Positions 1 through 64,000 of a stretch of DNA of 64,000 bases are shown here, in pieces. Position numbers and translations under genes: made by a program. Where the stretch lies: positions 3,487,501 to 3,551,500 of the forward strand of contig NZ_CP126980.1 of assembly GCF_030252345.1 (NCBI RefSeq), given 5' to 3'. Position 1 is the first letter of the stretch. Every line of letters starts with the position of its first letter. The notes beneath the pieces were generated by a model. That model was not told the DNA's origin. It saw only the letters and a program-made list of their open reading frames with translations, and ran no database searches. Source of the DNA: Actinoplanes oblitus. Its GTDB lineage: Bacteria; Actinomycetota; Actinomycetes; Mycobacteriales; Micromonosporaceae.

Positions 1-1136
1 TGGTCGTCATGCTGCAGGCGCTGCCGGTCCTGGTGCTCGGCACCTGGGGTGGCGCGCTCGCCGACCGGCTGCCGGCCCGCCCGCTGCTGATCGCCTCCCA
101 GGCGGTCCGCGCGCTGCTCGCCCTGGCGCTGCTCGCCCACGGCGGCCACGCGCTGATCTTCGCGGTGGCGCTCGCCTCCGGCGTGATCAGCTCGTTCGAG
201 GGCCCGGCGCTCGGCAAGTTCGGCTCCGCGCTGGTCAAGCCGGAGGCGCTCGGCTCCGCGCTGGCGCTCGGCTCGGTGCTCAGCTCGGCCGGCCGGATCG
301 GCGGCATGGCCCTCGGCGGCGTCCTGGTCGGCGTCACCGGCCCGGCCGTGCTCTTCGTCATCAACGCGGTGTCCTACCTCGCGGTGATCGGCGCGCTGGC
401 CGCGATGCGCACCGGCGAGCTGCGCGACCTGCCGGCCGCCGCGGCCGGCGAGCGCGGCGTGCTCGCCGGGCTGCGCTACATCGCCCGGCAGCCGGTGGTG
501 CTGATCGTCCTGGCGCTCTCCTTCGTGCTCGGCTCGCTCGGCCGCAACTACCAGGTCAGCATGGCCGCCATGACGGCCGGCCCGCTGCACGCCGGCTCCG
601 GCGGCTACGGCCTGCTCTCCACCGTCTTCGCGGTCGGCGCGGTGCTCGGCGGCCTGCTGCTGGCCGGCACCGGCCGGTCCACCCTGCGCGTCCTGCTCGG
701 CACCGGACTGACCATCAGCGTCCTGCAGATCTGCTCCGGCCTGGCCCCGAACCTGGTGTCGTTCGCCGCCCTGATCCTGCCGATCGCGGCCGGCGCTGTC
801 GTCTTCGACACCGTCGTCTCCACCCGCATCCAGCTGGACACCCGCGAAGACATGCGCGGCCGGGTGCTGGCGGCGGTGGGCATCGTGTCGTCGCTGTCCG
901 GGATGTTCGGCGCCCCCGCCGTGGGGTGGCTGTGCGACACGGCCGGTGCCCGTGGTGCCCTGCTCGTCGGCGGCGTCGTGACGACGGTGGCGGCGATCGC
1001 CGGTGCCCTCGCGGTGGCCCGGGTGCAGGGTCGCAAGCTGCACGTCCCGCACCCGCACCTGCCGCACCCGCACCTGCCGAGCCTGCCGCACCTGCCGCGG
1101 CCGGAGTCGCTGGTGCCGGCCGAGCAGATGGCCTGA
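1..1136 (+). CDS. MFS transporter, 5' end outside the window
   Basis: This is the C-terminal part of a major facilitator superfamily transporter. The reading frame is open to the window edge (two Val codons precede the first in-frame ATG at 9), so the start lies upstream and TM1 is probably missing. The visible 375 residues contain about ten hydrophobic helices and a typical MFS loop (GALADRLPARPLL, the DR...R motif of loop 2-3) at residues 16-28. The protein resembles the enterobactin/macrolide exporter type (MFS_3), suggesting drug or metabolite efflux. The C-terminus carries a His/Pro tail with repeated HPHLP units (residues about 345-360) of unknown role. A strong hairpin follows 74 bases after the stop. 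The substrate cannot be told from sequence. Confidence 0.85.
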   Translation, partial: VVMLQALPVLVLGTWGGALADRLPARPLLIASQAVRALLALALLAHGGHALIFAVALASGVISSFEGPALGKFGSALVKPEALGSALALGSVLSSAGRIGGMALGGVLVGVTGPAVLFVINAVSYLAVIGALAAMRTGELRDLPAAAAGERGVLAGLRYIARQPVVLIVLALSFVLGSLGRNYQVSMAAMTAGPLHAGSGGYGLLSTVFAVGAVLGGLLLAGTGRSTLRVLLGTGLTISVLQICSGLAPNLVSFAALILPIAAGAVVFDTVVSTRIQLDTREDMRGRVLAAVGIVSSLSGMFGAPAVGWLCDTAGARGALLVGGVVTTVAAIAGALAVARVQGRKLHVPHPHLPHPHLPSLPHLPRPESLVPAEQMA

Positions 1137-1209
1137 CCCGCACTCGCCGAGGCCGGAGTCGCCCGGTCCCGGCCGAGTGGACGGCCCGATCCGCACCTGA
1201 CCCCCACCC

Positions 1210-1244
1210 CGAGAGCCCGGCGTCCTGGTGGCGCCGGGCTCTCG
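1210..1244 (+). terminator. Rho-independent-type hairpin after the MFS gene
   Basis: A perfect 13-bp stem (CGAGAGCCCGGCG, 1210-1222, pairing with 1232-1244) closes a 9-base loop. It has no long T-run, as is usual in high-GC actinomycetes. It sits between the MFS stop and the next gene and probably ends the MFS transcript. A second short C5/G5 stem lies at 1273-1288. Confidence 0.7.
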
Positions 1245-1325
1245 CCCGCTTCTGGCCCTGGCCGGTGCCGATCCCCCGATCGTGGGGGACGACTGATCAC
1301 GGTCAGATCGGGTATGCCCCGCGCC

Positions 1326-2177
1326 ATGTCCGTGATCAACAGGCCGGCACCGCCGGTCGGCATCGAAACCGACGAGGTCACCGTGGTGGTGGCCACCCGC
1401 AACCGACCCGATCGGCTGCGCGAGACCGTGCCCCGCCACCACGCCGCGACGATCATCGTCGACAACGCGTCCGACCAGCCACTCTCCGTCCCGGGCGCGA
1501 TGATGGTCCGGCTCGGCGAGAACCTCGGCGCGGCAGCCCGCAACGTCGGCGTCGAGCACGCGCGGACCCCGTTCGTGGCGTTCGCGGACGACGACTCGTA
1601 CTGGGAACCTGGCTCCCTGGCCCGAGCCGCACGGATCTTCCGTGACCACCCGCGGGCCGCCCTGCTGTCCGCCAAGGTCCTGGTCGGCGCGGAGGGCCGC
1701 CTCGACCCGGTGTCGGCGTGCATGGCCGAAGCCCCGATCGGCACCCCGCCCGGCGCCCCCGGACCGTCGGTGCTGGGCTTCCTCTCCTGCGCGGTGATGG
1801 TCCGGCGAGACGCCTTCCTCGCGGCCGGCGGTTTCCAGCCCAAGCTTTTCGTGTACGGCGAGGAAGCCCTGCTCGCCATGGACCTCGCCGCCGCCGGTCA
1901 CCACCTGTCCTACGTCCCGGACCTGGTCGTCCGCCACCTCCCCGAACCGGCCGGCCGCGACAACCGGGCCCGCGCCCGCCGGGAGGCCCGCAACCGCGCC
2001 CTGACCGCCCTGCTCCGCCGCCCGCCCGCGGTGATCGCCCGTACCCTCGCCGAGGTGGCCCGCACCCAGCCGGCCGCCCTCCGCGACATCGCCCGGGACC
2101 TGCCCTGGGCGCTGCGTCACCGGCGGCCGCTCCCGGCTCCGGTCGAGTCCGCCCTCCGTCACCTCGCCACCACCTGA
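1326..2177 (+). CDS. Family 2 glycosyltransferase
   Basis: A GT-A fold glycosyltransferase of about 283 residues. The N-terminal strand VTVVVATRNRPDRL binds the nucleotide sugar, FADDDSYW is the metal-binding DxD region, and GGFQPKLFVYGEEALLAMDL is the typical acceptor-side ED motif of GT2 enzymes. The C-terminal 70 residues are Arg/Ala-rich without clear membrane helices. ATG 1314 is possible, but ATG 1326 is preferred because a -10-like TATGCC (1313-1318) lies 7 bases before it, the spacing of a leaderless actinobacterial transcript; no Shine-Dalgarno sequence is seen for either. It stands alone, 2.2 kb before the large glycan operon, so a shared pathway is possible but unproven. Confidence 0.8.
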   Translation: MSVINRPAPPVGIETDEVTVVVATRNRPDRLRETVPRHHAATIIVDNASDQPLSVPGAMMVRLGENLGAAARNVGVEHARTPFVAFADDDSYWEPGSLARAARIFRDHPRAALLSAKVLVGAEGRLDPVSACMAEAPIGTPPGAPGPSVLGFLSCAVMVRRDAFLAAGGFQPKLFVYGEEALLAMDLAAAGHHLSYVPDLVVRHLPEPAGRDNRARARREARNRALTALLRRPPAVIARTLAEVARTQPAALRDIARDLPWALRHRRPLPAPVESALRHLATT

Positions 2178-2220
2178 CCGCCCGCCCCGAACCACCGTCC
2201 AAGACCCGCGACACACCCCG

Positions 2221-2560
2221 GGCTGGTCGTGGTGGTGGTGTCCGAGCCGGGGATGGGACCGTGAGTGCCAGCCGGGTTCCGCGGCTGGTCGTGACGGTGG
2301 TGTCCGGGCCCAGGATGGGACCGCGAGCGCCAGCCGGGTTCCGCGGCTGGTCGTGACGGTGGTGTCCGAGCCGGGGATGGGACCGTGAGTGCCAGCCGGG
2401 TTCCGCGGCTGGTCCTGGCGGTGGTGTCCGAGCCGGGGATGGGACCGTGAGTGCCAGCCGGGTTCTGTGGCTGGTCGTGATGGTGGTGTCCGAGCCGGGG
2501 ATGGAACCGTGAGTGCCAGCCGGGTTCCGTGGCTGGTCGTGACGGTGGTGTCCGGGCTTG
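2221..2560. repeat. 62-bp tandem repeat array with internal inverted repeats
   Basis: Five to six units recur with an exact 62-base period; the GTGAGTGCCAGCCGGG-like core begins at 2261, 2323 (variant), 2385, 2447 and 2509. Each unit can fold: ACCGTGAGTGCCAGCCG on one side pairs imperfectly with CGGCTGGTCGTGACGGT on the other. The array is intergenic, between the GT2 stop and the convergent aldehyde dehydrogenase. Short ORFs cross it but have no coding signature. On the minus strand the unit shares an exact 18-base stretch with the array at 58042-58720, so the two loci belong to one repeat family. Confidence 0.85.
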
Positions 2561-2655
2561 GGACAGGGCGGTGGGGACCAGCCAGCCGGGAGCGGTATTG
2601 CCCCACGGGCAACCGGAACCCGGACCGTCGACCGCGCACCGCCGCCAGCAGCGGA

Positions 2656-2800
2656 CCGTGACCAGCAGCGACCGGGTGGCGGCCGGGACGGTGACCGGTG
2701 GCGTCGGTGGGCGGCCCGTGACCAGCAGCGACGGGGGTGGCGGCCGGGACGGTGACCGGTGGCTTGGCGGGCGGGCCGTGACCGACTGCGGGCCAGGCGG
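2656..2800. repeat. Second short tandem repeat, about 60-61 bp period
   Basis: Three imperfect units begin with CCGTGACC at 2656, 2716 and 2777. The first two share CCGTGACCAGCAGCGAC followed by GGTGGCGGCCGGGACGGTGACCGGTGGC-like sequence. It directly follows the 62-bp array and fills most of the remaining gap to the aldehyde dehydrogenase stop. The sequence differs from the 62-bp unit but keeps the GACGGTGAC/GACCGTGAC theme. I see no gene in 2178-2847. Confidence 0.65.
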
Positions 2801-2847
2801 CGTCCGGTCCGGCGTGGATCAGCGAATCCGGCGCGTCACTCCAGGGG

Positions 2848-4254
2848 CTACCAGCCCGACGGCGGTGACTGCAGGTGGACCGCCTTGGTGCAGGTCATCT
2901 CGTCGAGCAGCTCGGGGCCGTACCCGAAGCCCTGTCCGCTGAGCCCACGCGGATGCGCGGCGCCCCCCGGCGCCCCGCCGAACACCGCGTTGATCTTGAC
3001 GGTGCCGACCGGGAGGGTGCGCCAGGCCTGCTGGGCGTTGCTCATCGACGGGGTCAGGACCGTGGCGGCCAGACCGTACGTCGACGCCGCCGACCGCCGC
3101 AGACCCTCCTCGAACGACGCCACCACGGCGACCGGCGCGACCGGGCCGAACGTCTCCTCGCGCATCACCGTCATCTCGTCGGTGCAGCCGGACAGCACGG
3201 TCGGCGGGTAGTGTGCGCCCGGCCCGACCGGGACGGCACCACCGCGCAGGACCGTCGCGCCGTCCTTGACCGCCTGCTGGACCTGCTCGTCCACGAGGTC
3301 ACGCAGGCGGCGGTCGACCAGCGGGCCGATCCGCGACGCCCAGGTGTCCGCCTGCGCCGCCAGGGCGTCCAGGAACGGGTCGGCCACCGAGGCGTGCACA
3401 TAGATCCGTTCGACGGCCACGCAGATCTGGCCGGAGTTGGCGAACGCGCCGAGCGCCGCCTGCTCGGCGGCCCACGCCGGGTCCACGCCGGCGTCGACCA
3501 GCAGCGGGTCCTTGCCGCCGTTCTCCAGCAGGGCCTTCGCGCCGGTCCGGGCGCAGGCCGCGGCGATCGAGCGGCCGGTGGCCGTGGAGCCCACGTGCGC
3601 GACCAGGTCGACGGGCGCGGCCGCCAGGTGGGCCCCGGTCGCGCCGTCGCCGTTGACCAGGTTCAGCACGCCGTCCGGGAAGTGCAGGGCGAACAGCTCG
3701 ACCAGGCGGTGCCCGGTGGCCGGGGTGCGCTCGCTCGGCTTGTGCACCACGGTGTTGCCGGTGACCAGTGCCGCGCCGAGCAGGCCGCAGGCCACCGCGA
3801 TCGGGTCGTTCCACGGCGTGATCACCGCGACCACCCCGCGCGGCCCGTACGCCATCAGGTCGATCGCCGCGTCGTCACCGGCCAGTGCCCGTCCCCGGTG
3901 GACCGGGCCGAGCTCGGCGTACTGCCGGAGCGTGCCGACCCCGGCCAGCACCGAGTCGCGGGCGTCGGCGACCGGCTTGCCCATCTCCGCCGAGATCAGC
4001 GCGGCCAGTTCGTCGGCGTCGGCCTCGACGGCGTTCGCCGCGGCGTGCAGGGCGGCGGCCCGCGCGGCGGGGGCGGTACGCGCCCAGCCCGGCGCGGCGG
4101 CTCGTGCGGCGCTCACCGCGGCGTCCACGTCGGCCTCGTCGGATACGGTCATCCGGGAGACCGGGGTGCCGTCGGCCGGGCTGAGCACTGTCAGGTCGCG
4201 GCCGGAGCCGCCGTGGCGCCAGGCGCCGGCGATGAGTTGCGTGACGTCCTGCAT
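2848..4254 (-). CDS. NAD(P)-dependent aldehyde dehydrogenase
   Basis: This 468-residue protein oxidises an aldehyde to the acid with NAD(P)+. Family landmarks are visible: TPWN with the oxyanion Asn near residue 149, the cofactor-binding HKPSERTP (Lys172), the general-base Glu244 in LLENGGKDP and the catalytic Cys278 in SGQICVAVERIYV. Length fits the ALDH superfamily (450-500). The frame stays open upstream to 4479, but the extension is low-quality Arg/Ser sequence crossing the divergent promoter, so ATG 4254 is chosen. It is transcribed away from the carbamoyltransferase operon across a 109-base promoter region with an AT-rich palindrome. The substrate is unknown; succinate-semialdehyde- or betaine-aldehyde-type enzymes are the closest in style. 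Confidence 0.88.
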   Translation of the reverse strand: MQDVTQLIAGAWRHGGSGRDLTVLSPADGTPVSRMTVSDEADVDAAVSAARAAAPGWARTAPAARAAALHAAANAVEADADELAALISAEMGKPVADARDSVLAGVGTLRQYAELGPVHRGRALAGDDAAIDLMAYGPRGVVAVITPWNDPIAVACGLLGAALVTGNTVVHKPSERTPATGHRLVELFALHFPDGVLNLVNGDGATGAHLAAAPVDLVAHVGSTATGRSIAAACARTGAKALLENGGKDPLLVDAGVDPAWAAEQAALGAFANSGQICVAVERIYVHASVADPFLDALAAQADTWASRIGPLVDRRLRDLVDEQVQQAVKDGATVLRGGAVPVGPGAHYPPTVLSGCTDEMTVMREETFGPVAPVAVVASFEEGLRRSAASTYGLAATVLTPSMSNAQQAWRTLPVGTVKINAVFGGAPGGAAHPRGLSGQGFGYGPELLDEMTCTKAVHLQSPPSGW

Positions 4255-4291
4255 GGACGGCCGGTTGCCCGGTCTTGACCGGCACAAACGT

Positions 4292-4316
4292 AAAAACTTC
4301 GACCGTCGAAGTTTTT
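4292..4316. promoter_or_regulatory. AT-rich palindrome between divergent genes
   Basis: A perfect 11-bp inverted repeat, AAAAACTTCGA (4292-4302) and TCGAAGTTTTT (4306-4316), with a 3-base spacer. It lies between the divergently transcribed aldehyde dehydrogenase and the carbamoyltransferase operon and is strikingly AT-rich for this genome. A shared operator is more likely than a terminator because no gene converges here. As RNA it would also form a hairpin with a T-run on either strand, so an attenuator cannot be excluded. Confidence 0.55.
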
Positions 4317-4363
4317 TTGGTGATCTTGGAGTAATGCGGTGATCGTCGGGTATCCGCCGCCAT

Positions 4364-5992
4364 ATGCGAGTCCTGGGAATCAACGCGATCTTCCATGATC
4401 CGGCCGCCGCGCTGATCGTGGACGGCCAGGTGGTGGCCGCCGCCGAGGAGGAGCGGTTCAGTCGCCGCAAGCACGGCAAGCGCCCGGTGCCCTTCGCCGC
4501 CTGGGAGCTGCCCGAACTGTCCGCCGCCTGGTGCCTCGCCGAGGCCGGGCTGGAACCCGGCGACCTGGACGCGGTCGCCTACTCGTTCGACCCGGGGATC
4601 AGCCGGGACGCCGCCGACCTGGGCCTGGCCGACCCATGGGATCACCTGCGGATCGACTACGCCCGGCGGGCCCCGCAGTTCCTGGCGAGCGCGCTGCCCG
4701 GCCTCGACCCGGAGCAGGTGCGGTTCGTGCCGCACCACGTGGCGCACGCGGCCTCGGCGGGACTGTCGGTGCCGGACGACAACGCCGTGCTGGTGCTGGA
4801 CGGGCGCGGCGAGGTGGCCGGGCACCTGGCCGGGGCGTACCGCGACGGCGAGCTGACCGTGCTGCGCACCCAGGAGCTGCCGCACTCCCTCGGGCTGCTC
4901 TACGAGGACCTGACCCGGCACCTGGGATTCCTGCACTCCAGTGACGAATACAAGGTGATGGCGCTCGCGTCGTACGGAAAACCGAAGTTCTTGGATCTTC
5001 TGCGGGAGCTGGTCAAGCCGACCGGGGACGGCGGGTTCACGGTGGACCGGATCGACTGGAGCGCTCTGGCCAAGCCGTGCCCGCCCGGCGGGGAGCTCGG
5101 CGACGAGCACGCCGACCTGGCGTCCAGTGTGCAGAAGCGGCTCGAGGAGGTGATCCTCGACCTGGCCCGGTGGACCTTCGAGGCATCCGGCGGGCTGCCC
5201 ACGCTGACCCTGGCCGGCGGCACCGCGCTGAACTGCGTGGCCAACGCGCGGGTCGCCGCCGAGGGACCGTTCCAGCGGGTCTGGGTGCAGCCGGCGGCCG
5301 GCGACTCGGGGACCGCGCTCGGGGCGGCGCTCGCGGTGCACGGGCAGAGCATCCCGTTCACCACGGCGGCGCTCGGCCGCGGCTGGAGCGACGACGAGCT
5401 GGAGGCCGAGCTGCGGCGGGCGGCGCTGCCCTACACCCGGCCGGCCTCGATCGCCGCCGAGGCCGCCGAGGTGCTGGCCCGCAACGGGATCGTGGCCTGG
5501 TACCAGGGGCGCAGCGAGTACGGGCCGCGCGCGCTCGGGCACCGCTCGCTGCTGGCCCACCCCGGCGACCCGGACACCCAGCGGCGGATGAACGACGTGA
5601 AGGGCCGCGAGCAGTTCCGGCCGATCGCGCCGATGGTCCGCGCCGAACGCTTCCACGACATCTTCGACGGGGTCTACCCGAGTGAGCACATGCTCTTCGT
5701 GCACCGCGTCAAACCCGAGTGGCGGGACCGGATCCCGGCTGTCGTGCACGTGGACGGCACCGCCCGGGTGCAGACCGTGCACCAGGAGACCGAGCCGGTG
5801 GTGGCGGCGATGCTGGCCGAGTTCGAGAAGCGGACCGGGCTGCCGGTGGTGGTGAACACCTCGCTGAACACCGCCGGGCGGCCGATGGTGGACACCCCGC
5901 GCGAGGCGATGGAGCTGTTCGGCTCGGCGCCTGTCGACCTGCTCGCCATCGGGCCGTTCGCGGTCCACCGGGCCGGAGCGTTCGGCAAGTGA
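4364..5992 (+). CDS. NodU/CmcH family carbamoyltransferase
   Basis: A 542-residue enzyme of the family that moves a carbamoyl group from carbamoyl phosphate through a carbamoyl-adenylate to a sugar or antibiotic hydroxyl. The N-terminal Kae1-like half has GINAIFHDPAAALI (His11) and HHVAHAASAG near residue 124, both metal/nucleotide-site histidines; GGTALNCVANARV lies near 285. The C-terminal YrdC-like/Carbam_trans_C part has YGPRALGHRSLLA near 387, KGREQFRPIAP and NTSLNTAGRPMV. It is the first gene of the eight-gene operon, and the next gene starts inside its stop codon (GTGA). In this context it most likely carbamoylates a sugar in the glycan assembled by the downstream transferases; the acceptor is inferred only. 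Confidence 0.9.
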   Translation: MRVLGINAIFHDPAAALIVDGQVVAAAEEERFSRRKHGKRPVPFAAWELPELSAAWCLAEAGLEPGDLDAVAYSFDPGISRDAADLGLADPWDHLRIDYARRAPQFLASALPGLDPEQVRFVPHHVAHAASAGLSVPDDNAVLVLDGRGEVAGHLAGAYRDGELTVLRTQELPHSLGLLYEDLTRHLGFLHSSDEYKVMALASYGKPKFLDLLRELVKPTGDGGFTVDRIDWSALAKPCPPGGELGDEHADLASSVQKRLEEVILDLARWTFEASGGLPTLTLAGGTALNCVANARVAAEGPFQRVWVQPAAGDSGTALGAALAVHGQSIPFTTAALGRGWSDDELEAELRRAALPYTRPASIAAEAAEVLARNGIVAWYQGRSEYGPRALGHRSLLAHPGDPDTQRRMNDVKGREQFRPIAPMVRAERFHDIFDGVYPSEHMLFVHRVKPEWRDRIPAVVHVDGTARVQTVHQETEPVVAAMLAEFEKRTGLPVVVNTSLNTAGRPMVDTPREAMELFGSAPVDLLAIGPFAVHRAGAFGK

Positions 5993-6984
5993 TCAGCGTT
6001 GTCATCCCGACCCTGGGACGGCCGAGCCTGTCCGCGCTGCTGGAGCGCATCCGCGACGACGATCTGGAGATCATCGTCGTCGACGACCGTCCCGACCGAG
6101 ACGATCGGCTGGAAACCCCGGGCCGGGTCATCGCCGGCCCGGCCCGGGGCCCGGCGGCGGCCCGCAACGCCGGGTGGCGTGCCGCCCGGCACGAGTGGGT
6201 GGTGTTCCTCGACGACGACGTGCTGCCCGACCCGGACTGGCCGCGCCGGCTGAAGGCCGACCTGGCCGCGGCCGGCCCGGAGATCGGCGGCGTACAGGGC
6301 GTGCTGAGCGTCCCGCTGCCCGACGACCGCCGGCCGACCGACTGGGAACGGGTCACCGCGGGTCTCGCCGACGGCGCCTGGATCACCGCCGACATGGCGT
6401 TCCGCCGCACCGCCCTGTCCGCCGTCGGCGGCTTCGACGAGCGCCTGCCACGGGCCTTCCGGGAGGATGCCGAGCTGGCCTTCCGGGTCCGCCAGGCCGG
6501 GTGGCAGCTGCGTCGGGGTGACCGCCGGACCACCCATCCGGTACGCCCGGAGAGCCGCTGGGTCAGCCTGCGCACCCAGCGCGGCAACGCCGACGACGCG
6601 CTGCTGCGCCGCCTCTACGGCCCGCGGTGGCGCGACCTGCTGGCCATCCCGCCCGGCCGCCGCCCCCGGCACGCGGCGGTCACCGCGGCCGGCGCGCTCG
6701 CCCTGGCCACCGGGGTGACGGCGGCGATCACCAGGCGCCCGGGCTGGGCGCTGGCCGCCGCGGCCGCGACCACCGCGTGGGCGGCCGGTACCGCCGAGTT
6801 CGCCGCCACCCGGATCGCCCCCGGCCCGCGCGACCGGCACGAGGTCGCCACGATGCTGCTGACCAGCGTGGCGATCCCGCCGGTAGCCATCGCGTACTGG
6901 CTGCGCGGCTGGTGGCGCTGGCGGTCCGCCGAACCGGCCTCGGCCCCGGCCGGCACACCGGCCACCAGGGTGGTGGCCGCTTGA
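5989..6984 (+). CDS. Family 2 glycosyltransferase with C-terminal membrane helices
   Basis: About 331 residues, starting at GTG 5989, which overlaps the carbamoyltransferase stop (GTGA). The GT-A domain begins at once with ISVVIPTLGRPSL; AARNAGWRAA near residue 55 and the metal-binding FLDDDVLPDPDW near residue 72 follow, then GGFDERLPRAFREDAELAFRVRQAG, the ED/QxxRW-like acceptor region. Two or three hydrophobic segments near residues 225-300 suggest membrane attachment at the inner face. Its place in the operon points to a role in building the same glycan as the GT4 and GT9 enzymes. Donor and acceptor are not predictable. Confidence 0.85.
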   Translation: MISVVIPTLGRPSLSALLERIRDDDLEIIVVDDRPDRDDRLETPGRVIAGPARGPAAARNAGWRAARHEWVVFLDDDVLPDPDWPRRLKADLAAAGPEIGGVQGVLSVPLPDDRRPTDWERVTAGLADGAWITADMAFRRTALSAVGGFDERLPRAFREDAELAFRVRQAGWQLRRGDRRTTHPVRPESRWVSLRTQRGNADDALLRRLYGPRWRDLLAIPPGRRPRHAAVTAAGALALATGVTAAITRRPGWALAAAAATTAWAAGTAEFAATRIAPGPRDRHEVATMLLTSVAIPPVAIAYWLRGWWRWRSAEPASAPAGTPATRVVAA

Positions 6985-8552
6985 TGTCACGGCTCTACGA
7001 CGCCGTCCTGTTCGACCGGGACGGCACGCTGATCGTGGACGTGCCGTACAACGGTGACCCCGGCAGGGTCACACCGATGCCCGGCGCGCGGGCCGCCCTG
7101 GACCGGCTGCGCGCCGCCGGCCTGCGCCTGGGCGTGGTGACCAACCAGTCCGGTCTGGCTCGCGGCCATTTCACCGCCGGCGAGCTGACAGCTGTCAACC
7201 GGCGGGTCGAGGAACTGCTCGGGTCGTTCGACACCTGGCAGATCTGCCCGCACGACGACACCGCCGGCTGCGACTGCCGCAAGCCACGGCCCGGCCTGAT
7301 CGAGGCGGCCGCGCGGGCGCTGGGCACCACCCCGGAGCGCTGCCTGGTGGTCGGCGACATCGGCCGGGACATGACAGCGGCGCTCGCCGCCGGGGCGGCC
7401 GGCATCCTGGTGCCGACGCCGGTCACGCTGCCGGACGAGGTGGCGGCCGGCCCCACGGTGGCCGCCGATCTGACCGCCGCCGCCGACCTGATCCTGCGGC
7501 GGGAGGCACTGGTACGGCCGGTGGCGCCCCGGACGGCGGGGACCGTGCTCGCGGTGCGGTCCGACTCCGCGGGGGACGTGCTGGTCACCGGGCCGGCGAT
7601 CCGGGCACTCGCGCACCACAGCGAGCGGGTGGTGCTGCTCTGCGGGCCGCGCGGGCGGGCGGCGGCCGAGTTGCTGCCCGGTGTCGACGAGCTGATCGAG
7701 TGGCGGCTGCCGTGGATCGACCCGCAGCCCGATCCGGTCGACGCGGCCGACCTGGCGGCGCTCACCGAGCGGATCCGCGCGGCGCGGGTCGACGAGGCGG
7801 TGGTCTTCACCTCCTACCACCAGTCCGCGCTGCCGCTCGCGCTCCTGCTGCGTACCGCCGGGGTCGGGCGGATCACCGCGATCAGCGAGGACTATCCGGG
7901 GTCGCTGCTGGACGTGCGGCACCGCGTACCGGACGGGATCCCGGAACCGGAGCGGGCCCGCAGCGTGGCGGCGGCCGCCGGCTTCGGACTGCCCGACAGT
8001 GACCCGGGCGGCCTGCGGGTGCGGGACGTCCGGCGCCGAGGACCTGGTGACTACGTGGTGGTGCACCCGGGGGCCAGCGTCGAGGCGCGGTCCTGCCCGC
8101 CGGAGACCATGCGGGAGATCGTACGGACGCTGGCGGCCGGCGGGCACCGGGTGCTGGTGACGGCGGGACCGGGGGAGGAGCCGCTGGCGTCGTACGTCAA
8201 AAGCTCCGTGGCGGACCTCATCGAACCGACCTCCCTGACCGAACTGGCCCACCTGTTGGCCGGCGCGTCCTGCCTGGTCGTCGGCAATACCGGGCCGGCG
8301 CACCTGGCGGCGGCCGTCGGCACCCCGGTGGTCAGCCTCTTCGCGCCGACCGTCCCCTATGCGCAGTGGGGGCCCTACCGCGTCCCGGCGATCCGGCTCG
8401 GCCAGCCCGGTGCCGTCTGCCGCGACACCCGCGCGACGACCTGCCCGGTCGCCGGCCATCCCTGCCTGTCCACCGTCGATCCGGCCGAGGTGCTGGAGGC
8501 CGTCACCCGGCTCGGCGCGAAGGTCCGATCACCAAGAGAGGTAGCCGCGTGA
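6984..8552 (+). CDS. Fusion: GmhB-like HAD phosphatase and GT9 heptosyltransferase
   Basis: ATG 6984 shares a base with the previous stop (TGATG). Residues 1-175 form a HAD-IIIA phosphatase: nucleophile Asp11 and Asp13 in LFDRDGT, TNQSGLARG, the GmhB-type zinc loop with Cys88, His90, Cys96 and Cys98, and acidic motif GDIGRDM (Asp125, Asp129). This is the pattern of D-glycero-D-manno-heptose-1,7-bisphosphate phosphatase. Residues about 185-520 are a GT9 ADP-heptose:glycan heptosyltransferase domain (VRSDSAGDVL, VHPGAS near 361, VGNTGPAHLAAA near 434). In Gram-negative bacteria these are separate proteins. The fusion would couple precursor dephosphorylation to heptose transfer. The frame reads far upstream of ATG 6984, but that part is a shadow of the GT2 gene. 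Confidence 0.88.
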   Translation: MSRLYDAVLFDRDGTLIVDVPYNGDPGRVTPMPGARAALDRLRAAGLRLGVVTNQSGLARGHFTAGELTAVNRRVEELLGSFDTWQICPHDDTAGCDCRKPRPGLIEAAARALGTTPERCLVVGDIGRDMTAALAAGAAGILVPTPVTLPDEVAAGPTVAADLTAAADLILRREALVRPVAPRTAGTVLAVRSDSAGDVLVTGPAIRALAHHSERVVLLCGPRGRAAAELLPGVDELIEWRLPWIDPQPDPVDAADLAALTERIRAARVDEAVVFTSYHQSALPLALLLRTAGVGRITAISEDYPGSLLDVRHRVPDGIPEPERARSVAAAAGFGLPDSDPGGLRVRDVRRRGPGDYVVVHPGASVEARSCPPETMREIVRTLAAGGHRVLVTAGPGEEPLASYVKSSVADLIEPTSLTELAHLLAGASCLVVGNTGPAHLAAAVGTPVVSLFAPTVPYAQWGPYRVPAIRLGQPGAVCRDTRATTCPVAGHPCLSTVDPAEVLEAVTRLGAKVRSPREVAA

Positions 8553-9475
8553 ACATCCTGCTCTGGCACGTCCACGGCTCCTGGACCACCTCGTTCGTCC
8601 AGGGCAAACATCGTTACCTGATCCCGGTCAACGACGCCCGCGACGAGTGGGGACGCGGCCGCGCCCGCACCTTCGACTGGCCGGACAGCGTCGAGGAACT
8701 GCCGCTCGACCAGATCCGGGACGCGGACGTGGCGATCGTCCAGCGGCCCGAGGAGATCGACCTGGTACCGCCAAGTCTTCCGGTGATCTACGTGGAGCAC
8801 AACACCCCCAAGGGGGACGTCCCGGACACCCGGCATCCGCTGGCCGACCGGGACGACGTGGTGATCGCCCACGTCACCCACTTCAACGAGCTGTTCTGGG
8901 ACTGCGGCTCGACCCGGACCACCGTCATCGAGCACGGCATCGTGGAGCCCAAGGCGCGCTGGACCGGCGAGCTGGAACGCCTCGCCATCGTCACGAACGA
9001 GCCGATCCGCCGCGGCCGGGTGACCGGGACCGATCTGTTCGGACGGTTCAGCCCGGTGGCGCCGCTCGACGTCTTCGGGATGGGCGTGGCCGGCCTGCGG
9101 AGCGAGCGGATCACCCCGTACGACGATCCGCCCCAGGCGGCGATGCACGAGCAGCTCGCCCAGCGCCGCGCCTACCTGCACCTGTGCCGCTGGACCTCGC
9201 TGGGCCTGAGCCTGATCGAGGCGATGCAGATGGGCATGCCGGTGATCGGCCTGGCCACCACCGAGGCGATCGCCGCGGTGCCACCGGACGCCGGCGTCCT
9301 GTCCACCCGGGTCGACACGCTGGTCGAGGCGGCCCAATGGCTGATCGACGAGCCCGAGGAGGCGCGCCGGATGGGCGAGCGCGCCCGCCGGACCGCCCTC
9401 GCCCGGTACGGCCTCGACCGTTTCCTCGCCGACTGGGATCACCTTCTGGAGGAGCACGCATGCGGATCGCGATGA
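8549..9475 (+). CDS. GT4-like glycosyltransferase
   Basis: A 308-residue protein starting at GTG 8549, overlapping the previous stop by 4 bases (GTGA). The start NILLWHVHGSW is followed by a region with HNTPKGD and by the C-terminal GT-B part: HLCRWTSLGLSLIEAMQMGMPVIGLATTEA (residues about 210-240), the EX7E-like motif of GT4 enzymes with Glu in LIEAM, and a final LxxRMGERAR helix. It is shorter than most GT4 enzymes (350-420), mainly in the N-terminal domain. The next gene overlaps its 3' end by 16 bases, implying translational coupling. It probably adds a hexose in the glycan pathway; the sugar is unknown. Confidence 0.8.
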   Translation: MNILLWHVHGSWTTSFVQGKHRYLIPVNDARDEWGRGRARTFDWPDSVEELPLDQIRDADVAIVQRPEEIDLVPPSLPVIYVEHNTPKGDVPDTRHPLADRDDVVIAHVTHFNELFWDCGSTRTTVIEHGIVEPKARWTGELERLAIVTNEPIRRGRVTGTDLFGRFSPVAPLDVFGMGVAGLRSERITPYDDPPQAAMHEQLAQRRAYLHLCRWTSLGLSLIEAMQMGMPVIGLATTEAIAAVPPDAGVLSTRVDTLVEAAQWLIDEPEEARRMGERARRTALARYGLDRFLADWDHLLEEHACGSR

Positions 9476-10659
9476 TCTCGGAACATGCCAGTCCGCTCGC
9501 CGCGCTCGGCGGGGTCGACGCCGGCGGCCAGAACACGCACGTCGCCGAACTGGCGGCGGCGCTCGCCGCGGAGGGCCACGAACTGCGCGTCTACACCCGG
9601 CGGGACAGCCCGGACCTGCCGACCGTGGTGCCGATGGGCGAGCGGATCGATGTGGTGCACGTGCCCGCCGGCCCGGCGTCGGTGCTGCCCAAGGACGAGC
9701 TGCTGCCGCACATGGGCGCGTTCGCCGAGTGGATGGCGGCGGACTGGCAGGACTTCGCGCCCACCGTGGCACATGCGCACTTCTGGATGAGCGGGCTGGC
9801 CGCCGTCACCGCCGCCCGGCGGTACCCGGTGCCGGTGGTGCAGACCTACCACGCGCTCGGTAGCGTCAAGAAACGCCACCAGGGCACGGCCGACACCAGC
9901 CCGCGCCACCGGGTCGGCTACGAACGGCAACTCGGCCGGGTCGTCGACCAGGTGATCGTGCAGTGCCAGGACGAGCTGCGCGAACTGGTGTTGCTCGGGG
10001 TCCCGCGGGCCCGGACGACGCTGGTCCCGTCCGGCGTGAACGTGGAACGCTTCCGCAAGGACGGTCCGGCGGCCGCCCGATCGGAGCGGCAACGGATCCT
10101 GAGCGTCGGACGGCTGGTGCCGCGCAAGGGCTTCGAGGAGCTGATCACGGCGCTGCCCGAGGTGCCCGGCGCGGAGCTGGTCATCGCCGGCGGACCGGAT
10201 CCGGCCCGGCTGGCCCTCGACGACTACGCGCAGCGGTTGCTCCACCTGGCCAAACAGTGCCGGGTCGACGACCGGGTCCGGCTGCTCGGCGCGGTGCCGT
10301 CGCACGAGATGCCGGACTGGTACCGCTCCGCCGACGTGGTGGCGGCCACCCCCTGGTACGAGCCGTTCGGGCTGACCCCGCTCGAGGCGATGGCCTGCGG
10401 GGTGCCGGTGGTGGCCACCGCCGTCGGCGGGCTCACCGACACCGTCGTCGACGGGGTCACCGGCGACCTGGTGCCACCGCACGACCCGCGCGGGTTGGGC
10501 CAGGCGCTGCGGCGGCTGCTCACCGACCGGAACCGGCGGCTCAGTTACGCGGCGGCGGCGGTGGACCGGGCCGTGCACGCGTACGCCTGGCCGCAGATCG
10601 CCACCCGGATGAGCGCGGTGTACGCGAGCGTGGCCTCGATCCCGGCGGTGGTGGCGTGA
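9460..10659 (+). CDS. GT4 glycosyltransferase (MshA/SPS-like)
   Basis: A 399-residue retaining GT-B glycosyltransferase. GGVDAGGQNTHVAELAAAL near residues 17-35 is the glycine-rich acceptor loop typical of MshA and sucrose-phosphate-synthase-like enzymes; HAHFWMSG, LVPSGVN, SVGRLVPRKG (residues about 208-218) and EPFGLTPLEAMACGVPVVA (EX7E, near 305-323) follow. ATG 9460 has GGAGGAGCAC-type Shine-Dalgarno sequence just upstream inside the preceding gene. The gene ends in TGATG with the GmhA start. MshA itself is unlikely because the neighbours are heptose-pathway enzymes rather than mycothiol genes; a glucosyl- or mannosyltransferase role in a surface glycan fits better. Confidence 0.87.
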   Translation: MRIAMISEHASPLAALGGVDAGGQNTHVAELAAALAAEGHELRVYTRRDSPDLPTVVPMGERIDVVHVPAGPASVLPKDELLPHMGAFAEWMAADWQDFAPTVAHAHFWMSGLAAVTAARRYPVPVVQTYHALGSVKKRHQGTADTSPRHRVGYERQLGRVVDQVIVQCQDELRELVLLGVPRARTTLVPSGVNVERFRKDGPAAARSERQRILSVGRLVPRKGFEELITALPEVPGAELVIAGGPDPARLALDDYAQRLLHLAKQCRVDDRVRLLGAVPSHEMPDWYRSADVVAATPWYEPFGLTPLEAMACGVPVVATAVGGLTDTVVDGVTGDLVPPHDPRGLGQALRRLLTDRNRRLSYAAAAVDRAVHAYAWPQIATRMSAVYASVASIPAVVA

Positions 10660-12731
10660 TGGACCCGATCGAGGCGCACCTGGCCGGGCTCGGCGCGGCG
10701 CTCGGGCCGTACCGGACGGTGGCCCCGCGACTCGCCGACTGGGGCGCCGAGCTGGCCTCGCACCTGTCCCGCGGCGGCCGGCTGCTGGTCGCCGGTAACG
10801 GCGGCAGCGCGGCCGAGGCGCAGCACCTGGCGGCCGAGCTGGTCGGGAAACTGCGCGAGGACCGGATGCCGCTGTCCGCGATAGCGCTCACCCCGGACTC
10901 GTCGGCGGTCACCGCGATCAGCAACGACTACGGGTTCGACGAGGTGTTCGCCAGGCAGGTGCGGGCGCACGGCCGGCCCGGCGACGTGCTGCTGGTGCTC
11001 TCCACCAGCGGCCGCAGCCCGAACCTGGTGGCGGCGGTACGGGCCGCCAAGGAGTGCGGGATGCGAAGCTGGGCGATGGTCGGCGCCGGCCCGAGCCCGG
11101 TCGGCGACGCCTGCGACGAGGTGCTGCACTGCCCGTCGCCGGACTCGCAGGTGGTTCAGGAGCTGCACCTGGTCTCCGTCCACCTGATGTGCGAATACCT
11201 GGACCTGGCCCTGGCGAAGCCGGACCATGCCCTCTCCACGCGCCAGGAAACGACGACGAAGGAGGCGACGACGGACGAGGAGGAGCACGTGTCGAAGCCA
11301 CTGCTGGTCGTCGTCGGCGACACCCTGCTGGACCGGGACGTCGACGGCGAGGTGCACCGGATCGCGCCGGACGCCCCGGCGCCGGTCCTCGACGAGCGGG
11401 CGGTCCGGGAACGACCCGGCGGCGCCGGCCTGGCCGCCCTGCTGGCGGCCGGCTCGGCGGACTGCGACGTCGCGCTGGTCACGGCGCTGGCCGCGGACGC
11501 CGACGGGGCGGCGCTGAGCGAGATGCTCACGGCGGCCGGCGTCACGACGTACGCTCTGCCGCTGCCCGGCGCGACCCCGCAGAAGATCCGGCTCCGGGCC
11601 CGCGGCCAGGTGCTGCTGCGCCTGGACCGGGGCGGTGCCGCCCAGCCACCCGGCGACGCGCCGGACGGCCTGCTCGACGTGCTCGGCACGGCCACCGCGA
11701 TCCTGGTCAGCGACTACGGCCGGGGCGTCGCGGCGCACCCGGCGGTGCGGGCCGCGCTGGAGAAGGCGTCCGCCCCGATCGTCTGGGACCCGCACCCGAA
11801 CGGGCCGCCGCCGGTGCCCGGGGTCGCGCTCGTCACCCCGAACCTGGCCGAGGCCGTCAAGGTCACCGGGGACGCCGCCCACGGCACGACGCTGAGCACC
11901 GCGCAGCGGACCGGGCACCGCCTGAAGGACCGGTGGCGGGCCCGCGCGGTGGCTGTCACCTGCGGGTCCGACGGGGCGGTCCTGTGCCAGGCCGGTCCGA
12001 CGCCGCTGGTCGTGCCGGCCGGCGCGGACGCGGGCGAGGCGGACACCTGCGGGGCCGGTGACCGGTTCGCGGCCGCGGCGGCGCTGTCGCTGGCCGGCGG
12101 GTCGCTGGTGTCCGAGGCGGTGCAGGACGCGGTCGCCGCGGCGACGTCCTATGTCCGCACCGGCGGGGTGACCGCGGCGCTGGCCCGGCCCGCCGCGGAG
12201 CCCGCCGTGGCGGCCCCCGGCGGGACCACCGCGGGCGAGGAGCGGATCGGCGCCGACGCGGCCGGCCGACTGGCCGCCGAGGTGCGCGAGCGCAACGGCG
12301 TGGTGGTCGCCACGGGCGGCTGCTTCGACCTGCTGCACACCGGGCACCTGGCCACCCTGCGCGCCGCCCGCCAGCTCGGCGACTGCCTGATCGTGTGCCT
12401 GAACAGCGACGACTCGGTGCGCGGGCTGAAGGGACCGGACCGGCCGCTGAACTCGCAGGCCGACCGGGCCCGGCTGCTCGCCGCGCTGGACTGCGTGGAC
12501 GCCGTGGTCGTCTTCGACGAGCCGACGCCGGAGGCGGTGCTGTCCTGGCTGCGCCCGGACGTCTGGGTCAAGGGCGGCGACTACGCCGACGGCGGGCCCA
12601 CGCTGCCCGAGGCGGAGCTGGTCAAACGCTGGAACGGCCAGACCGTGATCGTGCCGTACCTGGACGGCCGCTCCACCACCCAGACGATCGCCGCGGCGCG
12701 GGTCGCCGCGACCACCAACAGCGGGAGGTAA
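10659..12731 (+). CDS. GmhA isomerase fused in frame to HldE kinase/nucleotidyltransferase
   Basis: One open frame of 690 codons holds three enzymes of ADP-heptose synthesis. Residues 1-190 are a SIS-fold sedoheptulose-7-phosphate isomerase (GmhA) with GNGGSAAEAQH, STSGRSPN and the four zinc ligands expected from E. coli GmhA: His56, Glu60, Gln167 and His175. After a charged linker (191-210), residues about 214-515 are a PfkB-type heptose-7-phosphate kinase, with GDTLLDRD and the catalytic Asp468 in DTCGAGD. Residues about 545-685 are the cytidylyltransferase-like domain with HTGH at 560-563, which in HldE makes the ADP-heptose. All key residues are present. No stop separates GmhA from HldE, but GTG 11289 (Val211) has a perfect Shine-Dalgarno sequence, so a separate HldE product may also be made. 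Confidence 0.88.
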   Translation: MDPIEAHLAGLGAALGPYRTVAPRLADWGAELASHLSRGGRLLVAGNGGSAAEAQHLAAELVGKLREDRMPLSAIALTPDSSAVTAISNDYGFDEVFARQVRAHGRPGDVLLVLSTSGRSPNLVAAVRAAKECGMRSWAMVGAGPSPVGDACDEVLHCPSPDSQVVQELHLVSVHLMCEYLDLALAKPDHALSTRQETTTKEATTDEEEHVSKPLLVVVGDTLLDRDVDGEVHRIAPDAPAPVLDERAVRERPGGAGLAALLAAGSADCDVALVTALAADADGAALSEMLTAAGVTTYALPLPGATPQKIRLRARGQVLLRLDRGGAAQPPGDAPDGLLDVLGTATAILVSDYGRGVAAHPAVRAALEKASAPIVWDPHPNGPPPVPGVALVTPNLAEAVKVTGDAAHGTTLSTAQRTGHRLKDRWRARAVAVTCGSDGAVLCQAGPTPLVVPAGADAGEADTCGAGDRFAAAAALSLAGGSLVSEAVQDAVAAATSYVRTGGVTAALARPAAEPAVAAPGGTTAGEERIGADAAGRLAAEVRERNGVVVATGGCFDLLHTGHLATLRAARQLGDCLIVCLNSDDSVRGLKGPDRPLNSQADRARLLAALDCVDAVVVFDEPTPEAVLSWLRPDVWVKGGDYADGGPTLPEAELVKRWNGQTVIVPYLDGRSTTQTIAAARVAATTNSGR
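11278..11291 (+). promoter_or_regulatory. Internal ribosome binding site and GTG start of the HldE part
   Basis: AGGAGGAG (11278-11285) lies 5 bases before GTG 11289, measured from AGGAGG, an ideal actinobacterial start signal. A second AAGGAGG lies about 30 bases upstream. The GTG is in frame with the GmhA domain and falls exactly where the HldE kinase fold begins. This suggests that HldE was, and perhaps still is, translated independently. Confidence 0.6.
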
Positions 12732-12738
12732 CGACAGC

Positions 12739-13422
12739 ATGGACGCAGTCATCATCACCGGGGGATCGAGCGGGCTCGGGGCCGCTGTCGCCGACAACGT
12801 GATCAAGGCGGGCGGGCGGCCGTTCGTCATCGACAGGCAGAAGCCGGCCCGCGACGACGTGCCGTGGATCGAGTGCGACCTGGCCGACACCCGGGCCGCC
12901 GAGCAGGCCACCCGCAAGGCGATCGAGATGGCCGGCGGCCGGGTCGACGGGGTGGTCACGGCGGCCGGGTTCGACGTGCCGGGCTCGCTCGGTGACGTAC
13001 CGGGGGAGGTGTGGGACCGGATCGTCGCGGTGGACCTGCTGGCCACGGCGGCGGTGGTGCGGGCCGCGCTGCCGGAGCTGAGGGAGTCGCACGGCGGCGT
13101 GGTCACCATCGCGTCCACGCTGGGGATCAAGGCGGTGGCGGACGCGACGGCGTACTGCGCGGCCAAGTTCGGGGTGGTCGGCTTCACCCGGGCCCTCGCG
13201 GCCGAGCTGGCCGGGGAGGTCGGCGTCACGCTGATCATCCCGGGCGGGATGCGGACGAAGTTCTTCGACGAGCGGGAGGACCGGTACAAGCCCGGGCCGG
13301 ACGCGAAGCTCAACGACCCGTGCCACGTGGCCGACGCGATCCTGTTCGCGTTGCGGCAGCCCGCCGGGTGCGCGGTGCGCGAGCTGGTCATCGCGGGGGA
13401 GACGGAGACGTCGTACCCGTGA
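12739..13422 (+). CDS. Short-chain dehydrogenase/reductase in the heptose operon
   Basis: A 227-residue classical SDR, 7 bases after the HldE stop. TGGSSGLG (residues 7-14) is the NAD(P)-binding loop, VTAAG is the NNAG-equivalent, and Tyr139/Lys143 in YCAAK form the catalytic pair with Ser in TIAST. It is too short to be the canonical ADP-heptose 6-epimerase HldD, which is an extended SDR of about 310 residues, and no HldD is visible nearby. It could oxidise, reduce or epimerise a sugar intermediate or act on the sugar-linked aglycone. The following GT9 gene begins inside its stop (GTGA), so both are translated together. Confidence 0.85.
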   Translation: MDAVIITGGSSGLGAAVADNVIKAGGRPFVIDRQKPARDDVPWIECDLADTRAAEQATRKAIEMAGGRVDGVVTAAGFDVPGSLGDVPGEVWDRIVAVDLLATAAVVRAALPELRESHGGVVTIASTLGIKAVADATAYCAAKFGVVGFTRALAAELAGEVGVTLIIPGGMRTKFFDEREDRYKPGPDAKLNDPCHVADAILFALRQPAGCAVRELVIAGETETSYP

Positions 13423-14357
13423 TCCTGGTCCTGCGCGCGCTCGGGGTGGGCGATCTCGCGACCGGGGTGCCGGCGCTGCGTGCCCTGCGGGCCGCGTTCC
13501 CCGGCGACGAGCTGGTGCTCGCCGCACCGACCTGGCTGACGCCGCTGATCGACCTGATCGGCGGCGTCGACCGCGTCCTGCCCACCGACGGCCTCGGTGG
13601 TCCGGCACAGGACTGGCTCGCCGGCAGCCCGCCGAAGCTGGCGGTCAACCTGCACGGCAGCGGCCCGGAATCGCATCGACTGCTGCTCGGGACCCGCCCG
13701 GCGCGCCTCTGGGCCTTCCGCAACGCCGCGGCGGGTCATCTCGACGGACCGGAGTGGTCGGACGACGAGCACGAGGTCCGCCGCTGGTGCCGGCTGCTGC
13801 GCCACTATCGGATCGACGCCGACGAGTCCGACCTGAGACTCGAAACCCGATCCGGGTACGCCCGGAGCGGCGTCACCATCGTGCACCCGGGAGCGAAGTC
13901 CCCGTCGCGCCGCTGGCCACCGGAGCGGTATGCCGAGGTGGCGCGCCGCCTGGAGGACACCGGCCACCACGTCGTGATCACCGGCAGTCCCGCCGAACGC
14001 GACCTCACCGCCAAGGTCGCCGCCGACGCCGGCCTCGGCCCGGAGGCGCTGCCCGGCACCGATCTGGCCGCGCTGGCCGGTCTGATCGCCGGCGCCCGCC
14101 TCCTGATCAGCGGCGACACCGGGGTGTCGCACCTGGCCACCGCGTTCGGGACCCCGTCGGTGACCCTCTTCGGCCCGATGTCCCCGGCCCGCTGGGGGCC
14201 GCCGCCGGACCGCCCGCGGCACCGCGTCATCTGGCACGGCACGCGCAGCGAGCGCGGCGACGACCCCGGCCCGGACGTGCACCCGGCCCTGCTCGCGGTG
14301 ACGGTGGAGGAAACCCTCGCCGCCGCCGGGCAGGCGCTGGCCTCGGCGCGCTGCTGA
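13419..14357 (+). CDS. GT9 (ADP-heptose-type) glycosyltransferase
   Basis: A 312-residue stand-alone GT9 enzyme starting at GTG 13419, overlapping the SDR stop by 4 bases. VLRALGVGDLATGVPALRAL at the N-terminus is the WaaC/WaaF-like acceptor loop; VHPGAKSPSRRWPPERYAEVA (near residue 150) and SGDTGVSHLATAFGTPSVTLFGP (near 228) are the donor-binding motifs. It is the second GT9 domain of the operon, so at least two heptose-like transfers may occur. It is the last gene; the next start is 107 bases on and appears to have its own promoter. Confidence 0.87.
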   Translation: MILVLRALGVGDLATGVPALRALRAAFPGDELVLAAPTWLTPLIDLIGGVDRVLPTDGLGGPAQDWLAGSPPKLAVNLHGSGPESHRLLLGTRPARLWAFRNAAAGHLDGPEWSDDEHEVRRWCRLLRHYRIDADESDLRLETRSGYARSGVTIVHPGAKSPSRRWPPERYAEVARRLEDTGHHVVITGSPAERDLTAKVAADAGLGPEALPGTDLAALAGLIAGARLLISGDTGVSHLATAFGTPSVTLFGPMSPARWGPPPDRPRHRVIWHGTRSERGDDPGPDVHPALLAVTVEETLAAAGQALASARC

Positions 14358-14463
14358 CCGGCGGCCGACCGGACCCGCGTGAACGAGTCTTTGATCGTCG
14401 CCTTTCCGGATCTTGGCCGGATTTCGATCCGGGGGCGCGGGCTGCGGCATTAGCCTTCTTGGC

Positions 14464-16236
14464 ATGCCTGAGGATGCCGGCGCGCGGACCGGGCATGTGA
14501 TCGTGTGCGGGCTCGACGACGTCGGGCTGCGGACCGTCGAGCAGCTCTACCACGCGGGCGTGCGGGTGGTCGTGGTGGAGGACGACGCCGACCCGCGGCT
14601 GGTCCGGGTGGTGCGCGGCTGGGGCGTGCCGGTCGTCGTCGGGAGTCCGCGCCTGCTGGAGACCCTCGACGAGGCGGGCCTGCCCGAGGCGGTGGCGGTG
14701 ATCTGCGTGCTCGCCGACGACCTGCACACGCTCGAGGCGGCGCTGCTGATGCGCGAGCGGCGGCCCGAGGTCCGGGTGGTGGTGCAGCTGCGGAATCCGG
14801 CGGTCGGCCGGGCCCTCGGCGACCTGCAGATCAGCGTGCTGGACGTGGCCGGGCTGTCCGCGCCGTCGGTGGTCGAGGCGTGCCTGCGGACCGGGTCGCA
14901 CGAGCTCGACCTGGACGGGAACAGGTTCGTCGCGGCCCAGGTCGTCATCGACTTCACCGGGACGCTGCGCTCGCACTACGGATCGCTGGCCCCGCTCGCG
15001 CTCAGCCCCGGTGACGGCGGTGAGGTGGTCATCTCGCCGGGTCGTGACCATCAGGTGCGGCCCGGCGACCAGGTGACCCTGCTCGGCACGCCGGAGGAGC
15101 TGGCCGCGGCCGGGGTGATCGGCACCGACGGTGACGCCTCGGAGGCTGGGCCGGCAGGGGTGTCGCGGTCGCTGCGGCTGGCCGGGTCGGTGCTGCGGGC
15201 GATGGACCGCCGGATCGCGTACGCCCTGATCGCCCTGCTCCTGCTGCTGAACATGTCGATCCTGGTGCTCCAGCTCGGCTACCGCGAGCCGGACGGCACC
15301 CGGATGACGCTGCTCGACGCGGTGTACTTCTCGGTCGAGTCGATCGCCACCGTCGGTTACGGCGACTTCAACTTCCGCCACCAGGAACCCTGGCTGCGGA
15401 TCTTCGCGATCGGCCTGATGATCCTCGGCGCCTGCTTCGCCGCCACCTTCATCGCCCTGCTCACCAACGTGCTGGTCTCCATCAAGATCCAGGAGGCGCT
15501 CGGCAACCGCCTGCTCGACCGGCTCACCGACCACGTGGTGGTGGTCGGCATCGGCTCGGTCGGGGTACGCGTGGTGGAACGGCTGCGCGCCACCGGCACC
15601 GAGGTCGTGGTGATCGAATCCGACGAGAACAACCGCTATCTGGACGAGGTGCGCGAGAGCGGGGTCCCGGTGCTCGTCGCGGACGCCACCCTGCCTCGCA
15701 CCCTGGACCGGGTGCAGCTCGCCTCGGCCCGGGCGGTCGCCGTGCTGACCAGCGACGACCTGGTCAACCTGGAGACCGGCCTGGCGGTCCGGGACCGGCT
15801 GGGCGAACGGTGGGGCCGGGTGCCGGTGGTGCTGCGGCTGTTCGACCGGACGCTGGCCACCACGGTCGAGCGCACCTTCGGTCTCGGGCTGGCACGGTCG
15901 ACCGCCGCGCTGGCCGCGCCGTGGTTCGTCGGGGCGGCGCTGGGCCTCGACGTGCTGGCCACGTTCTACGTCGGGTCGCGGCTGATGCTGGTCGGGCGGC
16001 TGACCGTGGCGGCGACCGGCGGGCTGGACGGGCTGGCGATGCGTGACCTGTCGGCGCGCATCCGGGTGGTCGCGATCCGGCGCGGCGCGATCCTGGAGCA
16101 CCCGCCGCGCCGGGACACCCGGTTCGCGGCGGGCGACGAGGCCTACCTGATCGGGCCCTACGAGGAGCTGTTGCAGGTGCTGCGCCGCGACGCCGCCGAC
16201 CTCAGGCGTGGTGGCCCACCTGCTGGAGAACGCTGA
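14464..16236 (+). CDS. Potassium channel with N- and C-terminal RCK domains
   Basis: A 590-residue membrane protein. Residues 12-140 are a TrkA-N/RCK Rossmann domain (HVIVCGLDDVGLRTVEQL), followed by a TrkA-C-like part to about 220. A 2-TM pore domain follows (first helix about 255-275, selectivity filter TVGYGD at 296-301, second helix about 315-340). A second RCK domain starts with HVVVVGIGSVGVRVVERL near residue 357. Such channels pass K+ under control of a bound ligand. An RCK domain in front of the pore is unusual; MthK-type channels have it only after the pore. ATG 14464 lies 7 bases after a TAGCCT -10-like box, suggesting a leaderless mRNA. The 3' end overlaps the convergent SnoaL gene by 35 bases. 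Confidence 0.85.
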   Translation: MPEDAGARTGHVIVCGLDDVGLRTVEQLYHAGVRVVVVEDDADPRLVRVVRGWGVPVVVGSPRLLETLDEAGLPEAVAVICVLADDLHTLEAALLMRERRPEVRVVVQLRNPAVGRALGDLQISVLDVAGLSAPSVVEACLRTGSHELDLDGNRFVAAQVVIDFTGTLRSHYGSLAPLALSPGDGGEVVISPGRDHQVRPGDQVTLLGTPEELAAAGVIGTDGDASEAGPAGVSRSLRLAGSVLRAMDRRIAYALIALLLLLNMSILVLQLGYREPDGTRMTLLDAVYFSVESIATVGYGDFNFRHQEPWLRIFAIGLMILGACFAATFIALLTNVLVSIKIQEALGNRLLDRLTDHVVVVGIGSVGVRVVERLRATGTEVVVIESDENNRYLDEVRESGVPVLVADATLPRTLDRVQLASARAVAVLTSDDLVNLETGLAVRDRLGERWGRVPVVLRLFDRTLATTVERTFGLGLARSTAALAAPWFVGAALGLDVLATFYVGSRLMLVGRLTVAATGGLDGLAMRDLSARIRVVAIRRGAILEHPPRRDTRFAAGDEAYLIGPYEELLQVLRRDAADLRRGGPPAGER

Positions 16237-16618
16237 GCCGGTCCGGCACACCCCAGTGCTCCACCATCCGGCCGTCCACGAACCGGGCCACGTCGATCAC
16301 GTCGATGCTGACGGGCCGGCCGGTCGGCGGATGCCCGAACTGGCCGGTGCCGCTGTCGGTGCCCCGGGCGCGGACCCGCATCCACACCTTGTCGCCCTCC
16401 CGGGTCGCGTCCTCCACGGTGTACCGCAGGTCCGGCAGGCCGGCCCGGAGCATCCGGACGAACTGCTTGAACTGCTCCCGGGTGACGACTCGCCCCGGGC
16501 TGCCGTCCGGAGCGAACTGGTGGTCGATGATCTCGTCCGCGACCAGCCGGTCGGCGGCGTCGAGATCACCCTTGCTGAAAACCTCGTCGAAGAGCTGGGT
16601 GAACGCCTCGATGCTCAT
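16202..16618 (-). CDS. SnoaL-like ester cyclase-family protein
   Basis: A 138-residue alpha+beta-barrel protein of the NTF2/SnoaL superfamily. The start IEAFTQLFDEVFSKGDLDAADRLVA and the segments EIIDHQF, GLPDLRYTVED and MVEHWGVPD are characteristic of stand-alone ester-cyclase-like members, usually of unknown substrate. ATG 16618 has GGAGAGGTG 5-12 bases upstream. It is divergent from the TetR regulator at 16684 with a palindromic operator between them, so it is probably that regulator's target. Its 3' end overlaps the potassium channel gene. Confidence 0.82.
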   Translation of the reverse strand: MSIEAFTQLFDEVFSKGDLDAADRLVADEIIDHQFAPDGSPGRVVTREQFKQFVRMLRAGLPDLRYTVEDATREGDKVWMRVRARGTDSGTGQFGHPPTGRPVSIDVIDVARFVDGRMVEHWGVPDRLSVLQQVGHHA

Positions 16619-16641
16619 GTCGGCACCTCTCCATTTTTTGG

Positions 16642-16658
16642 GTAGAGCAACGCTCTAC
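16642..16658. promoter_or_regulatory. Probable TetR operator
   Basis: Perfect inverted repeat GTAGAGC-AAC-GCTCTAC in the 65-base gap between the SnoaL-like gene and the divergent TetR gene. It is placed to control both promoters; a -10-like TACACT (16672-16677) follows on the plus strand. The link to the adjacent TetR is inferred from position. Confidence 0.65.
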
Positions 16659-16683
16659 TCAACATGGTGCCTACACTCTCCCG

Positions 16684-17328
16684 GTGGCTGTCAAGAAGCC
16701 GTACGTGTCGGCGTACCGTCAGGAGCAGGCCCGCCGGACCCGCCGGGCGATCCTGGAGGCGGCCGCCGTCCTCTTCGTCGACCCCGGATATGCCGCCACC
16801 CCGCTGACCGCCGTCGCGGCGCGCGCCGGGGTCGCGATCCAGACGCTGTACAAGGCCTTCGGCAGCAAGCAGGCGCTGCTCTCCGCCCTGGTCGACGTCA
16901 CCATCGCCGGTGACGACGAGCCGCGGGCGCTGCCCGATCGCGGGTTCGTGGCGGAGATCCGCGCGCTGTCCGGCACCCGCGCCCGGCTGGACCGGTACGC
17001 GCGGCACCTGACCGAGGTGCACGCCCGGCAGGCGCAGGTGATGCTGGCCCTGTCCGCCGCGGCCACCGCCGACCCGGAGGCGGCGGCCGTCTGGCGCAAG
17101 AACGAGGACGACCGCCGCGCCGGGATGCTGATGTTCGCCGCCGACCTGCTGGCCAGCGGTGAACTGCGCCCGGAGCACACCGTCGAGACGGTGGCCGACG
17201 TGCTGTGGCTCGCCATGGACGTGCGCAACTACGACTGGCTGGTGCGCCGGCGCGGCTGGTCACCGGCCGACTTCCGTCGCTGGTACGTGGACACGGTCGC
17301 CGCCGCGTTGCTCGGGGACAGGCCCTAG
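16684..17328 (+). CDS. TetR family transcriptional regulator
   Basis: A 214-residue regulator with an N-terminal TetR helix-turn-helix: RRTRRAILEAAAVLF, TAVAARAGVAIQTLYKAFGSKQALL (residues about 20-67), and a C-terminal all-helical ligand domain of unknown specificity. GTG 16684 lies 6 bases after a TACACT -10-like box with no Shine-Dalgarno sequence, suggesting leaderless translation. It is divergent from the SnoaL-like gene and probably represses it and itself through the palindrome at 16642-16658. A small stem (GGACAG/CTGTCC, 17316-17334) spans its stop codon. Confidence 0.85.
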   Translation: MAVKKPYVSAYRQEQARRTRRAILEAAAVLFVDPGYAATPLTAVAARAGVAIQTLYKAFGSKQALLSALVDVTIAGDDEPRALPDRGFVAEIRALSGTRARLDRYARHLTEVHARQAQVMLALSAAATADPEAAAVWRKNEDDRRAGMLMFAADLLASGELRPEHTVETVADVLWLAMDVRNYDWLVRRRGWSPADFRRWYVDTVAAALLGDRP

Positions 17329-17469
17329 CTGTCCGGATGGGGACTCGTGCCTCGACCCACCCGGTGATCACTGAGAGTATCTAGTTTCTCACTTTCAGCT
17401 GAGACATGTATCTGCCGGCCGCCGCGCCGCCTCTTCATCTCTTACCGACCACCGGATTTGAGGTGTCCC

Positions 17470-18543
17470 ATGACTCACCGACTCAGCTGCGTCACCCCGC
17501 CCTACATCCTCACCAAGCTCATGGAGAGCGATAACCAAGAGATCCGCGACGCCGCCATGTCCACCCTGCTCACCACGGCCCAGTTGGCCGGGGAGCGCTC
17601 GGTGCGCGGCCTGATCGCCGGCGTCCTCGCGGCGCCCGAGGACGGCCGGCGCAGCATCTACGACTGCCGGCACGGCACGTACCTGCCGCTGGCGAAACTG
17701 GTCCGCTCGGAGGGCGGCAAGGCGGTCACCGACGTCTCGGTGAACCGGGCCTACGACGGCTTCGGTGACACCCGGCAGTTCTACCAGGAGGTCTTCGAGC
17801 GGAACTCGATCGACGGCCACGGCATGCGGCTGCGCGGTTACGTGCACCGCGGCCGCCGCTACAACAACGCGTTCTGGGACGGCCAGGAGATGGTCTTCGG
17901 GGACGGCGACGGGCAGGTCTTCACCGACTTCACCGCCTCGCTCGACGTCATCGCGCACGAGTTGGCGCACGGCGTCACCGAGCACACCGCCGGCCTGGAG
18001 TACCGCAACCAGTCCGGCGCCCTCAACGAGTCGATGTCCGACGTGTTCGGCGCGATGGTCAAGCAGTGGAAGCTGCGGCAGACCGCCGACCAGGCCGACT
18101 GGCTGATCGGCGCCGAGGTCTTCACCCCGACGATCGACGCCGACGCGCTGCGGTCGATGAAGGCGCCGGGCACCGCGTTCGACAACAAGCTGTTCGGCAA
18201 GGACCCGCAGCCCGACCACATGGACCGCTACGTGAAGAAGCCGGACACCCCGGAGGGCGACAACGGCGGCGTGCACTACAACTCGGGTATCCCGAACAAG
18301 GCGTTCTATCTGGTCGCGATCGGGATCGGCGGATTCTCCTGGGAAGCGCCCGGGCACATCTGGTATGAGTCGTTGAAGGCGTCGACGCCGACCACCGACT
18401 TCCAGGGGTTCGCCGACACGACGTACCGCAAGGCCGAGGAGCTCTACGGCTCGGGCAGCGACGAGCAGCAGACGGTGAAGGGGGCATGGGCCGAGGTGGG
18501 CATCCAGGTGACCACGACTCCGACACTTGTGGGGCGCCGCTAG
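17470..18543 (+). CDS. M4 (thermolysin/protealysin-type) metallopeptidase
   Basis: A 357-residue zinc endopeptidase. HELAH at 163-167 gives zinc ligands His163 and His167 with catalytic Glu164; Glu187 in NESMSD is the third ligand, exactly 20 residues after His167 as in thermolysin; GGVHYNSGIPNKAFYL near 268 carries the catalytic His. There is no signal peptide; the short N-terminal part (about 50 residues, with PPYILTKL) matches the small propeptide of protealysin-like enzymes, which include cytoplasmic and non-classically exported members. ATG 17470 follows TTGAGGTG. The next gene, an emfourin-like inhibitor, starts at the base after its stop. Confidence 0.92.
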   Translation: MTHRLSCVTPPYILTKLMESDNQEIRDAAMSTLLTTAQLAGERSVRGLIAGVLAAPEDGRRSIYDCRHGTYLPLAKLVRSEGGKAVTDVSVNRAYDGFGDTRQFYQEVFERNSIDGHGMRLRGYVHRGRRYNNAFWDGQEMVFGDGDGQVFTDFTASLDVIAHELAHGVTEHTAGLEYRNQSGALNESMSDVFGAMVKQWKLRQTADQADWLIGAEVFTPTIDADALRSMKAPGTAFDNKLFGKDPQPDHMDRYVKKPDTPEGDNGGVHYNSGIPNKAFYLVAIGIGGFSWEAPGHIWYESLKASTPTTDFQGFADTTYRKAEELYGSGSDEQQTVKGAWAEVGIQVTTTPTLVGRR

Positions 18544-18834
18544 ATGCGCGTGACCCTCACGACGCACGGCGGGCTGGCGGCCGCGATCACCTCGCGGCTG
18601 CCGGCCAAGGTCGTCGACACCACCGACCTCAAGCCGGAGGACGCGGCGGAGTTGCGCGAGCTGATCGCGGCCGCCGCCTCCGCCGCGGCGCCGGCCACGA
18701 GCCCGGCCGCCCGGGACGCGATGAGTTACACCGTGCTGGCCGAGTCGGCCGCCGGTGGCACCACGCTGACCGCCTCGGACGCCGCGATGAGCGCCGAGTT
18801 CGCCGCCCTGCTGGACTGGCTGGAGGACCACTGA
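18544..18834 (+). CDS. Emfourin-like M4 protease inhibitor
   Basis: A 96-residue protein beginning MRVTLTTHGGLAA, with LKPEDAAELRELIAAA and a C-terminal FAALLDWLEDH helix. Length, the strand-rich ends, and position directly behind an M4 protease gene match emfourin, the proteinaceous inhibitor first described beside protealysin in Serratia. It would bind the protease in the cytoplasm and block activity until needed. ATG 18544 abuts the protease TAG with no spacer, so translation is probably coupled and yields fixed proportions. The family call rests on motif memory and context, not a search. Confidence 0.78.
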   Translation: MRVTLTTHGGLAAAITSRLPAKVVDTTDLKPEDAAELRELIAAAASAAAPATSPAARDAMSYTVLAESAAGGTTLTASDAAMSAEFAALLDWLEDH

Positions 18835-18841
18835 AACCGAT

Positions 18842-19471
18842 TTACGGTACGCGATAGCCGGCGATCAGGATGTCGACGGCCTCGGTGAACCGTGAGTCGA
18901 AGTCGAGCCCGGCCCGCGTGGTGATCACCTCCACGAGGTTCGGGAACTCGGCCGGATCGAGGTCGCCGGAGCGCTGATCGAGGTCGGGCTCGGAGCCCTC
19001 GTGGCCCGGCGTCCGGCCCACCTCGGCGAGCGTGTGACCGATAGTGAACGTGGCCACCACGTTCACCACGTCCATCGCCCGGCCCAGCGGCAGCCCGGCC
19101 GCGCGCATCGCCGCCAGCCAGCGCTCCGACATGCGCAGCGCGTCCGGTGAGTTCACCGGCCGGGTCGCGGCCAGCGGCAGTACCCCCGGGTGCGCCTTGA
19201 GGGCGGCTCGCATGGCGTGGGCGAAGTCGCGCACCCAGGGTTCCCAGCCCGCCGGCCCTGGCTCGCCCAGCCCGGCGAACGCTGTCTCCATCACCCGGTC
19301 GACCAGGCCGTCCAGCAGCGCGTCCTTGTTCGGCACGTGCCGGTAGAGCGACATCGCCTCCACGCCCAGCTGCGCGCCCAGCTTGCGCATCGACAGCGCG
19401 GGCAGCCCGTGCGCGTCCACGTAGTCCAGCGCGGCGTCGAGCACCCGTTCCCGGCTGAGTCCGGCCTTCAT
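18842..19471 (-). CDS. TetR family regulator (TetR_C class)
   Basis: A 209-residue regulator. RERVLDAALDYVDAHGLPALSMRKLGAQLGVEAMSLYRHVPNKDALLDGL (residues 7-56, a typical TetR-class HTH with SLYRHVPNK) is followed by a helical domain with the HPGVLPLAATRP segment seen in TetR_C proteins. It is convergent with the M4/emfourin operon (7-base gap) and divergent from a small membrane protein gene, with two palindromes in between. It probably represses that membrane protein and itself. Confidence 0.87.
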   Translation of the reverse strand: MKAGLSRERVLDAALDYVDAHGLPALSMRKLGAQLGVEAMSLYRHVPNKDALLDGLVDRVMETAFAGLGEPGPAGWEPWVRDFAHAMRAALKAHPGVLPLAATRPVNSPDALRMSERWLAAMRAAGLPLGRAMDVVNVVATFTIGHTLAEVGRTPGHEGSEPDLDQRSGDLDPAEFPNLVEVITTRAGLDFDSRFTEAVDILIAGYRVP

Positions 19472-19490
19472 GGTTCCCCTCTTGACGAAG

Positions 19491-19531
19491 CTTACGGTGT
19501 AAGTCAGGCTAGCAAAGCTTACACCGTAAGC
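19491..19531. promoter_or_regulatory. Two TetR operators (CTTAC-N3-GTAAG)
   Basis: CTTACGGTGTAAG (19491-19503) and GCTTACACCGTAAGC (19517-19531) are two near-identical palindromes on opposite strands, centred 27 bases apart, between the TetR gene and the divergent membrane protein. Paired operators of this kind bind two TetR dimers. The half-site GTAAG also occurs in the operators of the other TetR at 24.9 kb, but with the arms facing the other way and a wider spacer. Confidence 0.75.
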
Positions 19532-19551
19532 ATGACGTCCGGAGGTGGATG

Positions 19552-20022
19552 ATGTTCCCGCTCGCCCTGGCCCTGATCCTCGCCGCTGTCGCCTATCACG
19601 CGGTGATGACGCTGACCGACCTGTTCCCGTTCAACAACATCCGCGGTGCCACGCGCTCCGAGCGGCGCACCGAGGTGGCGATCAACGCGCCGGTCATGGC
19701 GCTGCCCGCGGTGCTGCTGGCGGTGGCCGCCGCGACGTCGATCCCGGTGCTCGGCTACGCCGGGGCCGTCGTGGAGTCGCTGGCCGTGCTGGGCGGCCTG
19801 CTGCTCTGGTGGTCGCCCTACCTGGCCGGGGTGACCATGCCGTGGGCCACCGCCGGTGTCGGCGCCTCCTGGTCCGAGCTGCACGCCCGCACCTACGGCC
19901 GGACCGTGATCGTGCTGCCCCGCATCGGCGACCGCCCGCGCCCCAACCTGGAGCACATGATCCTGCACGCCCTGATGCTGGCCGCGGCCGTCACCACGTT
20001 CCTGGCCAGCGCGAGCCTGTGA
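19552..20022 (+). CDS. Small integral membrane protein
   Basis: A 156-residue hydrophobic protein with about four membrane helices (residues 2-20, 48-70, 75-95 and 138-155) and a conserved-looking loop LTDLFPFNNIRGATRSERRTEVAINAP. I do not recognise the family. ATG 19552 is chosen over ATG 19549 because GGAGG at 19541-19545 then has a 6-base spacing. It is probably the regulated target of the divergent TetR gene, which would suggest a stress- or compound-induced membrane function. It converges with the MFS gene, with 1 base between the stops. Confidence 0.75.
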   Translation: MFPLALALILAAVAYHAVMTLTDLFPFNNIRGATRSERRTEVAINAPVMALPAVLLAVAAATSIPVLGYAGAVVESLAVLGGLLLWWSPYLAGVTMPWATAGVGASWSELHARTYGRTVIVLPRIGDRPRPNLEHMILHALMLAAAVTTFLASASL

Positions 20023-20023
20023 C

Positions 20024-21445
20024 TCAGCGGCGGGCCGCCACCGCCTTGCGGTCCGCCCGGGGCCGGAGGGGGTGGCGGTGCTCGACCCGGTTCGGCGGGC
20101 TGGGGCGTTCCCGGAGCATCCGGGTGAGGCGGTTGCGCCCGAGCGGCGGGAGCCGGACCGGCTCGCCGGGCGGCTTCGGCGCCGACCAGTCCATCCGCCA
20201 GGCCGGGCGGAGCACCGCCACCAGATAGGCGAGCCCGCAGATCCACAGTGCCGTGTCCAGGCCGCCGGCGTTCAGCAGGGCCGCGCCGAGCAGGCCGCCG
20301 ACCGGGATGCCGGCCCAGGCCCACGCGCTGATCAGGGTCTGCACCCGGCCGCGCAGGGGTGCCGGGATCAGCTCCACCTGCACCGTCTCCAGCAGCGGGT
20401 TGAACAGGCCGGAGCCGATGCCGGCCAGGGCGTACACCGCGATCACCACCTGGGGCGGCAGGCCCAGCGCGAGCACGACGATCCGGGTCGGCCCGCTGCT
20501 GAGCACCCCGATCAGGTACGTCGCCCGGCGCGGCAGCCGCGCCCCGAAACCGGCCGAGGCCAGCGCTGACGCTATCGAGGCCAGCCCGACCGTGCTCAGC
20601 GCCAGCCCGACCACGGTGGCGCCGTAGCCGCCGGCGCGTGCCCAGACCGGCAGCAGCACCGCCATCAGCGCCTGGTCGAGCAGGTTGGTCACGACGAACA
20701 TCGCGGTCAGCGCGCGCAGCGGCCGGCTGCGCCGCAGGAACGCGGTTCCGGTGCGCAGCCGGTCCAGATAGGTCCGGTCGTCGCGGCCGCGATCGCGCAC
20801 CGGATCCGACACGGTCAGCGTGACGATCACGGTGGCCGCGCCGAGCATCGCGGCGGCCGCCCACAGCGCGCGATCGCCGCCGAGCGTGGCGACCAGCCAG
20901 CCGGCCAGCGCGGTGCCGGCCGCGGTGGCGGTCCGTTCCACGGCGGTGGCCAGGCCGACGCCGCGGGTGGTGGACTGGCCGGCGTCGGCCGCGGCGAACG
21001 GCACCAGCATCCGCTTGGCGGCGCTGGCCGGCCCGTCGGCACAGCCGACCACCACCAGCATCAGGGTGAGCAGCCAGAGCGGCGGGGTGCCGAAGACGGC
21101 CGGGATGATCAGGACGAACGCCGAGCTCACGTCGCCGGCCATGCTGATCCGGCGCGGCCCGACCCGGTCCAGCAGGGGGCCGGCCAGCCACTGGGTGAAG
21201 GCGTACGGCAAGACCTGGCAGGCCACCACCAGCCCGGTCTGCGCGGCGCTGCCGGTCCGGTCCAGCACCAGCCAGGGCACGGCGACGGTGAGCAGCCGGT
21301 TGGCCGACAACGTGCAGGCCTGCGAGCTCAGTACACCGGTCAGTCCACGCCATCTCACCCGGCCATCACCGGCCGTGTCGTCAAGGGGTAGTGCGAGAGC
21401 GCCATCCGGCATCCTTCGGCAAAAGGCGGGGCGGTTCTCTCGCAC
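20024..21445 (-). CDS. MFS transporter
   Basis: A 473-residue major facilitator with about twelve hydrophobic helices. The loop after TM2 reads GPLLDRVGPRRIS, and the second half begins near residue 230 (RPLRALTAMFVVTNLLDQ). The C-terminal 60 residues are basic and cytosolic (PRADRKAVAARR). It resembles MFS_3 drug exporters, like the truncated gene at the window start. The start is uncertain: GTG 21445, or ATG 21412 which would drop 11 residues. The 1-base gap to the convergent membrane protein gene leaves no space for a terminator. Confidence 0.85.
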   Translation of the reverse strand: MRENRPAFCRRMPDGALALPLDDTAGDGRVRWRGLTGVLSSQACTLSANRLLTVAVPWLVLDRTGSAAQTGLVVACQVLPYAFTQWLAGPLLDRVGPRRISMAGDVSSAFVLIIPAVFGTPPLWLLTLMLVVVGCADGPASAAKRMLVPFAAADAGQSTTRGVGLATAVERTATAAGTALAGWLVATLGGDRALWAAAAMLGAATVIVTLTVSDPVRDRGRDDRTYLDRLRTGTAFLRRSRPLRALTAMFVVTNLLDQALMAVLLPVWARAGGYGATVVGLALSTVGLASIASALASAGFGARLPRRATYLIGVLSSGPTRIVVLALGLPPQVVIAVYALAGIGSGLFNPLLETVQVELIPAPLRGRVQTLISAWAWAGIPVGGLLGAALLNAGGLDTALWICGLAYLVAVLRPAWRMDWSAPKPPGEPVRLPPLGRNRLTRMLRERPSPPNRVEHRHPLRPRADRKAVAARR

Positions 21446-21713
21446 GGTAAATGTCAGCGGGCCACGGCGGGTAGTCGACGATCGATGGGGCGATAGCCAC
21501 TTAGCGTCACCTACGGGACTGCGCCACCCCCGGTGGATCGGTATTTCCCGCAGGTCAGGCCATCGAAGGTCAACTGTGCCGGGTCGCGTTTATCGGCTAC
21601 TCGACTCGAAGAAATGATGTTCCCGAAGTCGCACAGTGAGTCCGTCATACGCTGCCCCGGGCCGCCGGAGGCGCCGATGACGGGGCGCCCACCGGCCGGG
21701 CCGGTGCGGCGGA

Positions 21714-21884
21714 TCAGGCGGGTTCCGGTTCGCGCTCCGGCTCGACGGGCATCGGCTCGGCCGGCGCCGGCGGGAGCGGGTCCGGGCTGTCCGGGGACAG
21801 CTCGCCCGGGTCGTCGGGAATCGGCGCTCCGGGGTCCAGCGGCGGGTAGCGGTCCGGGTCGGACGGCAGGCGTTGGATCGGCAT
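21714..21884 (-). CDS. Small proline- and acid-rich protein
   Basis: A 56-residue ORF starting MPIQRLPSDPDRYPPLDPG and continuing with Pro, Asp and Glu-rich sequence to EREPEPA. I do not recognise a family. Support for a real gene is an initiation region with GAGGGG 4-9 bases before ATG 21884, the ordered non-repetitive composition and its position after a terminator-like hairpin. It has no signal peptide or membrane segment and is probably disordered. It is too short for certainty. Confidence 0.5.
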   Translation of the reverse strand: MPIQRLPSDPDRYPPLDPGAPIPDDPGELSPDSPDPLPPAPAEPMPVEPEREPEPA

Positions 21885-21904
21885 CTCGGCCCCCTCGCGG
21901 CGGG

Positions 21905-21927
21905 GCCCGCCCCGCTCCGGGGCGGGC
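21905..21927 (-). terminator. Hairpin after the SDR gene
   Basis: A perfect 10-bp stem, GCCCGCCCCG (21905-21914) with CGGGGCGGGC (21918-21927), and a 3-base loop. It lies 58 bases past the stop of the minus-strand NAD(P)-binding protein and before the small Pro-rich ORF. There is no T-run. It could end the upstream transcript or only shield the small ORF leader. Confidence 0.5.
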
Positions 21928-21985
21928 TTCAAGATCCGCATACCCGCCCCGGTGCCGGGCAAACGACCAGCGCTTTCGCCGCGAC

Positions 21986-22642
21986 TCACTCCCGCAGGGC
22001 GTCGGCGATCGCGGTGGCGCCGGCGTTGAACCGGATCGTGCGGTGCACGGTGCCCGGGTCGTGCAGGGCGGCCAGCACCACCGCGGCGACGTCGGCCCGG
22101 CTGACCGCGCCGGCCGTGGCGCCCTCGGCCGCGGTCTCGATCCGCCCGCTCGGCGGGTCGTCGGTGAGCCGGCTGGGTCCGAGGATCGTCCAGTTCAGGC
22201 CGGTCCGCGCGAGCTGGGTGTCGGCGGCGGCCTTCGCCTCCGCGTACGGGAAGAAGCCGCTGTCGGCGGGCACCCCGTGGTCGAGCTGCGAACCGAAGTA
22301 GGAGACCATCAGGTAGCGGCGGACGCCGGCGAGCTCCGCCGCCTCCATCGAGCGGATCGCGGCGTCCCGGTCCACCGCGTAGGTGCGCGCCGGGTTGCCG
22401 CCGCCGGCACCGGCCGACCACACGATCGCGTCGTGCCCGCCGAACAGCTCGGCCAGCTCCGCGACACCGAGCGCCTCGACGTCGGCGACCAGCGGGGTGG
22501 CACCGGAGGCCGCCACGTCCGCGCGATGCTCCGGATTGCGGAACACCGCTGTGACCTCGTGTCCGGCTTCGATCAGCAGCGGCAGGAGCAGCCGGGCCAC
22601 TTTCCCGTGCCCGCCCACGACAAGAACACGCGTTTGGTCCAT
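21986..22642 (-). CDS. NAD(P)H-binding atypical SDR
   Basis: A 218-residue atypical short-chain dehydrogenase (NAD(P)H-binding family, YwnB/NmrA-like). VLVVGGHGKVARLLLPLL (residues 6-23) is the dinucleotide loop GxxGxxx; AIVWSAGAGGG, YLMVSYFGSQ and PYAEAKAAAD (with a YxxxK equivalent) follow, then GLNWTILGPSRLTD and FNAGATAIADAL at the end. Such proteins act as redox sensors or reductases of small molecules. It is transcribed alone; substrate unknown. Confidence 0.83.
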   Translation of the reverse strand: MDQTRVLVVGGHGKVARLLLPLLIEAGHEVTAVFRNPEHRADVAASGATPLVADVEALGVAELAELFGGHDAIVWSAGAGGGNPARTYAVDRDAAIRSMEAAELAGVRRYLMVSYFGSQLDHGVPADSGFFPYAEAKAAADTQLARTGLNWTILGPSRLTDDPPSGRIETAAEGATAGAVSRADVAAVVLAALHDPGTVHRTIRFNAGATAIADALRE

Positions 22643-22711
22643 TCCGTCACGCTACTCGCCTGAAAGTCCGGCGGGGACCGGGGCTCGCCCGGTCTCCGCC
22701 GGTGTCACCGG

Positions 22712-23653
22712 TCAGGCCTTGACGATGGGCTTGAGTGCCTCGGCCACCGTGGTGACCAGCCCCGGCCGGTGGCCGTTGCGGATCAGGTTGATGGTGATCC
22801 CGTCGATCCCGGCGCCGATCACCTTCTCGTGCAGCTGCTCGGCCACCTGCTCCGCGGTACCGAGGAAGGCCCGGTTGCGCCGGTCCTCCGGGATCGACGC
22901 GGCCAGCTCCCGCACTTCCGCCTCGTCCTCGCCGATCATGCCCATGACCAGGTAGCTCGTGGCCAGGGTCGCCGGGTCGCGGCCGATCTCCGTGCACCGC
23001 TCGCGCAGCACGCCGACCTTGCGGGCCAGGTCGTCCACGTCGCAGATGATGTTCATGTGGTCGGCGAAGCGGGCCGCCAGCCGGAACGTCTTCTGCTCGC
23101 CGGAGCCGCCCAGCATGATCGGGATGCTCGGGCGCAGTCGCGGATTGTTCATCGCCCCGCGTGCCGTGTACCACTTGCCGTCGAGGCTGGCCGGCTCACC
23201 CTTGAGCATCGGCGCGATGATCGTCAGCGCCTCCTCGAGCCGCTCGAAGCGCTGCCCGAACGTGCCGAACTCGAAGCCCAGGTCGTGGTGCTCGCGCTCG
23301 AACCAGCCGGCCCCGATGCCGAGGATCGCCCGCCCCTTCGACACCACGTCGAGAGTGGTCACCGTCTTGGCCAGCAGAGCCGGATTACGGTACGTGTTGC
23401 CGGTCACCAGCGTGGACAGCTGAATCGTCGAGGTCGCCGACGCGAGCGCGCCGAGCGTGGTGTACGCCTCGAGCATGTTCTGATCCGGTGTGCCGATCCC
23501 CGGCAATTGGTAGAAATGGTCCATCACCAGCACGGTGTCGAACCCGGCGGCCTCGGCCTCCCGCGCCTGCGCGGCGACCGTGTCGAACAGGTTCTCGACC
23601 GGTACGCCGGGATAGGTGAAGTTCGGAATCTGGTACCCGAGCCGGATGCTCAC
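22712..23653 (-). CDS. F420-dependent LLM-class oxidoreductase
   Basis: A 313-residue luciferase-like TIM-barrel enzyme. LGYQIPNFTYPG at the start, MDHFYQLPGIG, LVTGNTYRNPALLAKTVTTLDVVSKGRAILGIGAGWFEREH (residues about 85-125) and IPIMLGGSGEQKTFRLAARFAD are typical of the F420-dependent subgroup (TIGR03560-like). F420 rather than FMN is likely in an actinomycete. GTG 23653 is preferred over the upstream ATG 23668 because GGCGGAGGC lies 4-6 bases before it. A TetR-type palindrome (23691-23708) lies just upstream, identical in plan to one before the TetR gene at 24919, so these are probably co-regulated. Confidence 0.88.
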   Translation of the reverse strand: MSIRLGYQIPNFTYPGVPVENLFDTVAAQAREAEAAGFDTVLVMDHFYQLPGIGTPDQNMLEAYTTLGALASATSTIQLSTLVTGNTYRNPALLAKTVTTLDVVSKGRAILGIGAGWFEREHHDLGFEFGTFGQRFERLEEALTIIAPMLKGEPASLDGKWYTARGAMNNPRLRPSIPIMLGGSGEQKTFRLAARFADHMNIICDVDDLARKVGVLRERCTEIGRDPATLATSYLVMGMIGEDEAEVRELAASIPEDRRNRAFLGTAEQVAEQLHEKVIGAGIDGITINLIRNGHRPGLVTTVAEALKPIVKA

Positions 23654-23690
23654 GCTTGCCTCCGCCAATGTTAGAGGACTCTCACCTCAA

Positions 23691-23708
23691 TGTAAGAGCT
23701 AACTTACA
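23691..23708. promoter_or_regulatory. TetR operator, copy 1
   Basis: TGTAAG-AGCTAA-CTTACA lies between the divergent LLM oxidoreductase and the ParA-like gene. An almost identical site (TGTAAG-AGGCAA-CTTACA) precedes the TetR gene 1.2 kb away, so the same regulator probably controls the divergent promoters here. The right arm continues as CTTACACCGT, which also resembles the operator half of the TetR at 18.8 kb. Confidence 0.7.
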
Positions 23709-23785
23709 CCGTCGTGGCGCCCGTCGCCGCGAGACGCGCTTTGATATTGATATATGGCACTGGGTGTCGAGGCGCTGGAGGCGAC

Positions 23786-24880
23786 ATGTCAACAGACAAC
23801 GGGAGCTACCCACCGTGGGTGCAGGACCCCCCGCCCGCCGAGCCGGCTCCGGCAGCCGGACCGTGGGCGACCCTGCCGCCGCCGCCCCCGGTGCTGGTCA
23901 AGCGGGGCCCGGCGGCGGTTCCGGAGGCGCCGCCGGCCACCACCGGCCCGCCGACCCTGGACGACCTGCTCGCCGACCGGCCCGCGCCGCCGATGGGCCC
24001 GGCCAAAACCGGCTGGCGCGCCGCGGTCCGGCGCGCCTCCGGCGGACTGCTCGCGCTCGGCCCCGGGCCCGCCGAGGTGCGGCACCGGGTGGCGGTGGCG
24101 TCGGTGCAGCGCAGCCTGGACGGGCCCAAGACCGTGGTGGTCGTCAACCCCAAGGGCGGCGCCTTCAAGACCACCACCACACTGATGATCGCCCGGACGC
24201 TCGGCATCCACCGGGGCGGCTACGTGCTGGGCTGGGACAACAACGAGACGCGCGGCACGATGGGCTGGCGGGCCAACCCGGCCCGGCACACCAACACCGC
24301 CGTGGACCTGCTGCGCGACCTGGACCGGTTCGCCGACGTCCGCAGCGCCCGGGTGGGCGATCTCGACAACTACGTGCGCTCCCAGGGCGACGCGCAGTTC
24401 GACGTGCTGGCCTCCGACGAGGACGCGGAGTCCTCGGCCAGCATCGACGCCGCGGCCTTCAAGGATCTGCACCGCACCCTGAGCCGCTTCTACCGGGTGA
24501 TGGTCGTCGACACCGGCAACAACATGCGGGCCAGCAACTGGGAGGCCGCCGTCGCCGAGGCCGACCAGCTGGTGATCGTCTCGACGGTGCGCGAGGACAC
24601 CGCGCAGAGTGCCGCCTGGATGGCCGACGCGCTGAACACCTCCGGCCGCGGCGAGCTCGTCGCCAACGCCGTCACGGTGCTCGCCGAACCGGCGGCCGTC
24701 GCGGACAAGGCGCTGCGGGCCCGGCTGCACCGGCACTTCGGGCAGCTCACCCGGGCGGTCGTCGACGTACCGTACGATGCCGCGCTGATCGGCGGCGGAC
24801 CGATCGCCTACGACGCGCTCTCCCCGGCCAGCCACGCGGCCTGGCTGGAGGCCACCGCGGCGATCGCTGAGGGGTTGTAA
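23786..24880 (+). CDS. ParA/MinD-like ATPase with Pro-rich N-terminus
   Basis: A 364-residue P-loop ATPase. The first 75 residues are Pro/Ala-rich and probably disordered (PPPAEPAPAAG, LPPPPPVL). The deviant Walker A NPKGGAFKTTTT (Lys123, Lys128) is at residues 121-132, WDNNETRGTMGWRA follows, and MVVDTGNNMRASNW near 235 is the Walker B region. This is a variant of the ParA/Soj/MinD group; the Pro-rich head recalls ATPases of type VII secretion loci, but no WXG100 or Ecc genes are nearby and no ParB is seen. ATG 23786 follows GGAGGCGAC. It precedes the TetR gene and shares its operator type, so it may be part of that regulon. Confidence 0.82.
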   Translation: MSTDNGSYPPWVQDPPPAEPAPAAGPWATLPPPPPVLVKRGPAAVPEAPPATTGPPTLDDLLADRPAPPMGPAKTGWRAAVRRASGGLLALGPGPAEVRHRVAVASVQRSLDGPKTVVVVNPKGGAFKTTTTLMIARTLGIHRGGYVLGWDNNETRGTMGWRANPARHTNTAVDLLRDLDRFADVRSARVGDLDNYVRSQGDAQFDVLASDEDAESSASIDAAAFKDLHRTLSRFYRVMVVDTGNNMRASNWEAAVAEADQLVIVSTVREDTAQSAAWMADALNTSGRGELVANAVTVLAEPAAVADKALRARLHRHFGQLTRAVVDVPYDAALIGGGPIAYDALSPASHAAWLEATAAIAEGL

Positions 24881-24898
24881 TGTAAGAGGCAACTTACA
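24881..24898. promoter_or_regulatory. TetR operator, copy 2
   Basis: TGTAAG-AGGCAA-CTTACA begins at the base after the ParA-like stop (TAA 24878-24880) and ends 20 bases before the TetR start. It matches the site at 23691-23708 in both arms and spacer length, the layout expected for autoregulation. Confidence 0.72.
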
Positions 24899-24918
24899 CT
24901 GGGCGGCGGGGAGGCGGC

Positions 24919-25521
24919 ATGTCGCGCGAGCGGGCCTATCACCACGGCGACCTGCGCGCCGCCCTGATCACCGCCAGCTTCGAGCTGCTCGCCGAGGTGG
25001 GGCTGCGCCGCTTCTCGGTGGCCGCCGTGGCCCGCAAGCTGGGGGTCAGCTCGGCCGCGCCGTACCGTCACTTCCCGGACCGCGACCACCTGCTGTCGGC
25101 GGTGTCCGGCGCGGCCGCGCGCGACCTGCGGTCCGCGATCCTCGCGGCCGCCGGGGACTCCGGCCCGGATCCGGCCGACCGTCTGGCCGCTGTCGCCGGC
25201 GCCTATTTCCGGTACGTGGTGAGCACCGGCGCCGGGCTGCACGTGATCTACGCCCCGGAGCTGTACCGGGTGGGCGACGACGCTCGCCGGGAGCACACCC
25301 GAGCCCTGATGGACACCGTCCTGGAACTGGCCACGGCCACCGACGTCCCGACCTACCAGCAGGCTGTCGCCCTGGTCGAGGCGATCATCGCGGTCGGGCA
25401 CGGCTACACGTCGTTGTTCGCCGAGGGCTTCTTCGCCCGCGGCTCCTCGACGGTCGACGCCATCGCCGCCCGCGCGGTCGCCGCCGCCCGCGCCCTGGTC
25501 CGCGCCGAGCACGGCGCCTGA
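24919..25521 (+). CDS. TetR/AcrR family regulator
   Basis: A 200-residue regulator with the HTH in residues 5-55 (YHHGDLRAALITASFELLAEVG, SVAAVARKLGVSSAAPYRHFPDRDHLL) and a WHG/TetR_C_33-like helical C-terminal domain. YHHGDLR is the usual start of one large actinobacterial TetR group. Shine-Dalgarno GGGGAGGC precedes ATG 24919. The two TGTAAG-N6-CTTACA palindromes upstream of itself and of the LLM oxidoreductase/ParA-like pair suggest that it controls all three. Confidence 0.88.
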   Translation: MSRERAYHHGDLRAALITASFELLAEVGLRRFSVAAVARKLGVSSAAPYRHFPDRDHLLSAVSGAAARDLRSAILAAAGDSGPDPADRLAAVAGAYFRYVVSTGAGLHVIYAPELYRVGDDARREHTRALMDTVLELATATDVPTYQQAVALVEAIIAVGHGYTSLFAEGFFARGSSTVDAIAARAVAAARALVRAEHGA

Positions 25522-25585
25522 CTCGTTCCTTCCCCGGCCGTGACCCACCCCTGGTCGATCTTGCGAACGTCTATGCTCGCCACTC

Positions 25586-26917
25586 GTGATCATCAATCGT
25601 CGCCGGCGGCGGATCGCGCTTCTGAGCGCCGTGACACTGCTGGCCGTGGCCGCCCTGACCGCCTGCCGCGCCGGGCACACACCGGCTGCCGCCGCATCCG
25701 CCGCGGGGCCGGCCGCGCCGTCGCCCGGCGAGGTCACCCCGAGCTGGCCGCGCCCGAGCGCCGGCGCACCCCTCTTCGAATTCCAGACCTGGGTCCGGGA
25801 GGAGGTGCGGGCCGCCATGAAGGTTCAGACCGAGGGCCTGCTGACCGGGGACTTCACCAAATTCGCCATCGGGGCGCCACCGGGTGACAAGGCACTGCGC
25901 GCCGAACTGCGACGGCGGTTCCGGACGCTACGCGCACTGCACGTGACCCGCTTCGACCAGCGCGTCGACGGACAACCACGCGCGCTGCCGAAGGCGGGCA
26001 CCTGGCAGGTCGTGCACGTCGTCGACCACTGTTTCGTGGAGACGGACTGCGGCACCGACGAGACCGTCTTCGACAGCGTCTGGGCGCAGGCCCCGGAGGG
26101 CCTCCGGCTGGTCGGCTTCAGGCAGAACGACGGCAGGTCGCACTGCTTCACCTGCGAATCGGTCGACTCCCGGTCGTACAACCGGCCCTGGGAGACGACC
26201 GAGCTGATCGCCCAGGTGGGCGCTCGCACGCTGGTCGCCGTACCGCCGAGATACCGCAACCGGCTCGCCGACCTGTCTCGCCGGGCGGAGAAGGCCGCCG
26301 CGGTCGCGGACCGGTACCGGATCGGCGCCGGCGAGGTGGACCGTTATCGCGTCTTCGTCGCCGACGACGCCGCCTGGCGGCGGTGGTACCACCATCGGCC
26401 TGGAGCGTGGGTCGCCGGCATGGCGGTTGCCACCGGCGAGCATCGGATCGAGGTCGAGCTGCATGCGTCCGAGCTGACCGCTGACTTCACTGACGAGTTG
26501 CTCACCCACGAGCTGGCCCACGTCGCCACGTTGCGCAACGACACTCACGACAGTCAAAAAGCCCTGTGGTTCCTCATCGAAGGCATGGCCGAGTACGTCC
26601 AGCAGCAGCGGCCCGGCGCGGGTGACTACCCGGACCGGGACGCGCTCGACCATCTGCCGCACCGGCGGACACTGCGGTCGGTCTCGGTCGATCCGCCGGC
26701 CGACGACGCCGACGACCGGGATGCCGCCGGCCGGTACGCCGTCGGCTACTACGCCGTGACCTTCCTGTTCGGCAGATACGGCAAGGAGCGGACGCTGCGC
26801 TTCTTCCAGGACGTCGTGCAGAAGGGCATCGGGCTCGACGGCCCGTCCCGGTCGGTGTTCGGCAAGCCCTGGGCGACGGTCGACAAGGAGTGCGCGGCGT
26901 ACGTCAGAGGTCTTTGA
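25586..26917 (+). CDS. Lipoprotein with HExxH metallopeptidase motif
   Basis: A 443-residue exported lipoprotein. An Arg-rich n-region (RRRRR, residues 5-9), a hydrophobic core and the lipobox LTAC with Cys27 form a type II signal peptide, anchoring it outside the membrane. The ectodomain includes HELAH at 308-312 in a DELLTHELAHVATLR context, resembling the peptidase MA-like / M1-type gluzincin fold, and AGRYAVGYYAVTFLFGRYG downstream, where a third ligand would be expected. ECxxC-like Cys pairs (ETDCGTDE, HCFTCE) may form disulfides. GTG 25586 follows a TATGCT -10-like box (leaderless type). The target protein is unknown. Confidence 0.8.
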   Translation: MIINRRRRRIALLSAVTLLAVAALTACRAGHTPAAAASAAGPAAPSPGEVTPSWPRPSAGAPLFEFQTWVREEVRAAMKVQTEGLLTGDFTKFAIGAPPGDKALRAELRRRFRTLRALHVTRFDQRVDGQPRALPKAGTWQVVHVVDHCFVETDCGTDETVFDSVWAQAPEGLRLVGFRQNDGRSHCFTCESVDSRSYNRPWETTELIAQVGARTLVAVPPRYRNRLADLSRRAEKAAAVADRYRIGAGEVDRYRVFVADDAAWRRWYHHRPGAWVAGMAVATGEHRIEVELHASELTADFTDELLTHELAHVATLRNDTHDSQKALWFLIEGMAEYVQQQRPGAGDYPDRDALDHLPHRRTLRSVSVDPPADDADDRDAAGRYAVGYYAVTFLFGRYGKERTLRFFQDVVQKGIGLDGPSRSVFGKPWATVDKECAAYVRGL

Positions 26918-26949
26918 ATCCGATCGATCGGCGACGATACTCGGCAGGC

Positions 26950-27885
26950 ATGGAAGACGGGCGGGCGGAGCTGGGGCGCGACCTCGCGCACGCGCTGCGG
27001 ACCGGGCCGTTCTCGGCGGCGCTGCACCTGGCGATCGAGGACCGCGGGATGCGGCTCGACGAACTCCAGGAGCGACTCGCGGCGGCCGGGATCAACCTGA
27101 GCCTCACCACGCTCAGCTACTGGCGGCGCGGGCGCAGCCGGCCCGAACGCCCCGAATCGCTCAAGGCCGTCCGGCTGCTCGAACGGATCCTCGCCCTGCC
27201 CGAGGACTCCCTGATGGTCCAGCTCGGACCGCGGCGCCCGCGCGGCCGGTGGCTGACCCGGCCGCCCGGCACCATCGAGGTCGACCGGCTGTTCTCCGAC
27301 GGGGTGAGCGTGGCCCGGGCGATCGGTGGCCTGGACCGCTGGATGTACCACGAACTGACCCGGCTGAGCCTGCACGACCTCTACACCGTCGGCCCGGACC
27401 GGCAGGAAGTCAGCCTGACCTGCCGGCAGGTGCTGCGGGCCAATGTCGACCGGGTCTCCCGCACCGTGGGGATCTTCTCCAGCGACGACCTGACCGCCAC
27501 CACCTCGCTCACCGCCATCCGCAACTGCCGGATCGGGCGCACCCGCAACGACCCGGGATCCGGGCTGCTGGCCGCCGAGATCGTCTTCGACCGGATGCTG
27601 GCGCAGGGGGAGACGGTGGTGATCGAGCACGAGTACCGCAGCGAGTCGCGGGTGCCTACCGTCAACTACTACCGGGCGTTCACCACGCCGGTGAACGAGT
27701 ATGTGCTGCAGGTGCAGTTCCACCACGACGCGGTCCCGGCGCGCTGCCACCGTTTCCAGCGGCGCGGCTTCCACGCTCCCGACCAGGGGCTCTGGGAGTC
27801 GTGGATCGGGTCGACGCACGGCGCCCACCTGGTGGCGTCGGACGTGGCGCCGGGCATCGTGGGGATGCGCTGGGAGTGGGACTGA
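26950..27885 (+). CDS. Hypothetical protein with N-terminal HTH-like domain
   Basis: A 311-residue cytosolic protein. Residues about 20-85 look like a divergent XRE/Cro helix-turn-helix: LAIEDRGMRLDELQERLAAAGINLSLTTLSYWRRGRSRPERPESLKAV, ending in an LLERILALP helix. The rest (VDRLFSDGVSVARAIGGLDRW, HDLYTVGPDRQE, EHEYRSESRVPTVNYYRAF) is a conserved-looking beta-rich region that I cannot assign, seen behind such HTH domains in actinomycetes. ATG 26950 lies 8 bases after GATACT, a -10-like box. It may be a regulator with a ligand or protein-binding tail. Confidence 0.72.
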   Translation: MEDGRAELGRDLAHALRTGPFSAALHLAIEDRGMRLDELQERLAAAGINLSLTTLSYWRRGRSRPERPESLKAVRLLERILALPEDSLMVQLGPRRPRGRWLTRPPGTIEVDRLFSDGVSVARAIGGLDRWMYHELTRLSLHDLYTVGPDRQEVSLTCRQVLRANVDRVSRTVGIFSSDDLTATTSLTAIRNCRIGRTRNDPGSGLLAAEIVFDRMLAQGETVVIEHEYRSESRVPTVNYYRAFTTPVNEYVLQVQFHHDAVPARCHRFQRRGFHAPDQGLWESWIGSTHGAHLVASDVAPGIVGMRWEWD

Positions 27886-27905
27886 GCGGCCCGGTCGGGC
27901 CGCTC
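27884..27905. terminator. Bidirectional terminator hairpin
   Basis: GAGCGGCCC (27884-27892) pairs perfectly with GGGCCGCTC (27897-27905) around a 4-base loop. It lies exactly between the convergent HTH protein and subtilase genes, starting within the stop codon of the former, and probably terminates both. Confidence 0.72.
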
Positions 27906-27927
27906 GATCCCGCCGGGTGCAGGCGGA

Positions 27928-29850
27928 TCAGGACGCGCTGACGGTCACGTCGTCGATCACGAAGCTGGTCTGCAGCGACCAGTCCTCCACGCCGGTGAAC
28001 GTGAGGTTCACCGTCTGCCCGGCGAAGGCGGTCAGGTCAACCACCTTCTCCACATACCCGGACGTCTGGTCCAGGTTGGTCCAGGTCGCCACGGTGCTGC
28101 CGCCCGCGGTCAGGGTCAGCCTGTCGTACGCCGAGCCGTCGTACTCCGCGGTGGTGATCCGGATCCAGAAGCGCAGCGCCACGGTGCCGCAGGCCGGCAG
28201 GGTCACCTGCTGCGCGATGGTGTCGGTCTGCGCCTGGCCGCCCCCGTTGAGCCAGGCGTTGCGGGTGCCGGTCCGGGCCGGGTACTGCGACCAGGTGCCG
28301 ATCACGTTGGCGGTGGCGGTCCACGGTGCGGTGCCGTTCTCGAAGCCGGGATTGCCGATCGGCTGGCCCGGCGGGCAGTCGCCGCCGGTCGTGACGGTCC
28401 AGGTGAAGGTGGTCGATCCGGTCCGGCCGGCGCTGTCGGTGACGGTCACGGTGACGTTCGACGTGCCGGCTGCGGTGGGCGTTCCGGAAATCTGTCCGCT
28501 GTCCGCACCGATCGTGAGCCCGGCGGGAAGGCCGGACGCCTTCCAGCTGTAGGGCTTGGTGCCGCCGGTGACCGTGAGTTGCAGGTCGGTCTGCTGGCCG
28601 AGCGGCGTACGCTGCGCGCCCGGATCGGCGATCGCCGGGTCGCCGGGCGTGCCGCCGCCGATGAAGCCGGTGTAGAGCAGCACGTTCGGTGACCCGCTGC
28701 CCGGACTGGTGACCTTGCCGGTGGTGCCGTTGCCGACCAGCGCGTCCCGGACCTGGGCCGGCGTCGCCGACGGGTTCGCGCCGAGATAGGCCGCGGCGGC
28801 GCCGGTCACGTGCGGTGAGGCCATCGACGTGCCGGTCATCGTCGCGCTGCCGGTGTTGCTGGAGTAGGACGCCGACACGATGCTCGTCCCCGGCGCGAAG
28901 ATGTCCAGACACGATCCGTAGTTGCTGGTGCTGTTCCGGGCGTCGGCGCTGGTGCTGTTCCCGACCGTGATCGCGGCGGCGACCGCCTGCGGCGAGTAGT
29001 AGCAGGCGTCGTCGCCGGAGTTGCCTGCCGCCTGCACGAACTGCACACCCGAGCCGATCAGGCTGGACACCGCGCTGTCCATCGCCTGGCTGGTGCAGCG
29101 GCTGCCGCACCCGATGCTGTAGTTCGCGACCGCCGGCTTGCGTGCGTTGGCCCGCACCCAGTCGATCCCGGCGATCAGGTCGTCGTTGGTGCCGGTGCCC
29201 TGGCAGTCGAGGACCCGCACCGAGACGATCCGGGCTTTCTTGGCGATCCCGTAGGTGGTGCCGGCCGCGGTCCCGGCCACGTGCGTACCGTGCCCGTGGC
29301 AGTCCGCCGGGTTGCTGTCGTTGTCGACGATGTCGATGCCCTGCCCGACCCGCCCGGTGAAGTCGGTGTGGCTCGCGTTCAGCCCGGTGTCCAGCACGTA
29401 GACGGTCACTCCTTGTCCCGGGTTCGCCGGGTAGGTGAACGCCCTGTCCAGCGGCAGGTTCCGCTGGTCGATCCGGTCGTCCCCCCAGTTCGGCGGGTTG
29501 CTCTGGGTGTCCTGCACGGTGATCCGCTGCACCTGCTCGACGGCCGCGACGGCGGGATCCGCCGCGAGCTTGCCCGCCTGGCTCTCCGGCAGCGCGATCG
29601 AGAACCCGTGCTGCACCTGGTCGTAGACGTGCCGCAGCCGCCCGCCGAACCGCCTGGCCAGGGCACTCGCCTGATCGCCGACGGCCGCACGCTGCTTGAG
29701 CGTCACGATGTACCGCCCGGGCACCGCCCCCGGGCTGTCCGCGTAGAGCACCCGCCCGGCGGGTGCCGCAGCGGCCGGGCTCCCCGCGACACCCATCGTG
29801 GTCACGGTCGTGACCAAGGCCAATCCCGCTGTGGAAAGACGTCGCCACAT
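27928..29850 (-). CDS. Secreted subtilisin-like serine protease (S8, proteinase K type)
   Basis: A 640-residue secreted protease. Signal peptide: residues 1-29 ([26 protein letters not shown] cleavage zone). Inhibitor I9 propeptide: about 45-112 (RYIVTLKQ). Catalytic domain: Asp154 in YVLDTGLN, His187 in HGTHVAG and Ser342 in GTSMASPH, with the oxyanion Asn in QAAGNSGDD. After about residue 395 come an Ig-like putative-Ig (He_PIG) repeat ([18 protein letters not shown]) and a C-terminal beta-sandwich ([11 protein letters not shown] to [10 protein letters not shown]) that may bind protein or polysaccharide. ATG 29850 has GGAGGAG at proper spacing. It probably degrades protein in the growth medium. 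It stands alone. Confidence 0.92.
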
Positions 29851-30181
29851 GGGGCATCTCCTCCTTCGTAACTGCTGTGCGGCAGAACGTAGGAGCGACC
29901 AGCCCCAGCGAGACAGGTCAATGAAGAGTCGTCGAGCTTCTTCAACCTCCAAAACTGTTTATGAACCACCCAGCCCCGCCCCCAGCCCAGCCCCGGCCCG
30001 GCTCCGCCCCAGCCCCGGCCCAGCCCCCGGCCCCCGGCCCGGCCCCCCGTCCCGGCCCAGCCCCCGGCCCCGCCCAGCCCCGGCCCTGGCCCTGGCCGGC
30101 CTCGCCCCAGCCCGGGCCAGCCCCCCGGCCTGGCTCGCTCATCCCAGCGTTGCCCGGCCTGGCCGGGTTGCTGGCTTCGGG
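29851..30181. other. Gene-free gap with C-rich low-complexity tract
   Basis: The promoter region of the subtilase occupies the left edge. From about 29968 to 30140 the plus strand is almost only CCCAGCC/CCGGCCC/CCCCGG blocks, giving repeated G3-G5 runs on the minus strand with G-quadruplex potential. ORFs crossing it (for example Pro/Ala/Gly repeats) have no coding signature. No gene is visible; it follows the stop of the SMP-30 gene, which lies upstream in transcription. Confidence 0.6.
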
Positions 30182-31042
30182 TCAAGGCGCTGGGACGGTG
30201 ACTTCGACGGCTAGTACCCGGCCGGTGCGGGCGGCTGCGTTGGCGTCGATGTTTTCGAAGCCGCTCCACTCCGTGGCCAGGGCGAACAGGGTCCGCCCGT
30301 CCGGGCCGCCAAGGGCGCAGGAGAAGATCGGGCGGTCGAACTCGACGCGATCGGTGACCTCGCCACCCTCGCGCACCCTGATCAACGCGCCCCCGGGAGC
30401 GTCCGGCCCGCCGCCGAGCATCCGGATCCCCGGGGCCCCACACCACACCGCGCCCTCGGCGTCGATGCAGATCCCGTCCGGCGCGACCTGGTCGGCCCAC
30501 ACCCGTCTGTTTTCCAGCGAGCCGTCAGCGGCGATGTCGAACGCCGTGATCCGGCTCGTGAAGGACTCGCTAACCAACAGCGTCCCGCCGTCCGGGGTGA
30601 TCACCATCCCGTTGGCGAACTGCAGGTCTCCGGCCACGATCCGGGTCGCGCCGTCCGGCGCGACATGGGCGATCACGCCCGGGTTAGGCGCGCCGCCGCC
30701 GACCAGATCGAACTCGAACCCGTTGACGTAGACGTCGCCGGTCGTGGTGGTCACGATCTCGTTCCAGCCGTGCTTGGCCACGTCGGTGAGGTGGCCATAG
30801 GTCGTCCCGTCGGCCAGCGACAGACCGGGCCCCGTGGTGAGCAGCCGGCCGTCGGGCAGCCAGTCGAACGACCACCCATAGCCGGGTGGCGCGTCGGCCA
30901 CCCGCTCGGTCGTCCCATCCATGGCGATCGCCACGATCTCCGCGGACGCCCAGTGCGCCACCCACAGCCGGCCCTCGTGCCACCGGCCGGATTCGAGCAT
31001 CGTGAAGCCCTCGGCCAGCAGTCGCGGTTCAGATGTCGTCAT
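30182..31042 (-). CDS. SMP-30/gluconolactonase-family protein
   Basis: A 286-residue six-bladed beta-propeller of the SMP-30/Gluconolactonase/LRE-like family. EGFTMLESGRWHEGRLWVAHW holds the first metal-site Glu; NGFEFDL, FANGMVITPDGGTLLVSES (Asn ligand) and APDGICIDAEGAVWCG (Asp ligand) follow in the expected order. Members hydrolyse lactones or related esters with a bound divalent cation. ATG 31042 overlaps the ABC ATPase stop (ATGA); ATG 31051 would add three residues. It is the last gene of the FtsX/ABC operon, an odd partner for a transporter, so it may act on the exported compound or be there by chance. Confidence 0.83.
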   Translation of the reverse strand: MTTSEPRLLAEGFTMLESGRWHEGRLWVAHWASAEIVAIAMDGTTERVADAPPGYGWSFDWLPDGRLLTTGPGLSLADGTTYGHLTDVAKHGWNEIVTTTTGDVYVNGFEFDLVGGGAPNPGVIAHVAPDGATRIVAGDLQFANGMVITPDGGTLLVSESFTSRITAFDIAADGSLENRRVWADQVAPDGICIDAEGAVWCGAPGIRMLGGGPDAPGGALIRVREGGEVTDRVEFDRPIFSCALGGPDGRTLFALATEWSGFENIDANAAARTGRVLAVEVTVPAP

Positions 31043-31728
31043 AACGCGCATCCTGCTCCGGGCGTCCGGGCAGCGCCAGTGAGGTGTCCACTGTCCATCT
31101 CGACGGTCCGGTCGGCGCCAGCGAGGTGTGAACGGTCGTGCGTGACCAGCAGGGTCGCCGTGGCCCGCTCGTGCGTCAGGCGGGTGAGCAGGTCGATGAT
31201 CGCGGCACCACGGTCGTGGTCGAGGGCGCTGGTGGGCTCGTCGACGAGCAGGACGGTCGGATCGTTCATGAGGGCGCGGGCGATGTTGACCCGCTGGCGC
31301 TGGCCACCGGAGAGCTGGTGCGGACGCCGGGCGGCCTGCGCGGACAAGCCCACGGCGTCGAGCAGCTCCAGCGCGCGCCGGCGGGCCGTCGACGGCCTGT
31401 CCGCCATGACCTGAAGCTGCTCGGCGGCGGTCAGCGACGGCAACAGGTTCGGCTGCTGGAAGACGATGCCGATCCGGCGGCGCCGCAGCCGGGCCTGGTC
31501 ACGGCGGCTCTGGCCGGTCACGGCGACGCCCTCGACCTCGACGGTGCCGCTGTCCGGGGTGATCAGGGTGGCGGCGACGGCGAGCAGGCTGGACTTGCCG
31601 GAGCCGGACGGCCCGACGACAGCTGTCAGGCACCCTCGGCCCACCTCCAGGGTGACGTGGTCTAGGGCGGTCAACCGGGCGTCGCCGTCGGGATAGGTCA
31701 GGGTGACGTCGGTGATCGTGAGGGTCAT
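31039..31728 (-). CDS. ABC transporter ATP-binding protein (MacB/LolD type)
   Basis: A 229-residue ATPase. VVGPSGSGKSSLL (Walker A, residues about 37-49), FQQPNLLPSLTAAEQL (Q-loop), HQLSGGQRQRVNIARAL (signature, near 138), VLLVDEPTSALD (Walker B) and LVTHDRS (H-loop) are intact. SYPDGDARLTALDHV-type N-terminus matches the lipoprotein/antibiotic-peptide exporter group that pairs with FtsX-like permeases. It overlaps the permease stop by 4 bases (ATGA) on one side and the SMP-30 gene on the other. Confidence 0.92.
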   Translation of the reverse strand: MTLTITDVTLTYPDGDARLTALDHVTLEVGRGCLTAVVGPSGSGKSSLLAVAATLITPDSGTVEVEGVAVTGQSRRDQARLRRRRIGIVFQQPNLLPSLTAAEQLQVMADRPSTARRRALELLDAVGLSAQAARRPHQLSGGQRQRVNIARALMNDPTVLLVDEPTSALDHDRGAAIIDLLTRLTHERATATLLVTHDRSHLAGADRTVEMDSGHLTGAARTPGAGCAL

Positions 31729-32738
31729 CGGGCACTTCCCAGCGCGGTGAGCGGGTCGACGGTGGTGATGCGGCGGATCGACAGCGCGGCGCCCAGCATG
31801 CCGAGGGCTGTCATCACCGCCGCGGGCAGCAGCAGGGTCGACGGCGTGAGCTGGAACGGGACCGTCCCGGCGACTGCCGCCCCGACGGCGGCGGCGAGCG
31901 CGGCGCCGATCAGGGTGCCGGCCAGCAGCAGGACGGCGGCCTGGCCGAGGGCGTCGCGGAGCAGTGCGGCGGTCGAGGCGCCGAGGGCTTTCAGCACCGC
32001 GATGTCGGGGCCGCGCTGGATCGTCCAGACCGTGAAGAACGCGCCGATCACCAGCGCCGCGATGGCGAACAGGAAACCGCGCATCAGCTGCAACGATCCG
32101 TTCTCGCTGCGGTAGGAGCCGATCGCGGCGTACGAAACGTCGCGCCGGACCGTGCGAGTGCCGATCGCGCGGTCGGCGGCGGCCACGTCGGCGCCGTCGG
32201 TGCGCAGGGCGAGCACGGTGGCGTCGCCGTCGAGCGTGGTCCACACGACGGGCAGGTGACTGAACGCTGCATCGCCCCGGACCGCTGCCACCCGGCGTTG
32301 CCGACCGCCGAGGGTGATCACGTCGCCGCCGGTCACGCCGAGGTCAGCGGCTGCCGGGACGGAAAGGATCACCTCATCGGGACCGACCCGGGCCAGCGTG
32401 GAGCCGGGGCGCACCCCGAACGCGGAGACCGTGACGCCGCGGGACCCGGCCGTGGCCTTCGTGGTGCTGATCCCGATCGGCTCGGCGCTGGTGACGCCGG
32501 GGACGTGGGACCAGCGATGCCATTGCTCGGCGGTGACGGTGCTGTCCGCGTACGAAAGCTGGTTGGAAAAAGTGATCCGGTCGGCCGGTAGGTCGGCGAT
32601 CGCGGAGATGTTCTGCTGCCCAAGGCCGGCCGTGAGGCCGGACAGCAGGCCGACGAGCAGCGTGATCAAGACGATCACGGCACCCATCAGAGCGAAGCGG
32701 CCTTTGGCGAACCGCAGGTCGCGCCATGCGACGAACAC
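31725..32738 (-). CDS. FtsX-like ABC transporter permease
   Basis: A 337-residue permease with one N-terminal helix (residues 15-40), a large extracytoplasmic MacB-type domain (about 45-205) and three C-terminal helices (about 215-325), ending in IRRITTVDPLTALGSAR, the typical FtsX/MacB tail. It forms a mechanotransmission-type exporter with the adjacent ATPase. The operon is divergent from a NarL-type histidine kinase/response regulator pair, a common arrangement for envelope-stress or peptide-responsive export. Confidence 0.88.
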   Translation of the reverse strand: MFVAWRDLRFAKGRFALMGAVIVLITLLVGLLSGLTAGLGQQNISAIADLPADRITFSNQLSYADSTVTAEQWHRWSHVPGVTSAEPIGISTTKATAGSRGVTVSAFGVRPGSTLARVGPDEVILSVPAAADLGVTGGDVITLGGRQRRVAAVRGDAAFSHLPVVWTTLDGDATVLALRTDGADVAAADRAIGTRTVRRDVSYAAIGSYRSENGSLQLMRGFLFAIAALVIGAFFTVWTIQRGPDIAVLKALGASTAALLRDALGQAAVLLLAGTLIGAALAAAVGAAVAGTVPFQLTPSTLLLPAAVMTALGMLGAALSIRRITTVDPLTALGSAR

Positions 32739-32885
32739 GGTGTCTCTGCCCTCTCGTCCGGAAGCGGTGTTGCCCGTCGAGCCTCGCGGCTGGGTGTGGG
32801 TCGTCGCTTCTGCCGTTGGGCGATGGTTCTTGCTAACTTTCGATAGAGGCGAAGCGGCGATCGGAATCCCTAGGCTTGGGGGACC

Positions 32886-34010
32886 ATGAACGTCACCGCC
32901 TTGCTCTGGTGCCTGCAGCTGATGGTCGGAGGACTGCTCGTCCTGGCCGCCAGCCGGGCCCCGCTGCCCGGCCTCGCCATCGCCTGCATGTTCGGGCTGG
33001 TCTTCATCGCGGGGCTGCTGCCGCTTGTCCGCAATTCCCGGCTGGTCGCCCGGGCGTGGCTGATCGGCGTCAGCATCATCTGGGTGTTACTGCTGGCGCT
33101 GGTGGCCGACGCGGTGTGGCTGGCCTTTCCGCTTTACTTCCTGCAGCTGCACCTGCTGGCCCGACGCACCGCGGTCGTCACCGTGGTCGGCACCGCTCTG
33201 ATCGCGGCCTTCGGGTTCGCCCTGCACACCGGTGAGCTGGCGGTCGCCACCGTGATCGGGCCGCTGCTCGGCGGCGCGGTCGCGGTGGCGGTGGTGTGGG
33301 GCTATCAAGCGCTCTACCGGGAGAGCGAGCAGCGCCGGCGACTGATCGAGGAGCTCACCGCGACCCGCGCCGACCTGGCCGAGGCACAACGGGCCGCCGG
33401 GGTGCTGGCCGAGCGGGAGCGGCTGGCGCGGGAGATCCACGACACCCTCGCGCAGGGGTTGACCAGCATCCAGCTGCTGCTCAGCGCCGCCGAGCGAGCC
33501 CTGCCCGACCGAGTGGCGGTCGCCGCCGGCTACGTCGGCCAGGCCCGGCAGTCCGCCACCGACAATCTCGCCGAGGCACGCCGGTTCGTGGCCGAGCTGA
33601 CCCCGCCGGCACTGGAGGCCGGGCTGATCGAGGCGCTGGACGGGCTGTGCGCCACGACAGCCGAGCGGCATCGGTTGACCGCACGTTTCCAGCACACCGG
33701 TGACCCGGTGCCGCTGCGCGCCGAGACCGAGACCGCGTTGCTGCGGATCGCGCAGTCGGCGCTGGCCAACACGGTCCGGCACGCGGGCGCCGAGACGGTG
33801 GACGTGACGTTGAGCTTCCTCGGCGATCATGTCGCGTTGGATGTGGTGGACGACGGGCGCGGCTTCGATACGGCGCGGTCGGGCGCCGGATTCGGCCTGG
33901 CCGGGATGGATGCGCGGGCCCGGGAGTTGGGTGGCGCCTTCACCATCGAGTCCACGACCGGTGGCGGGACCGCGCTGGCCGTGCAACTGCCGGTTGGAGC
34001 GTCCCCATGA
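32886..34010 (+). CDS. NarL/DesK-type sensor histidine kinase
   Basis: A 374-residue membrane sensor kinase. Four to six hydrophobic helices fill residues 1-140, without a large extracellular loop, so it may sense membrane state or a partner transporter. A coiled segment (140-172) leads to the HisKA_3 motif ERERLAREIHDTLAQGL with phospho-accepting His185. The HATPase domain has ALANTVRHAGAETV (N box), DDGRGFD (G1) and GAGFGLAGMDARARELGG (G2). ATG 32886 follows GGGGGA. Its stop overlaps a short ORF start (ATGA, 34007); the partner regulator follows after a repeat-rich stretch. Confidence 0.9.
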   Translation: MNVTALLWCLQLMVGGLLVLAASRAPLPGLAIACMFGLVFIAGLLPLVRNSRLVARAWLIGVSIIWVLLLALVADAVWLAFPLYFLQLHLLARRTAVVTVVGTALIAAFGFALHTGELAVATVIGPLLGGAVAVAVVWGYQALYRESEQRRRLIEELTATRADLAEAQRAAGVLAERERLAREIHDTLAQGLTSIQLLLSAAERALPDRVAVAAGYVGQARQSATDNLAEARRFVAELTPPALEAGLIEALDGLCATTAERHRLTARFQHTGDPVPLRAETETALLRIAQSALANTVRHAGAETVDVTLSFLGDHVALDVVDDGRGFDTARSGAGFGLAGMDARARELGGAFTIESTTGGGTALAVQLPVGASP

Positions 34011-34352
34011 CGGTTCCCGGGGTGAGTGTGCCTATGACGGTTCCCGGGGTGGGTGTGCCGATCGCGATTTCCGGGCGGAGCGGGCTGATGGCGGTTCCTT
34101 GGGGAGCGGGCTGATGGCAATTCTCGGGGGTGGGGGCGATGACAACTCCCGGTGAGAGCGGGTCGGCGGCGGTTCCCGGCGGGAATGGGCCGATAGCGGG
34201 TCCCGATGGGAGCGGGGCGGGGGCGGTTCCCTCTGGGGGCGCGCCGACAGCGGTTTCCGACGGGAGTGGGCCGGCGGCGGTTTCCGGTGGGGGCGGGCCG
34301 GCGGCGGTTTCCGACGGGAGCGGGTCGGTGGCGGCTTCCGGTGGGGGCCGGC
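34007..34352 (+). repeat. 27-30-bp repeats across the kinase/regulator junction
   Basis: From the kinase stop onward the sequence is a run of degenerate 27-30-base units (GACGGTTCCCGGGGTG, GCGGTTTCCGACGGGAGTGGGCCG and variants, about ten copies). In the regulator's frame they read as GxGP(A)AV(S/P) repeats, first as a 35-codon ORF ending in TGA at 34112, then open from 34130 into the response regulator. The pattern looks like repeat expansion between two genes that were once directly coupled. Confidence 0.7.
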
Positions 34353-34354
34353 CG

Positions 34355-34978
34355 GTGGTCCGGGTTCTGGTGGCGGACGACCATCCCATCGTGCGGGCCG
34401 GGTTCCGTGCGGTGCTGGAGACGGAACCGGGTCTGGAGGTGGTCGCCGAGGCAGCTACGGCGGAGGAGGCGGTGAACCGGTCCGCGGCGGGTGACATCGA
34501 CGTGGTGCTGATGGATCTGCGGTTCCGGGGCGGGATGACCGGGGCCGAGGCCACCGCCGCGATCACCACCCGGGCGAGGGCGCCGCGGGTGGTGATCGTG
34601 ACGACCTACGGCACTGACGCGGACACGCTGCCGGCGCTCGATGCCGGTGCCACGTCGTATCTGTTGAAGGACGCCTCCGCGGACGTTCTGATCGAGGCGG
34701 TGCGCACCGCGGCGGCGGGCCGGCCGACATTGGCGCCGGCGATCGCGGACCGGCTGCTGCGGCGGGTGCGTAATCCCGCGCGGGTGCTGACCCGCCGGGA
34801 GATCGAGGTGATGGCGCTCGTTGCCGAGGGTCTGTCGAATCAGGCGATCGGTGCCCGGCTGCATCTGACCGCGGGCACGGTCAAATCGCACCTGGCACGG
34901 ATCTACGCGAAACTCGACGTCGACTCCCGGACCGCCGCGATCGCCGCCGCCACCGACCTCGGACTGATCAGCCGTTAG
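34355..34978 (+). CDS. NarL/FixJ-family response regulator
   Basis: The receiver domain starts at VVRVLVADDHPIVRAGF, with phospho-acceptor Asp54 in LMDLRFRG and conserved Lys in LLKDAS; the C-terminal LuxR-type HTH has LTRREIEVMALVAEGLSNQAIGARLHLTAGTVKSHLARIYAKL. GTG 34355 is chosen because it puts the Asp at residue 54, as in nearly all NarL proteins, giving 207 residues. The frame is open to GTG 34130 and ATG 34139, which would add about 72-75 Gly/Ser/Pro/Ala repeat residues. It is the partner of the upstream kinase and probably activates the divergent ABC exporter operon. Confidence 0.85.
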   Translation: MVRVLVADDHPIVRAGFRAVLETEPGLEVVAEAATAEEAVNRSAAGDIDVVLMDLRFRGGMTGAEATAAITTRARAPRVVIVTTYGTDADTLPALDAGATSYLLKDASADVLIEAVRTAAAGRPTLAPAIADRLLRRVRNPARVLTRREIEVMALVAEGLSNQAIGARLHLTAGTVKSHLARIYAKLDVDSRTAAIAAATDLGLISR

Positions 34979-35292
34979 CGGCATGGCCCCGGTCGGTTGG
35001 TGGTGGCGCGACCCGCGGTTGGTCGGTGTGGCGGCTACAACCGGCGAGCGGTGGCGCGGCCCCGGCCGGTTGGTGGTGGCGCGACCCCCGATCGGTCGGT
35101 GTGGCGCGGCTACAACCGGTTGGTGGTGGCGCGACCCCCGGCCGGTCGGTGTGGCGCGACTACAACCGGCCGGCGACGCCGAGACCGGGGCGGTCGTGAT
35201 GGCTAGGGACGGGCGGTCGGCAGTGAGACTCTGCTCGGTAGTGGCGAGGCGGGGCTCGGCCGGAAGTGGGGAGGCCTGGAGAGGCGAGACCG
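34979..35292. repeat. Gene-free gap with a 50-bp tandem repeat
   Basis: Three copies of a unit beginning GGTTGGTGGTGGCGCGACC and ending in GGCTACAACC start at 34995, 35068 and 35118; the last two are 50 bases apart, and the first carries a 23-base insertion. The rest of the gap up to the SDR stop at 35293 is non-repetitive and holds no convincing gene. The unit is different from the 62-bp family. Confidence 0.7.
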
Positions 35293-36216
35293 TCAGCCGG
35301 TGGGGGCGAGGGAGCGGCCCGCCGCGAGGATCGTCTCGCTGGTGGCGCGCGGGTTCCAGCCCAGCACCCGGCGGGCCTTCTCGTTGGAGATCTGCTTCTG
35401 GTGGCCCAGCCCCTCGACGGGCGGCAGCAGCGCCGTCGGTATCCGGGACGCGGCTTCGCCGAGACCGGTGCGGAGCGTCGCCGCGATGTCCTTCAGGGGG
35501 ATGGCCGGGCCGTTCGCGATCAGGAAGCGTTCGCCGTCCACGCCCGGGGTCACCATCGCTCGCACGTGCGCGTCGGCCACGTCCCGCACGTCCACGATGG
35601 GCAAAAAGATGTCCGGGATCCCCGGCATCCGGCCGGTCAGCAGCCGCTGCACGATGTGGTTGCCGCCGGAGACCTCGCTGCCCAGTGCCGGGCCCAGCAC
35701 GGCCACCGGCAGCAGCGTGGTCAGCTCCATCGCGCCGCGGTCGAACTCCCACGCGGCCCGCTCGGCGAACACCTTGCTGCGCCCGTACGCGTCCATGCCC
35801 GGCCCGTCGAGCACCGACCAGTCCCGTTCCGTGAAGACGTGATCGGTGGGCGGGTGACCGAACCCGGCCGCGTGGAACGCCGAGGTCAGCACCACTCGCC
35901 GCACCCCGGCGTCCCGCGCCGCCCGGAGCACGCGCAGCGTGCCCCGCCGCGCCGGGACAATCAGATCGTCCTCGTTCTCGACGGGCCCAGGCCGCACCGG
36001 CGACGCCACGTGCAGCACGTAGTCGACGCCTTCCGCCGCCGCCGTCCACCCGGCGTCGTCCAGCAGGTCGGCCTGGACGAACTCCACCCCGTCGATCGCC
36101 GGCTTCCGCGCCCGCACCGTCGCCCGCACCCGACAGCCCCGATCGAGCAGCTCCCGGATGACATATCCGGCGATGAACCCGGCGCCGCCGGTGACAAGCA
36201 CTCGCTGTTTCGTCAT
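35293..36216 (-). CDS. NAD-dependent epimerase/dehydratase-family (extended SDR)
   Basis: A 307-residue extended SDR of the dihydroflavonol-reductase-like group. VLVTGGAGFIAGYVI (residues 6-20) is the GxxGxxA dinucleotide loop, LHVASPVRPGP follows strand 4, the catalytic Tyr-Lys pair lies in YGRSK near 145, and the C-terminal HQKQISNEKARRVLGWNPR is typical of the family. Substrates are aldehydes, ketones or nucleotide sugars. It is divergent from an XRE regulator with a 102-base gap, which is a common regulator-target layout. Confidence 0.86.
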   Translation of the reverse strand: MTKQRVLVTGGAGFIAGYVIRELLDRGCRVRATVRARKPAIDGVEFVQADLLDDAGWTAAAEGVDYVLHVASPVRPGPVENEDDLIVPARRGTLRVLRAARDAGVRRVVLTSAFHAAGFGHPPTDHVFTERDWSVLDGPGMDAYGRSKVFAERAAWEFDRGAMELTTLLPVAVLGPALGSEVSGGNHIVQRLLTGRMPGIPDIFLPIVDVRDVADAHVRAMVTPGVDGERFLIANGPAIPLKDIAATLRTGLGEAASRIPTALLPPVEGLGHQKQISNEKARRVLGWNPRATSETILAAGRSLAPTG

Positions 36217-36318
36217 GCCCCCACGATCCGATCACCGGGCCGGCCGTTCCAGGCCCCGCTCAGCCAGGGGTCTCCCGGGACCCCCGTACGGTCCGGACGG
36301 GAGCCCTACCGTGGGGGC

Positions 36319-37194
36319 ATGACCGCCTCCGAGGATCCGCGCCTGCTCGGCGCCTTCCTGCGCGCCCGCCGCGAACTCGTCACCCCCGAGGAGGCCGGCA
36401 TCCCGGTCGTCGGCGTCCGCCGGGTGCCCGGCCTGCGCCGCGAGGAGGTCGCGATGCTGGCCGGCATCAGCGCCGACTACTACCTCCGCCTGGAACGCGG
36501 CCGCGACCGGCACCCGTCGGTGCAGGTCCTCGAATCGCTGGCCCGGGTGCTGCGCCTGGACGACGACGCCCGCGCCTACCTGCTCGGTCTCGCCGCCGAC
36601 AAACCGCGCCGTCCCCGTCGCCCGCGCCGCGAGACGGTGCCGCCCAGCACCGGCAAGCTCGTCGCGACGCTTCCGCTGCCGGCCTTCGTCGAGGGCCGGC
36701 ACATGGACGTGCTGGCCGCGAACCCGCTGGCCACCGCCCTGTCCCCGCGCCTGGTCCGGGGTGGGAACCGGCTGCGCGACGTCTTCCTCGACCCGGCCGA
36801 GCAGGCACTGTTCCCGGACTTCGAGCTGGCCGCCGGGCACCTGGTCGCCGGTTTCCGGGAGGCGGTCGGCACCGACACCGACGATCCCCGCTGCATCGAG
36901 CTGGTCGGCGAGCTGTCCCTGGCCAGCCCGTTGTTCCGCCGGCTCTGGGCGCGCCACGACGTGCGGCCCCGAGCCGGCGCGGTCGTGCGGTTCGACCATC
37001 CGCAGCTCGGCGAACTCCGGCTCAACCGGGAGAAACTCCTGATCACCGGCACCGACGGCATCCTCCTGGTGATCTACCACCCCGATCAGGGCTCCGCCGA
37101 CGCCGAGAAGTTGACGCTGCTCGCGGCGTCCCTTCCGGCGCCCGGTCAGGACGAGTCGCGCAGGGACGCGAAGACGACGACGTTGTCCACGTAG
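36319..37194 (+). CDS. XRE-family regulator with MmyB-like ligand domain
   Basis: A 291-residue regulator. The N-terminal HTH_31-type XRE domain has LGAFLRARRELV, RRVPGLRREEVAMLAGISADYYLRLERGRDRHPS (residues about 35-70) and a linker helix; residues 115-280 match the MmyB-like domain (PAFVEGRHMDVLAANPLATAL, LRDVFLDPAEQALFPD, FDHPQLGELRLNREKLLI), which binds a fatty-acid-like ligand in MmyB. ATG 36319 lies 17 bases downstream of a GACGGGAGCC stretch. Its 3' end overlaps the convergent sortase gene by 49 bases. It probably represses the divergent SDR gene. Confidence 0.88.
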   Translation: MTASEDPRLLGAFLRARRELVTPEEAGIPVVGVRRVPGLRREEVAMLAGISADYYLRLERGRDRHPSVQVLESLARVLRLDDDARAYLLGLAADKPRRPRRPRRETVPPSTGKLVATLPLPAFVEGRHMDVLAANPLATALSPRLVRGGNRLRDVFLDPAEQALFPDFELAAGHLVAGFREAVGTDTDDPRCIELVGELSLASPLFRRLWARHDVRPRAGAVVRFDHPQLGELRLNREKLLITGTDGILLVIYHPDQGSADAEKLTLLAASLPAPGQDESRRDAKTTTLST

Positions 37195-38593
37195 TGCCCG
37201 GCGTCCCGGTCGAAGTCCCCGCCGCAGGTGACCAGGCGCAGCCCCGCATGGTCGATCGGCCCGTAGACCGCCCCGGCCGGGAAGGCACTCTTCGGATAGC
37301 GGCCGATCCGGTCCACCGCGAAGACGGCAACCGTCCCGTCCCGCCGGGTGATCCGGATCGCAGCGCCTCGCCGCAGGTGGGACAGCCGGGCGAAGGATCC
37401 GGCCGCCCCGCGATAGTCGACGTGCCCGGCCAGCACGGCGGGCCCGAGCGAGCCCGGCACCGGCGCCCTGGTGAACCAGCCGACCGTCCGGGCGTCGGTG
37501 GGCACTCGCATGGTGCCGTCCGGTTCCAGACCGAGAGCGGCCACCGGCGCGGCGACCCGCAACGCCGGGATCTCCAGCCGAGCCGGTGGCGACTCCGGCA
37601 GGAGGGGCCCGGAGATCAGCGCGGAGGCATCGCCGGCGACGATCCCGGCGGAGGCGCCGAGAGCGGGTGCGGCGGCAGAACTCGCGATGGGCGCGGTGGG
37701 GGAGCCCGCGGGGGAGGTGGTGATGAGCCGCCCGCAGACCAGAACGGCGAGGAGCCCGACGTCACGGTGATGGGAGGCGCGGCGCCGGCGATACAGCACG
37801 ACCCCCACCCCGAGCACGACGAGCCCGCCGTACCCGTACCGAAAACCGGTCCGGACGCTCCCGTCACCCGCCGCGATCCCGCCCACCGGAACCGACCCGG
37901 CGGCCGCCCCCGAAACCATCCCGCACAACGCCGGATCCGTCGCCTCCTCCGGAATCCCACTCAACCCGGCCGCCGCCGCGAACGTCGACTCGCCGAGACC
38001 GTCCAGGTCGTACCTCCGGTTCTGGTTCACGTCGATGCCGTGCTCCACGATGTGCAGGTCCGGCAGGTGCTCGACGGTGCCCGGCGGCAGGTCGGCGGCC
38101 GGGATCGTCCGGTCGTAGGCGAGCGCACCCCGCGCGTCCGCCACCGGCATCCGGTCGACGGCCAGTCCGCTGGCCCGTGAGATGTCACCGCGCGTGGTCA
38201 GCGACAGGAAGATGTCGCCGTAGTCCGGCATGCCCTCCTCGGTGGTGAGGTAGCCCTCGTGGTCGCGGTCGGCGGACCGGCTCGGGCAGTGGAAGTTCAT
38301 CCCGGTGGTGGAGCCGTGCAGGTGCTGGGCGTGCGCGGCGTTCGGCACCAGGTGGGTGGAGCGGATGCTGACCGCGAGGTCGCCGTTCGGCAGGGCGGTC
38401 AGCGTGGCAGTGCCGCTCGCGCCGGAGTCGTTCAGGGCGAAGAGCCGGACCTGCACCGCCGTGCCCGCGGAGGCGGCGCCCGGCGTGGCCGACGGCGGCG
38501 CGACGGCCGGGGCGGCCGACACAAGCACGGCCGGGCCGCCGACAGCAGCGCGACGGCCGCCGCAGCCGCCGCGACCGGAACCAGGATGCGCAT
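37146..38593 (-). CDS. CHRD-like surface protein fused to class F sortase, N-terminus frameshifted
   Basis: One long frame encodes two proteins normally separate. The N-terminal half is an extracellular CHRD-like domain (VQVRLFALNDSGASGTATL, HAQHLHG), followed by a membrane helix and RRRR stop-transfer near 37800. After a short cytosolic loop a second helix (GLLAVLVCGRLITT) leads to a class F/E sortase with HVDYRG (catalytic His), LVTCGGDFD (catalytic Cys near 37225) and a C-terminal Arg region. No stop or usable start separates them. The signal peptide MRILVPVAAAAAAVALLSA begins at ATG 38593 behind GGGGAGG, but in a different frame; the first in-frame start is GTG 38528. A one-base indel, or a sequencing error, near 38530-38590 is likely. 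Confidence 0.72.
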
Positions 38594-38606
38594 CACTGCC
38601 TCCCCG

Positions 38607-38684
38607 CCCCATCCCGCCGGACCCGATCACCTCCAGCAGCCGATACCGGCCACCCACCCGATCGTCCGTCGCATCCACGGCCAT
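38607..38684 (-). pseudogene. Truncated serine/threonine protein kinase N-terminus
   Basis: From ATG 38684 the minus strand reads MAVDATDDRVGGRYRLLEVI then GSGGMG, the classic start and glycine-rich ATP loop of an actinobacterial PknB-type kinase. The homology stops abruptly at 38607, where the ribosome binding site of the CHRD/sortase gene begins; the VAL-K and later kinase motifs are absent. It is either a deletion scar or, less likely, a fragment that is still translated into the following frame. Confidence 0.6.
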
Positions 38685-38967
38685 CTCCGCACCCCCGACC
38701 TCCCGGTTGCCAGGCATTCGCCACCGTGGAGCGGGTGGATGGGTGGATTGTGGAAATCGTTCACCATCACATTCGAAAGATCGATGACTCGGATCGCGCT
38801 GATCACTGATCGTCGCTCCCGCCAGGGACCCTTCCGGGCCGGGCTGGCCGCTGCGCGTCCAGAACGCCCGGCCCGCAAGGGCGACGTCCGCGGGTGGTCG
38901 CGACGTGCCAACCCGACAACCCGGAGGCGGCGGCTCGCGGTCGTGCGGCCGGCCCTCGAGCTGTCGG

Positions 38968-39696
38968 TCAGGTGAGGTCGACCTGGGCTTGGAGAGGGGT
39001 GGTCGGGGTGGCCGAGGCGGGGGCCTTCTCGATGGTGACGCCGACGGCGGTGGCGGTGGGCAGGCCGGTGACGAGCTGGGTGGCGACCGACTGGCCCTCG
39101 CCGAGGCTGCCGGCCGAGGCGGGCACCCCGGAACGGATGGTCCACAGCTGGTAGACGCGGCCGCCGGCCGGGGGACGGGCGGCGGCCAGCTGGATCACGC
39201 CGGCGTCGCGCAGCCGGGACGTCGCCACGCGGACGGTGCCACCGCTGGTCAACGGCTGTTCGTGCCACACCACGTCCGGGGCGGTGAGCACGGAACGGAC
39301 CTGCTCGGCGACGGCGGGCTGCTGCTCGTCGCGTACCGTAAGCCGTTGGCTCACATAGACGGCCGTGCCCGCGCCGACCGCCGCGACCACGGCGGCGGCC
39401 GCGGCGGTCAACCGCAAGCGGCGCGACGGCCGGGTGCGCGGCGATGACGACCGGCCCGGCGAAGCGGCCGGGAGCTGGCGGGTCTCCGCGATCCGGGCCA
39501 GCACGGTGTCCCGCATCCCGGCCGGCGGCGCCGACCACAACCCGTCGGCCAGCAGCGATGCCGTCTCCAGCAGTTCGGCGGTCTCGTCCCGGCAGGCCTC
39601 GCAGTCACGCAGGTGCCGCTCGAAGGCGGCCCGCTCCAGGTCGTCGAGCGCGTCCAGCGCGTACGCCCCGGCCAGGGCGTGGATGTCGACGTTCAC
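38968..39696 (-). CDS. rskA: Anti-sigma factor RskA-like
   Basis: A 242-residue membrane anti-sigma factor. The N-terminal zinc-binding anti-sigma domain has HALAGAYALDALDDLERAAFERHLRDCEACRDE (HxxxCxxC, residues about 28-35). A single transmembrane helix follows near residue 97-117, and an extracytoplasmic RskA domain with VYQLWTIRSGVPASAG and a VGVTIEKAPASATPTTP tail completes it. GTG 39696 overlaps the stop of the sigma factor gene by 4 bases. RskA holds its SigK partner at the membrane and releases it after regulated proteolysis. Confidence 0.9.
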   Translation of the reverse strand: MNVDIHALAGAYALDALDDLERAAFERHLRDCEACRDETAELLETASLLADGLWSAPPAGMRDTVLARIAETRQLPAASPGRSSSPRTRPSRRLRLTAAAAAVVAAVGAGTAVYVSQRLTVRDEQQPAVAEQVRSVLTAPDVVWHEQPLTSGGTVRVATSRLRDAGVIQLAAARPPAGGRVYQLWTIRSGVPASAGSLGEGQSVATQLVTGLPTATAVGVTIEKAPASATPTTPLQAQVDLT

Positions 39697-40289
39697 GCCG
39701 CCGCCCCCGTTCCCAGGCAGTCCCGCAACCTGATCAGACCGTCCCGCATCCTGGTCTTCACGGTCGGCAGCGACACGCCGAGCAGCTTGGACACCTGCGG
39801 ATACGAGTGACCCTGGTAGTACGCGAGGGTGACCGCCTGCCGCTGCAACTCGGTGAGGCCGTCCAGGCAGTGCCGCACCTGCTGGCGCTCGATCCGGCCG
39901 GTCACCTCGTCGGCGACCTCGTCATAGGGAGTGTCCAGCGCGGCGGCGCCGGCCCGCAGAGTTCGGGAGGCCGCCGCCTGCTCGGCGCGGACCCGGTCGA
40001 CAGCCCGGCGGTGCGCGATCGTGAAGATCCAGGCGGTGGGCGAGCCGCGCGCCGGGTCGAACCGGGCGGCCGTGCGCCAGATCTCGACGAGCACCTCCTG
40101 CGCGACCTCCTCGGCCTGCGCCGGGTCGCCGAGGACCCGCCGGACCAGGCCGAACACGCGCGGGGCGAACAGGTCGTACAGCGGGCCGAAGGCCTTCTCG
40201 TCGCCGCCGGCGACGGCCTTGAGGAGGGCGCCGGCGTCGGGCGCGGCGGCCGGATGCGCCTGGCGGCCTTCGACGCCACTGTCTGCCAT
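39693..40289 (-). CDS. sigK: ECF sigma factor SigK-like
   Basis: A 198-residue group IV sigma factor. Region 2: AFGPLYDLFAPRVFGLVRRVLGDPAQAEEVAQEVLVEIW and ARGSPTAWIFTIAHRRAVDRVRAEQ (residues about 33-105), with the SPTAWIFTIAHRRAVDRVR signature of the SigK group. Region 4: LTELQRQAVTLAYYQGHSYPQVSKLLGVSLPTVKTRMRDGL. Directly coupled to its RskA-type anti-sigma factor downstream. Likely controls redox- or envelope-related genes and its own operon. Confidence 0.92.
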   Translation of the reverse strand: MADSGVEGRQAHPAAAPDAGALLKAVAGGDEKAFGPLYDLFAPRVFGLVRRVLGDPAQAEEVAQEVLVEIWRTAARFDPARGSPTAWIFTIAHRRAVDRVRAEQAAASRTLRAGAAALDTPYDEVADEVTGRIERQQVRHCLDGLTELQRQAVTLAYYQGHSYPQVSKLLGVSLPTVKTRMRDGLIRLRDCLGTGAAA

Positions 40290-40480
40290 GGCTCCTCAGC
40301 GTACGGGCTGCGGGCCCATTCCGGCATGACCGGCGGCGCCGGCCGGTGGCGTACCGCGCCGGGGCGTTCGACCGCTCTGACCGTTCAGGCAGTCGATACC
40401 GGCCGGTCTGGTGATCTTGAGAAGCCGGAACGGTCGTACGGTGACAGGTCTGCCCCGCAGCCGGATGTCATTGGAGCCTG

Positions 40481-41731
40481 ATGTTCCCCCGCGCCACCCC
40501 CGATCGGTCCCTCCTGCGCGGCGTCACCCAGCGGCGGCTCGGCCGTCGCGACGCGCTGCGGCTCGGCGGCCTCTCCGCGCTCGGCGCGGCTCTGGCCGCG
40601 TGCGGGGTGCAGGGCAAGGGCGGGGCGGCGGCCGGCGTGGACCCGGGTGCGCTGGCGAACTTCTGGCAGGGCAAGAAGCAGAACGGCAAGCTCGACTTCG
40701 CGAACTGGCCGCTGTACATGGACCCGAAGCACCCGGAGTTGGCGAAGTTCACCCAGCGGACCGGCATCCAGGTGAACTACCAGGAGGTCATCCAGGAGAT
40801 GGGCCCCTGGTTCGCCAAGGTGCAGCCGCAGCTGTCGGCCAAGCAGTCGATCGGCTTCGACCTCATGGTGATCACCAACGGCATCCAGTTCGGCCAGTTC
40901 CGCTCGGCCGGGTTCCTGGCCCCGCTCGACCACGACAAGCTGCCGAACTTCACCAGGAACGCCGCCGCGAAGTACGCCACCGAGGCCTTCGACCCGGGCA
41001 ACGTGTTCAGCGTGCCGTGGGCGTCCGGGATCACCGGCATCGCCTACGACCCGGCGAAGACCGGCCGCGAGATCACCAGCCTGGCCGACCTGTGGGACCC
41101 GAAGTTCAAGGGCAAGGTCGGCATGATGTCGGACGTCACCGAGCTGGGCAACTTCGGCCTGCTGGCGTCCGGGATCAAGCCGGCCGGCTCGACCGAGGAC
41201 GACTGGCGCAAGGCGGCCGCCAAGCTCAAGCGGCAGAAGGACGCCGGCATCGTCCGCAAGTACTACGAGCAGGACTACGTCGACGCGCTCGGCAACGGCG
41301 AGCTGTGGATCAGCCAGGCCTGGTCCGGCGACGTCTTCCAGAAGAACCTCTCCGACGGGACGAACCTCAAGTTCGTCATCCCGGCGGAGGGCGGCACCAT
41401 CTGGACCGACAACTTCGCCATCCCGATCACGGCGGCGAACCCGGTGGACGCCCTGATGCTGATCGACTTCTTCTACGAGACGGCGAACGCGGCGTCGCTG
41501 GCCGAGTACATCAACTACGTCTGCCCGGTGCCCGGCGCGCAGGCGCAGATCAAGAAGGACGCGGCGGCGCTGTCCGGATCCGACCGCACCGACATGGAGC
41601 AGGTCGCGGCCAGCCGGCTGGTCTTCCCGAGCGAGGCCGACTACGCGAAGCTGCACTACTACGTCGGCTTCAACACCGCTGAGGAGCAGCAGACCTTCTC
41701 GTCGATCTTCGAGCCGATCGTTCTCGGCTGA
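40481..41731 (+). CDS. PotD-like extracellular binding protein (Tat lipoprotein)
   Basis: A 416-residue spermidine/putrescine-type ABC substrate-binding protein. A Tat-like signal with twin Arg22-Arg23 (GRRDALRLGG) ends in the lipobox LAAC (Cys41), so it is exported folded and lipid-anchored. LDFANWPLYMD is the usual start of the mature PotD fold; GFDLMVITNGIQFGQFRSAGFLAPLD, GITGIAYDP and WISQAWSGDVFQ follow. ATG 40481 follows GGAGCCTG. No permease or ATPase genes are adjacent, so it is an orphan that must work with a transporter elsewhere. It converges with the UbiA gene, 4 bases between stops. Confidence 0.9.
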   Translation: MFPRATPDRSLLRGVTQRRLGRRDALRLGGLSALGAALAACGVQGKGGAAAGVDPGALANFWQGKKQNGKLDFANWPLYMDPKHPELAKFTQRTGIQVNYQEVIQEMGPWFAKVQPQLSAKQSIGFDLMVITNGIQFGQFRSAGFLAPLDHDKLPNFTRNAAAKYATEAFDPGNVFSVPWASGITGIAYDPAKTGREITSLADLWDPKFKGKVGMMSDVTELGNFGLLASGIKPAGSTEDDWRKAAAKLKRQKDAGIVRKYYEQDYVDALGNGELWISQAWSGDVFQKNLSDGTNLKFVIPAEGGTIWTDNFAIPITAANPVDALMLIDFFYETANAASLAEYINYVCPVPGAQAQIKKDAAALSGSDRTDMEQVAASRLVFPSEADYAKLHYYVGFNTAEEQQTFSSIFEPIVLG

Positions 41732-41735
41732 CGCG

Positions 41736-42614
41736 CTACGCCGCCAGGTAGGCGGCGGCGAAGCCCGCGGTGGGAATGCCGAACAGGACGGACACCACCG
41801 CGAGCCGGGAGATCGTCGGGTGCCGGGTCAGCGCGGCGTACCCGCCGAGAAGGATCGGCACCGTCACCAGCTGCGGTACCAGTGTCGACCGGGGCACCAC
41901 CACGTCGAACGCGGCGCTGAGCAGGCACACCGCCAGCGCCGCGCCCCACAGGCCCAGCCCCAGCCGGTACGCGGTACGCGCCCCGAACCGCACCGCGAAC
42001 GTGGTGTCCCCGGCCCCGGTGTCGGCGGCCAGGTCGATCACCGTGGTCGGCACGTAGAGCGCCGCCGCGAACAGCACCCCGATCACCCCGATCGGCCACG
42101 GGAACTCCCACGGCGCCCGGGTGATCGCCCAGCCGGCGGCCGGTGCGACCAGGCCCACCACCAGGGCGTTGACCGTGACGTCCCAGCCCGGCCGGGTCTT
42201 CAGCCGCAGCGGCGGGACACTGTAGGCCCGGCCGAGCGCCAGCACCCCGGCGACGCCGAGCACGAACAGCGGGCCGACGAGCAGCGCCGCACCGAGCGAG
42301 GCGAGGGCCAGCACCCGGTACCAGAACCGGAGCCGTCCGTCGGACACCGCCCCGGTGACCAGGGGCGCCGTCGCCTTCCGTGGATTGGCCCGGTCGCTGG
42401 GCAGGTCGTGCAGGTCGTTCTGAGCGAGTACCGCGCCCCAGACCAGCGGTCCGAGAACGACCAGTGCGACCAGGGCCCGCCCGGTGTCCGCCGGCAGCCA
42501 GGAGTGCCCGGCCAGCACCGTCCCGAGATAGGCCGGCACCCAGGAGACCGGCCAGAACCAGGGCCGGGAGACGGCGACCAGCAGGGCCGTGGGTCGCTCC
42601 GTCAGTGCTGTCAT
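41736..42614 (-). CDS. UbiA-family prenyltransferase
   Basis: A 292-residue polytopic enzyme with about eight helices. The two prenyl-diphosphate Mg2+-binding motifs are present: NDLHDLPSDRANPRK near residue 75-90 (NDxxDxxxD) and DLAADTGAGD near 190-200. It attaches an isoprenoid chain to an aromatic or other acceptor, as in quinone or hopanoid-type pathways; the acceptor is not predictable. ATG 42614 is chosen over upstream ATG 42653 because GGGGAGG lies 10 bases before it. It stands alone, so it is probably a specialised prenyltransferase rather than MenA of a quinone operon. Confidence 0.85.
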   Translation of the reverse strand: MTALTERPTALLVAVSRPWFWPVSWVPAYLGTVLAGHSWLPADTGRALVALVVLGPLVWGAVLAQNDLHDLPSDRANPRKATAPLVTGAVSDGRLRFWYRVLALASLGAALLVGPLFVLGVAGVLALGRAYSVPPLRLKTRPGWDVTVNALVVGLVAPAAGWAITRAPWEFPWPIGVIGVLFAAALYVPTTVIDLAADTGAGDTTFAVRFGARTAYRLGLGLWGAALAVCLLSAAFDVVVPRSTLVPQLVTVPILLGGYAALTRHPTISRLAVVSVLFGIPTAGFAAAYLAA

Positions 42615-42784
42615 GCCGGGCATCCTCCCCGCCGGCCGCGGTGCCGGCTCCACCGATCATCGGCGCATCACGGCGGCCGCTCCTCCCTTCGCGGAGGGAA
42701 CGATCTCCCTCTGCGGAGGGATCGCTTCGGGGCGGGACGCGACGAGTGTGTGAGTCGTCCCGGCACGAAGGTCGCGCCAGGGTC

Positions 42785-43867
42785 ATGTCATCGGGGGAGA
42801 CCGTGGACGCATCGCTGGGCCGTCCCGCCCGCCGTCGCCTGTGGGCGGCGGCGTGCGGGACGTTCGTCGTGAGTGAACTGACCCTGCGCCTGTACTGGCT
42901 CGCCGGCGGCCGCTGGGGATACACCGCCTGCGATCGGACGGCACTGACCGATCCGGCCGGTGGGTGCGGCGCCGACCGGGTCGGGGTGCTGCCGTTCTGG
43001 CCGGGGTGGGGGAGCGTGATCGCCGGGGTGGCCCTGGGGGTGCTGGTCGCGGGTGCGCTCCGCGGACCCGGCCGGACCGCTGCCGCCGGGTGCTGGACCG
43101 CTGCCATGGTGCTGCTCGTCGCCGCGTTCCCGCTGCACCTGCTCTTCGAGATCCCGGCGGCCCTGGCCGGCCGGCCCTCGGACTGGCGTGATCTCGGCGC
43201 CCGGCTCGCCCTGGCCGCCGGTGGCCTGCTCTTCGCCGGCTTGGCGAGCGTGCTCGGCCCGCCGCGTGCACCGGGGCCGCCCGGCTACCGGCCGGTGCCA
43301 CGGTGGACCCGGCGCTGGGCGTACGCCGCTGTCGCCCTGCCCGTCGCCGGCTGGGCCGTGCCGCACGGCCTGTGGCTGCTCGGCGTCCCGTTCGGCATCG
43401 CCGGCCCGAAGCTGGCGGAGATCCACGAAGGTCTCTCGTCGGTGGCCGGGCTGGCGATCACCGTGGTCCCGCCGGTGGCCGGCCTGCTCGTGCTCGGGCT
43501 GGTGCACCGGTGGGGCCAGGAGTTCCCGCGCTGGGTGCCGCTGCTGGGCGGCCGTCCCGTGCCCCGGCTGCTGGCCGTGGTCCCGGCCGCCGTGGTGGCG
43601 ACCGCTCTGATCACCTACGGCCTGCTGAGCTGCGCCGTCCTGGCCGGCGACCTGCTGAGTGGCGCGGTCACCTGGCCGGAGGTCCGGGCCGGCTGGGCGG
43701 TGACCGGCACCCTGCTGGTCTTCACCGGCTGGGGGGTGGCGCTGGCCGTCACCACCGTCGGCTATCTCCTCGCCACCCGGCGGCATCTCCCTTCCCAGCA
43801 AGCACTCCCGCAGGCCCCCGTCACTGGTGGCCGGGAGAACGAAATACGTGGTCGCCGGGCGTCCTAA
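42785..43867 (+). CDS. Hypothetical polytopic membrane protein
   Basis: A 360-residue membrane protein with about eight helices (residues 25-45, 72-92, 105-125, 140-160, 180-205, 225-250, 270-295 and 310-335) and cytosolic basic loops. LWLLGVPFGI and WLAGGRWGYTACDRT with an extracellular Cys pair (TACD, GGCG) are noticeable. I do not recognise the family; similar proteins are common hypothetical membrane proteins in actinomycetes. ATG 42785 follows AGGTCGCGCCAGGGTC. It is followed closely by a small hypothetical gene with its own -10-like box. Confidence 0.75.
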   Translation: MSSGETVDASLGRPARRRLWAAACGTFVVSELTLRLYWLAGGRWGYTACDRTALTDPAGGCGADRVGVLPFWPGWGSVIAGVALGVLVAGALRGPGRTAAAGCWTAAMVLLVAAFPLHLLFEIPAALAGRPSDWRDLGARLALAAGGLLFAGLASVLGPPRAPGPPGYRPVPRWTRRWAYAAVALPVAGWAVPHGLWLLGVPFGIAGPKLAEIHEGLSSVAGLAITVVPPVAGLLVLGLVHRWGQEFPRWVPLLGGRPVPRLLAVVPAAVVATALITYGLLSCAVLAGDLLSGAVTWPEVRAGWAVTGTLLVFTGWGVALAVTTVGYLLATRRHLPSQQALPQAPVTGGRENEIRGRRAS

Positions 43868-43876
43868 CCTGAGTGC

Positions 43877-44377
43877 ATGCCGTACGTTGCCGCCCGTGAT
43901 GGCCGCCGGAATCGCAGCGCCGCACACCGGGCACCAGCCGTCCCTGACCGGATCGACGACCTGCACGGGAACAGCCTCGGCGTGCTCGAGGTCCCCCATC
44001 ACATGGCCTGCGGGCATGCCAGCCGCCGGCGCTACGAGCTCGACGACCCGGCCCAGCTGAGACACGCCTACGAGCAGGTGCTCTGCGAGGCGGCCGGGTG
44101 CGGCGAGATCGAGGACCTGATCAACCCGGCGATGCTGCGCCGGGTGTGGCGGGACCTGCACCTGCCGTCGCGGGTCCGGGAGGCCTGGGAGACCAGGCAT
44201 CCCAGCCTGCGCCGGACCGTCAACCGCACGAACTCGGGCCCCGGGGCGGGTGAGGCCGCCAGCCGCACCGTCGGTGCCGGGCCGGCCAACCGGGGCTTCG
44301 TGCGGCGCGGCCGGACCCAGGCTGCCCGGACCGCCACGGCCCGCACGGCGGCCGCCCGCCCCGGCGTCGCCCGTTGA
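43877..44377 (+). CDS. Hypothetical basic protein
   Basis: A 166-residue protein. The ordered-looking core (HNSLGVLEVPHHMACGH, LDDPAQLRHAYEQVL, INPAMLRRVWRDLHLPSRVREAWETRHP) spans residues 25-110; the C-terminal 55 residues are Ala/Arg/Gly/Thr-rich and probably disordered. I do not recognise it; the His/Cys pairs could bind metal. ATG 43877 lies 6 bases after TAACCT, a -10-like box, indicating a leaderless gene. GC bias at third positions supports coding. Confidence 0.6.
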   Translation: MPYVAARDGRRNRSAAHRAPAVPDRIDDLHGNSLGVLEVPHHMACGHASRRRYELDDPAQLRHAYEQVLCEAAGCGEIEDLINPAMLRRVWRDLHLPSRVREAWETRHPSLRRTVNRTNSGPGAGEAASRTVGAGPANRGFVRRGRTQAARTATARTAAARPGVAR

Positions 44378-44460
44378 CCAGCGGCGCCCGGCCCGCGTTC
44401 AGCGGCTCGCACCGTCCACCGAGGTGACGGTCGCGGGCGCGGCCGTCACCTCGGCCCCGA

Positions 44461-45519
44461 TCAGCCGCCGGTGATCGACCAGTGCCAGGCCTCCGAGGGC
44501 AGGTTGACGAAGCCGTAGTCCTTGGCATGCAGGGTCAACCACTTGTAGGCCTTCGTGGACCTGCTGATCGTCCTGCCGCCGGACGAGATGTCGATGGCCA
44601 GGCCCAGCTCGTGCAGGGAGCGGCCGGGAATCGCGGTCGGCACGCGGCAGGACGACGACGGGGCGGTCCACACGTCGGGGCAGCCGTTGATCGTACGCAA
44701 CTCGATCTGTCGGTCCTTGGTGCGGAAGCCGCCGCCGGAGATCTGGACGCCGTCGGCCCGGGCGTCGTCGACCATGCGCTTGAACGCGAAGGCGATGGTG
44801 CGGTTCACCGTCACCCCGTAGACCTGAGTGGTGTCGGCGAGCTGGAAGGCCGGCCGGAACTGGTCGACGACGGTGCGGCTGAGCGTGCCGGCCTGGGTGG
44901 CCAGTGTCGCGGCGGCGGGCAGGGCGGCGATCGCCTGCCTGGTCCGGGCGGTCGCCGTGGTGTACGTGGCGACCTCGGTGTTCGCCCTGGACACCCGGGT
45001 GGTGGCGGCCGACGCGTCGACGCGGGCGGTGGTCAGCGCCGTGGCGTACCGCTGGTACTGCTGCTTGCGGGTGGCGACCGCCTTGGTCGCGGCGGTGACA
45101 GCGGCGCTGGCCCGGGTCACGGCCGACCTGCTGTGCGGCTTGCGCGCGCCGGCCGTACGCAAGGTCAGTCGCGCGGCGGTCAGGGCCTTGCGCGCCGCGG
45201 CGTGCCGCAACCGGGCGTTCTTCTCGGCGGTGGTCGCCGCCGTCAGGCGAGTCTGCGCGACGGTGGCCGCCCGGGTGGCCACGGTGACCTCGGCGGTCCA
45301 CTGGCGGACCGCCTTCTGCTGGCCGGCGAGGCTGGTGCGCAGCGCGGTGAGCTGCGCGTCGTGGGTGAGGCTGCGGTACATCAGGCTGGACCAGGTCGAG
45401 GCAACCCGGGGGGCCGCGGCCTGGGCCGGCGCGGGCATACCGATCGCCGAGCCGGCGGCCGTCAGCGCGATGATCGCCGCGGCGGCGGACTTCTGGAGAG
45501 TTCGCTGTCGTGTCGTCAC
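44461..45519 (-). CDS. VanY/M15-type D-alanyl-D-alanine carboxypeptidase
   Basis: A 352-residue secreted protein. The signal peptide (residues 1-35, ending AQAAAP) precedes a long Ala/Thr/Arg-rich coiled-coil region (about 45-215). The C-terminal M15 catalytic domain (235-352) has SGGGFRTKDRQIELR, SLHELGLAID (HxxxxxxD zinc ligands) and EAWHWS (Glu base, His ligand). It would trim D-Ala from peptidoglycan stem peptides in the wall, with the coiled coil as spacer or oligomeriser. No resistance genes (vanH, vanA, vanX) lie nearby, so a cell-wall remodelling role is more likely than vancomycin resistance. Confidence 0.88.
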   Translation of the reverse strand: MTTRQRTLQKSAAAAIIALTAAGSAIGMPAPAQAAAPRVASTWSSLMYRSLTHDAQLTALRTSLAGQQKAVRQWTAEVTVATRAATVAQTRLTAATTAEKNARLRHAAARKALTAARLTLRTAGARKPHSRSAVTRASAAVTAATKAVATRKQQYQRYATALTTARVDASAATTRVSRANTEVATYTTATARTRQAIAALPAAATLATQAGTLSRTVVDQFRPAFQLADTTQVYGVTVNRTIAFAFKRMVDDARADGVQISGGGFRTKDRQIELRTINGCPDVWTAPSSSCRVPTAIPGRSLHELGLAIDISSGGRTISRSTKAYKWLTLHAKDYGFVNLPSEAWHWSITGG

Positions 45520-45586
45520 CCGGAGACTGTGGAAGCCGACGGGTCCGGGTTCCGGTCCCGATCGGTTCCGGATGGGTTGCCAGCCG

Positions 45587-45964
45587 TCAGTTCGGCGTGA
45601 ACAGTCCCTGAATGCCGACCACGACGGCGATCACTCCGAAGATCGCGATCGCGAGGGCCCAGCCGGCCGGCTCGGCCGGTCCGGTCGAGCCGAGGATCCG
45701 GCGGCCGGTGAATTTCTCCCAGGTCAGCAGCAGGCCGACGGCCAGCCCGACCACCTCGAAGTGCAGGATCCGGCCGTCGAACAGGTGCACGATCAGGAAG
45801 AAGCCGGCGGCGATCAGCGCGATGATCCCGATCGGCCAGGACCAGCGGGCCGCCCGGTCGGCGAACCGCTCGAGGCCGGTGCCGACACCCGGCACCCGGC
45901 GCAGCAGCGGGATGCCGAGCAGCAGCCCGCCGAGGATGTTGGCGAAGTCGAGCAGGTAGGCCAT
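45587..45964 (-). CDS. Small four-helix membrane protein
   Basis: A 125-residue hydrophobic protein with four helices (about 5-22, 42-63, 70-88 and 100-120). MAYLLDFANILGGLLLGIPLL and WSWPIGIIALIAAGFFLIVHLFDG are conserved-looking. I do not recognise the family. It follows the NAD-kinase-like gene by 33 bases on the same strand, so it may belong to the SPFH/NAD-kinase-like operon. Confidence 0.68.
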   Translation of the reverse strand: MAYLLDFANILGGLLLGIPLLRRVPGVGTGLERFADRAARWSWPIGIIALIAAGFFLIVHLFDGRILHFEVVGLAVGLLLTWEKFTGRRILGSTGPAEPAGWALAIAIFGVIAVVVGIQGLFTPN

Positions 45965-45997
45965 GGCGGAGAGGGTAACGGGAGCGCTCCCAATCGG

Positions 45998-46879
45998 CTA
46001 CACGAGATGCAGTTTCCGATCAGCGACCGAGACCCGCACGCGCTGACCCCAGGAGAGTTCCAGCGCGTCCGACTCGAGGCCGTCGGCGAACACCACCAGG
46101 CGCTCGCTCTCGCTGGTCAGCTCCAGCTCCCGGCCCGGGGCCAGGAGGCCGGCCACGTGGCGCACGCCGGTGGCCGGGGACGGCCAGGCCTCGCGGACGA
46201 ACCAGCACAGCACCGCCTCACCCGGCCCCGGCAGGGGTGGCGCGCCGGCCCGCTCCCGGGCGATCGACGCGCACCACCCGGTCGCCCCGGTCCCGGTCCC
46301 GACGATCAGCCCGGACGACGACTGCCGCTCCCGGGAGCCGTCCGGCGCGGCGATCACATAGCGTGCCGACTGATGGCCTGCGTGACCGATATAGATCTCA
46401 TTGAGGCCGGACAGCTCCTGCCCGTCGTCGAGCCGGGCCACCACCATGGTCCGCCCCTGCGCGCGGAATCCGCCGCGGAGCAGTCCGCCGACCGCCGCGG
46501 CGGGATGCCGGACCAGCACTCCGGCGTTGCGACCCGGCTCCGGGTCGACGCCGATCACCGGCTGGCCGTCCAGGTACTTCGCCACGTTCGCCACCAGGCC
46601 GTCCTGGCCGACGGCCACCACGATGTCCTCCGGCGCGAACAGGAAGCGGGGCAGGTCCGTGCGCTCCACGTGGCCGCGCCGCCAGTCGGCCGGCACCGCG
46701 CCACCCACCTCGACCAGCGCGGACCGCAACGCCTCGTGCCGCGCTGTCACCTCGTCCAGATCCCGCCCGCGCTGCTTGAGGAAATAACCGGCGGCGCCGC
46801 GGGTGCCGTGCCGGGCCAGCAGCTCGTCGAGCTCGCTGCGCCGCGACACGACCACCACCCGGGGGCTGAGCGAACTCAT
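45998..46879 (-). CDS. NAD-kinase-like protein
   Basis: A 293-residue protein of the ATP-NAD kinase/diacylglycerol kinase superfamily. VVVVSRRSELDELL at the N-terminus and the motif VAVGQDGLVANVAKYLDGQPVIGVDPEP (residues about 85-115) take the place of the GGDGT loop; GTGTGATGWC near 197-206 is the NAD-kinase-like Gly-rich loop, followed by a beta-rich C-terminal domain (LVVFADGLESDALELSWGQ). In NAD kinases GGDG provides the catalytic Asp; GQDG is a variant but keeps Asp. Its start overlaps the stop of the SPFH gene (ATGA), and a NAD-sensing NrtR lies divergently, so a role in NAD(P) metabolism fits. Confidence 0.8.
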   Translation of the reverse strand: MSSLSPRVVVVSRRSELDELLARHGTRGAAGYFLKQRGRDLDEVTARHEALRSALVEVGGAVPADWRRGHVERTDLPRFLFAPEDIVVAVGQDGLVANVAKYLDGQPVIGVDPEPGRNAGVLVRHPAAAVGGLLRGGFRAQGRTMVVARLDDGQELSGLNEIYIGHAGHQSARYVIAAPDGSRERQSSSGLIVGTGTGATGWCASIARERAGAPPLPGPGEAVLCWFVREAWPSPATGVRHVAGLLAPGRELELTSESERLVVFADGLESDALELSWGQRVRVSVADRKLHLV

Positions 46880-47898
46880 CCGATCCGGCCGATCAGCTTG
46901 GTGAGCAGGTCCGGAGTGACGGTCAGCTCCTTGATCGCCGGCAGGTGCGACGCCAGCTCGCGCAGCGCGAGCGCCTGCAGCACCTCGGCCGGCAGATCCC
47001 GGTACGCCGCGAGCCGCGCCGCCTCGGTCTCCGCCTCGGCCAGGCCGACCACCCGGGCGCCGGCCGCGCGGGCCTCGTCGCGCAGTCGCTCGGCGTCCGC
47101 CGCCGCGCTCGCCGCCAGGCGCTCCCGCTCGGCCTGGCCCTGCGCCGCGACCAGCTGCGACTCGGCGTCCAGCTCGGCGCCGCGCCGCGCGTTGGCACCG
47201 TGCTGCTCGACCAGGTGCTGCTCCTGCCGGGCCAGCTCGATCTTGCTCTGCAACTCGTTCTCGGCGATCGAGCGCTCCTGCTGCACCGCGTGCGCGCGCC
47301 GGGCATAGGTGGCCCGGTCGGCGTCCTGCTGCACCCGCTCCCGGGTCGGGGTCTGCAGCGCCCGCTCCAGCTCCGGCTCCGGACGCAGCGCCACCACCCG
47401 CGCGCTGACCACCGTCACGCCGGTCTCGGCCAGCCGCGGGTCGGTGGCCAGGGCGTCCGCGACCGTCTGCCGGACCGGGGCGATCCCGGTGGTCAGCGCC
47501 TCGGCGAGGGGGAGCCGGGCGAGCAGGTCGAGGGCCGGCTGCTGGGCCAGCTCGGCGAGCAGGGTGGCGACCTGGTCGAGCGGCTGCCCGTTCCACACAC
47601 CCTTGTAGGGGTCGATCGAGAAGTCCAGCCGGGACGCGGCAGCGGCCGGATCGCTGAACCGGTACGTCACCGTGGCCTGCACCGTCACGTCGGCGAAGTC
47701 CTCGGTGCGGGCGTGGAACAGCAGCGGCAGCTCCCGGTCGTCGACCGGCACCTCGGAGAGGACCGCGGTGAGCGGCCGATACCAGAAGGCGAGCCCGGTG
47801 CCGGCGCGTCTCGCCCTGCCCTGCACGGTGTGGCTGACCCAGCTGGTCGGTGCGGAGCGCAGGTGGCGCAGGTGGAGTCGGCGTTTCACGTCGGCCAT
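46876..47898 (-). CDS. SPFH/Band 7 domain protein
   Basis: A 340-residue prohibitin/flotillin-like protein without the usual N-terminal membrane helix. The SPFH core (RPLTAVLSEVPVDDRELPLLFHARTEDFADVTVQATVTYRF) lies in residues 40-200; RERVQQDADRATYARRAHAVQQERSIAENEL starts the long Glu/Ala coiled-coil (200-305), ending in LPAIKELTVTPDLLTKLIGRIG. Such proteins form large ring assemblies at membranes. ATG 47898 has an AGGACCTCCC leader. It is the first gene of the operon repressed by the divergent NrtR. Confidence 0.87.
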   Translation of the reverse strand: MADVKRRLHLRHLRSAPTSWVSHTVQGRARRAGTGLAFWYRPLTAVLSEVPVDDRELPLLFHARTEDFADVTVQATVTYRFSDPAAAASRLDFSIDPYKGVWNGQPLDQVATLLAELAQQPALDLLARLPLAEALTTGIAPVRQTVADALATDPRLAETGVTVVSARVVALRPEPELERALQTPTRERVQQDADRATYARRAHAVQQERSIAENELQSKIELARQEQHLVEQHGANARRGAELDAESQLVAAQGQAERERLAASAAADAERLRDEARAAGARVVGLAEAETEAARLAAYRDLPAEVLQALALRELASHLPAIKELTVTPDLLTKLIGRIG

Positions 47899-47915
47899 GG
47901 GAGGTCCTTCCTTTT

Positions 47916-47930
47916 TCGTCATGCTGACGA
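47916..47930. promoter_or_regulatory. NrtR-type operator, site 1
   Basis: Perfect palindrome TCGTCA-TGC-TGACGA in the gap between the SPFH operon and nrtR. A second copy of the same plan lies 33 bases away (centre to centre, about three helical turns) across the nrtR start. A -10-like TATTCT (47944-47949) separates them. Two phased dimers on this gap would block both promoters. Confidence 0.75.
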
Positions 47931-47948
47931 TAATCCAGTCCGGTATTC

Positions 47949-47963
47949 TCGTCAACATGACGC
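47949..47963. promoter_or_regulatory. NrtR-type operator, site 2
   Basis: TCGTCA-ACA-TGACGC, a near-perfect copy of site 1 (one arm base differs), overlapping the ATG start of nrtR at 47957. It is placed to give autoregulation. Confidence 0.72.
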
Positions 47964-48625
47964 TAAACATGGCGGCTGTCACAGTGGACCTGGTGCTGCT
48001 CACGATCCGGCAGGCCGACCTGCGGGTGCTGCTGATCCGCCGCGGCATCCCGCCGTTCGAGGGGCGGTGGGCGCTGCCCGGCGGCTTCGTCCACGACGAC
48101 GAGGACCTCGACGAGGCGGCGATCCGCGAGCTGCGCGAGGAGACCGGCATCGACCCGTCGGCGGGTCACCTCGAGCAGCTCGCGACCTATGGCACCCCGG
48201 GCCGTGACCCGCGTGGCCGGGTGGTGACGGTGGCCTATCTGGCGCTCCTGCCCGACCTGCCGGCGCCGGTGGCCGGCAGCGACGCCGCGCACGCCGAGTG
48301 GCGTCCGATCGACGAGCCCGACCTGGCCTTCGACCACCACCGGATCCTGGCCGACGGCGTCGAGCGCGCCCGCGCCAAGCTGGAGTACACCCCGCTGGCC
48401 ACCGCCTTCTGCCCGCCCGAGTTCACCGTGGCCGACCTGCGGCTGGTCTATGAGAAGGTCTGGCACACCACACTGGACCCGCGCAATTTCCACCGCAAGG
48501 TCACCTCGGCCGACGACTTCATCGAGCCGACCGGCCACAGCGCCACCCGCGAGCGCGGCCGTCCCGCCCAGCTGTTCCGCCGCGGGCCGGCCACCCTGTT
48601 GCATCCGCCACTGCTGCGACCGTGA
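47957..48625 (+). CDS. nrtR: NrtR-family Nudix transcriptional regulator
   Basis: A 222-residue protein with an N-terminal Nudix domain fused to a C-terminal winged helix (about 150-222: LVYEKVWHTTLDPRNFHRKV, RERGRPAQLFRRG). NrtR regulators repress NAD-biosynthesis genes and are released by ADP-ribose. Here the Nudix box is fully canonical (GX5EX7REUXEEXGU: Gly, Glu and REUREETG all present near residues 45-67), so it may also hydrolyse ADP-ribose. ATG 47957 is used; a second ATG lies at 47969. Its divergent neighbours are an SPFH protein and an NAD-kinase-like protein, not the usual nadABC/nadD genes. Confidence 0.87.
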   Translation: MTLNMAAVTVDLVLLTIRQADLRVLLIRRGIPPFEGRWALPGGFVHDDEDLDEAAIRELREETGIDPSAGHLEQLATYGTPGRDPRGRVVTVAYLALLPDLPAPVAGSDAAHAEWRPIDEPDLAFDHHRILADGVERARAKLEYTPLATAFCPPEFTVADLRLVYEKVWHTTLDPRNFHRKVTSADDFIEPTGHSATRERGRPAQLFRRGPATLLHPPLLRP

Positions 48626-48745
48626 ACCGCGAGCCTTGATCGCCTCGTCCAAAAGTCGTAGGGGTGGCCCGGATGTCGGACCATCGGCAGATGTCGGCAC
48701 CGCTCGCGGTGCGACAGGATGCGATCGACCGGGGGGAGACGAGAC

Positions 48746-50461
48746 ATGACGGTGCTGACGGAGCGCGCGACCGAGATCCGCGACGAGGTGCCGCCGCGCT
48801 GGGTCCGGCCGCCGTCGTCCCGCCGCGTCGTCGCGCGGCTGGTCCAGTTCGTCGGCGCGGCCAGCGCGGTCTTCTCCGTCCTCCCGCCGCACCACCACCG
48901 GTTCGGCCCGCTGGCCGCCATGGTGCCGACCGCCGGCCTGCTCACCGCCCGGGTCGCCTCCGGCGTGGTCGGCGTGCTCCTGGTCTATCTGGGTGCCGGG
49001 CTGCGGCGTGGCAAGCACCGCGCCTGGCAGCTGGCCCTCACGCTGTCCCTCATCGGCATGGCGTTGCACCTGGTCAAAGGCGGTCTGGTGCCGATGGTCT
49101 CGGCCGGCGCGATAGTCGCCCTGCTGGTCGCCACCCGCGACGAGTTCACCGTCGACGGCGCCCCGCGACACCGGCTGCGCGCGCTCCGCGCCTGCGCCAC
49201 CTTCCTGAGCGCCGGGTTCGCCCTCGGGGTCGCCGAGATCGCCGTCCGGGTCAACCACCTCGACGGCCACCCCGGCGTGCTGAGCTGGGCCGGGCACGCC
49301 GCGCTCGGCCTGATCGGCGTCACCGGCCCGGTCCACTTCGCGTCGCCGCTCGGCGCGCTCACCGTCTCCATCACCACCGGCGCGTTCGGGTTGCTGGCCT
49401 TCGCGTCCGGCGGCCTGCTGCTGCTGCGCCCGAGCACCGGCGCCCGCTGCGACGGCGACGCCGGCCAGGCCCGGCTGCGCGAGGTGCTCGACCAGCACGG
49501 CGAGGGCGACTCGCTCGGCTACTTCGCGCTGCGCAGCGACAAACAGCTGGTCTGGGCGTCGTCCGGGAAAGCCGCCGTCGCCTACCGCGTGGTCAACGGG
49601 GTGAGCCTGGCCTCCGGCGACCCGCTCGGCCTGCCGTCCGAGTGGCCGCGGGCGATCGGTCAGTGGCTCGCCGACTGCGCCGCGCACGGCTGGACCCCGG
49701 CCGTGCTGGCCTGCGGCGCCCAGGGCGGGCGCGCCTTTCAGAAAGCCGGGCTCGACTGCATCGAGTTGGGCGACGAGGCGATCGTCGAGGTGTCCGGCTT
49801 CTCGCTGACCGGACGGGCCATGCGCGGCGTGCGGCAGGCGGTCGCCCGGATGCGGCGGGCCGGTTACACCTGCCAGGTGGTCCGCCAGCGCGATCTGCCG
49901 GCCGACACCCTCGCCGAGGCGGTGGCCTGCGCCAACGCGTTGCGCGACGGCAAGGTCGAGCGCGGCTTCTCGATGGCGTTGTCCCGGCTCGGCGACCCGG
50001 CCGACGGTGACTGCCTGCTGGTGCTGTGCCGCGACGAGGAGCAGACGCTGCGCGGCGTGCTGCACTTCGTGCCCTGGGGCCGGCGCGGGCTCTCCCTCGA
50101 CCTGATGCGCGGCGACCGCACCGCGCCCAACGGGCTCACCGAGCTGATGGTCGTCTCCGCGATCGAGGCGGCGGCCGGCTTCGGCGTCGAGCGGATCTCG
50201 CTGAACTTCGCGGTGCTGCGCTCGGTCTTCGCCCGCGCCGAGGAGCTGGGCGCCGGCCCGGTCATCCGGCTCTGGTGCCGGATCCTGCGCGCCGCCTCCC
50301 GGCTGTGGCAGATCGAGTCGCTCTACCGGGCCAACGCGAAGTACCAGCCGGATTGGCAGCCCCGCTACCTGTGCTTCCCGTCCGCCCGCGACCTGCCGCG
50401 GATCGCGATCGCCGCGCTCAGCGCCGAGTCGTTCCTGCCGGCCCGCTCCGACGCCCGGTGA
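48746..50461 (+). CDS. MprF-like DUF2156 protein (phosphatidylglycerol lysyltransferase C-terminal type)
   Basis: A 571-residue protein. The N-terminal part (residues 30-230) has five to six membrane helices; the C-terminal DUF2156/GNAT-like domain (about 245-560) matches the aminoacyl-PG synthase catalytic domain of MprF/LysX: SLGYFALRSDKQLVWASSGKAAVAYRVVNGVSLASGDPLG, FSLTGRAMRGVRQAVARMRRAG and ISLNFAVLRSVFARAEELGAGP. Such enzymes transfer an amino acid from tRNA to a membrane lipid; members without the full flippase domain have other or unknown acceptors. ATG 48746 follows GGGGGGAG. The next gene starts inside its stop (GTGA). Confidence 0.83.
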   Translation: MTVLTERATEIRDEVPPRWVRPPSSRRVVARLVQFVGAASAVFSVLPPHHHRFGPLAAMVPTAGLLTARVASGVVGVLLVYLGAGLRRGKHRAWQLALTLSLIGMALHLVKGGLVPMVSAGAIVALLVATRDEFTVDGAPRHRLRALRACATFLSAGFALGVAEIAVRVNHLDGHPGVLSWAGHAALGLIGVTGPVHFASPLGALTVSITTGAFGLLAFASGGLLLLRPSTGARCDGDAGQARLREVLDQHGEGDSLGYFALRSDKQLVWASSGKAAVAYRVVNGVSLASGDPLGLPSEWPRAIGQWLADCAAHGWTPAVLACGAQGGRAFQKAGLDCIELGDEAIVEVSGFSLTGRAMRGVRQAVARMRRAGYTCQVVRQRDLPADTLAEAVACANALRDGKVERGFSMALSRLGDPADGDCLLVLCRDEEQTLRGVLHFVPWGRRGLSLDLMRGDRTAPNGLTELMVVSAIEAAAGFGVERISLNFAVLRSVFARAEELGAGPVIRLWCRILRAASRLWQIESLYRANAKYQPDWQPRYLCFPSARDLPRIAIAALSAESFLPARSDAR

Positions 50462-51114
50462 GGCTGACCGGCATCCCGCTGATCGCGCTGGTGGCGACCG
50501 CGGCGGTGGTCACCGTCGCGGCCACGGTGCGCGGCTGGCGGTTCCTCACCGTGCGCGTCGCCGGCCTGCTCGCCGTCGAGATCCTGGTGGTGGCCACCAT
50601 CGCCCTGGTCGTCAACCGCGTCGAACTGTTCTATCCGACGTGGCAGTCGCTCGGCGGCGCGTCCCAGGTCGCCGCCGTCACGGCCACCACCGCCGGCCCG
50701 CTCGACACCCGGCTGACCGGCGCGGCGGCGGTCCCGTGGACCCCGCCGGAGACCGCGGCCTGGCACCTGGCCGCGACTCCGCTGGTGCTCGCCCCGGCCG
50801 ACTACGCGCAGCTCCCGGAGCACACCTTCCCGCTGCTCGTGGTGCTCGGCGGCGACCCCGGACCCCGGCCGTCCGGCGTGCTCACCGTCTTCCTCGCGCC
50901 CACCCGGGACACCACCGCGGCATCGCTGGTCACGCTGCCCGCGGCGCTCGCCCGCGACGCCCGCGTGGCGGACGCCCTGGCGGTCGTGGCCGGCCCGGAC
51001 TGGCACGCGCTGGCCGGTGCCTGGCCCGGCCACCCGCCCGTGGCGACCGGGATCGATCAGGCCGTGCGCGATCTCCCGGCGCCGCTGGCCGCCCCGCAGA
51101 GGCTGCCGTCGTGA
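50458..51114 (+). CDS. Hypothetical membrane protein linked to DUF2156/esterase operon
   Basis: A 218-residue protein starting at GTG 50458, overlapping the DUF2156 stop. Two hydrophobic helices (residues 4-24 and 34-56) are followed by an extracytoplasmic domain (LFYPTWQSLGGASQVAAVT onward). The first 80 residues resemble the N-terminal membrane part of the next protein (VNRVELFYPTWQSLGG versus LNRLTETYPSWGELAG), suggesting that it is a relative of the esterase that lost, or never had, the catalytic fold. Its stop overlaps the next start (GTGA). Confidence 0.72.
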   Translation: MRLTGIPLIALVATAAVVTVAATVRGWRFLTVRVAGLLAVEILVVATIALVVNRVELFYPTWQSLGGASQVAAVTATTAGPLDTRLTGAAAVPWTPPETAAWHLAATPLVLAPADYAQLPEHTFPLLVVLGGDPGPRPSGVLTVFLAPTRDTTAASLVTLPAALARDARVADALAVVAGPDWHALAGAWPGHPPVATGIDQAVRDLPAPLAAPQRLPS

Positions 51115-52124
51115 GCATCGACGCCACCGGAACGGTGGTCACCTCGGTCCTGCTCGTCGTGGCGATCACCGTGCTGCTGGCCGCGCTCTGGCCACGCGTG
51201 CGGGTGCTGGCCCGGATCGCGCTGGTCACGGCAGTGGTCCTGAGCGTCACCGGGACGGCCCTGCTCGAACTCAACCGGCTCACCGAGACCTACCCGAGCT
51301 GGGGTGAGCTGGCCGGCTCCACGGCGCCGCCGCCACCCCGGCCGGTGCTGCCCGGTCAGGGCCGGCTGGCGACGTTCCAGGTGCCGGGGCCGGCCAGCGG
51401 GATGAACGAGCCGATGACCGTCTACCTGCCCGCCGCCTACTTCACCCCGGACGGCGCGCGGCTGCGCTTCCCGGTGATCGAGGCGCTGCACGGCTACCCG
51501 GGCACGCCCGAGTCCTGGATCCGCCGGCTGGACATCGCCGGGCACCTCGACCGGGAGATCACCGCCGGCCGGATGGCGCCCACCGTCGTGCTGCTGCCGC
51601 ACCAGACCCCGCAGCGGCTGCTCGACACCGAGTGCGTCAACCTGGTCGGGGGAGCGCAGGCCGAGACGTACCTGACCCGTGACGTACCCGACTGGGCCGC
51701 CACCCACCTGCGGATCCGCACCGACGCCGCGGCCTGGGGGCTGACCGGTTACTCGGCCGGCGCGTTCTGCGCGATGAACCTCGCCCTCAAACATCCGGAC
51801 CGCTACGCCGCGGCGGCCAGCCTGTCCGGTTATGCCAACCCCGGCATCAAGGTCGGCGACCACAGCGAGAAGACCACCAACAACATCGCCTGGCGCCTCG
51901 CCCACCGGCCGCAGCCGCCGATCGCCCTGTGGCTCGGCTGGGCCGCCGACGACCGCTCCGCCAACAAGGGCTCGCGCCGGGTGGCGCGGCTGGCCCGGCC
52001 GCCGCTGCGCGTGACGACAGCTGTCATCCCGCACGGCGGTCACAGTTACGCGACCTGGCGCGAGATGGAGCCGCCGGCCTTCGACTGGCTCTCCGCCCAC
52101 CTCGCCCGGCCCGTGCCCCTCTGA
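51111..52124 (+). CDS. Membrane-anchored alpha/beta-hydrolase (esterase D type)
   Basis: A 337-residue protein starting at GTG 51111. Two membrane helices lie in residues 10-55, with NRLTETYPSWGELAG after them; the extracytoplasmic catalytic domain (90-335) is of the putative esterase/Ag85-like family. GYSAG with nucleophile Ser215, ALHGYPGTP, the oxyanion region, and His near 310 in PHGGHSYATW complete the triad. It is the last gene of the overlapped operon with a DUF2156 aminoacyl-lipid synthase; the pair could add and remove acyl or aminoacyl groups on envelope lipids. Confidence 0.85.
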   Translation: MSIDATGTVVTSVLLVVAITVLLAALWPRVRVLARIALVTAVVLSVTGTALLELNRLTETYPSWGELAGSTAPPPPRPVLPGQGRLATFQVPGPASGMNEPMTVYLPAAYFTPDGARLRFPVIEALHGYPGTPESWIRRLDIAGHLDREITAGRMAPTVVLLPHQTPQRLLDTECVNLVGGAQAETYLTRDVPDWAATHLRIRTDAAAWGLTGYSAGAFCAMNLALKHPDRYAAAASLSGYANPGIKVGDHSEKTTNNIAWRLAHRPQPPIALWLGWAADDRSANKGSRRVARLARPPLRVTTAVIPHGGHSYATWREMEPPAFDWLSAHLARPVPL

Positions 52125-52481
52125 GCGGGCGGCCACCGCGGGTCCGGACAAGACCATCCTCGCTGCCGCGATGCCGCGCTGCGGGTTCCGGATCCTTTTC
52201 CGGTACGACTCGGCGTCCCGTGGCGGTCGGCTCGCGAGGCCCGGCCCCCGCACGACCGCAGCGCGTGTCGTGCGGGTCCGCCGACCCTCACGGCCTCCCG
52301 GCGGGGCTGCCGGGGTGGTGTGAGCCGGCCGGGAGGCGCCGCACTCGGGTGGCCGGCGCGGTCTTGCTTGTCGGTATTCGTCCAGGTATCGGAGCCGCGG
52401 CGCTTGCTGGGCGGTATCGAACCGGATCGGCGTTCCCGGGTGTACGCCCTGACGAGAGAGGCCGTCAGGGGGAGAGATCAG
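52125..52481. other. Gene-free gap
   Basis: About 357 bases between the esterase stop and the Pro-rich membrane protein. I see no gene, repeat or clear terminator. It should contain the promoter of the downstream gene; the only signal is AGGGGGAG just before its start. Confidence 0.5.
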
Positions 52482-53729
52482 ATGAGCCAGGGGCCGCAGT
52501 ACCCGTCGTGGGAAGAGCCGCAACCGGCGATGCCGGCGGCTGCGTCGTGGAATCGGCAACCATCGGCGAGGCCGGCGGCTCCGCTGTGGGACGAGCCGTC
52601 GTCGGCGGCGCCCGGGGCTCCGACGTGGGATCACCGGCCGGCGGCTCCGCTGTGGGACCCGCGGCCGGTGGTCCATCCCGAGAGCCGGCCGGGCTACTAC
52701 GGGGCGCCGCAGCCGGCCGCCGGTTCCGCCATCGCGATCACCATGCGGTACGCGCCGATCGCCTTCCTGCTCGGCTTCGTGCGGCCGGTGCTCACCATCG
52801 ACGACCAGCCGGTGCGGGCGGCCTGGAGACGCCGGATCGTCGTACCGGTGAGCCCCGGCCCGCACCTCCTGCGCGCCCACGTGCCGTACCTGGTTCCGCG
52901 CCGGATCGGCGGAGCCGAGCTGCCGGTCGGTGTCGCCCCCGGCCAGATGATCTCCCTGGAGTACCGCGCCCCGGTGCTCGTCTTCCTGCGCGGCACCCTC
53001 GGCAGCCCGCCGCGGAAATACCCGGGCCTGGCCGCCGCGGTCCTGCTCAGCGTCGTCCTGGCGGTGACGGCCCTGGGCACCGGGATGGCCGCCGCCCGGA
53101 GCCGGGTCCTGCCCGGCGCTGCCGGTACCCTGCCGCGGACCCCGGCGACGCCGGATCTCACCGCGCCCGCCTTCCCGGTGGATCCGACCGGCCCCGCCGT
53201 GCCCACCTTCCCCGGCGCGGGCGGGACCACGCCGGAACTGCGGCCCGACGCGCCTCGCCGCGAGGTGACCGGTGCGACGTTCGGCGCCGGGGACGAGACG
53301 GTCACCATGGCGTTCCGGGGGTGGCCGTTCGCGTTCCGTGCGCCGGACACCTGGAGCTGCCGGCCCGCCCGGACCGACCTGCCGGACGGGCAGGCCTGGC
53401 TCTGCGCCGACGAGCGGGGCGGGGGCGGCGAGCGCGCCGGCATCGTGTTGCGGGCCTGCCCCGCCACCTGCGCCGCCGCCGACAAGGCGCGGCTGGTCAC
53501 GGACTGGCTCGGCAACGCCCCCGGCGTGCGCAAAGCCGGCGGCAACACCCGGTTCCGCCAGCGCACCACCAACCCGGGCGGCAAGTACGAGCTGAAGCTC
53601 AGCCACTTCTTCACCGACCCGGCGTCGGGCCGGAAGTTCCAGGTCGGCGTGGCGGCCGAGGCACCCACCGCGAAGAAGTCCGCGGCCCAGCGGGTGGTCA
53701 ACGAGATCCTGTCCCAGACGACCTTCTGA
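52482..53729 (+). CDS. Hypothetical Pro/Trp-rich single-pass membrane protein
   Basis: A 415-residue protein. Residues 1-80 are a disordered Pro/Ala/Trp region with repeats (PLWDEPS, PTWDHR, PLWDPR). A folded segment follows (residues 85-175, YAPIAFLLGFVRPVLTIDDQPVRAAW, resembling cytosolic domains that precede one TM). A helix lies near 185-208, then an extracytoplasmic part with Pro-rich spacer and a C-terminal domain (FRGWPFAFRAPDTWSCR, four Cys: SCRP, LCAD, ACPATCAA) probably disulfide-bonded. I do not recognise it. ATG 52482 follows GGGGGAGAGATCAG. Secretion/cell-wall function is possible. Confidence 0.72.
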   Translation: MSQGPQYPSWEEPQPAMPAAASWNRQPSARPAAPLWDEPSSAAPGAPTWDHRPAAPLWDPRPVVHPESRPGYYGAPQPAAGSAIAITMRYAPIAFLLGFVRPVLTIDDQPVRAAWRRRIVVPVSPGPHLLRAHVPYLVPRRIGGAELPVGVAPGQMISLEYRAPVLVFLRGTLGSPPRKYPGLAAAVLLSVVLAVTALGTGMAAARSRVLPGAAGTLPRTPATPDLTAPAFPVDPTGPAVPTFPGAGGTTPELRPDAPRREVTGATFGAGDETVTMAFRGWPFAFRAPDTWSCRPARTDLPDGQAWLCADERGGGGERAGIVLRACPATCAAADKARLVTDWLGNAPGVRKAGGNTRFRQRTTNPGGKYELKLSHFFTDPASGRKFQVGVAAEAPTAKKSAAQRVVNEILSQTTF

Positions 53730-53753
53730 CCGCCGATGACGCCCAGGCCCGCG

Positions 53754-53861
53754 ATGCCGACCAGACTCACCATGCCGACCAGGCCCGCGATGCCGACCAG
53801 ACTCACCATGCCGACCAGGCCCGGGATGCCGACCAGACTCACCATGCCGACCAGGCCCGGG
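53754..53861. repeat. 18/36-bp tandem repeat
   Basis: ATGCCGACCAG recurs every 18 bases at 53754, 53772, 53790, 53808, 53826 and 53844, with alternate tails ACTCACC and GCCCGCG, giving three 36-bp units. It lies between the convergent Pro-rich protein and histidine kinase genes. Short ORFs on both strands turn it into six-residue repeats, but there is no evidence that they are translated. Confidence 0.75.
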
Positions 53862-53940
53862 TTGACGACCAGACCCAGGGGCCGGCCCCGGCCGCGGCGA
53901 CGGCCGGGCCGCCCGCCGCGCCCGACCCGCCGCCGGCGGT

Positions 53941-55431
<1,491 letters not shown>

Positions 55432-55684
55432 ATCGGCACGGTAGAGGATGCCGGATCGATCGGCTCGTCCGACCGGTCACGGGCGCGTCGTCCGGCGTAC
55501 CGGAAAGCGGTTTTAATGATGCCGTGGTTCCGGAACCTGGCCGAGGGTGGCGCGCTGACCTGTGGATTCTCGGCCGGTACCGGTTTCGGCGCATTGACAT
55601 CGGTTAACAGCCCGTTCACAGTGGCGGCGAGAGAGCGCTTTCTCGACACCCTCCGTCCCCCGTGGCTGGAAAGGCTCGTCAATC

Positions 55685-56950
55685 ATGCGAAAAAGTCCCC
55701 TGCTGGCCGGCGCCGTCACCGCCGCGCTGGTCACCTCCGTGCTGGTCGCCGCCACCGCGGCCAGCGCCGCCGACGGCCTGCTCTCGCAGGGCAAGCCGGT
55801 GACCGCCTCGTCCACCGAGTCGGCCGCGTTCCCGGCCGTCAACGCCGTCGACGGCAACCTCGGCACCCGCTGGTCCAGCGCCTTCAGCGACCCGCAGTGG
55901 CTGCGGATCGACCTCGGCGCCAGCGCCACGATCACCTCGGTCACCCTCGACTGGGAGGCCGCGTACGCCACGTCCTTCACCCTGCAGAGCTCGGCGACCG
56001 GCAGCTCCTGGACCACCCTCTACAGCACCACGACCGGCGCCGGCGGCCGGCAGAACCTGCCGGTCGCGGGCAGCGGCCGCTACGTCCGGCTGACCACCAC
56101 GGCGCGGGCCACGCAGTGGGGCGTGTCGCTCAACGAGTTCCAGGTCTACGGCTCCGGCGGCGGCACCACGACCCCGACCATCCCGCCCGGGGCGGTCCGG
56201 GTCGCCGAGTTCCTCGCCGACTGCCCGTTCAGTCACCGGCTGCCCGACGACCCGATCGTCTTCCCGAACCTGCCCGGCGCCTCGCACCTGCACAGCTTCT
56301 TCGGCAGCGAGGTGACCAACGCGTCCACCACGGTCAACGACCTGATCAACGCGAACAGCAACTGCAACCCGTCGATCGACAAGTCGTCCTACTGGATCCC
56401 CACGCTGTACCAGGACAATGTGCCGGTCGAGCCGACCACCGGCGTCTTCTACTACCTCGGCGAGGGTGTCTCGGACGCGCTGATCGCGCAGACCCAGCCG
56501 TTCCCGGTGGGCCTGCGGGTGGTGGCCGGCAACGCGAAGGCGACCGGCCCGGCCGACAACACGATCGCCCGCTGGTCCTGCCTGCACCACGGCGAGGTCA
56601 ACCCGTCGACCGATTTCGTCAACTGCCCGGCCGACTCGATGCTGGAGTCGTACCTGGACTTCCCGCACTGCTGGGACGGCAAGAACCTGGACTCGGCCGA
56701 CCACAAGAGCCACATGGCGTACCCGGTCGGCAACGCCTGCCCGGCCAGCCACCCGGTGGTGGTGCCGAAGCTGCGCCAGGTCATGCGCTACCCGGTCAAC
56801 GGGGACCCGGCCCGGCTGCGGCTCGCCTCCGGCCGCGGGTACACGATGCACGGCGACTTCTTCAACGCCTGGCCCGCCGACGAGATGGCGCGCCGTGTCA
56901 ACGACTGCATCCGGATCATCGTGAAGTGCGGGACCGACGGCCGGCCCTGA
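55685..56950 (+). CDS. Secreted discoidin (F5/8-C) and DUF1996 protein
   Basis: A 421-residue secreted protein. Signal peptide: residues 1-28 (ATAASAADG cleavage zone). Residues 30-158 form an F5/8 type C/CBM32-like sugar-binding domain (LLSQGKPVTASSTESAAFPAVNAVDGNLGTRWSSAFSDPQWLRIDLG). After a Thr/Gly/Pro linker, residues 170-421 are DUF1996 (RVAEFLADCPFSHRLPDDPIVFPNLPGASHLHSFFGS, KSSYWIPTLYQD, SHMAYPVG), a domain common in secreted fungal and actinobacterial proteins with unknown activity, often carrying a His-rich site. ATG 55685 follows AAAGGCTCGTC. It probably acts on a polysaccharide outside the cell. Confidence 0.88.
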   Translation: MRKSPLLAGAVTAALVTSVLVAATAASAADGLLSQGKPVTASSTESAAFPAVNAVDGNLGTRWSSAFSDPQWLRIDLGASATITSVTLDWEAAYATSFTLQSSATGSSWTTLYSTTTGAGGRQNLPVAGSGRYVRLTTTARATQWGVSLNEFQVYGSGGGTTTPTIPPGAVRVAEFLADCPFSHRLPDDPIVFPNLPGASHLHSFFGSEVTNASTTVNDLINANSNCNPSIDKSSYWIPTLYQDNVPVEPTTGVFYYLGEGVSDALIAQTQPFPVGLRVVAGNAKATGPADNTIARWSCLHHGEVNPSTDFVNCPADSMLESYLDFPHCWDGKNLDSADHKSHMAYPVGNACPASHPVVVPKLRQVMRYPVNGDPARLRLASGRGYTMHGDFFNAWPADEMARRVNDCIRIIVKCGTDGRP

Positions 56951-57023
56951 CCGCTTGAGATCGGCCCCGTTCCAGGCCGGAAGGCCCTGGGGCGGGGTCC
57001 GGCGGCGGGCTACGTTGGGCGCC

Positions 57024-57737
57024 ATGCGAACCACCGGGCGGAGGTTCATCCCGCCACAGCACGGTGCCTGGGCGATGCTGCTCCTGCCGTACCTCATCGG
57101 GGTGCTGACCGCGGGTTTCCGCTGGCCGCACGTGCCTCTGCTGCTCGCCTGGCTGTCCGGCTACCTGCTCTCCTACTACGCCCTGCAAGCGGTGAAGACC
57201 CGGCGCCCCGGCAGATGCAGAGACCAATTGCTCGCGTACGCCCTGAGCACCACCCTCTTCGGCGCGACCGTCGTCGTCGCCTGCCCAGCGGTACTGCGGT
57301 ACGCCCTGGTTTTCGTGCTGTTGCTCGGGCTGAACGCCTACTACGCCTGGCAGCGCCGGGAGCGGGCCCTGCTCAACGACCTCGTCTCGGTGGTGCAGAG
57401 CTGTCTCATGGTCTTCGTGGCCGCCACCGTCGCCGGCGTCCCGCCCGCCGAGGTGGCGATCCCGTTCACCGTCGTGTTGCTCTACTTCACCGGCACCGTG
57501 CTCTACGTCAAGACGATGATCCGCGAGCGGGGCAGCATCGCCTACCGCCGCGCGTCAGCCGGCTACCACCTGGCCGCGGCCGTCGTCGCCGGCTGGCTGA
57601 GCTGGCCGCTCGGCGTGCTGTTCGGCCTGCTCGCGCTCCGCGCCCTGGTGCTGCCCCGCCGCCGTCTCACCCCGAAGCAGGTCGGCCTGCTGGAGATCGC
57701 CGCCTGCCTGGTGCTCGGCACCCTGGTCCTGCAGTGA
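57024..57737 (+). CDS. YwiC-like membrane protein
   Basis: A 237-residue membrane protein with six to seven helices. RRFIPPQHGAWAMLLLPYLIGVL at the N-terminus is the hallmark of the YwiC-like family; YYALQAVKTRR, LLNDLVSVVQSC and LYVKTMIRERGS are also typical. The function is unknown; homologues sit near nitrate respiration genes in Bacillus, but none are present here. ATG 57024 lies 7 bases after TACGTT. A 40-residue remnant overlaps its stop. Confidence 0.85.
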   Translation: MRTTGRRFIPPQHGAWAMLLLPYLIGVLTAGFRWPHVPLLLAWLSGYLLSYYALQAVKTRRPGRCRDQLLAYALSTTLFGATVVVACPAVLRYALVFVLLLGLNAYYAWQRRERALLNDLVSVVQSCLMVFVAATVAGVPPAEVAIPFTVVLLYFTGTVLYVKTMIRERGSIAYRRASAGYHLAAAVVAGWLSWPLGVLFGLLALRALVLPRRRLTPKQVGLLEIAACLVLGTLVLQ

Positions 57738-57856
57738 TCGACGCCGGGGTGGTGCGGGTGGACATCCCCGGCACCCGAGCCCTCACCGAGCTGGCCGACG
57801 TCCACCGCGACGCGGCGGCCGGCAGGTTGCGCGGCACGACGATCCTGCTGCCCTGA
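57734..57856 (+). pseudogene. 3' remnant of a zinc-type (MDR) oxidoreductase gene
   Basis: A 40-codon frame begins at GTG 57734, inside the YwiC-like stop (GTGA), and ends in LTELADVHRDAAAGRLRGTTILLP. This resembles the C-terminal end of quinone-oxidoreductase/alcohol-dehydrogenase proteins, which close with an AEAHR...GKVVL element. The nucleotide-binding and catalytic domains are absent. It is most likely a deletion remnant, although a translated short tail peptide cannot be excluded. The repeat field starts right behind it. Confidence 0.5.
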
Positions 57857-57945
57857 GCAGACCTGCTGCCCTGAGCAGACCCGCAGCCCACCCGCTGCCC
57901 TGAGCAGACCTGCTCCCCTGAGCAGACCTGCTCCCCTGAGCAGCG
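57853..57945. repeat. 18-19-bp direct repeats
   Basis: CTGAGCAGACCTGCTSCC-like units recur at about 57853, 57871, 57900, 57918 and 57936, mostly 18 bases apart, just after the oxidoreductase remnant. They are not related to the larger 61-63-bp array that follows. Confidence 0.65.
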
Positions 57946-57952
57946 ACCGTCA

Positions 57953-57987
57953 GCACCCCTGTGCCGGCCGGACCGGCACAGGGGTGC
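57953..57987 (+). terminator. Strong hairpin terminator
   Basis: GCACCCCTGTGCCGG (57953-57967) pairs perfectly over 15 bp with 57973-57987 around the loop CCGGA. It follows the YwiC-like gene and remnant and probably ends their transcript; no T-run, as at the other hairpins here. Confidence 0.7.
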
Positions 57988-58041
57988 GTTGTGCCGGCGA
58001 TCCGTGTCCTTGCCGCCGCGGCTCCCCGCTCCAGGTCAGCT

Positions 58042-58720
58042 CCGGCTGGCACTCACGGTGGTCTCACCGCCCCAAACACCACCGTCACGGCCAGCCGGAA
58101 CGGTGGGCTGGCACTCACGGTGGTCTCAGCGCGCGGGAGACCACCGTCATGGCCAGCCGGGAGCCGGGCTGGCACTCACGGTGGTCTCAGCGCGCGGGAG
58201 ACCACCGTCATGGCCAGCCGGGGCGGGTGGGTTGGTGCTCATGGTGGTCTCGGCGTTCGGGAGACCACCGTTACGGCCAGCCGGGGCGGGTGGGTTGGTG
58301 CTCATGGTGGTCTCGGCGTTCGGGAGACCACCGTTACGGCCAGCCGGGGCGGGTGGGTTGGTGCTCATGGTGGTCTCGGCGTTCGGGAGACCACCGTTAC
58401 GGCCAGCCGGGGCGGGTGGGCTGGTGCTCATGGTGGTCTCGGCGTTCGGGAGACCACCGTTACGGCCAGCCGGGGCGGGTGGGCTGGTGCTCATGGTGGT
58501 CTCAGTGCCCGGGAGACCACCGCCATGGCCAGCCGGGAGCCGGGCTGGTGCTCATGGTGGTCTCGGCGCCCCGGACACCACCGTCACGGCCAGCCCGAAG
58601 CCGGGCTGGCAATCACGGTGGTCTCAGTGCTTGGGAGACCACCGTCAGGGCCAGCCGGGGCGGGTGGGCTGGGGCTCATGGTGGTCTCGGCGCTCGGGAG
58701 ACCACCGCCAGGACCAGCCG
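58042..58720. repeat. 61-63-bp hairpin repeat array
   Basis: Eleven units; the ACCACC start recurs at 58078, 58140, 58201, 58264, 58327, 58390, 58453, 58516, 58577, 58638 and 58701, so spacings are 61-63 bases. Each unit is palindromic: GAGACCACCGT opens and ACGGTGGTCTC (or ATGGTGGTCTC) closes a stem with GCCAGCCGG/CCGGCTGGC-type inner arms. Central units at 58264-58453 are nearly identical, suggesting recent duplication. The exact stretch CCGGCTGGCACTCACGGT (58043-58060) also occurs, inverted, in the array at 2221-2560. The 63-bp period keeps frames open in several phases, producing spurious repeat ORFs. Confidence 0.9.
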
Positions 58721-58721
58721 G

Positions 58722-58815
58722 GACGGGGCTTGGCGGGACGGGGCGGGGCTTGGCGGGACGGGGCGGGGACGGGGCGGGGACGGGACGGGGACGGGGCGGG
58801 GCGGGGCGGGGCTGT
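58722..58815. other. G-rich tract with quadruplex potential
   Basis: Immediately after the hairpin array the plus strand runs through GGGACGGGGCGGGG-type blocks with more than ten runs of three or more G within about 90 bases. It could form G-quadruplexes. No gene is seen from 58721 to the GGDEF stop at 58949. Confidence 0.6.
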
Positions 58816-58948
58816 GGGCGTACCGGAAGAGTGACCGCGGTCTGGGGCGGACAGCGGACAGCGACCGGCGGGACACCCGCATCGGGCCCGGGACGGGCGG
58901 GGTCGACGCCCCCGGGGCTTCCCCCCGCCGAAGATCAGGGCAACCGCT

Positions 58949-60367
58949 TCAGCAAGCGGGGCGCAGCAGATCGGTACGCATGCGCGGCTCATACGCCCGG
59001 CAGGTGCCCGGCCTGGTCTTCTTGGCCCGGTACATCGCCAGGTCGGCGTTCTCCACCAGCCGTTCCGCGGTCCGGCCCGCCCCGCTGTACGCGATCCCCA
59101 CGCTCGCCCGCGTCACCACGACCCGCCCGGCGATCTCGAACGGCTCGCCGATCGCGTCGATCACCCGCTGCGCGATGTCCCACGCCTGCTGCTCGGCCAT
59201 GATCGGTTCGAGCAGCACCGCGAACTCGTCGCCGCCGAATCGCGCCGCCATGTCCGTCTCCCGCACCGAGGCGCGCAGCCGCTCCGCCACCCCGCGCAGC
59301 AGCTCGTCCCCGGCGGCGTGCCCGAGCGTGTCGTTGACCTGTTTGAACAGGTCCAGGTCCAGATAGAGCAGGGCGGCGCCGGTGTTCTCCGCGAGCACCT
59401 GCTCGACCCGCCGCAGGAACAGCGTCCGGTTCGGCAGCCGGGTCAGCGAGCAGTGGTGCGCCTCGTGCACCGCCGCCGCCGTGTGCGCGCCGGTCAGCGC
59501 CAGGCTGGCCTGCTCGCTGAAGGCCGCGAGCACGTCGCGCCGCTCGGCGTCACGCACCTCCGGGCACTGCCCCTTGGTCAGCACGAAGGCGCCGGCCACC
59601 CGGTCGCCGATGTGCACCGGAGCGGCGGCCAGCAGGCCCGCGGTGACCGGACGGGCGGCGGCCATCGCCCGGTCCGCCGCGTGCAGGATGTCGTCGCGGT
59701 GACGGAACGCGCCGGCCAGCGAGGCCACCGTGAGCACCGCCGGGTCGTCCACCTCGTGCAGCACCAGCGCGGCGCCGCCGTCCTCGAGCAGCGCCCGCGC
59801 GCCCGAGGTGATCGAGTCGAGCAGCTCGCCCAGCGGGGTGCCCTGGCTCGCCGCCCGCTGCACCCGCAGCAGGGTCTCCAGCATTAGCTCACGCCGCTCC
59901 AGAGCCTCCACCAGCACCAGCCGGGCCGCCGCCTCGCGCTCCTTCTCGTGCCGGAGCTGCTGCTCGGCGGCGAGCGTGCGCAGGCCGCGCAGGGCCAGCC
60001 CGAGCACCTTCGCCATGCCCTGCAGCATCTGGCGTTCCTCGGCCGCGAACGGCTCGCCGGACCGCGCCACCACCAGGCGCTCGTCGTGCCCGCCGGCCAG
60101 GGCGTGCACCGTCACGTAGGCGTCCCCGAGACCCGGGAACGGCGATGTCTCGACGCCGGAGCGGAGCCCGGTGAACAGGGCCGGGTCGGGCGACCGGCCC
60201 AGCCCGACGGAGGCGGCCAGGACGTCCCCGCAGATCACCGCGCCCAGCTCGGCGTCGGTGGCCTCGGTGGCGCGCTGCACCGCGATCCGGGTGGCGATGG
60301 GTTCGTCGCCGGCCCGCGTGATGGCACTGAAGTATTCGCTGAGCTGCAGCATGGACCAGGCGGTCAT
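58949..60367 (-). CDS. GAF-GGDEF diguanylate cyclase
   Basis: A 472-residue protein. A GAF-like domain (residues about 15-130, TRIAVQRATEATDAELGAVI) is followed by a coiled coil (130-165), a second GAF (170-300) and a GGDEF domain (305-460). The catalytic RFGGDEFAVLLE is intact, as is the substrate motif LTRLPNRTLFLRRVEQVL. An RxxD allosteric site is not obvious (SVRETD nearby). It should make cyclic di-GMP from GTP in response to a signal on the GAF domains. It is coupled to the FIST gene upstream, 4 bases after its stop. Confidence 0.88.
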   Translation of the reverse strand: MTAWSMLQLSEYFSAITRAGDEPIATRIAVQRATEATDAELGAVICGDVLAASVGLGRSPDPALFTGLRSGVETSPFPGLGDAYVTVHALAGGHDERLVVARSGEPFAAEERQMLQGMAKVLGLALRGLRTLAAEQQLRHEKEREAAARLVLVEALERRELMLETLLRVQRAASQGTPLGELLDSITSGARALLEDGGAALVLHEVDDPAVLTVASLAGAFRHRDDILHAADRAMAAARPVTAGLLAAAPVHIGDRVAGAFVLTKGQCPEVRDAERRDVLAAFSEQASLALTGAHTAAAVHEAHHCSLTRLPNRTLFLRRVEQVLAENTGAALLYLDLDLFKQVNDTLGHAAGDELLRGVAERLRASVRETDMAARFGGDEFAVLLEPIMAEQQAWDIAQRVIDAIGEPFEIAGRVVVTRASVGIAYSGAGRTAERLVENADLAMYRAKKTRPGTCRAYEPRMRTDLLRPAC

Positions 60368-60371
60368 CGGG

Positions 60372-61544
60372 TCAGCTCACTGCGAGGGCGGCCACGGTCA
60401 GGTGGTGCATACCCTTCGCGCCGCTCTGCCGGACGATCTCACCGTTGGAGTAGAAGCCGCCGAACGGGATCGGGGCGAGCGCGTCCCGGAGCCGCTCGGT
60501 GGCCAGGTCGGTGTGCTCCCGGCCGAGGGCGATCGGGCGTACGCAACAATCGAAGACCAGCACCCCCAGCGGCGCCGCACCTTCGACGGCATCGGCGGCG
60601 GCGCGGCCGGCGGCCGCCGCCGCGTCCACCACCTCGCCGGTCTCGGCGGCCATGACCCACACCATCGCGCCCTCCGGCGTGTCGGCCAGCCCGGAGATCG
60701 ACCGCTCGCCGGCGTCGCACTCGAAGATGATCCGGACGTCCTCGCCGGTGCGCCGGGCCAGCCCGAGCGGCCGGATCGGGGCGAACCGCAGGAACGCCTC
60801 CGGGTCGGTGGCCAGCTCGGCGGCTCCGCCGGTACGCCGCAGGTAGACGTCGAGCGCCGGCTCGCCGTCCAGCTCGTAGATCTTGCCGCCCTCGCTGCGG
60901 GTCACCACCATCGGCTCGCCGGTCCGGTGCCAGCCGTGCGCCAGCCCGATGCCGAACGGCGACGGCGAGCCCAGCGCCGCGCCGAGCACCGCGTTCGGCA
61001 GCAACTGGACGTCGCCGCCGTCGCTGAAGAACGCGAACGTGCCGGTCTGCGTGACGTTGTCGCCGGCGCAGCCACCGATCAGCGGGACCCGCGCGCCGCT
61101 GATCGCGTACGCGCCGCGGACCACCTCCTGCTGGTCGCCGCTGCGCCCGTCGCCGAGCATCAGCAGCACCCGGTGCTCGGCCGCGACGTCGTCGAGCGCC
61201 GAGGCCACGGTCTCCCCGGCCGCGTAGAGATCCATGCTGTCGTGCGGGACCGCCCGCACCGAGGCGGCGAACCCGCCGAGCGCGTTGACCACCACCCCGG
61301 CGCCCGGCCCGTCCGGGGTGTACTCGCCGGACGTCGAGCAGCCGATCATCAGCACGTCACCGCCGGCCGCGGCGTGCACGGCGGCGGCCATCTCGCGCGT
61401 CGCGTGCGACAGCGACGCGAAGACGATCAGCAGGCCGGCCCGGCGGCCGCCGAGCGCGGCCTGGCAGGCCTGCGTCCCGGCCTCGGCGGGATCGGTCAGC
61501 AGGCTGCGCCCCACGCCGAACCACCGCTGTTCCGGACCGCTCAT
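60372..61544 (-). CDS. FIST domain sensory protein
   Basis: A 390-residue protein made of FIST N and FIST C domains, a predicted small-ligand sensor thought to bind amino acids. GLLIVFASLSHATREMAAAVH, VLMIGCSTSGEYTP and VPLIGGCAGDN are FIST N features; GGKIYELDGEPALDVYLRR, NGEIVRQSGAKGMHH and VLVFDCCVRPIALG belong to FIST C. ATG 61544 has GGGGAGCG upstream; the long open frame beyond is in the P450 promoter region. It probably feeds a signal to the GGDEF protein translated from the same mRNA. Confidence 0.87.
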   Translation of the reverse strand: MSGPEQRWFGVGRSLLTDPAEAGTQACQAALGGRRAGLLIVFASLSHATREMAAAVHAAAGGDVLMIGCSTSGEYTPDGPGAGVVVNALGGFAASVRAVPHDSMDLYAAGETVASALDDVAAEHRVLLMLGDGRSGDQQEVVRGAYAISGARVPLIGGCAGDNVTQTGTFAFFSDGGDVQLLPNAVLGAALGSPSPFGIGLAHGWHRTGEPMVVTRSEGGKIYELDGEPALDVYLRRTGGAAELATDPEAFLRFAPIRPLGLARRTGEDVRIIFECDAGERSISGLADTPEGAMVWVMAAETGEVVDAAAAAGRAAADAVEGAAPLGVLVFDCCVRPIALGREHTDLATERLRDALAPIPFGGFYSNGEIVRQSGAKGMHHLTVAALAVS

Positions 61545-61656
61545 GATCGCTCCCCAGTCGTGCCGCGCTTCCGGGGTTCCGAGATCGGCCGGGGCACCGG
61601 GGATCTGAGTGAAAGCCGGGTCGGCGGGCCTGGACAGCGACGGGCATGATGGCCCG

Positions 61657-62868
61657 ATGGGGATCGACATGGATTTCGAGACCGCGGTCGGCTCGCTGTT
61701 CCAACCGGAGGGGCGCATCGATCCCTATCCGGCCTATGACGTGCTCCGTTCGCACGCGGCGGCCTTCCCCGGCATGGAGAACCAGTGGTGGGTCACGTCG
61801 CACGCGCTGGTCAGCCGGCTGCTGCGGGACCCCGGCCTGCGGGTGGCCGACAAGTCCGACTACGACCGGTCGTGGCCGGACTGGCGGCAGAACCGCGGGG
61901 TCGCCTCGGTGGTGCTGTCGATGCTGCAGACCAACCCGCCGGACCACTCCCGGGTGCGCCGCGCGGCAGCCGCCACCTTCACCGCCCGCCGGGTCGCCGC
62001 CATGCGCGAGGTGATCACCGCGCAGGTCGACGAGCTGATCGACGAGTTGCCGGCCGAGACCGATTTCGTCGGCTCGTTCGCCTATCCGTTGCCGATCGCG
62101 GTGATCTGCGCGCTGCTCGGCATCCCGGAGTCGGAGCGCCGCTGGTTCCGGCAGCGCGCCGCCGACCTGACGGTGGTTCTGGAGCCGATCAGCAGCGAGG
62201 AGGAGATGGTCCGGGCCGACAAGGCGGGGCGTGAGCTGGAGGCGTACCTCACCGGGCTGATCGCCGACCGCCGGAACACCCCACGCGAGGACCTGACCAG
62301 CGCCCTCGTCGCGGCCGCCGACGACGATCAGGTGCTCACCGGCGAGGAGCTGCTGGCCAACCTGGTGCTGCTGCTGGTGGCCGGCTTCGAGACCACCACC
62401 AACCTGCTCGGCACCGGTCTCGAGATCCTGCTGAAGCATCCCCGGGAGGCCGATCGGTTGCGGTCCGACGCGGAGTTCGCGCCGGCTGTCGTCGAGGAGA
62501 TCCTCCGGTACGACTCGCCGGTCCAGCTGACGTCCCGCTTCACCACCACCCCGCTCGATCTGGGCGACGGCAGGCACCTGGACGTCGGCACCATGCTGAC
62601 CATGCTGCTCGGCTCGGCGAACCGGGACCCGGACCGCTACCCCGACCCGCACCGCTTCGACCCGGACCGGCCGAACATCCAGCCGGTCTCGTTCGGCGGC
62701 GGCGCGCACTACTGCCTGGGCGCGCCGCTGGCCCGGCTGGAGGCGCAGGTGGCGTTCCCGCGGTTGTTGAGCAGGCTGCCCCGGCTCGCGCTCAGCGGCG
62801 AGCCGGTGCGCCGGGATCGTCTGGTGTTGCGTGGCTACGCCAGCCTGCCGATCACGACCGGGGCTTGA
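61657..62868 (+). CDS. Cytochrome P450
   Basis: A 403-residue soluble P450 monooxygenase of the CYP105/107 style. The I-helix oxygen-binding motif LVAGFETTTN is near residue 245, the K-helix ExxR is EEILR near 286, and the heme-binding loop FGGGAHYCLGAPLARLEAQ has Cys353. Length is standard. ATG 61657 or ATG 61669 could start the protein; no strong Shine-Dalgarno. No ferredoxin gene is adjacent, so electrons come from elsewhere. The substrate cannot be predicted; its stop overlaps the convergent LLM gene by 17 bases. Confidence 0.92.
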   Translation: MGIDMDFETAVGSLFQPEGRIDPYPAYDVLRSHAAAFPGMENQWWVTSHALVSRLLRDPGLRVADKSDYDRSWPDWRQNRGVASVVLSMLQTNPPDHSRVRRAAAATFTARRVAAMREVITAQVDELIDELPAETDFVGSFAYPLPIAVICALLGIPESERRWFRQRAADLTVVLEPISSEEEMVRADKAGRELEAYLTGLIADRRNTPREDLTSALVAAADDDQVLTGEELLANLVLLLVAGFETTTNLLGTGLEILLKHPREADRLRSDAEFAPAVVEEILRYDSPVQLTSRFTTTPLDLGDGRHLDVGTMLTMLLGSANRDPDRYPDPHRFDPDRPNIQPVSFGGGAHYCLGAPLARLEAQVAFPRLLSRLPRLALSGEPVRRDRLVLRGYASLPITTGA

Positions 62869-63790
62869 TCTCCTTCTGGAAGAACTCCAGGAAGCCGTCC
62901 GGATCCGGTCCGGCATTCTGCAGGACCAGATGATCAAAACCGGCCTCGGCATAGGTCCGCAGCGCGTCCAGGTAGGGCTTCGGGTCCGGCCCGCAGACGA
63001 ACTTCTCCCGTACGTCCTCCGCGCGCACCGTCTGCGAGGCGGCGTCGAAGTTGACCGGGTTGGGCAGCTCGGTCATCACCTTCCAGCCGGTCAGCGCCCA
63101 CCGCGAGGTGCGGTGCGCCTCCTCGACGGCGGCCTCGACGGTCGGCGCCCAGGCCATCGGGATCTCCGCGTACTTCGGCCCGCTGCCGCCGTAGGCCTCG
63201 ACGAGATCCTTGCGGGGCTCGGTGGCGAACAGCCCGCCGCCGTGGGTGCGGGCCAGCTCGGCGGCTTTCCGGCCACCGGCGGCGACCGCGATCACCGGGA
63301 GGGTGTCCGGCAGGTCCCACACCCGGGCATCGTCCAGTCGCAGGTGCTTGCCCTGGTAGGACCGGTAACCGCCCTGCCAGAGCAGGTTGATGATGTCCAG
63401 TGCCTCGACCAGCATCTCGTGCCGGACCCGGACGCTCGGCCAGGCCTGACCGGTGACGTGCTCGTTCAGCCGTTCGCCGGAACCGATGCCGAGCGTGAAA
63501 CGGCCGTCCGAGATGATGGCGAGCGTGGCGGCCGCCTGCGCGATGATCGCCGGGTGGTACCGCACCGTCGGGCAGGTCACCCCGGTGGCCAGGCCGAGCC
63601 GGTCGGTGCGGGCGGCGATCGCGCTCAGCACGTTCCAGGCGAACGGCGAGTGGCCCTGCTCCTCGAGCCACGGGTGGTAGTGGTCACTGATCTCCACGAA
63701 GTCGAATCCGGCCTGCTCGGCGCGGACCGCCTGCCGGATCAGCTCCTTCGGGTCGAAGGCCTCGGCCATCAGCTTGTATCCGAATCGCAT
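62852..63790 (-). CDS. F420-dependent LLM-class oxidoreductase (FGD-like)
   Basis: A 312-residue luciferase-like enzyme, resembling the FGD/TIGR03557 subgroup (F420-dependent glucose-6-phosphate dehydrogenase relatives). MRFGYKLMAEAFDPKELIRQAVRAEQAGFDFVEISDHYHPWLEEQGHSPFAWNVL is the classic start, with the SDHYHPW motif near residue 35-41, TGVTCPTVRYHPAIIAQAAATLAIIS near 68-93 and GSGERLNEHV near 103. It probably reduces or oxidises a substrate with F420. ATG 63790 has GGGAAGGGCGATC upstream. It is convergent with the P450. Confidence 0.9.
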   Translation of the reverse strand: MRFGYKLMAEAFDPKELIRQAVRAEQAGFDFVEISDHYHPWLEEQGHSPFAWNVLSAIAARTDRLGLATGVTCPTVRYHPAIIAQAAATLAIISDGRFTLGIGSGERLNEHVTGQAWPSVRVRHEMLVEALDIINLLWQGGYRSYQGKHLRLDDARVWDLPDTLPVIAVAAGGRKAAELARTHGGGLFATEPRKDLVEAYGGSGPKYAEIPMAWAPTVEAAVEEAHRTSRWALTGWKVMTELPNPVNFDAASQTVRAEDVREKFVCGPDPKPYLDALRTYAEAGFDHLVLQNAGPDPDGFLEFFQKEIKPRS

Positions 63791-64000
63791 GCTGATCGCC
63801 CTTCCCGGGCAGCCGCCCGGCAAACGTGCCGGCGGTGCTTCCCTTCCCGGGCCGGGGCCCGCGGACAAGGTGCCGATGTGGTGACACCGGGGCGCCGGAC
63901 GCCCGGCGACGGGTTGCGATGGGCGGGTTCGGCGCTACGCTCGATCCGAGTTCGGTCGGCCCGGGGTTCGGACCGGGCCGGGAGCGGCGAACGGCCAGGA
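63791..64000. other. Terminal gap, no gene seen
   Basis: The promoter side of the LLM gene and the right edge of the window. A CGGCCCGG/CCGGGCCG inverted repeat (63957-63980) is present. No ORF with coding character begins here. Confidence 0.4.

Follow-up and report, generated by a model that had tools for sequence, protein, structure and literature searches.

Introduction

The closest described counterpart of the locus analysed here is the cwg ('putative cell wall glycan') operon of S. coelicolor, which, in the published passages drawn on, comprises 12 genes (SCO6179–SCO6190), is controlled by sigma-E and is induced by vancomycin. A heptose pathway is likewise already known in actinomycetes, as far as the available parts of the accounts go, from the tridomain NDP-heptose synthetases of actinobacteria (Tang et al. 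2022) and from septacidin. For Pseudomonas, the sections at hand of PMC8005017 describe an LPS inner core with carbamoylated heptose and two heptosyltransferases. That pathway relies on L-glycero-D-manno-heptose and heptose kinases and involves a lipid A core. A literature search yielded no report of the glycan product of cwg or of the operon described below, and the accessible part of a 2026 paper on an Actinoplanes missouriensis polysaccharide does not mention heptose, carbamoyl or cwg (PMC13390465).

The window, i.e. the whole 64,000-nucleotide stretch of Actinoplanes oblitus DNA analysed here, contains an operon that is, judged by gene order and content, an Actinoplanes-type orthologue of the Streptomyces cwg operon. 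A sequence-only reading had put it forward as the best candidate for an undescribed system, which this orthology contradicts.

Results

Operon layout and heptose-pathway enzymes

The operon (4364–14357, forward strand) consists of eight near-overlapping genes in the order CT, GT2, HAD-GT9, GT4a, GT4b, GmhA-HldE, SDR and GT9, in which neighbours share 1–16 bp with the sole exception of one 7-bp gap (Table 1). Gene calls and domain models agreed with the sequence-only reading in both coordinates and eight-gene content; the Pfam and NCBIfam queries began at longest-ORF starts, and some bear extra N-terminal residues. The divergent ALDH gene is a frequent operon neighbour, present in 37 of 81 clustered sequences including the window.

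Table 1 Positions and assignments of the operon genes and flanking features in the window
Feature	Position	Strand	Description
GT2up, GT2-type glycosyltransferase, possible accessory	1314..2177	+	the two terminal genes of the Streptomyces operon are homologous to it
Divergent aldehyde dehydrogenase (ALDH)	2848..4254	-	PF00171 6.4e-117
Divergent intergenic region	4255..4363		dyad and GGGTAT box
CT, NodU/CmcH/TobZ-type O-carbamoyltransferase	4364..5992	+	542 aa; PF02543/PF16861, solved relatives, motifs
GT2 glycosyltransferase	5989..6984	+	331 aa; PF00535; GT-A domain and three long C-terminal helices (AlphaFold2 model)
HAD-GT9 fusion	6984..8552	+	GmhB-like HAD phosphatase (~residues 1-186) and GT9 heptosyltransferase-family domain
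GT4a, short GT4-like glycosyltransferase	8549..9475	+	308 aa; PF00534
GT4b, GT4 glycosyltransferase	9460..10659	+	Pfam/NCBIfam models, solved chains
GmhA-HldE fusion	10659..12731	+	sedoheptulose-7-phosphate isomerase, heptose-7-phosphate kinase and heptose-1-phosphate nucleotidyltransferase
Classical SDR oxidoreductase	12739..13422	+	227 aa; PF00106; accessory
Second GT9 heptosyltransferase-family protein	13419..14357	+	312 aa; PF01075 1.9e-28

The isomerase, kinase, phosphatase and nucleotidyltransferase of the ADP-heptose pathway are all present with their main motifs, but each scored below its NCBI equivalog cut-off: the GmhA model gave 5.1e-46 (156.5 bits against 209.5), the HldE model 5.1e-79 (266.1 against 521) and the GmhB model on the HAD domain 3.4e-33 (114.7 against 178). 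These assignments are therefore at family level, resting on motifs and context, and the GmhA, HldE and GmhB activities claimed from sequence hold as domains far above chance but not as equivalogs. The HAD domain also clears the histidinol-phosphatase domain subfamily cut-off (110.5 against 84.2 bits). Among orthologues of GmhA-HldE, GNGGSA was kept in 72/72, HxGH and GAGD each in 79/79, and QExH in 64/72; among those of the HAD domain, DRDG(T/V) was kept in 48/61 and C(R/K)KP in 61/61. The best solved relatives of GmhA, HAD and the GT9s are heptose enzymes, those of HAD-GT9 being D,D-heptose 1,7-bisphosphate phosphatase and LPS heptosyltransferase 1.

The nucleotidyltransferase motif reads YLDGRSTT in the window, and GRSTT occurs in 48 of 79 orthologues. 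In the available text on HENases, enzymes with the STTR5 arginine, Arg at position 5 of (F/L)XXGXSTT, show broad NTP use (PMC11461863); the window motif has the position-5 Arg, but position 1 is Tyr. Reading across the junction showed that a single open frame spans GmhA, kinase and nucleotidyltransferase; an internal GTG at 11289, preceded by GAGGAGGAG, could also yield a separate HldE. The GmhA-HldE and HAD-GT9 fusions each join pathway steps.

The sequence-only reading saw no canonical HldD, and in the whole 9.8-Mb genome of the organism none exceeded the cut-off, the best match reaching 112.8 bits against 274.6. Across the phylum, a strong HldD match (E ≤ 1e-60) was found in 1 of 396 genomes, with up to five candidates scored per genome listed. 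HldE-type domains (≥170 bits) occurred in 49 of these 396 Actinomycetota genomes, and none of the 49 had a strong HldD match.

Glycosyltransferases and the carbamoyltransferase

The fused GT9 domain was recognised at 1.7e-18, and the (D/N)-(T/S)-G-x-x-H motif was present in 63/64 orthologues of the fused and 68/69 of the second GT9; the former has N in this motif (NTG in 62/64) and the latter D (66/69). The nearest solved relative of the second GT9 is ADP-heptose LPS heptosyltransferase II. The C-terminal helices of GT2 (225–248, 251–276 and 283–310; mean pLDDT of the model 90.2) are probably membrane-embedded, as the predicted structure suggests, although a hydropathy scan scarcely sets this protein apart (best segment 1.78, against 1.34–1.60 for the other proteins); D75-D77 and E159-D160 were invariant across 21 sequences. 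GT4a has at least 8000 homologues, a close relative in Actinoplanes missouriensis among them, and an AlphaFold2 model with mean pLDDT 91.5. GT4b scored 238.4 bits with the MshA model (cut-off 462.5), and among solved chains it is closest to Tll1590 (6kih) and 3c4q/3c48 ('predicted glycosyltransferases'), the last two of which we take to be MshA.

Both carbamoyltransferase domains, N- and C-terminal (Carbam_trans_C 4.8e-65), are present in CT along with the HHxxH and GPRALG motifs, and its best solved relatives are carbamoyltransferase 7xb6 and TobZ; HHxxH was kept in 49/50 orthologues and E-[YF]-GPRALG-x-RS in 47/50. The 93 judged loci, a tally that leaves out 20 truncated ones, comprised 67 with CT and GT2, always adjacent, none with GT2 alone, five with CT alone (unlike clusters) and 21 with neither inside the stretch, two of which (L018 and L124) contain only GmhA-HldE. 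Since CT and GT2 go together in 67 loci and are both absent from 21, the carbamoyl group may be placed on a GT2-dependent unit. From the earlier proposal of a carbamoylated, heptose-containing glycan, the heptose-pathway genes without HldD, the heptosyltransferase-family proteins and the carbamoyltransferase stood, whereas carbamoylation of the heptose itself is not established; CT keeps to GT2, and heptose genes are also found at loci that have neither, so a carbamoyl group necessarily on heptose was set aside.

Distribution in Actinomycetota

All ten functions were found in 19 of the 31 operon-type loci of the 396-genome sample, a number that falls to 15 of 31 when more than 250 bits are required of the SDR. 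These 31 loci represent 30 places in 30 genomes, as L100 and L134 overlap; some of their stretches end early (L111, L119 and L120), and L137, with HldE split between frames, was left out. Operon-type HldE was confined to 30 sampled genomes and the window's own, so most of the 396-genome sample is without it. In the same genus, 12 of 15 genomes have CT, the same 12 have GmhA-HldE, and three are without operon-type HldE. This phylum sample is a fairer guide than the 80-locus set, the best 80 of at least 474, which is biased to close relatives. The operon is spread over many families of actinobacteria, Nocardia, Mycolicibacterium, Micromonospora and Actinoplanes among them, and the HldE tree, made by a quick method, mostly follows families (11 label changes, against a minimum possible of 9 and a shuffled mean of 31). 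Conservation outside the strain had been set beforehand as the comparative check, and the genes were kept together far beyond it, in the phylum sample and in 12 of the 15 genus genomes; a strain-specific cluster was accordingly set aside.

SDR orthologues carry TGGxxG(L/I)G in 52/71 and YxxxK, a loose pattern, in 71/71. None of the seven Streptomyces loci judged, which come from six genomes, has the gene, and neither do L106, L113, L122 and L126. This weakened the idea that the heptose is modified by a short SDR standing in for HldD, and this classical SDR was set aside as an HldD replacement, being missing from cwg and from several otherwise complete operons; because cwg is without it, the SDR is probably not the missing epimerase.

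The Streptomyces operon and the upstream region

An exact match (29/29) to the published cwg sigma-E promoter occurred in one of 295 genomes (G631), and seven of 295 matched with at most two mismatches; these are the genomes of the genus of G334, taken as Streptomyces from the cwg promoter and from named CT matches among the 120 listed of 7995. The distance from this promoter to the most upstream in-frame start in G631 is 147 bp, as published, and a Streptomyces violaceoruber protein shares 99% identity with the CT of G631. Its 12 genes run extended SDR, CT, GT2, HAD, GT9, GT4a, GT4b, GmhA, HldE, GT9, GT2, GT2, an order that fits the names of cwgB, C, E, G, H, I and J in the published extracts; cwgD appears there as 'dehydratase', and the G631 operon has HAD at that place. 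HAD and GT9 are separate neighbours in the Streptomyces operon L150.

Upstream of the window operon, a perfect dyad with 11-bp arms spans 4292–4316, its core occurring at one place in the genome, and the GGGTAT box lies ~10 nt before the CT start. The sigma-E-type pattern AAC-N17-CGTC was absent from this 109-bp region; only one AAC-N14-CGTC was found, at 4287 within the dyad region, and carrying the cwg sigma-E promoter over to the window was set aside.

Discussion

Alongside the observed gene content, cwg orthology, lack of a recognisable HldD and CT-GT2 linkage, the best reading of the operon is a D,D-heptose envelope oligosaccharide with a separable carbamoylated unit, and we hold it reasonably probable that this cwg orthologue makes a short oligosaccharide for the cell envelope that contains heptose and is carbamoylated. 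As we infer the enzyme activities, product structure, location and anchor, the heptose would be carried on ADP, perhaps on CDP or UDP too in view of the Arg in the GxSTT motif, and would stay D-glycero because HldD is lacking. The two GT9 enzymes would add heptose, the two GT4s and the membrane-tethered GT2 would add other sugars, and the carbamoyltransferase would cap a hydroxyl on the GT2-dependent unit; the product would be the short envelope oligosaccharide, in its Streptomyces version made under cell-wall stress. No flippase, polymerase, ABC exporter or wall ligase is annotated among the Pfam-scanned window genes (9–21310), and the transporters there are limited to two MFS proteins (9–1136 and 20024–21310) with no shown tie to the operon, so the envelope location rests on the regulation in Streptomyces.

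A secreted or intracellular small molecule, namely a septacidin-like heptose-carbamoyl glycoside natural product, would be an improbable alternative to the envelope glycan. The solved relatives of CT include TobZ, GdmN and decarbamoylnovobiocin carbamoyltransferase, which presumably act in antibiotics; actinomycete antibiotics, in the source portions available, use both NDP-heptose and carbamoyltransferases, and Nocardia and Streptomyces have clusters that combine HldE, GT9 and CT with P450, aminotransferase or SHMT-like genes. However, in the HldE tree those clusters (L014, L028, L031, L046 and L048) and L018 make up a branch of their own, and all six gave no match to the window GT2, GT4a, GT4b (a query with a wrong start and stops in frame) or HAD; moreover, the tree is largely family-wise, and cwg is under envelope-stress control.

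The two GT9s might instead heptosylate proteins as autotransporter heptosyltransferases do, with the other enzymes building a protein-linked oligosaccharide. The corresponding model, TIGR04414, does match the fused GT9 weakly, but its 24.7 bits fall far under the cut-off of 200, no annotated conserved neighbour resembles a substrate protein (cluster c16, at 13 loci, is without a Pfam match), and the predicted helical tail of GT2 suits a membrane, which leaves this quite unlikely. We give slightly less credence still to a product without heptose, in which the SIS-kinase-nucleotidyltransferase enzyme would use another sugar phosphate: every heptose-enzyme model is below its equivalog cut-off, and the SIS, PfkB and cytidylyltransferase-like families serve other sugars too, but GmhA, kinase, nucleotidyltransferase, GmhB-like phosphatase and two GT9s co-occur, partly fused, these proteins match heptose-enzyme models best in NCBIfam, and the best solved relatives of GmhA, HAD and the GT9s are heptose enzymes too.

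Returning to the heptose envelope oligosaccharide, a wider and rather doubtful proposal is that part of Actinomycetota, including genomes outside the window's class, has an old, largely vertical 'core oligosaccharide', with D-glycero-D-manno-heptose on a membrane or wall anchor and a separable carbamoylated unit, which would be an independent counterpart of the Gram-negative LPS inner core, made without HldD and raised under cell-wall stress. It is established that LPS is absent from actinomycetes. If the reading as an envelope oligosaccharide is right, these Gram-positive bacteria have a heptose component in their envelope whose link to cell-wall stress holds at least for Streptomyces. The comparison tells core from accessory genes and points to a concrete type of structure that can be tested, one with D,D-heptose, a carbamoyl group, two heptosyl transfers and a CT-GT2 unit.

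Comparison with known systems

Like the tridomain NDP-heptose synthetases in their available description, the window has isomerase, kinase and nucleotidyltransferase in one chain; in the operon type, this single GmhA-HldE frame was found in the window, L001, L002, L003 and L017, whereas a stop lies between the two parts in nine loci. Over all loci examined, a GmhA-only ORF was called in 67. Septacidin and hygromycin B of Streptomyces share with it, in the excerpts consulted, a sedoheptulose-7-phosphate-derived heptose in an actinomycete, but they belong to antibiotic pathways, whereas the window holds a multi-glycosyltransferase operon common to many families. The Pseudomonas inner core, as the cited sections present it, likewise groups heptosyltransferases and a carbamoyltransferase (WapO) in one core cluster (PMC8005017), but here no HldD was found.

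Relative to cwg, the window alone has the divergent ALDH, the SDR and both fusions, and its 109-bp upstream region gave no matching sigma-E-type promoter; cwg keeps HAD and GT9, and GmhA and HldE, as separate genes. Only cwg has an extended SDR (dehydratase/epimerase) as its first gene and two additional GT2 genes at its end, and it is without a classical SDR; among the scanned window genes there is no extended SDR, and one homologue, GT2up, lies 2 kb upstream in place of the terminal GT2 pair. These missing ends make the locus an orthologous core with variant flanks, in which CT, GT2, HAD, GT9, GT4a, GT4b, GmhA, HldE and GT9 follow in the same order as in the cwg operon read in G631.

Domain assignments and motif conservation of the operon

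Tight packing of the eight genes, as described in the sequence-only reading, was upheld, with overlaps of 1–16 bp between neighbours and a single 7-bp gap. Searches against Pfam and NCBIfam revealed a NodU/TobZ-type carbamoyltransferase (CT), a GT2 glycosyltransferase, a GmhB-like phosphatase (HAD) joined to GT9, two GT4 enzymes (GT4a and GT4b), GmhA joined to PfkB and cytidylyltransferase domains (HldE), a short SDR and a further GT9. The NCBIfam models for GmhA, HldE and GmhB matched strongly, each under its curated equivalog cut-off (156.5, 266.1 and 114.7 bits vs 209.5, 521 and 178, respectively), and the HAD passed the histidinol-phosphatase domain cut-off (110.5 vs 84.2 bits; NCBIfam). 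Solved relatives agree with a heptose reading of the predicted enzymes: phosphoheptose isomerases and one heptose-7-phosphate kinase for GmhA-HldE, D,D-heptose-1,7-bisphosphate phosphatases and heptosyltransferase 1 for HAD-GT9, heptosyltransferase II for the second GT9, and a carbamoyltransferase and TobZ for CT. Among the orthologues, GNGGSA was present in 72/72, QExH in 64/72, GAGD and HxGH each in 79/79, DRDG(T/V) in 48/61, C(R/K)KP in 61/61, and the CT motif HHxxH in 49/50.

We take GT2 as membrane-tethered, since its AlphaFold2 model (pLDDT 90.2) contains three C-terminal helices of 24–28 residues each beyond the catalytic part; hydropathy alone was not decisive. The GT4a model was also of good quality (91.5). 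The Pfam scan of the window genes from 9 to 21310 gave two MFS proteins as its sole transporters and nothing annotated as a flippase, polymerase or ligase.

A GGGTA box about 10 nt 5' of the CT start was found in all 15 upstream regions compared (the window and 14 Actinoplanes-type loci), in the form GGGTAT in 13, which suggests a conserved promoter, perhaps leaderless. The dyad farther upstream, whose core occurs at a single place in the A. oblitus genome, was common only to the window and loci L001 and L003 among these regions, and may act as an operator or terminator.

Features in and around the operon
Feature	Position	Remarks
Perfect dyad	4292–4316	AAAAACTTCGA-CCG-TCGAAGTTTTT; between divergent aldehyde dehydrogenase (ALDH) gene and CT
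Upstream region compared	4255–4363	
Operon	4364–14357 (+)	
GTG codon	11289	Could be a second HldE start; preceded by GAGGAGGAG
Gene with ion channel domain and two TrkA_N stretches	14497–16236	Downstream of operon; apparently a potassium channel outside it
Thermolysin-type M4 protease gene	17470–18831	Directly followed by an emfourin gene

Distribution across Actinomycetota

The first comparison set comprised the best 80 of 474 relatives; a 396-genome sample of the phylum, fairer than that set, gave 57 stretches taken around matches. Operon-type HldE, defined as at least 500 bits on the HldE model built here, was found in 31 of the 57; in the remaining stretches HldE matches were weaker and the neighbours different. 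All ten functions were complete within 19 of the 31 operon-type stretches (15 when the SDR was required to exceed 250 bits), showing joint conservation outside this strain, and the 31 include genomes sharing only the phylum, not the class, with the window. At E ≤ 1e-150 for CT and E ≤ 1e-80 for GmhA-HldE, both were present in the identical 12 of 15 genomes of the genus, and in 55 and 75 of 150 genomes of the family, respectively. The HldE tree (81 rows), made by a quick method and containing several long branches, was close to the family pattern (11 label changes; minimum possible 9, shuffled mean 31), with Pseudonocardiaceae, Nocardiaceae and Streptomycetaceae split.

The epimerase HldD was indeed not visible, the best match in the A. 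oblitus genome reaching 112.8 bits vs a cut-off of 274.6. Only one of the 396 phylum genomes (G383) gave an HldD match at E ≤ 1e-60, and it is not one of the 49, A. oblitus included, with an HldE nucleotidyltransferase domain of at least 170 bits. Because none of these 49 genomes has an HldD match at this threshold, the product would generally be expected to be D-glycero in the HldE-bearing genomes sampled, and this is not peculiar to one strain.

Core and accessory genes

Comparison of 93 loci, with 20 incomplete loci left out, revealed CT and GT2 together in 67, adjacent and on the same strand in every case; CT occurred without GT2 in five, GT2 never without CT, and both were missing from 21. 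This co-occurrence suggests that CT would modify a GT2-dependent unit. Alternatively, the heptose itself may be the site, by analogy with the precedent described for Pseudomonas, where the carbamoyl group is located on heptose II. GT9, GT4 and heptose genes are retained in 19 of the 21 loci without the pair, and L018 and L124 have just GmhA-HldE. Micromonospora mirobrigensis carries two operon copies, one without the CT-GT2 pair (L022) and one with it (L029).

None of seven Streptomyces loci assessed in six genomes has the short SDR, and it is likewise missing from L106, L113, L122 and L126. In other lineages an extended SDR (18 loci) or a UDP-glucose-6-dehydrogenase-like gene (14 loci) joins the operon, which suggests additional sugars, and a divergent ALDH gene is frequent beside it (37 loci). 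GmhA and HldE are encoded as a single frame in the window and in L001, L002, L003 and L017, and are split by a stop in L005, L007, L008, L020, L024, L044, L056, L070 and the Streptomyces locus L150; HAD and GT9 form one gene in the window and two in L150.

The five loci with CT alone are clusters of other kinds. Three from Nocardia (L028, L046, L048; Pfam run on L048) contain HldE, epimerase, P450, SHMT-like, GT9, carbamoyltransferase and GDSL genes, with GmhA-HldE as a single chain in L048, and look like a candidate heptose/carbamoyl natural product cluster. Two from Streptomyces (L014, L031; Pfam run on L014) contain one-chain GmhA-HldE, DegT aminotransferase, zinc dehydrogenase, GT9, carbamoyltransferase and a relative of the L048 epimerase, possibly another heptose natural product cluster. 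The genes scanned in L048 and L014 include P450, SHMT-like and aminotransferase types.

Relationship to the Streptomyces cwg operon

The published passages on S. coelicolor cwg describe 12 genes (SCO6179–6190), partially sigma-E dependent and induced by vancomycin, with a tentative role in glycan synthesis; cwgH is named 'phosphoheptose isomerase' and cwgI 'bifunctional synthase/transferase' (PMC5839063, PMC5882110, PMC6767563). A search for the printed cwg promoter covered 295 genomes from the genus to which G334, an operon-bearing genome of the sample, belongs; seven contained it with at most two mismatches, G631 exactly. Downstream of it in G631 lie extended SDR, CT, GT2, HAD, GT9, GT4a, GT4b, GmhA, HldE, GT9, GT2 and GT2, and the most upstream in-frame start is 147 bp from the promoter, the published distance. 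Since its CT is 99% identical to that of Streptomyces violaceoruber, G631 can soundly be taken to be S. coelicolor or an organism very closely related to it. Among the eight of 12 cwg genes with names in the published passages, seven agree by position with the G631 operon; the eighth, cwgD 'dehydratase', falls at the HAD position, and its name may reflect similarity to HisB, since the window HAD gives a further match to the model for the bifunctional HisB phosphatase/dehydratase.

The same operon was found in G506 (GT2, GT9 and HldE matches broken across frames), G334, G580 and G668, and in G539 the stretch stops early. Locus L153 (G523) keeps the promoter within one mismatch and has lost most operon genes; GT2 and GT4b matches remain.

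The promoter match, the 147-bp distance and the gene order in G631 make the window operon the orthologue of cwg, with variant flanks; the proposal of an undescribed system therefore does not stand. No publication naming the cwg product was found in the open-licence literature, and the analysis adds a phylum-wide comparison of the cwg-type operon and a testable product. The cwg-type operon in G631 differs from that in the window in starting with an extended SDR, ending with two GT2 genes, and encoding HAD and GT9, as well as GmhA and HldE, separately.
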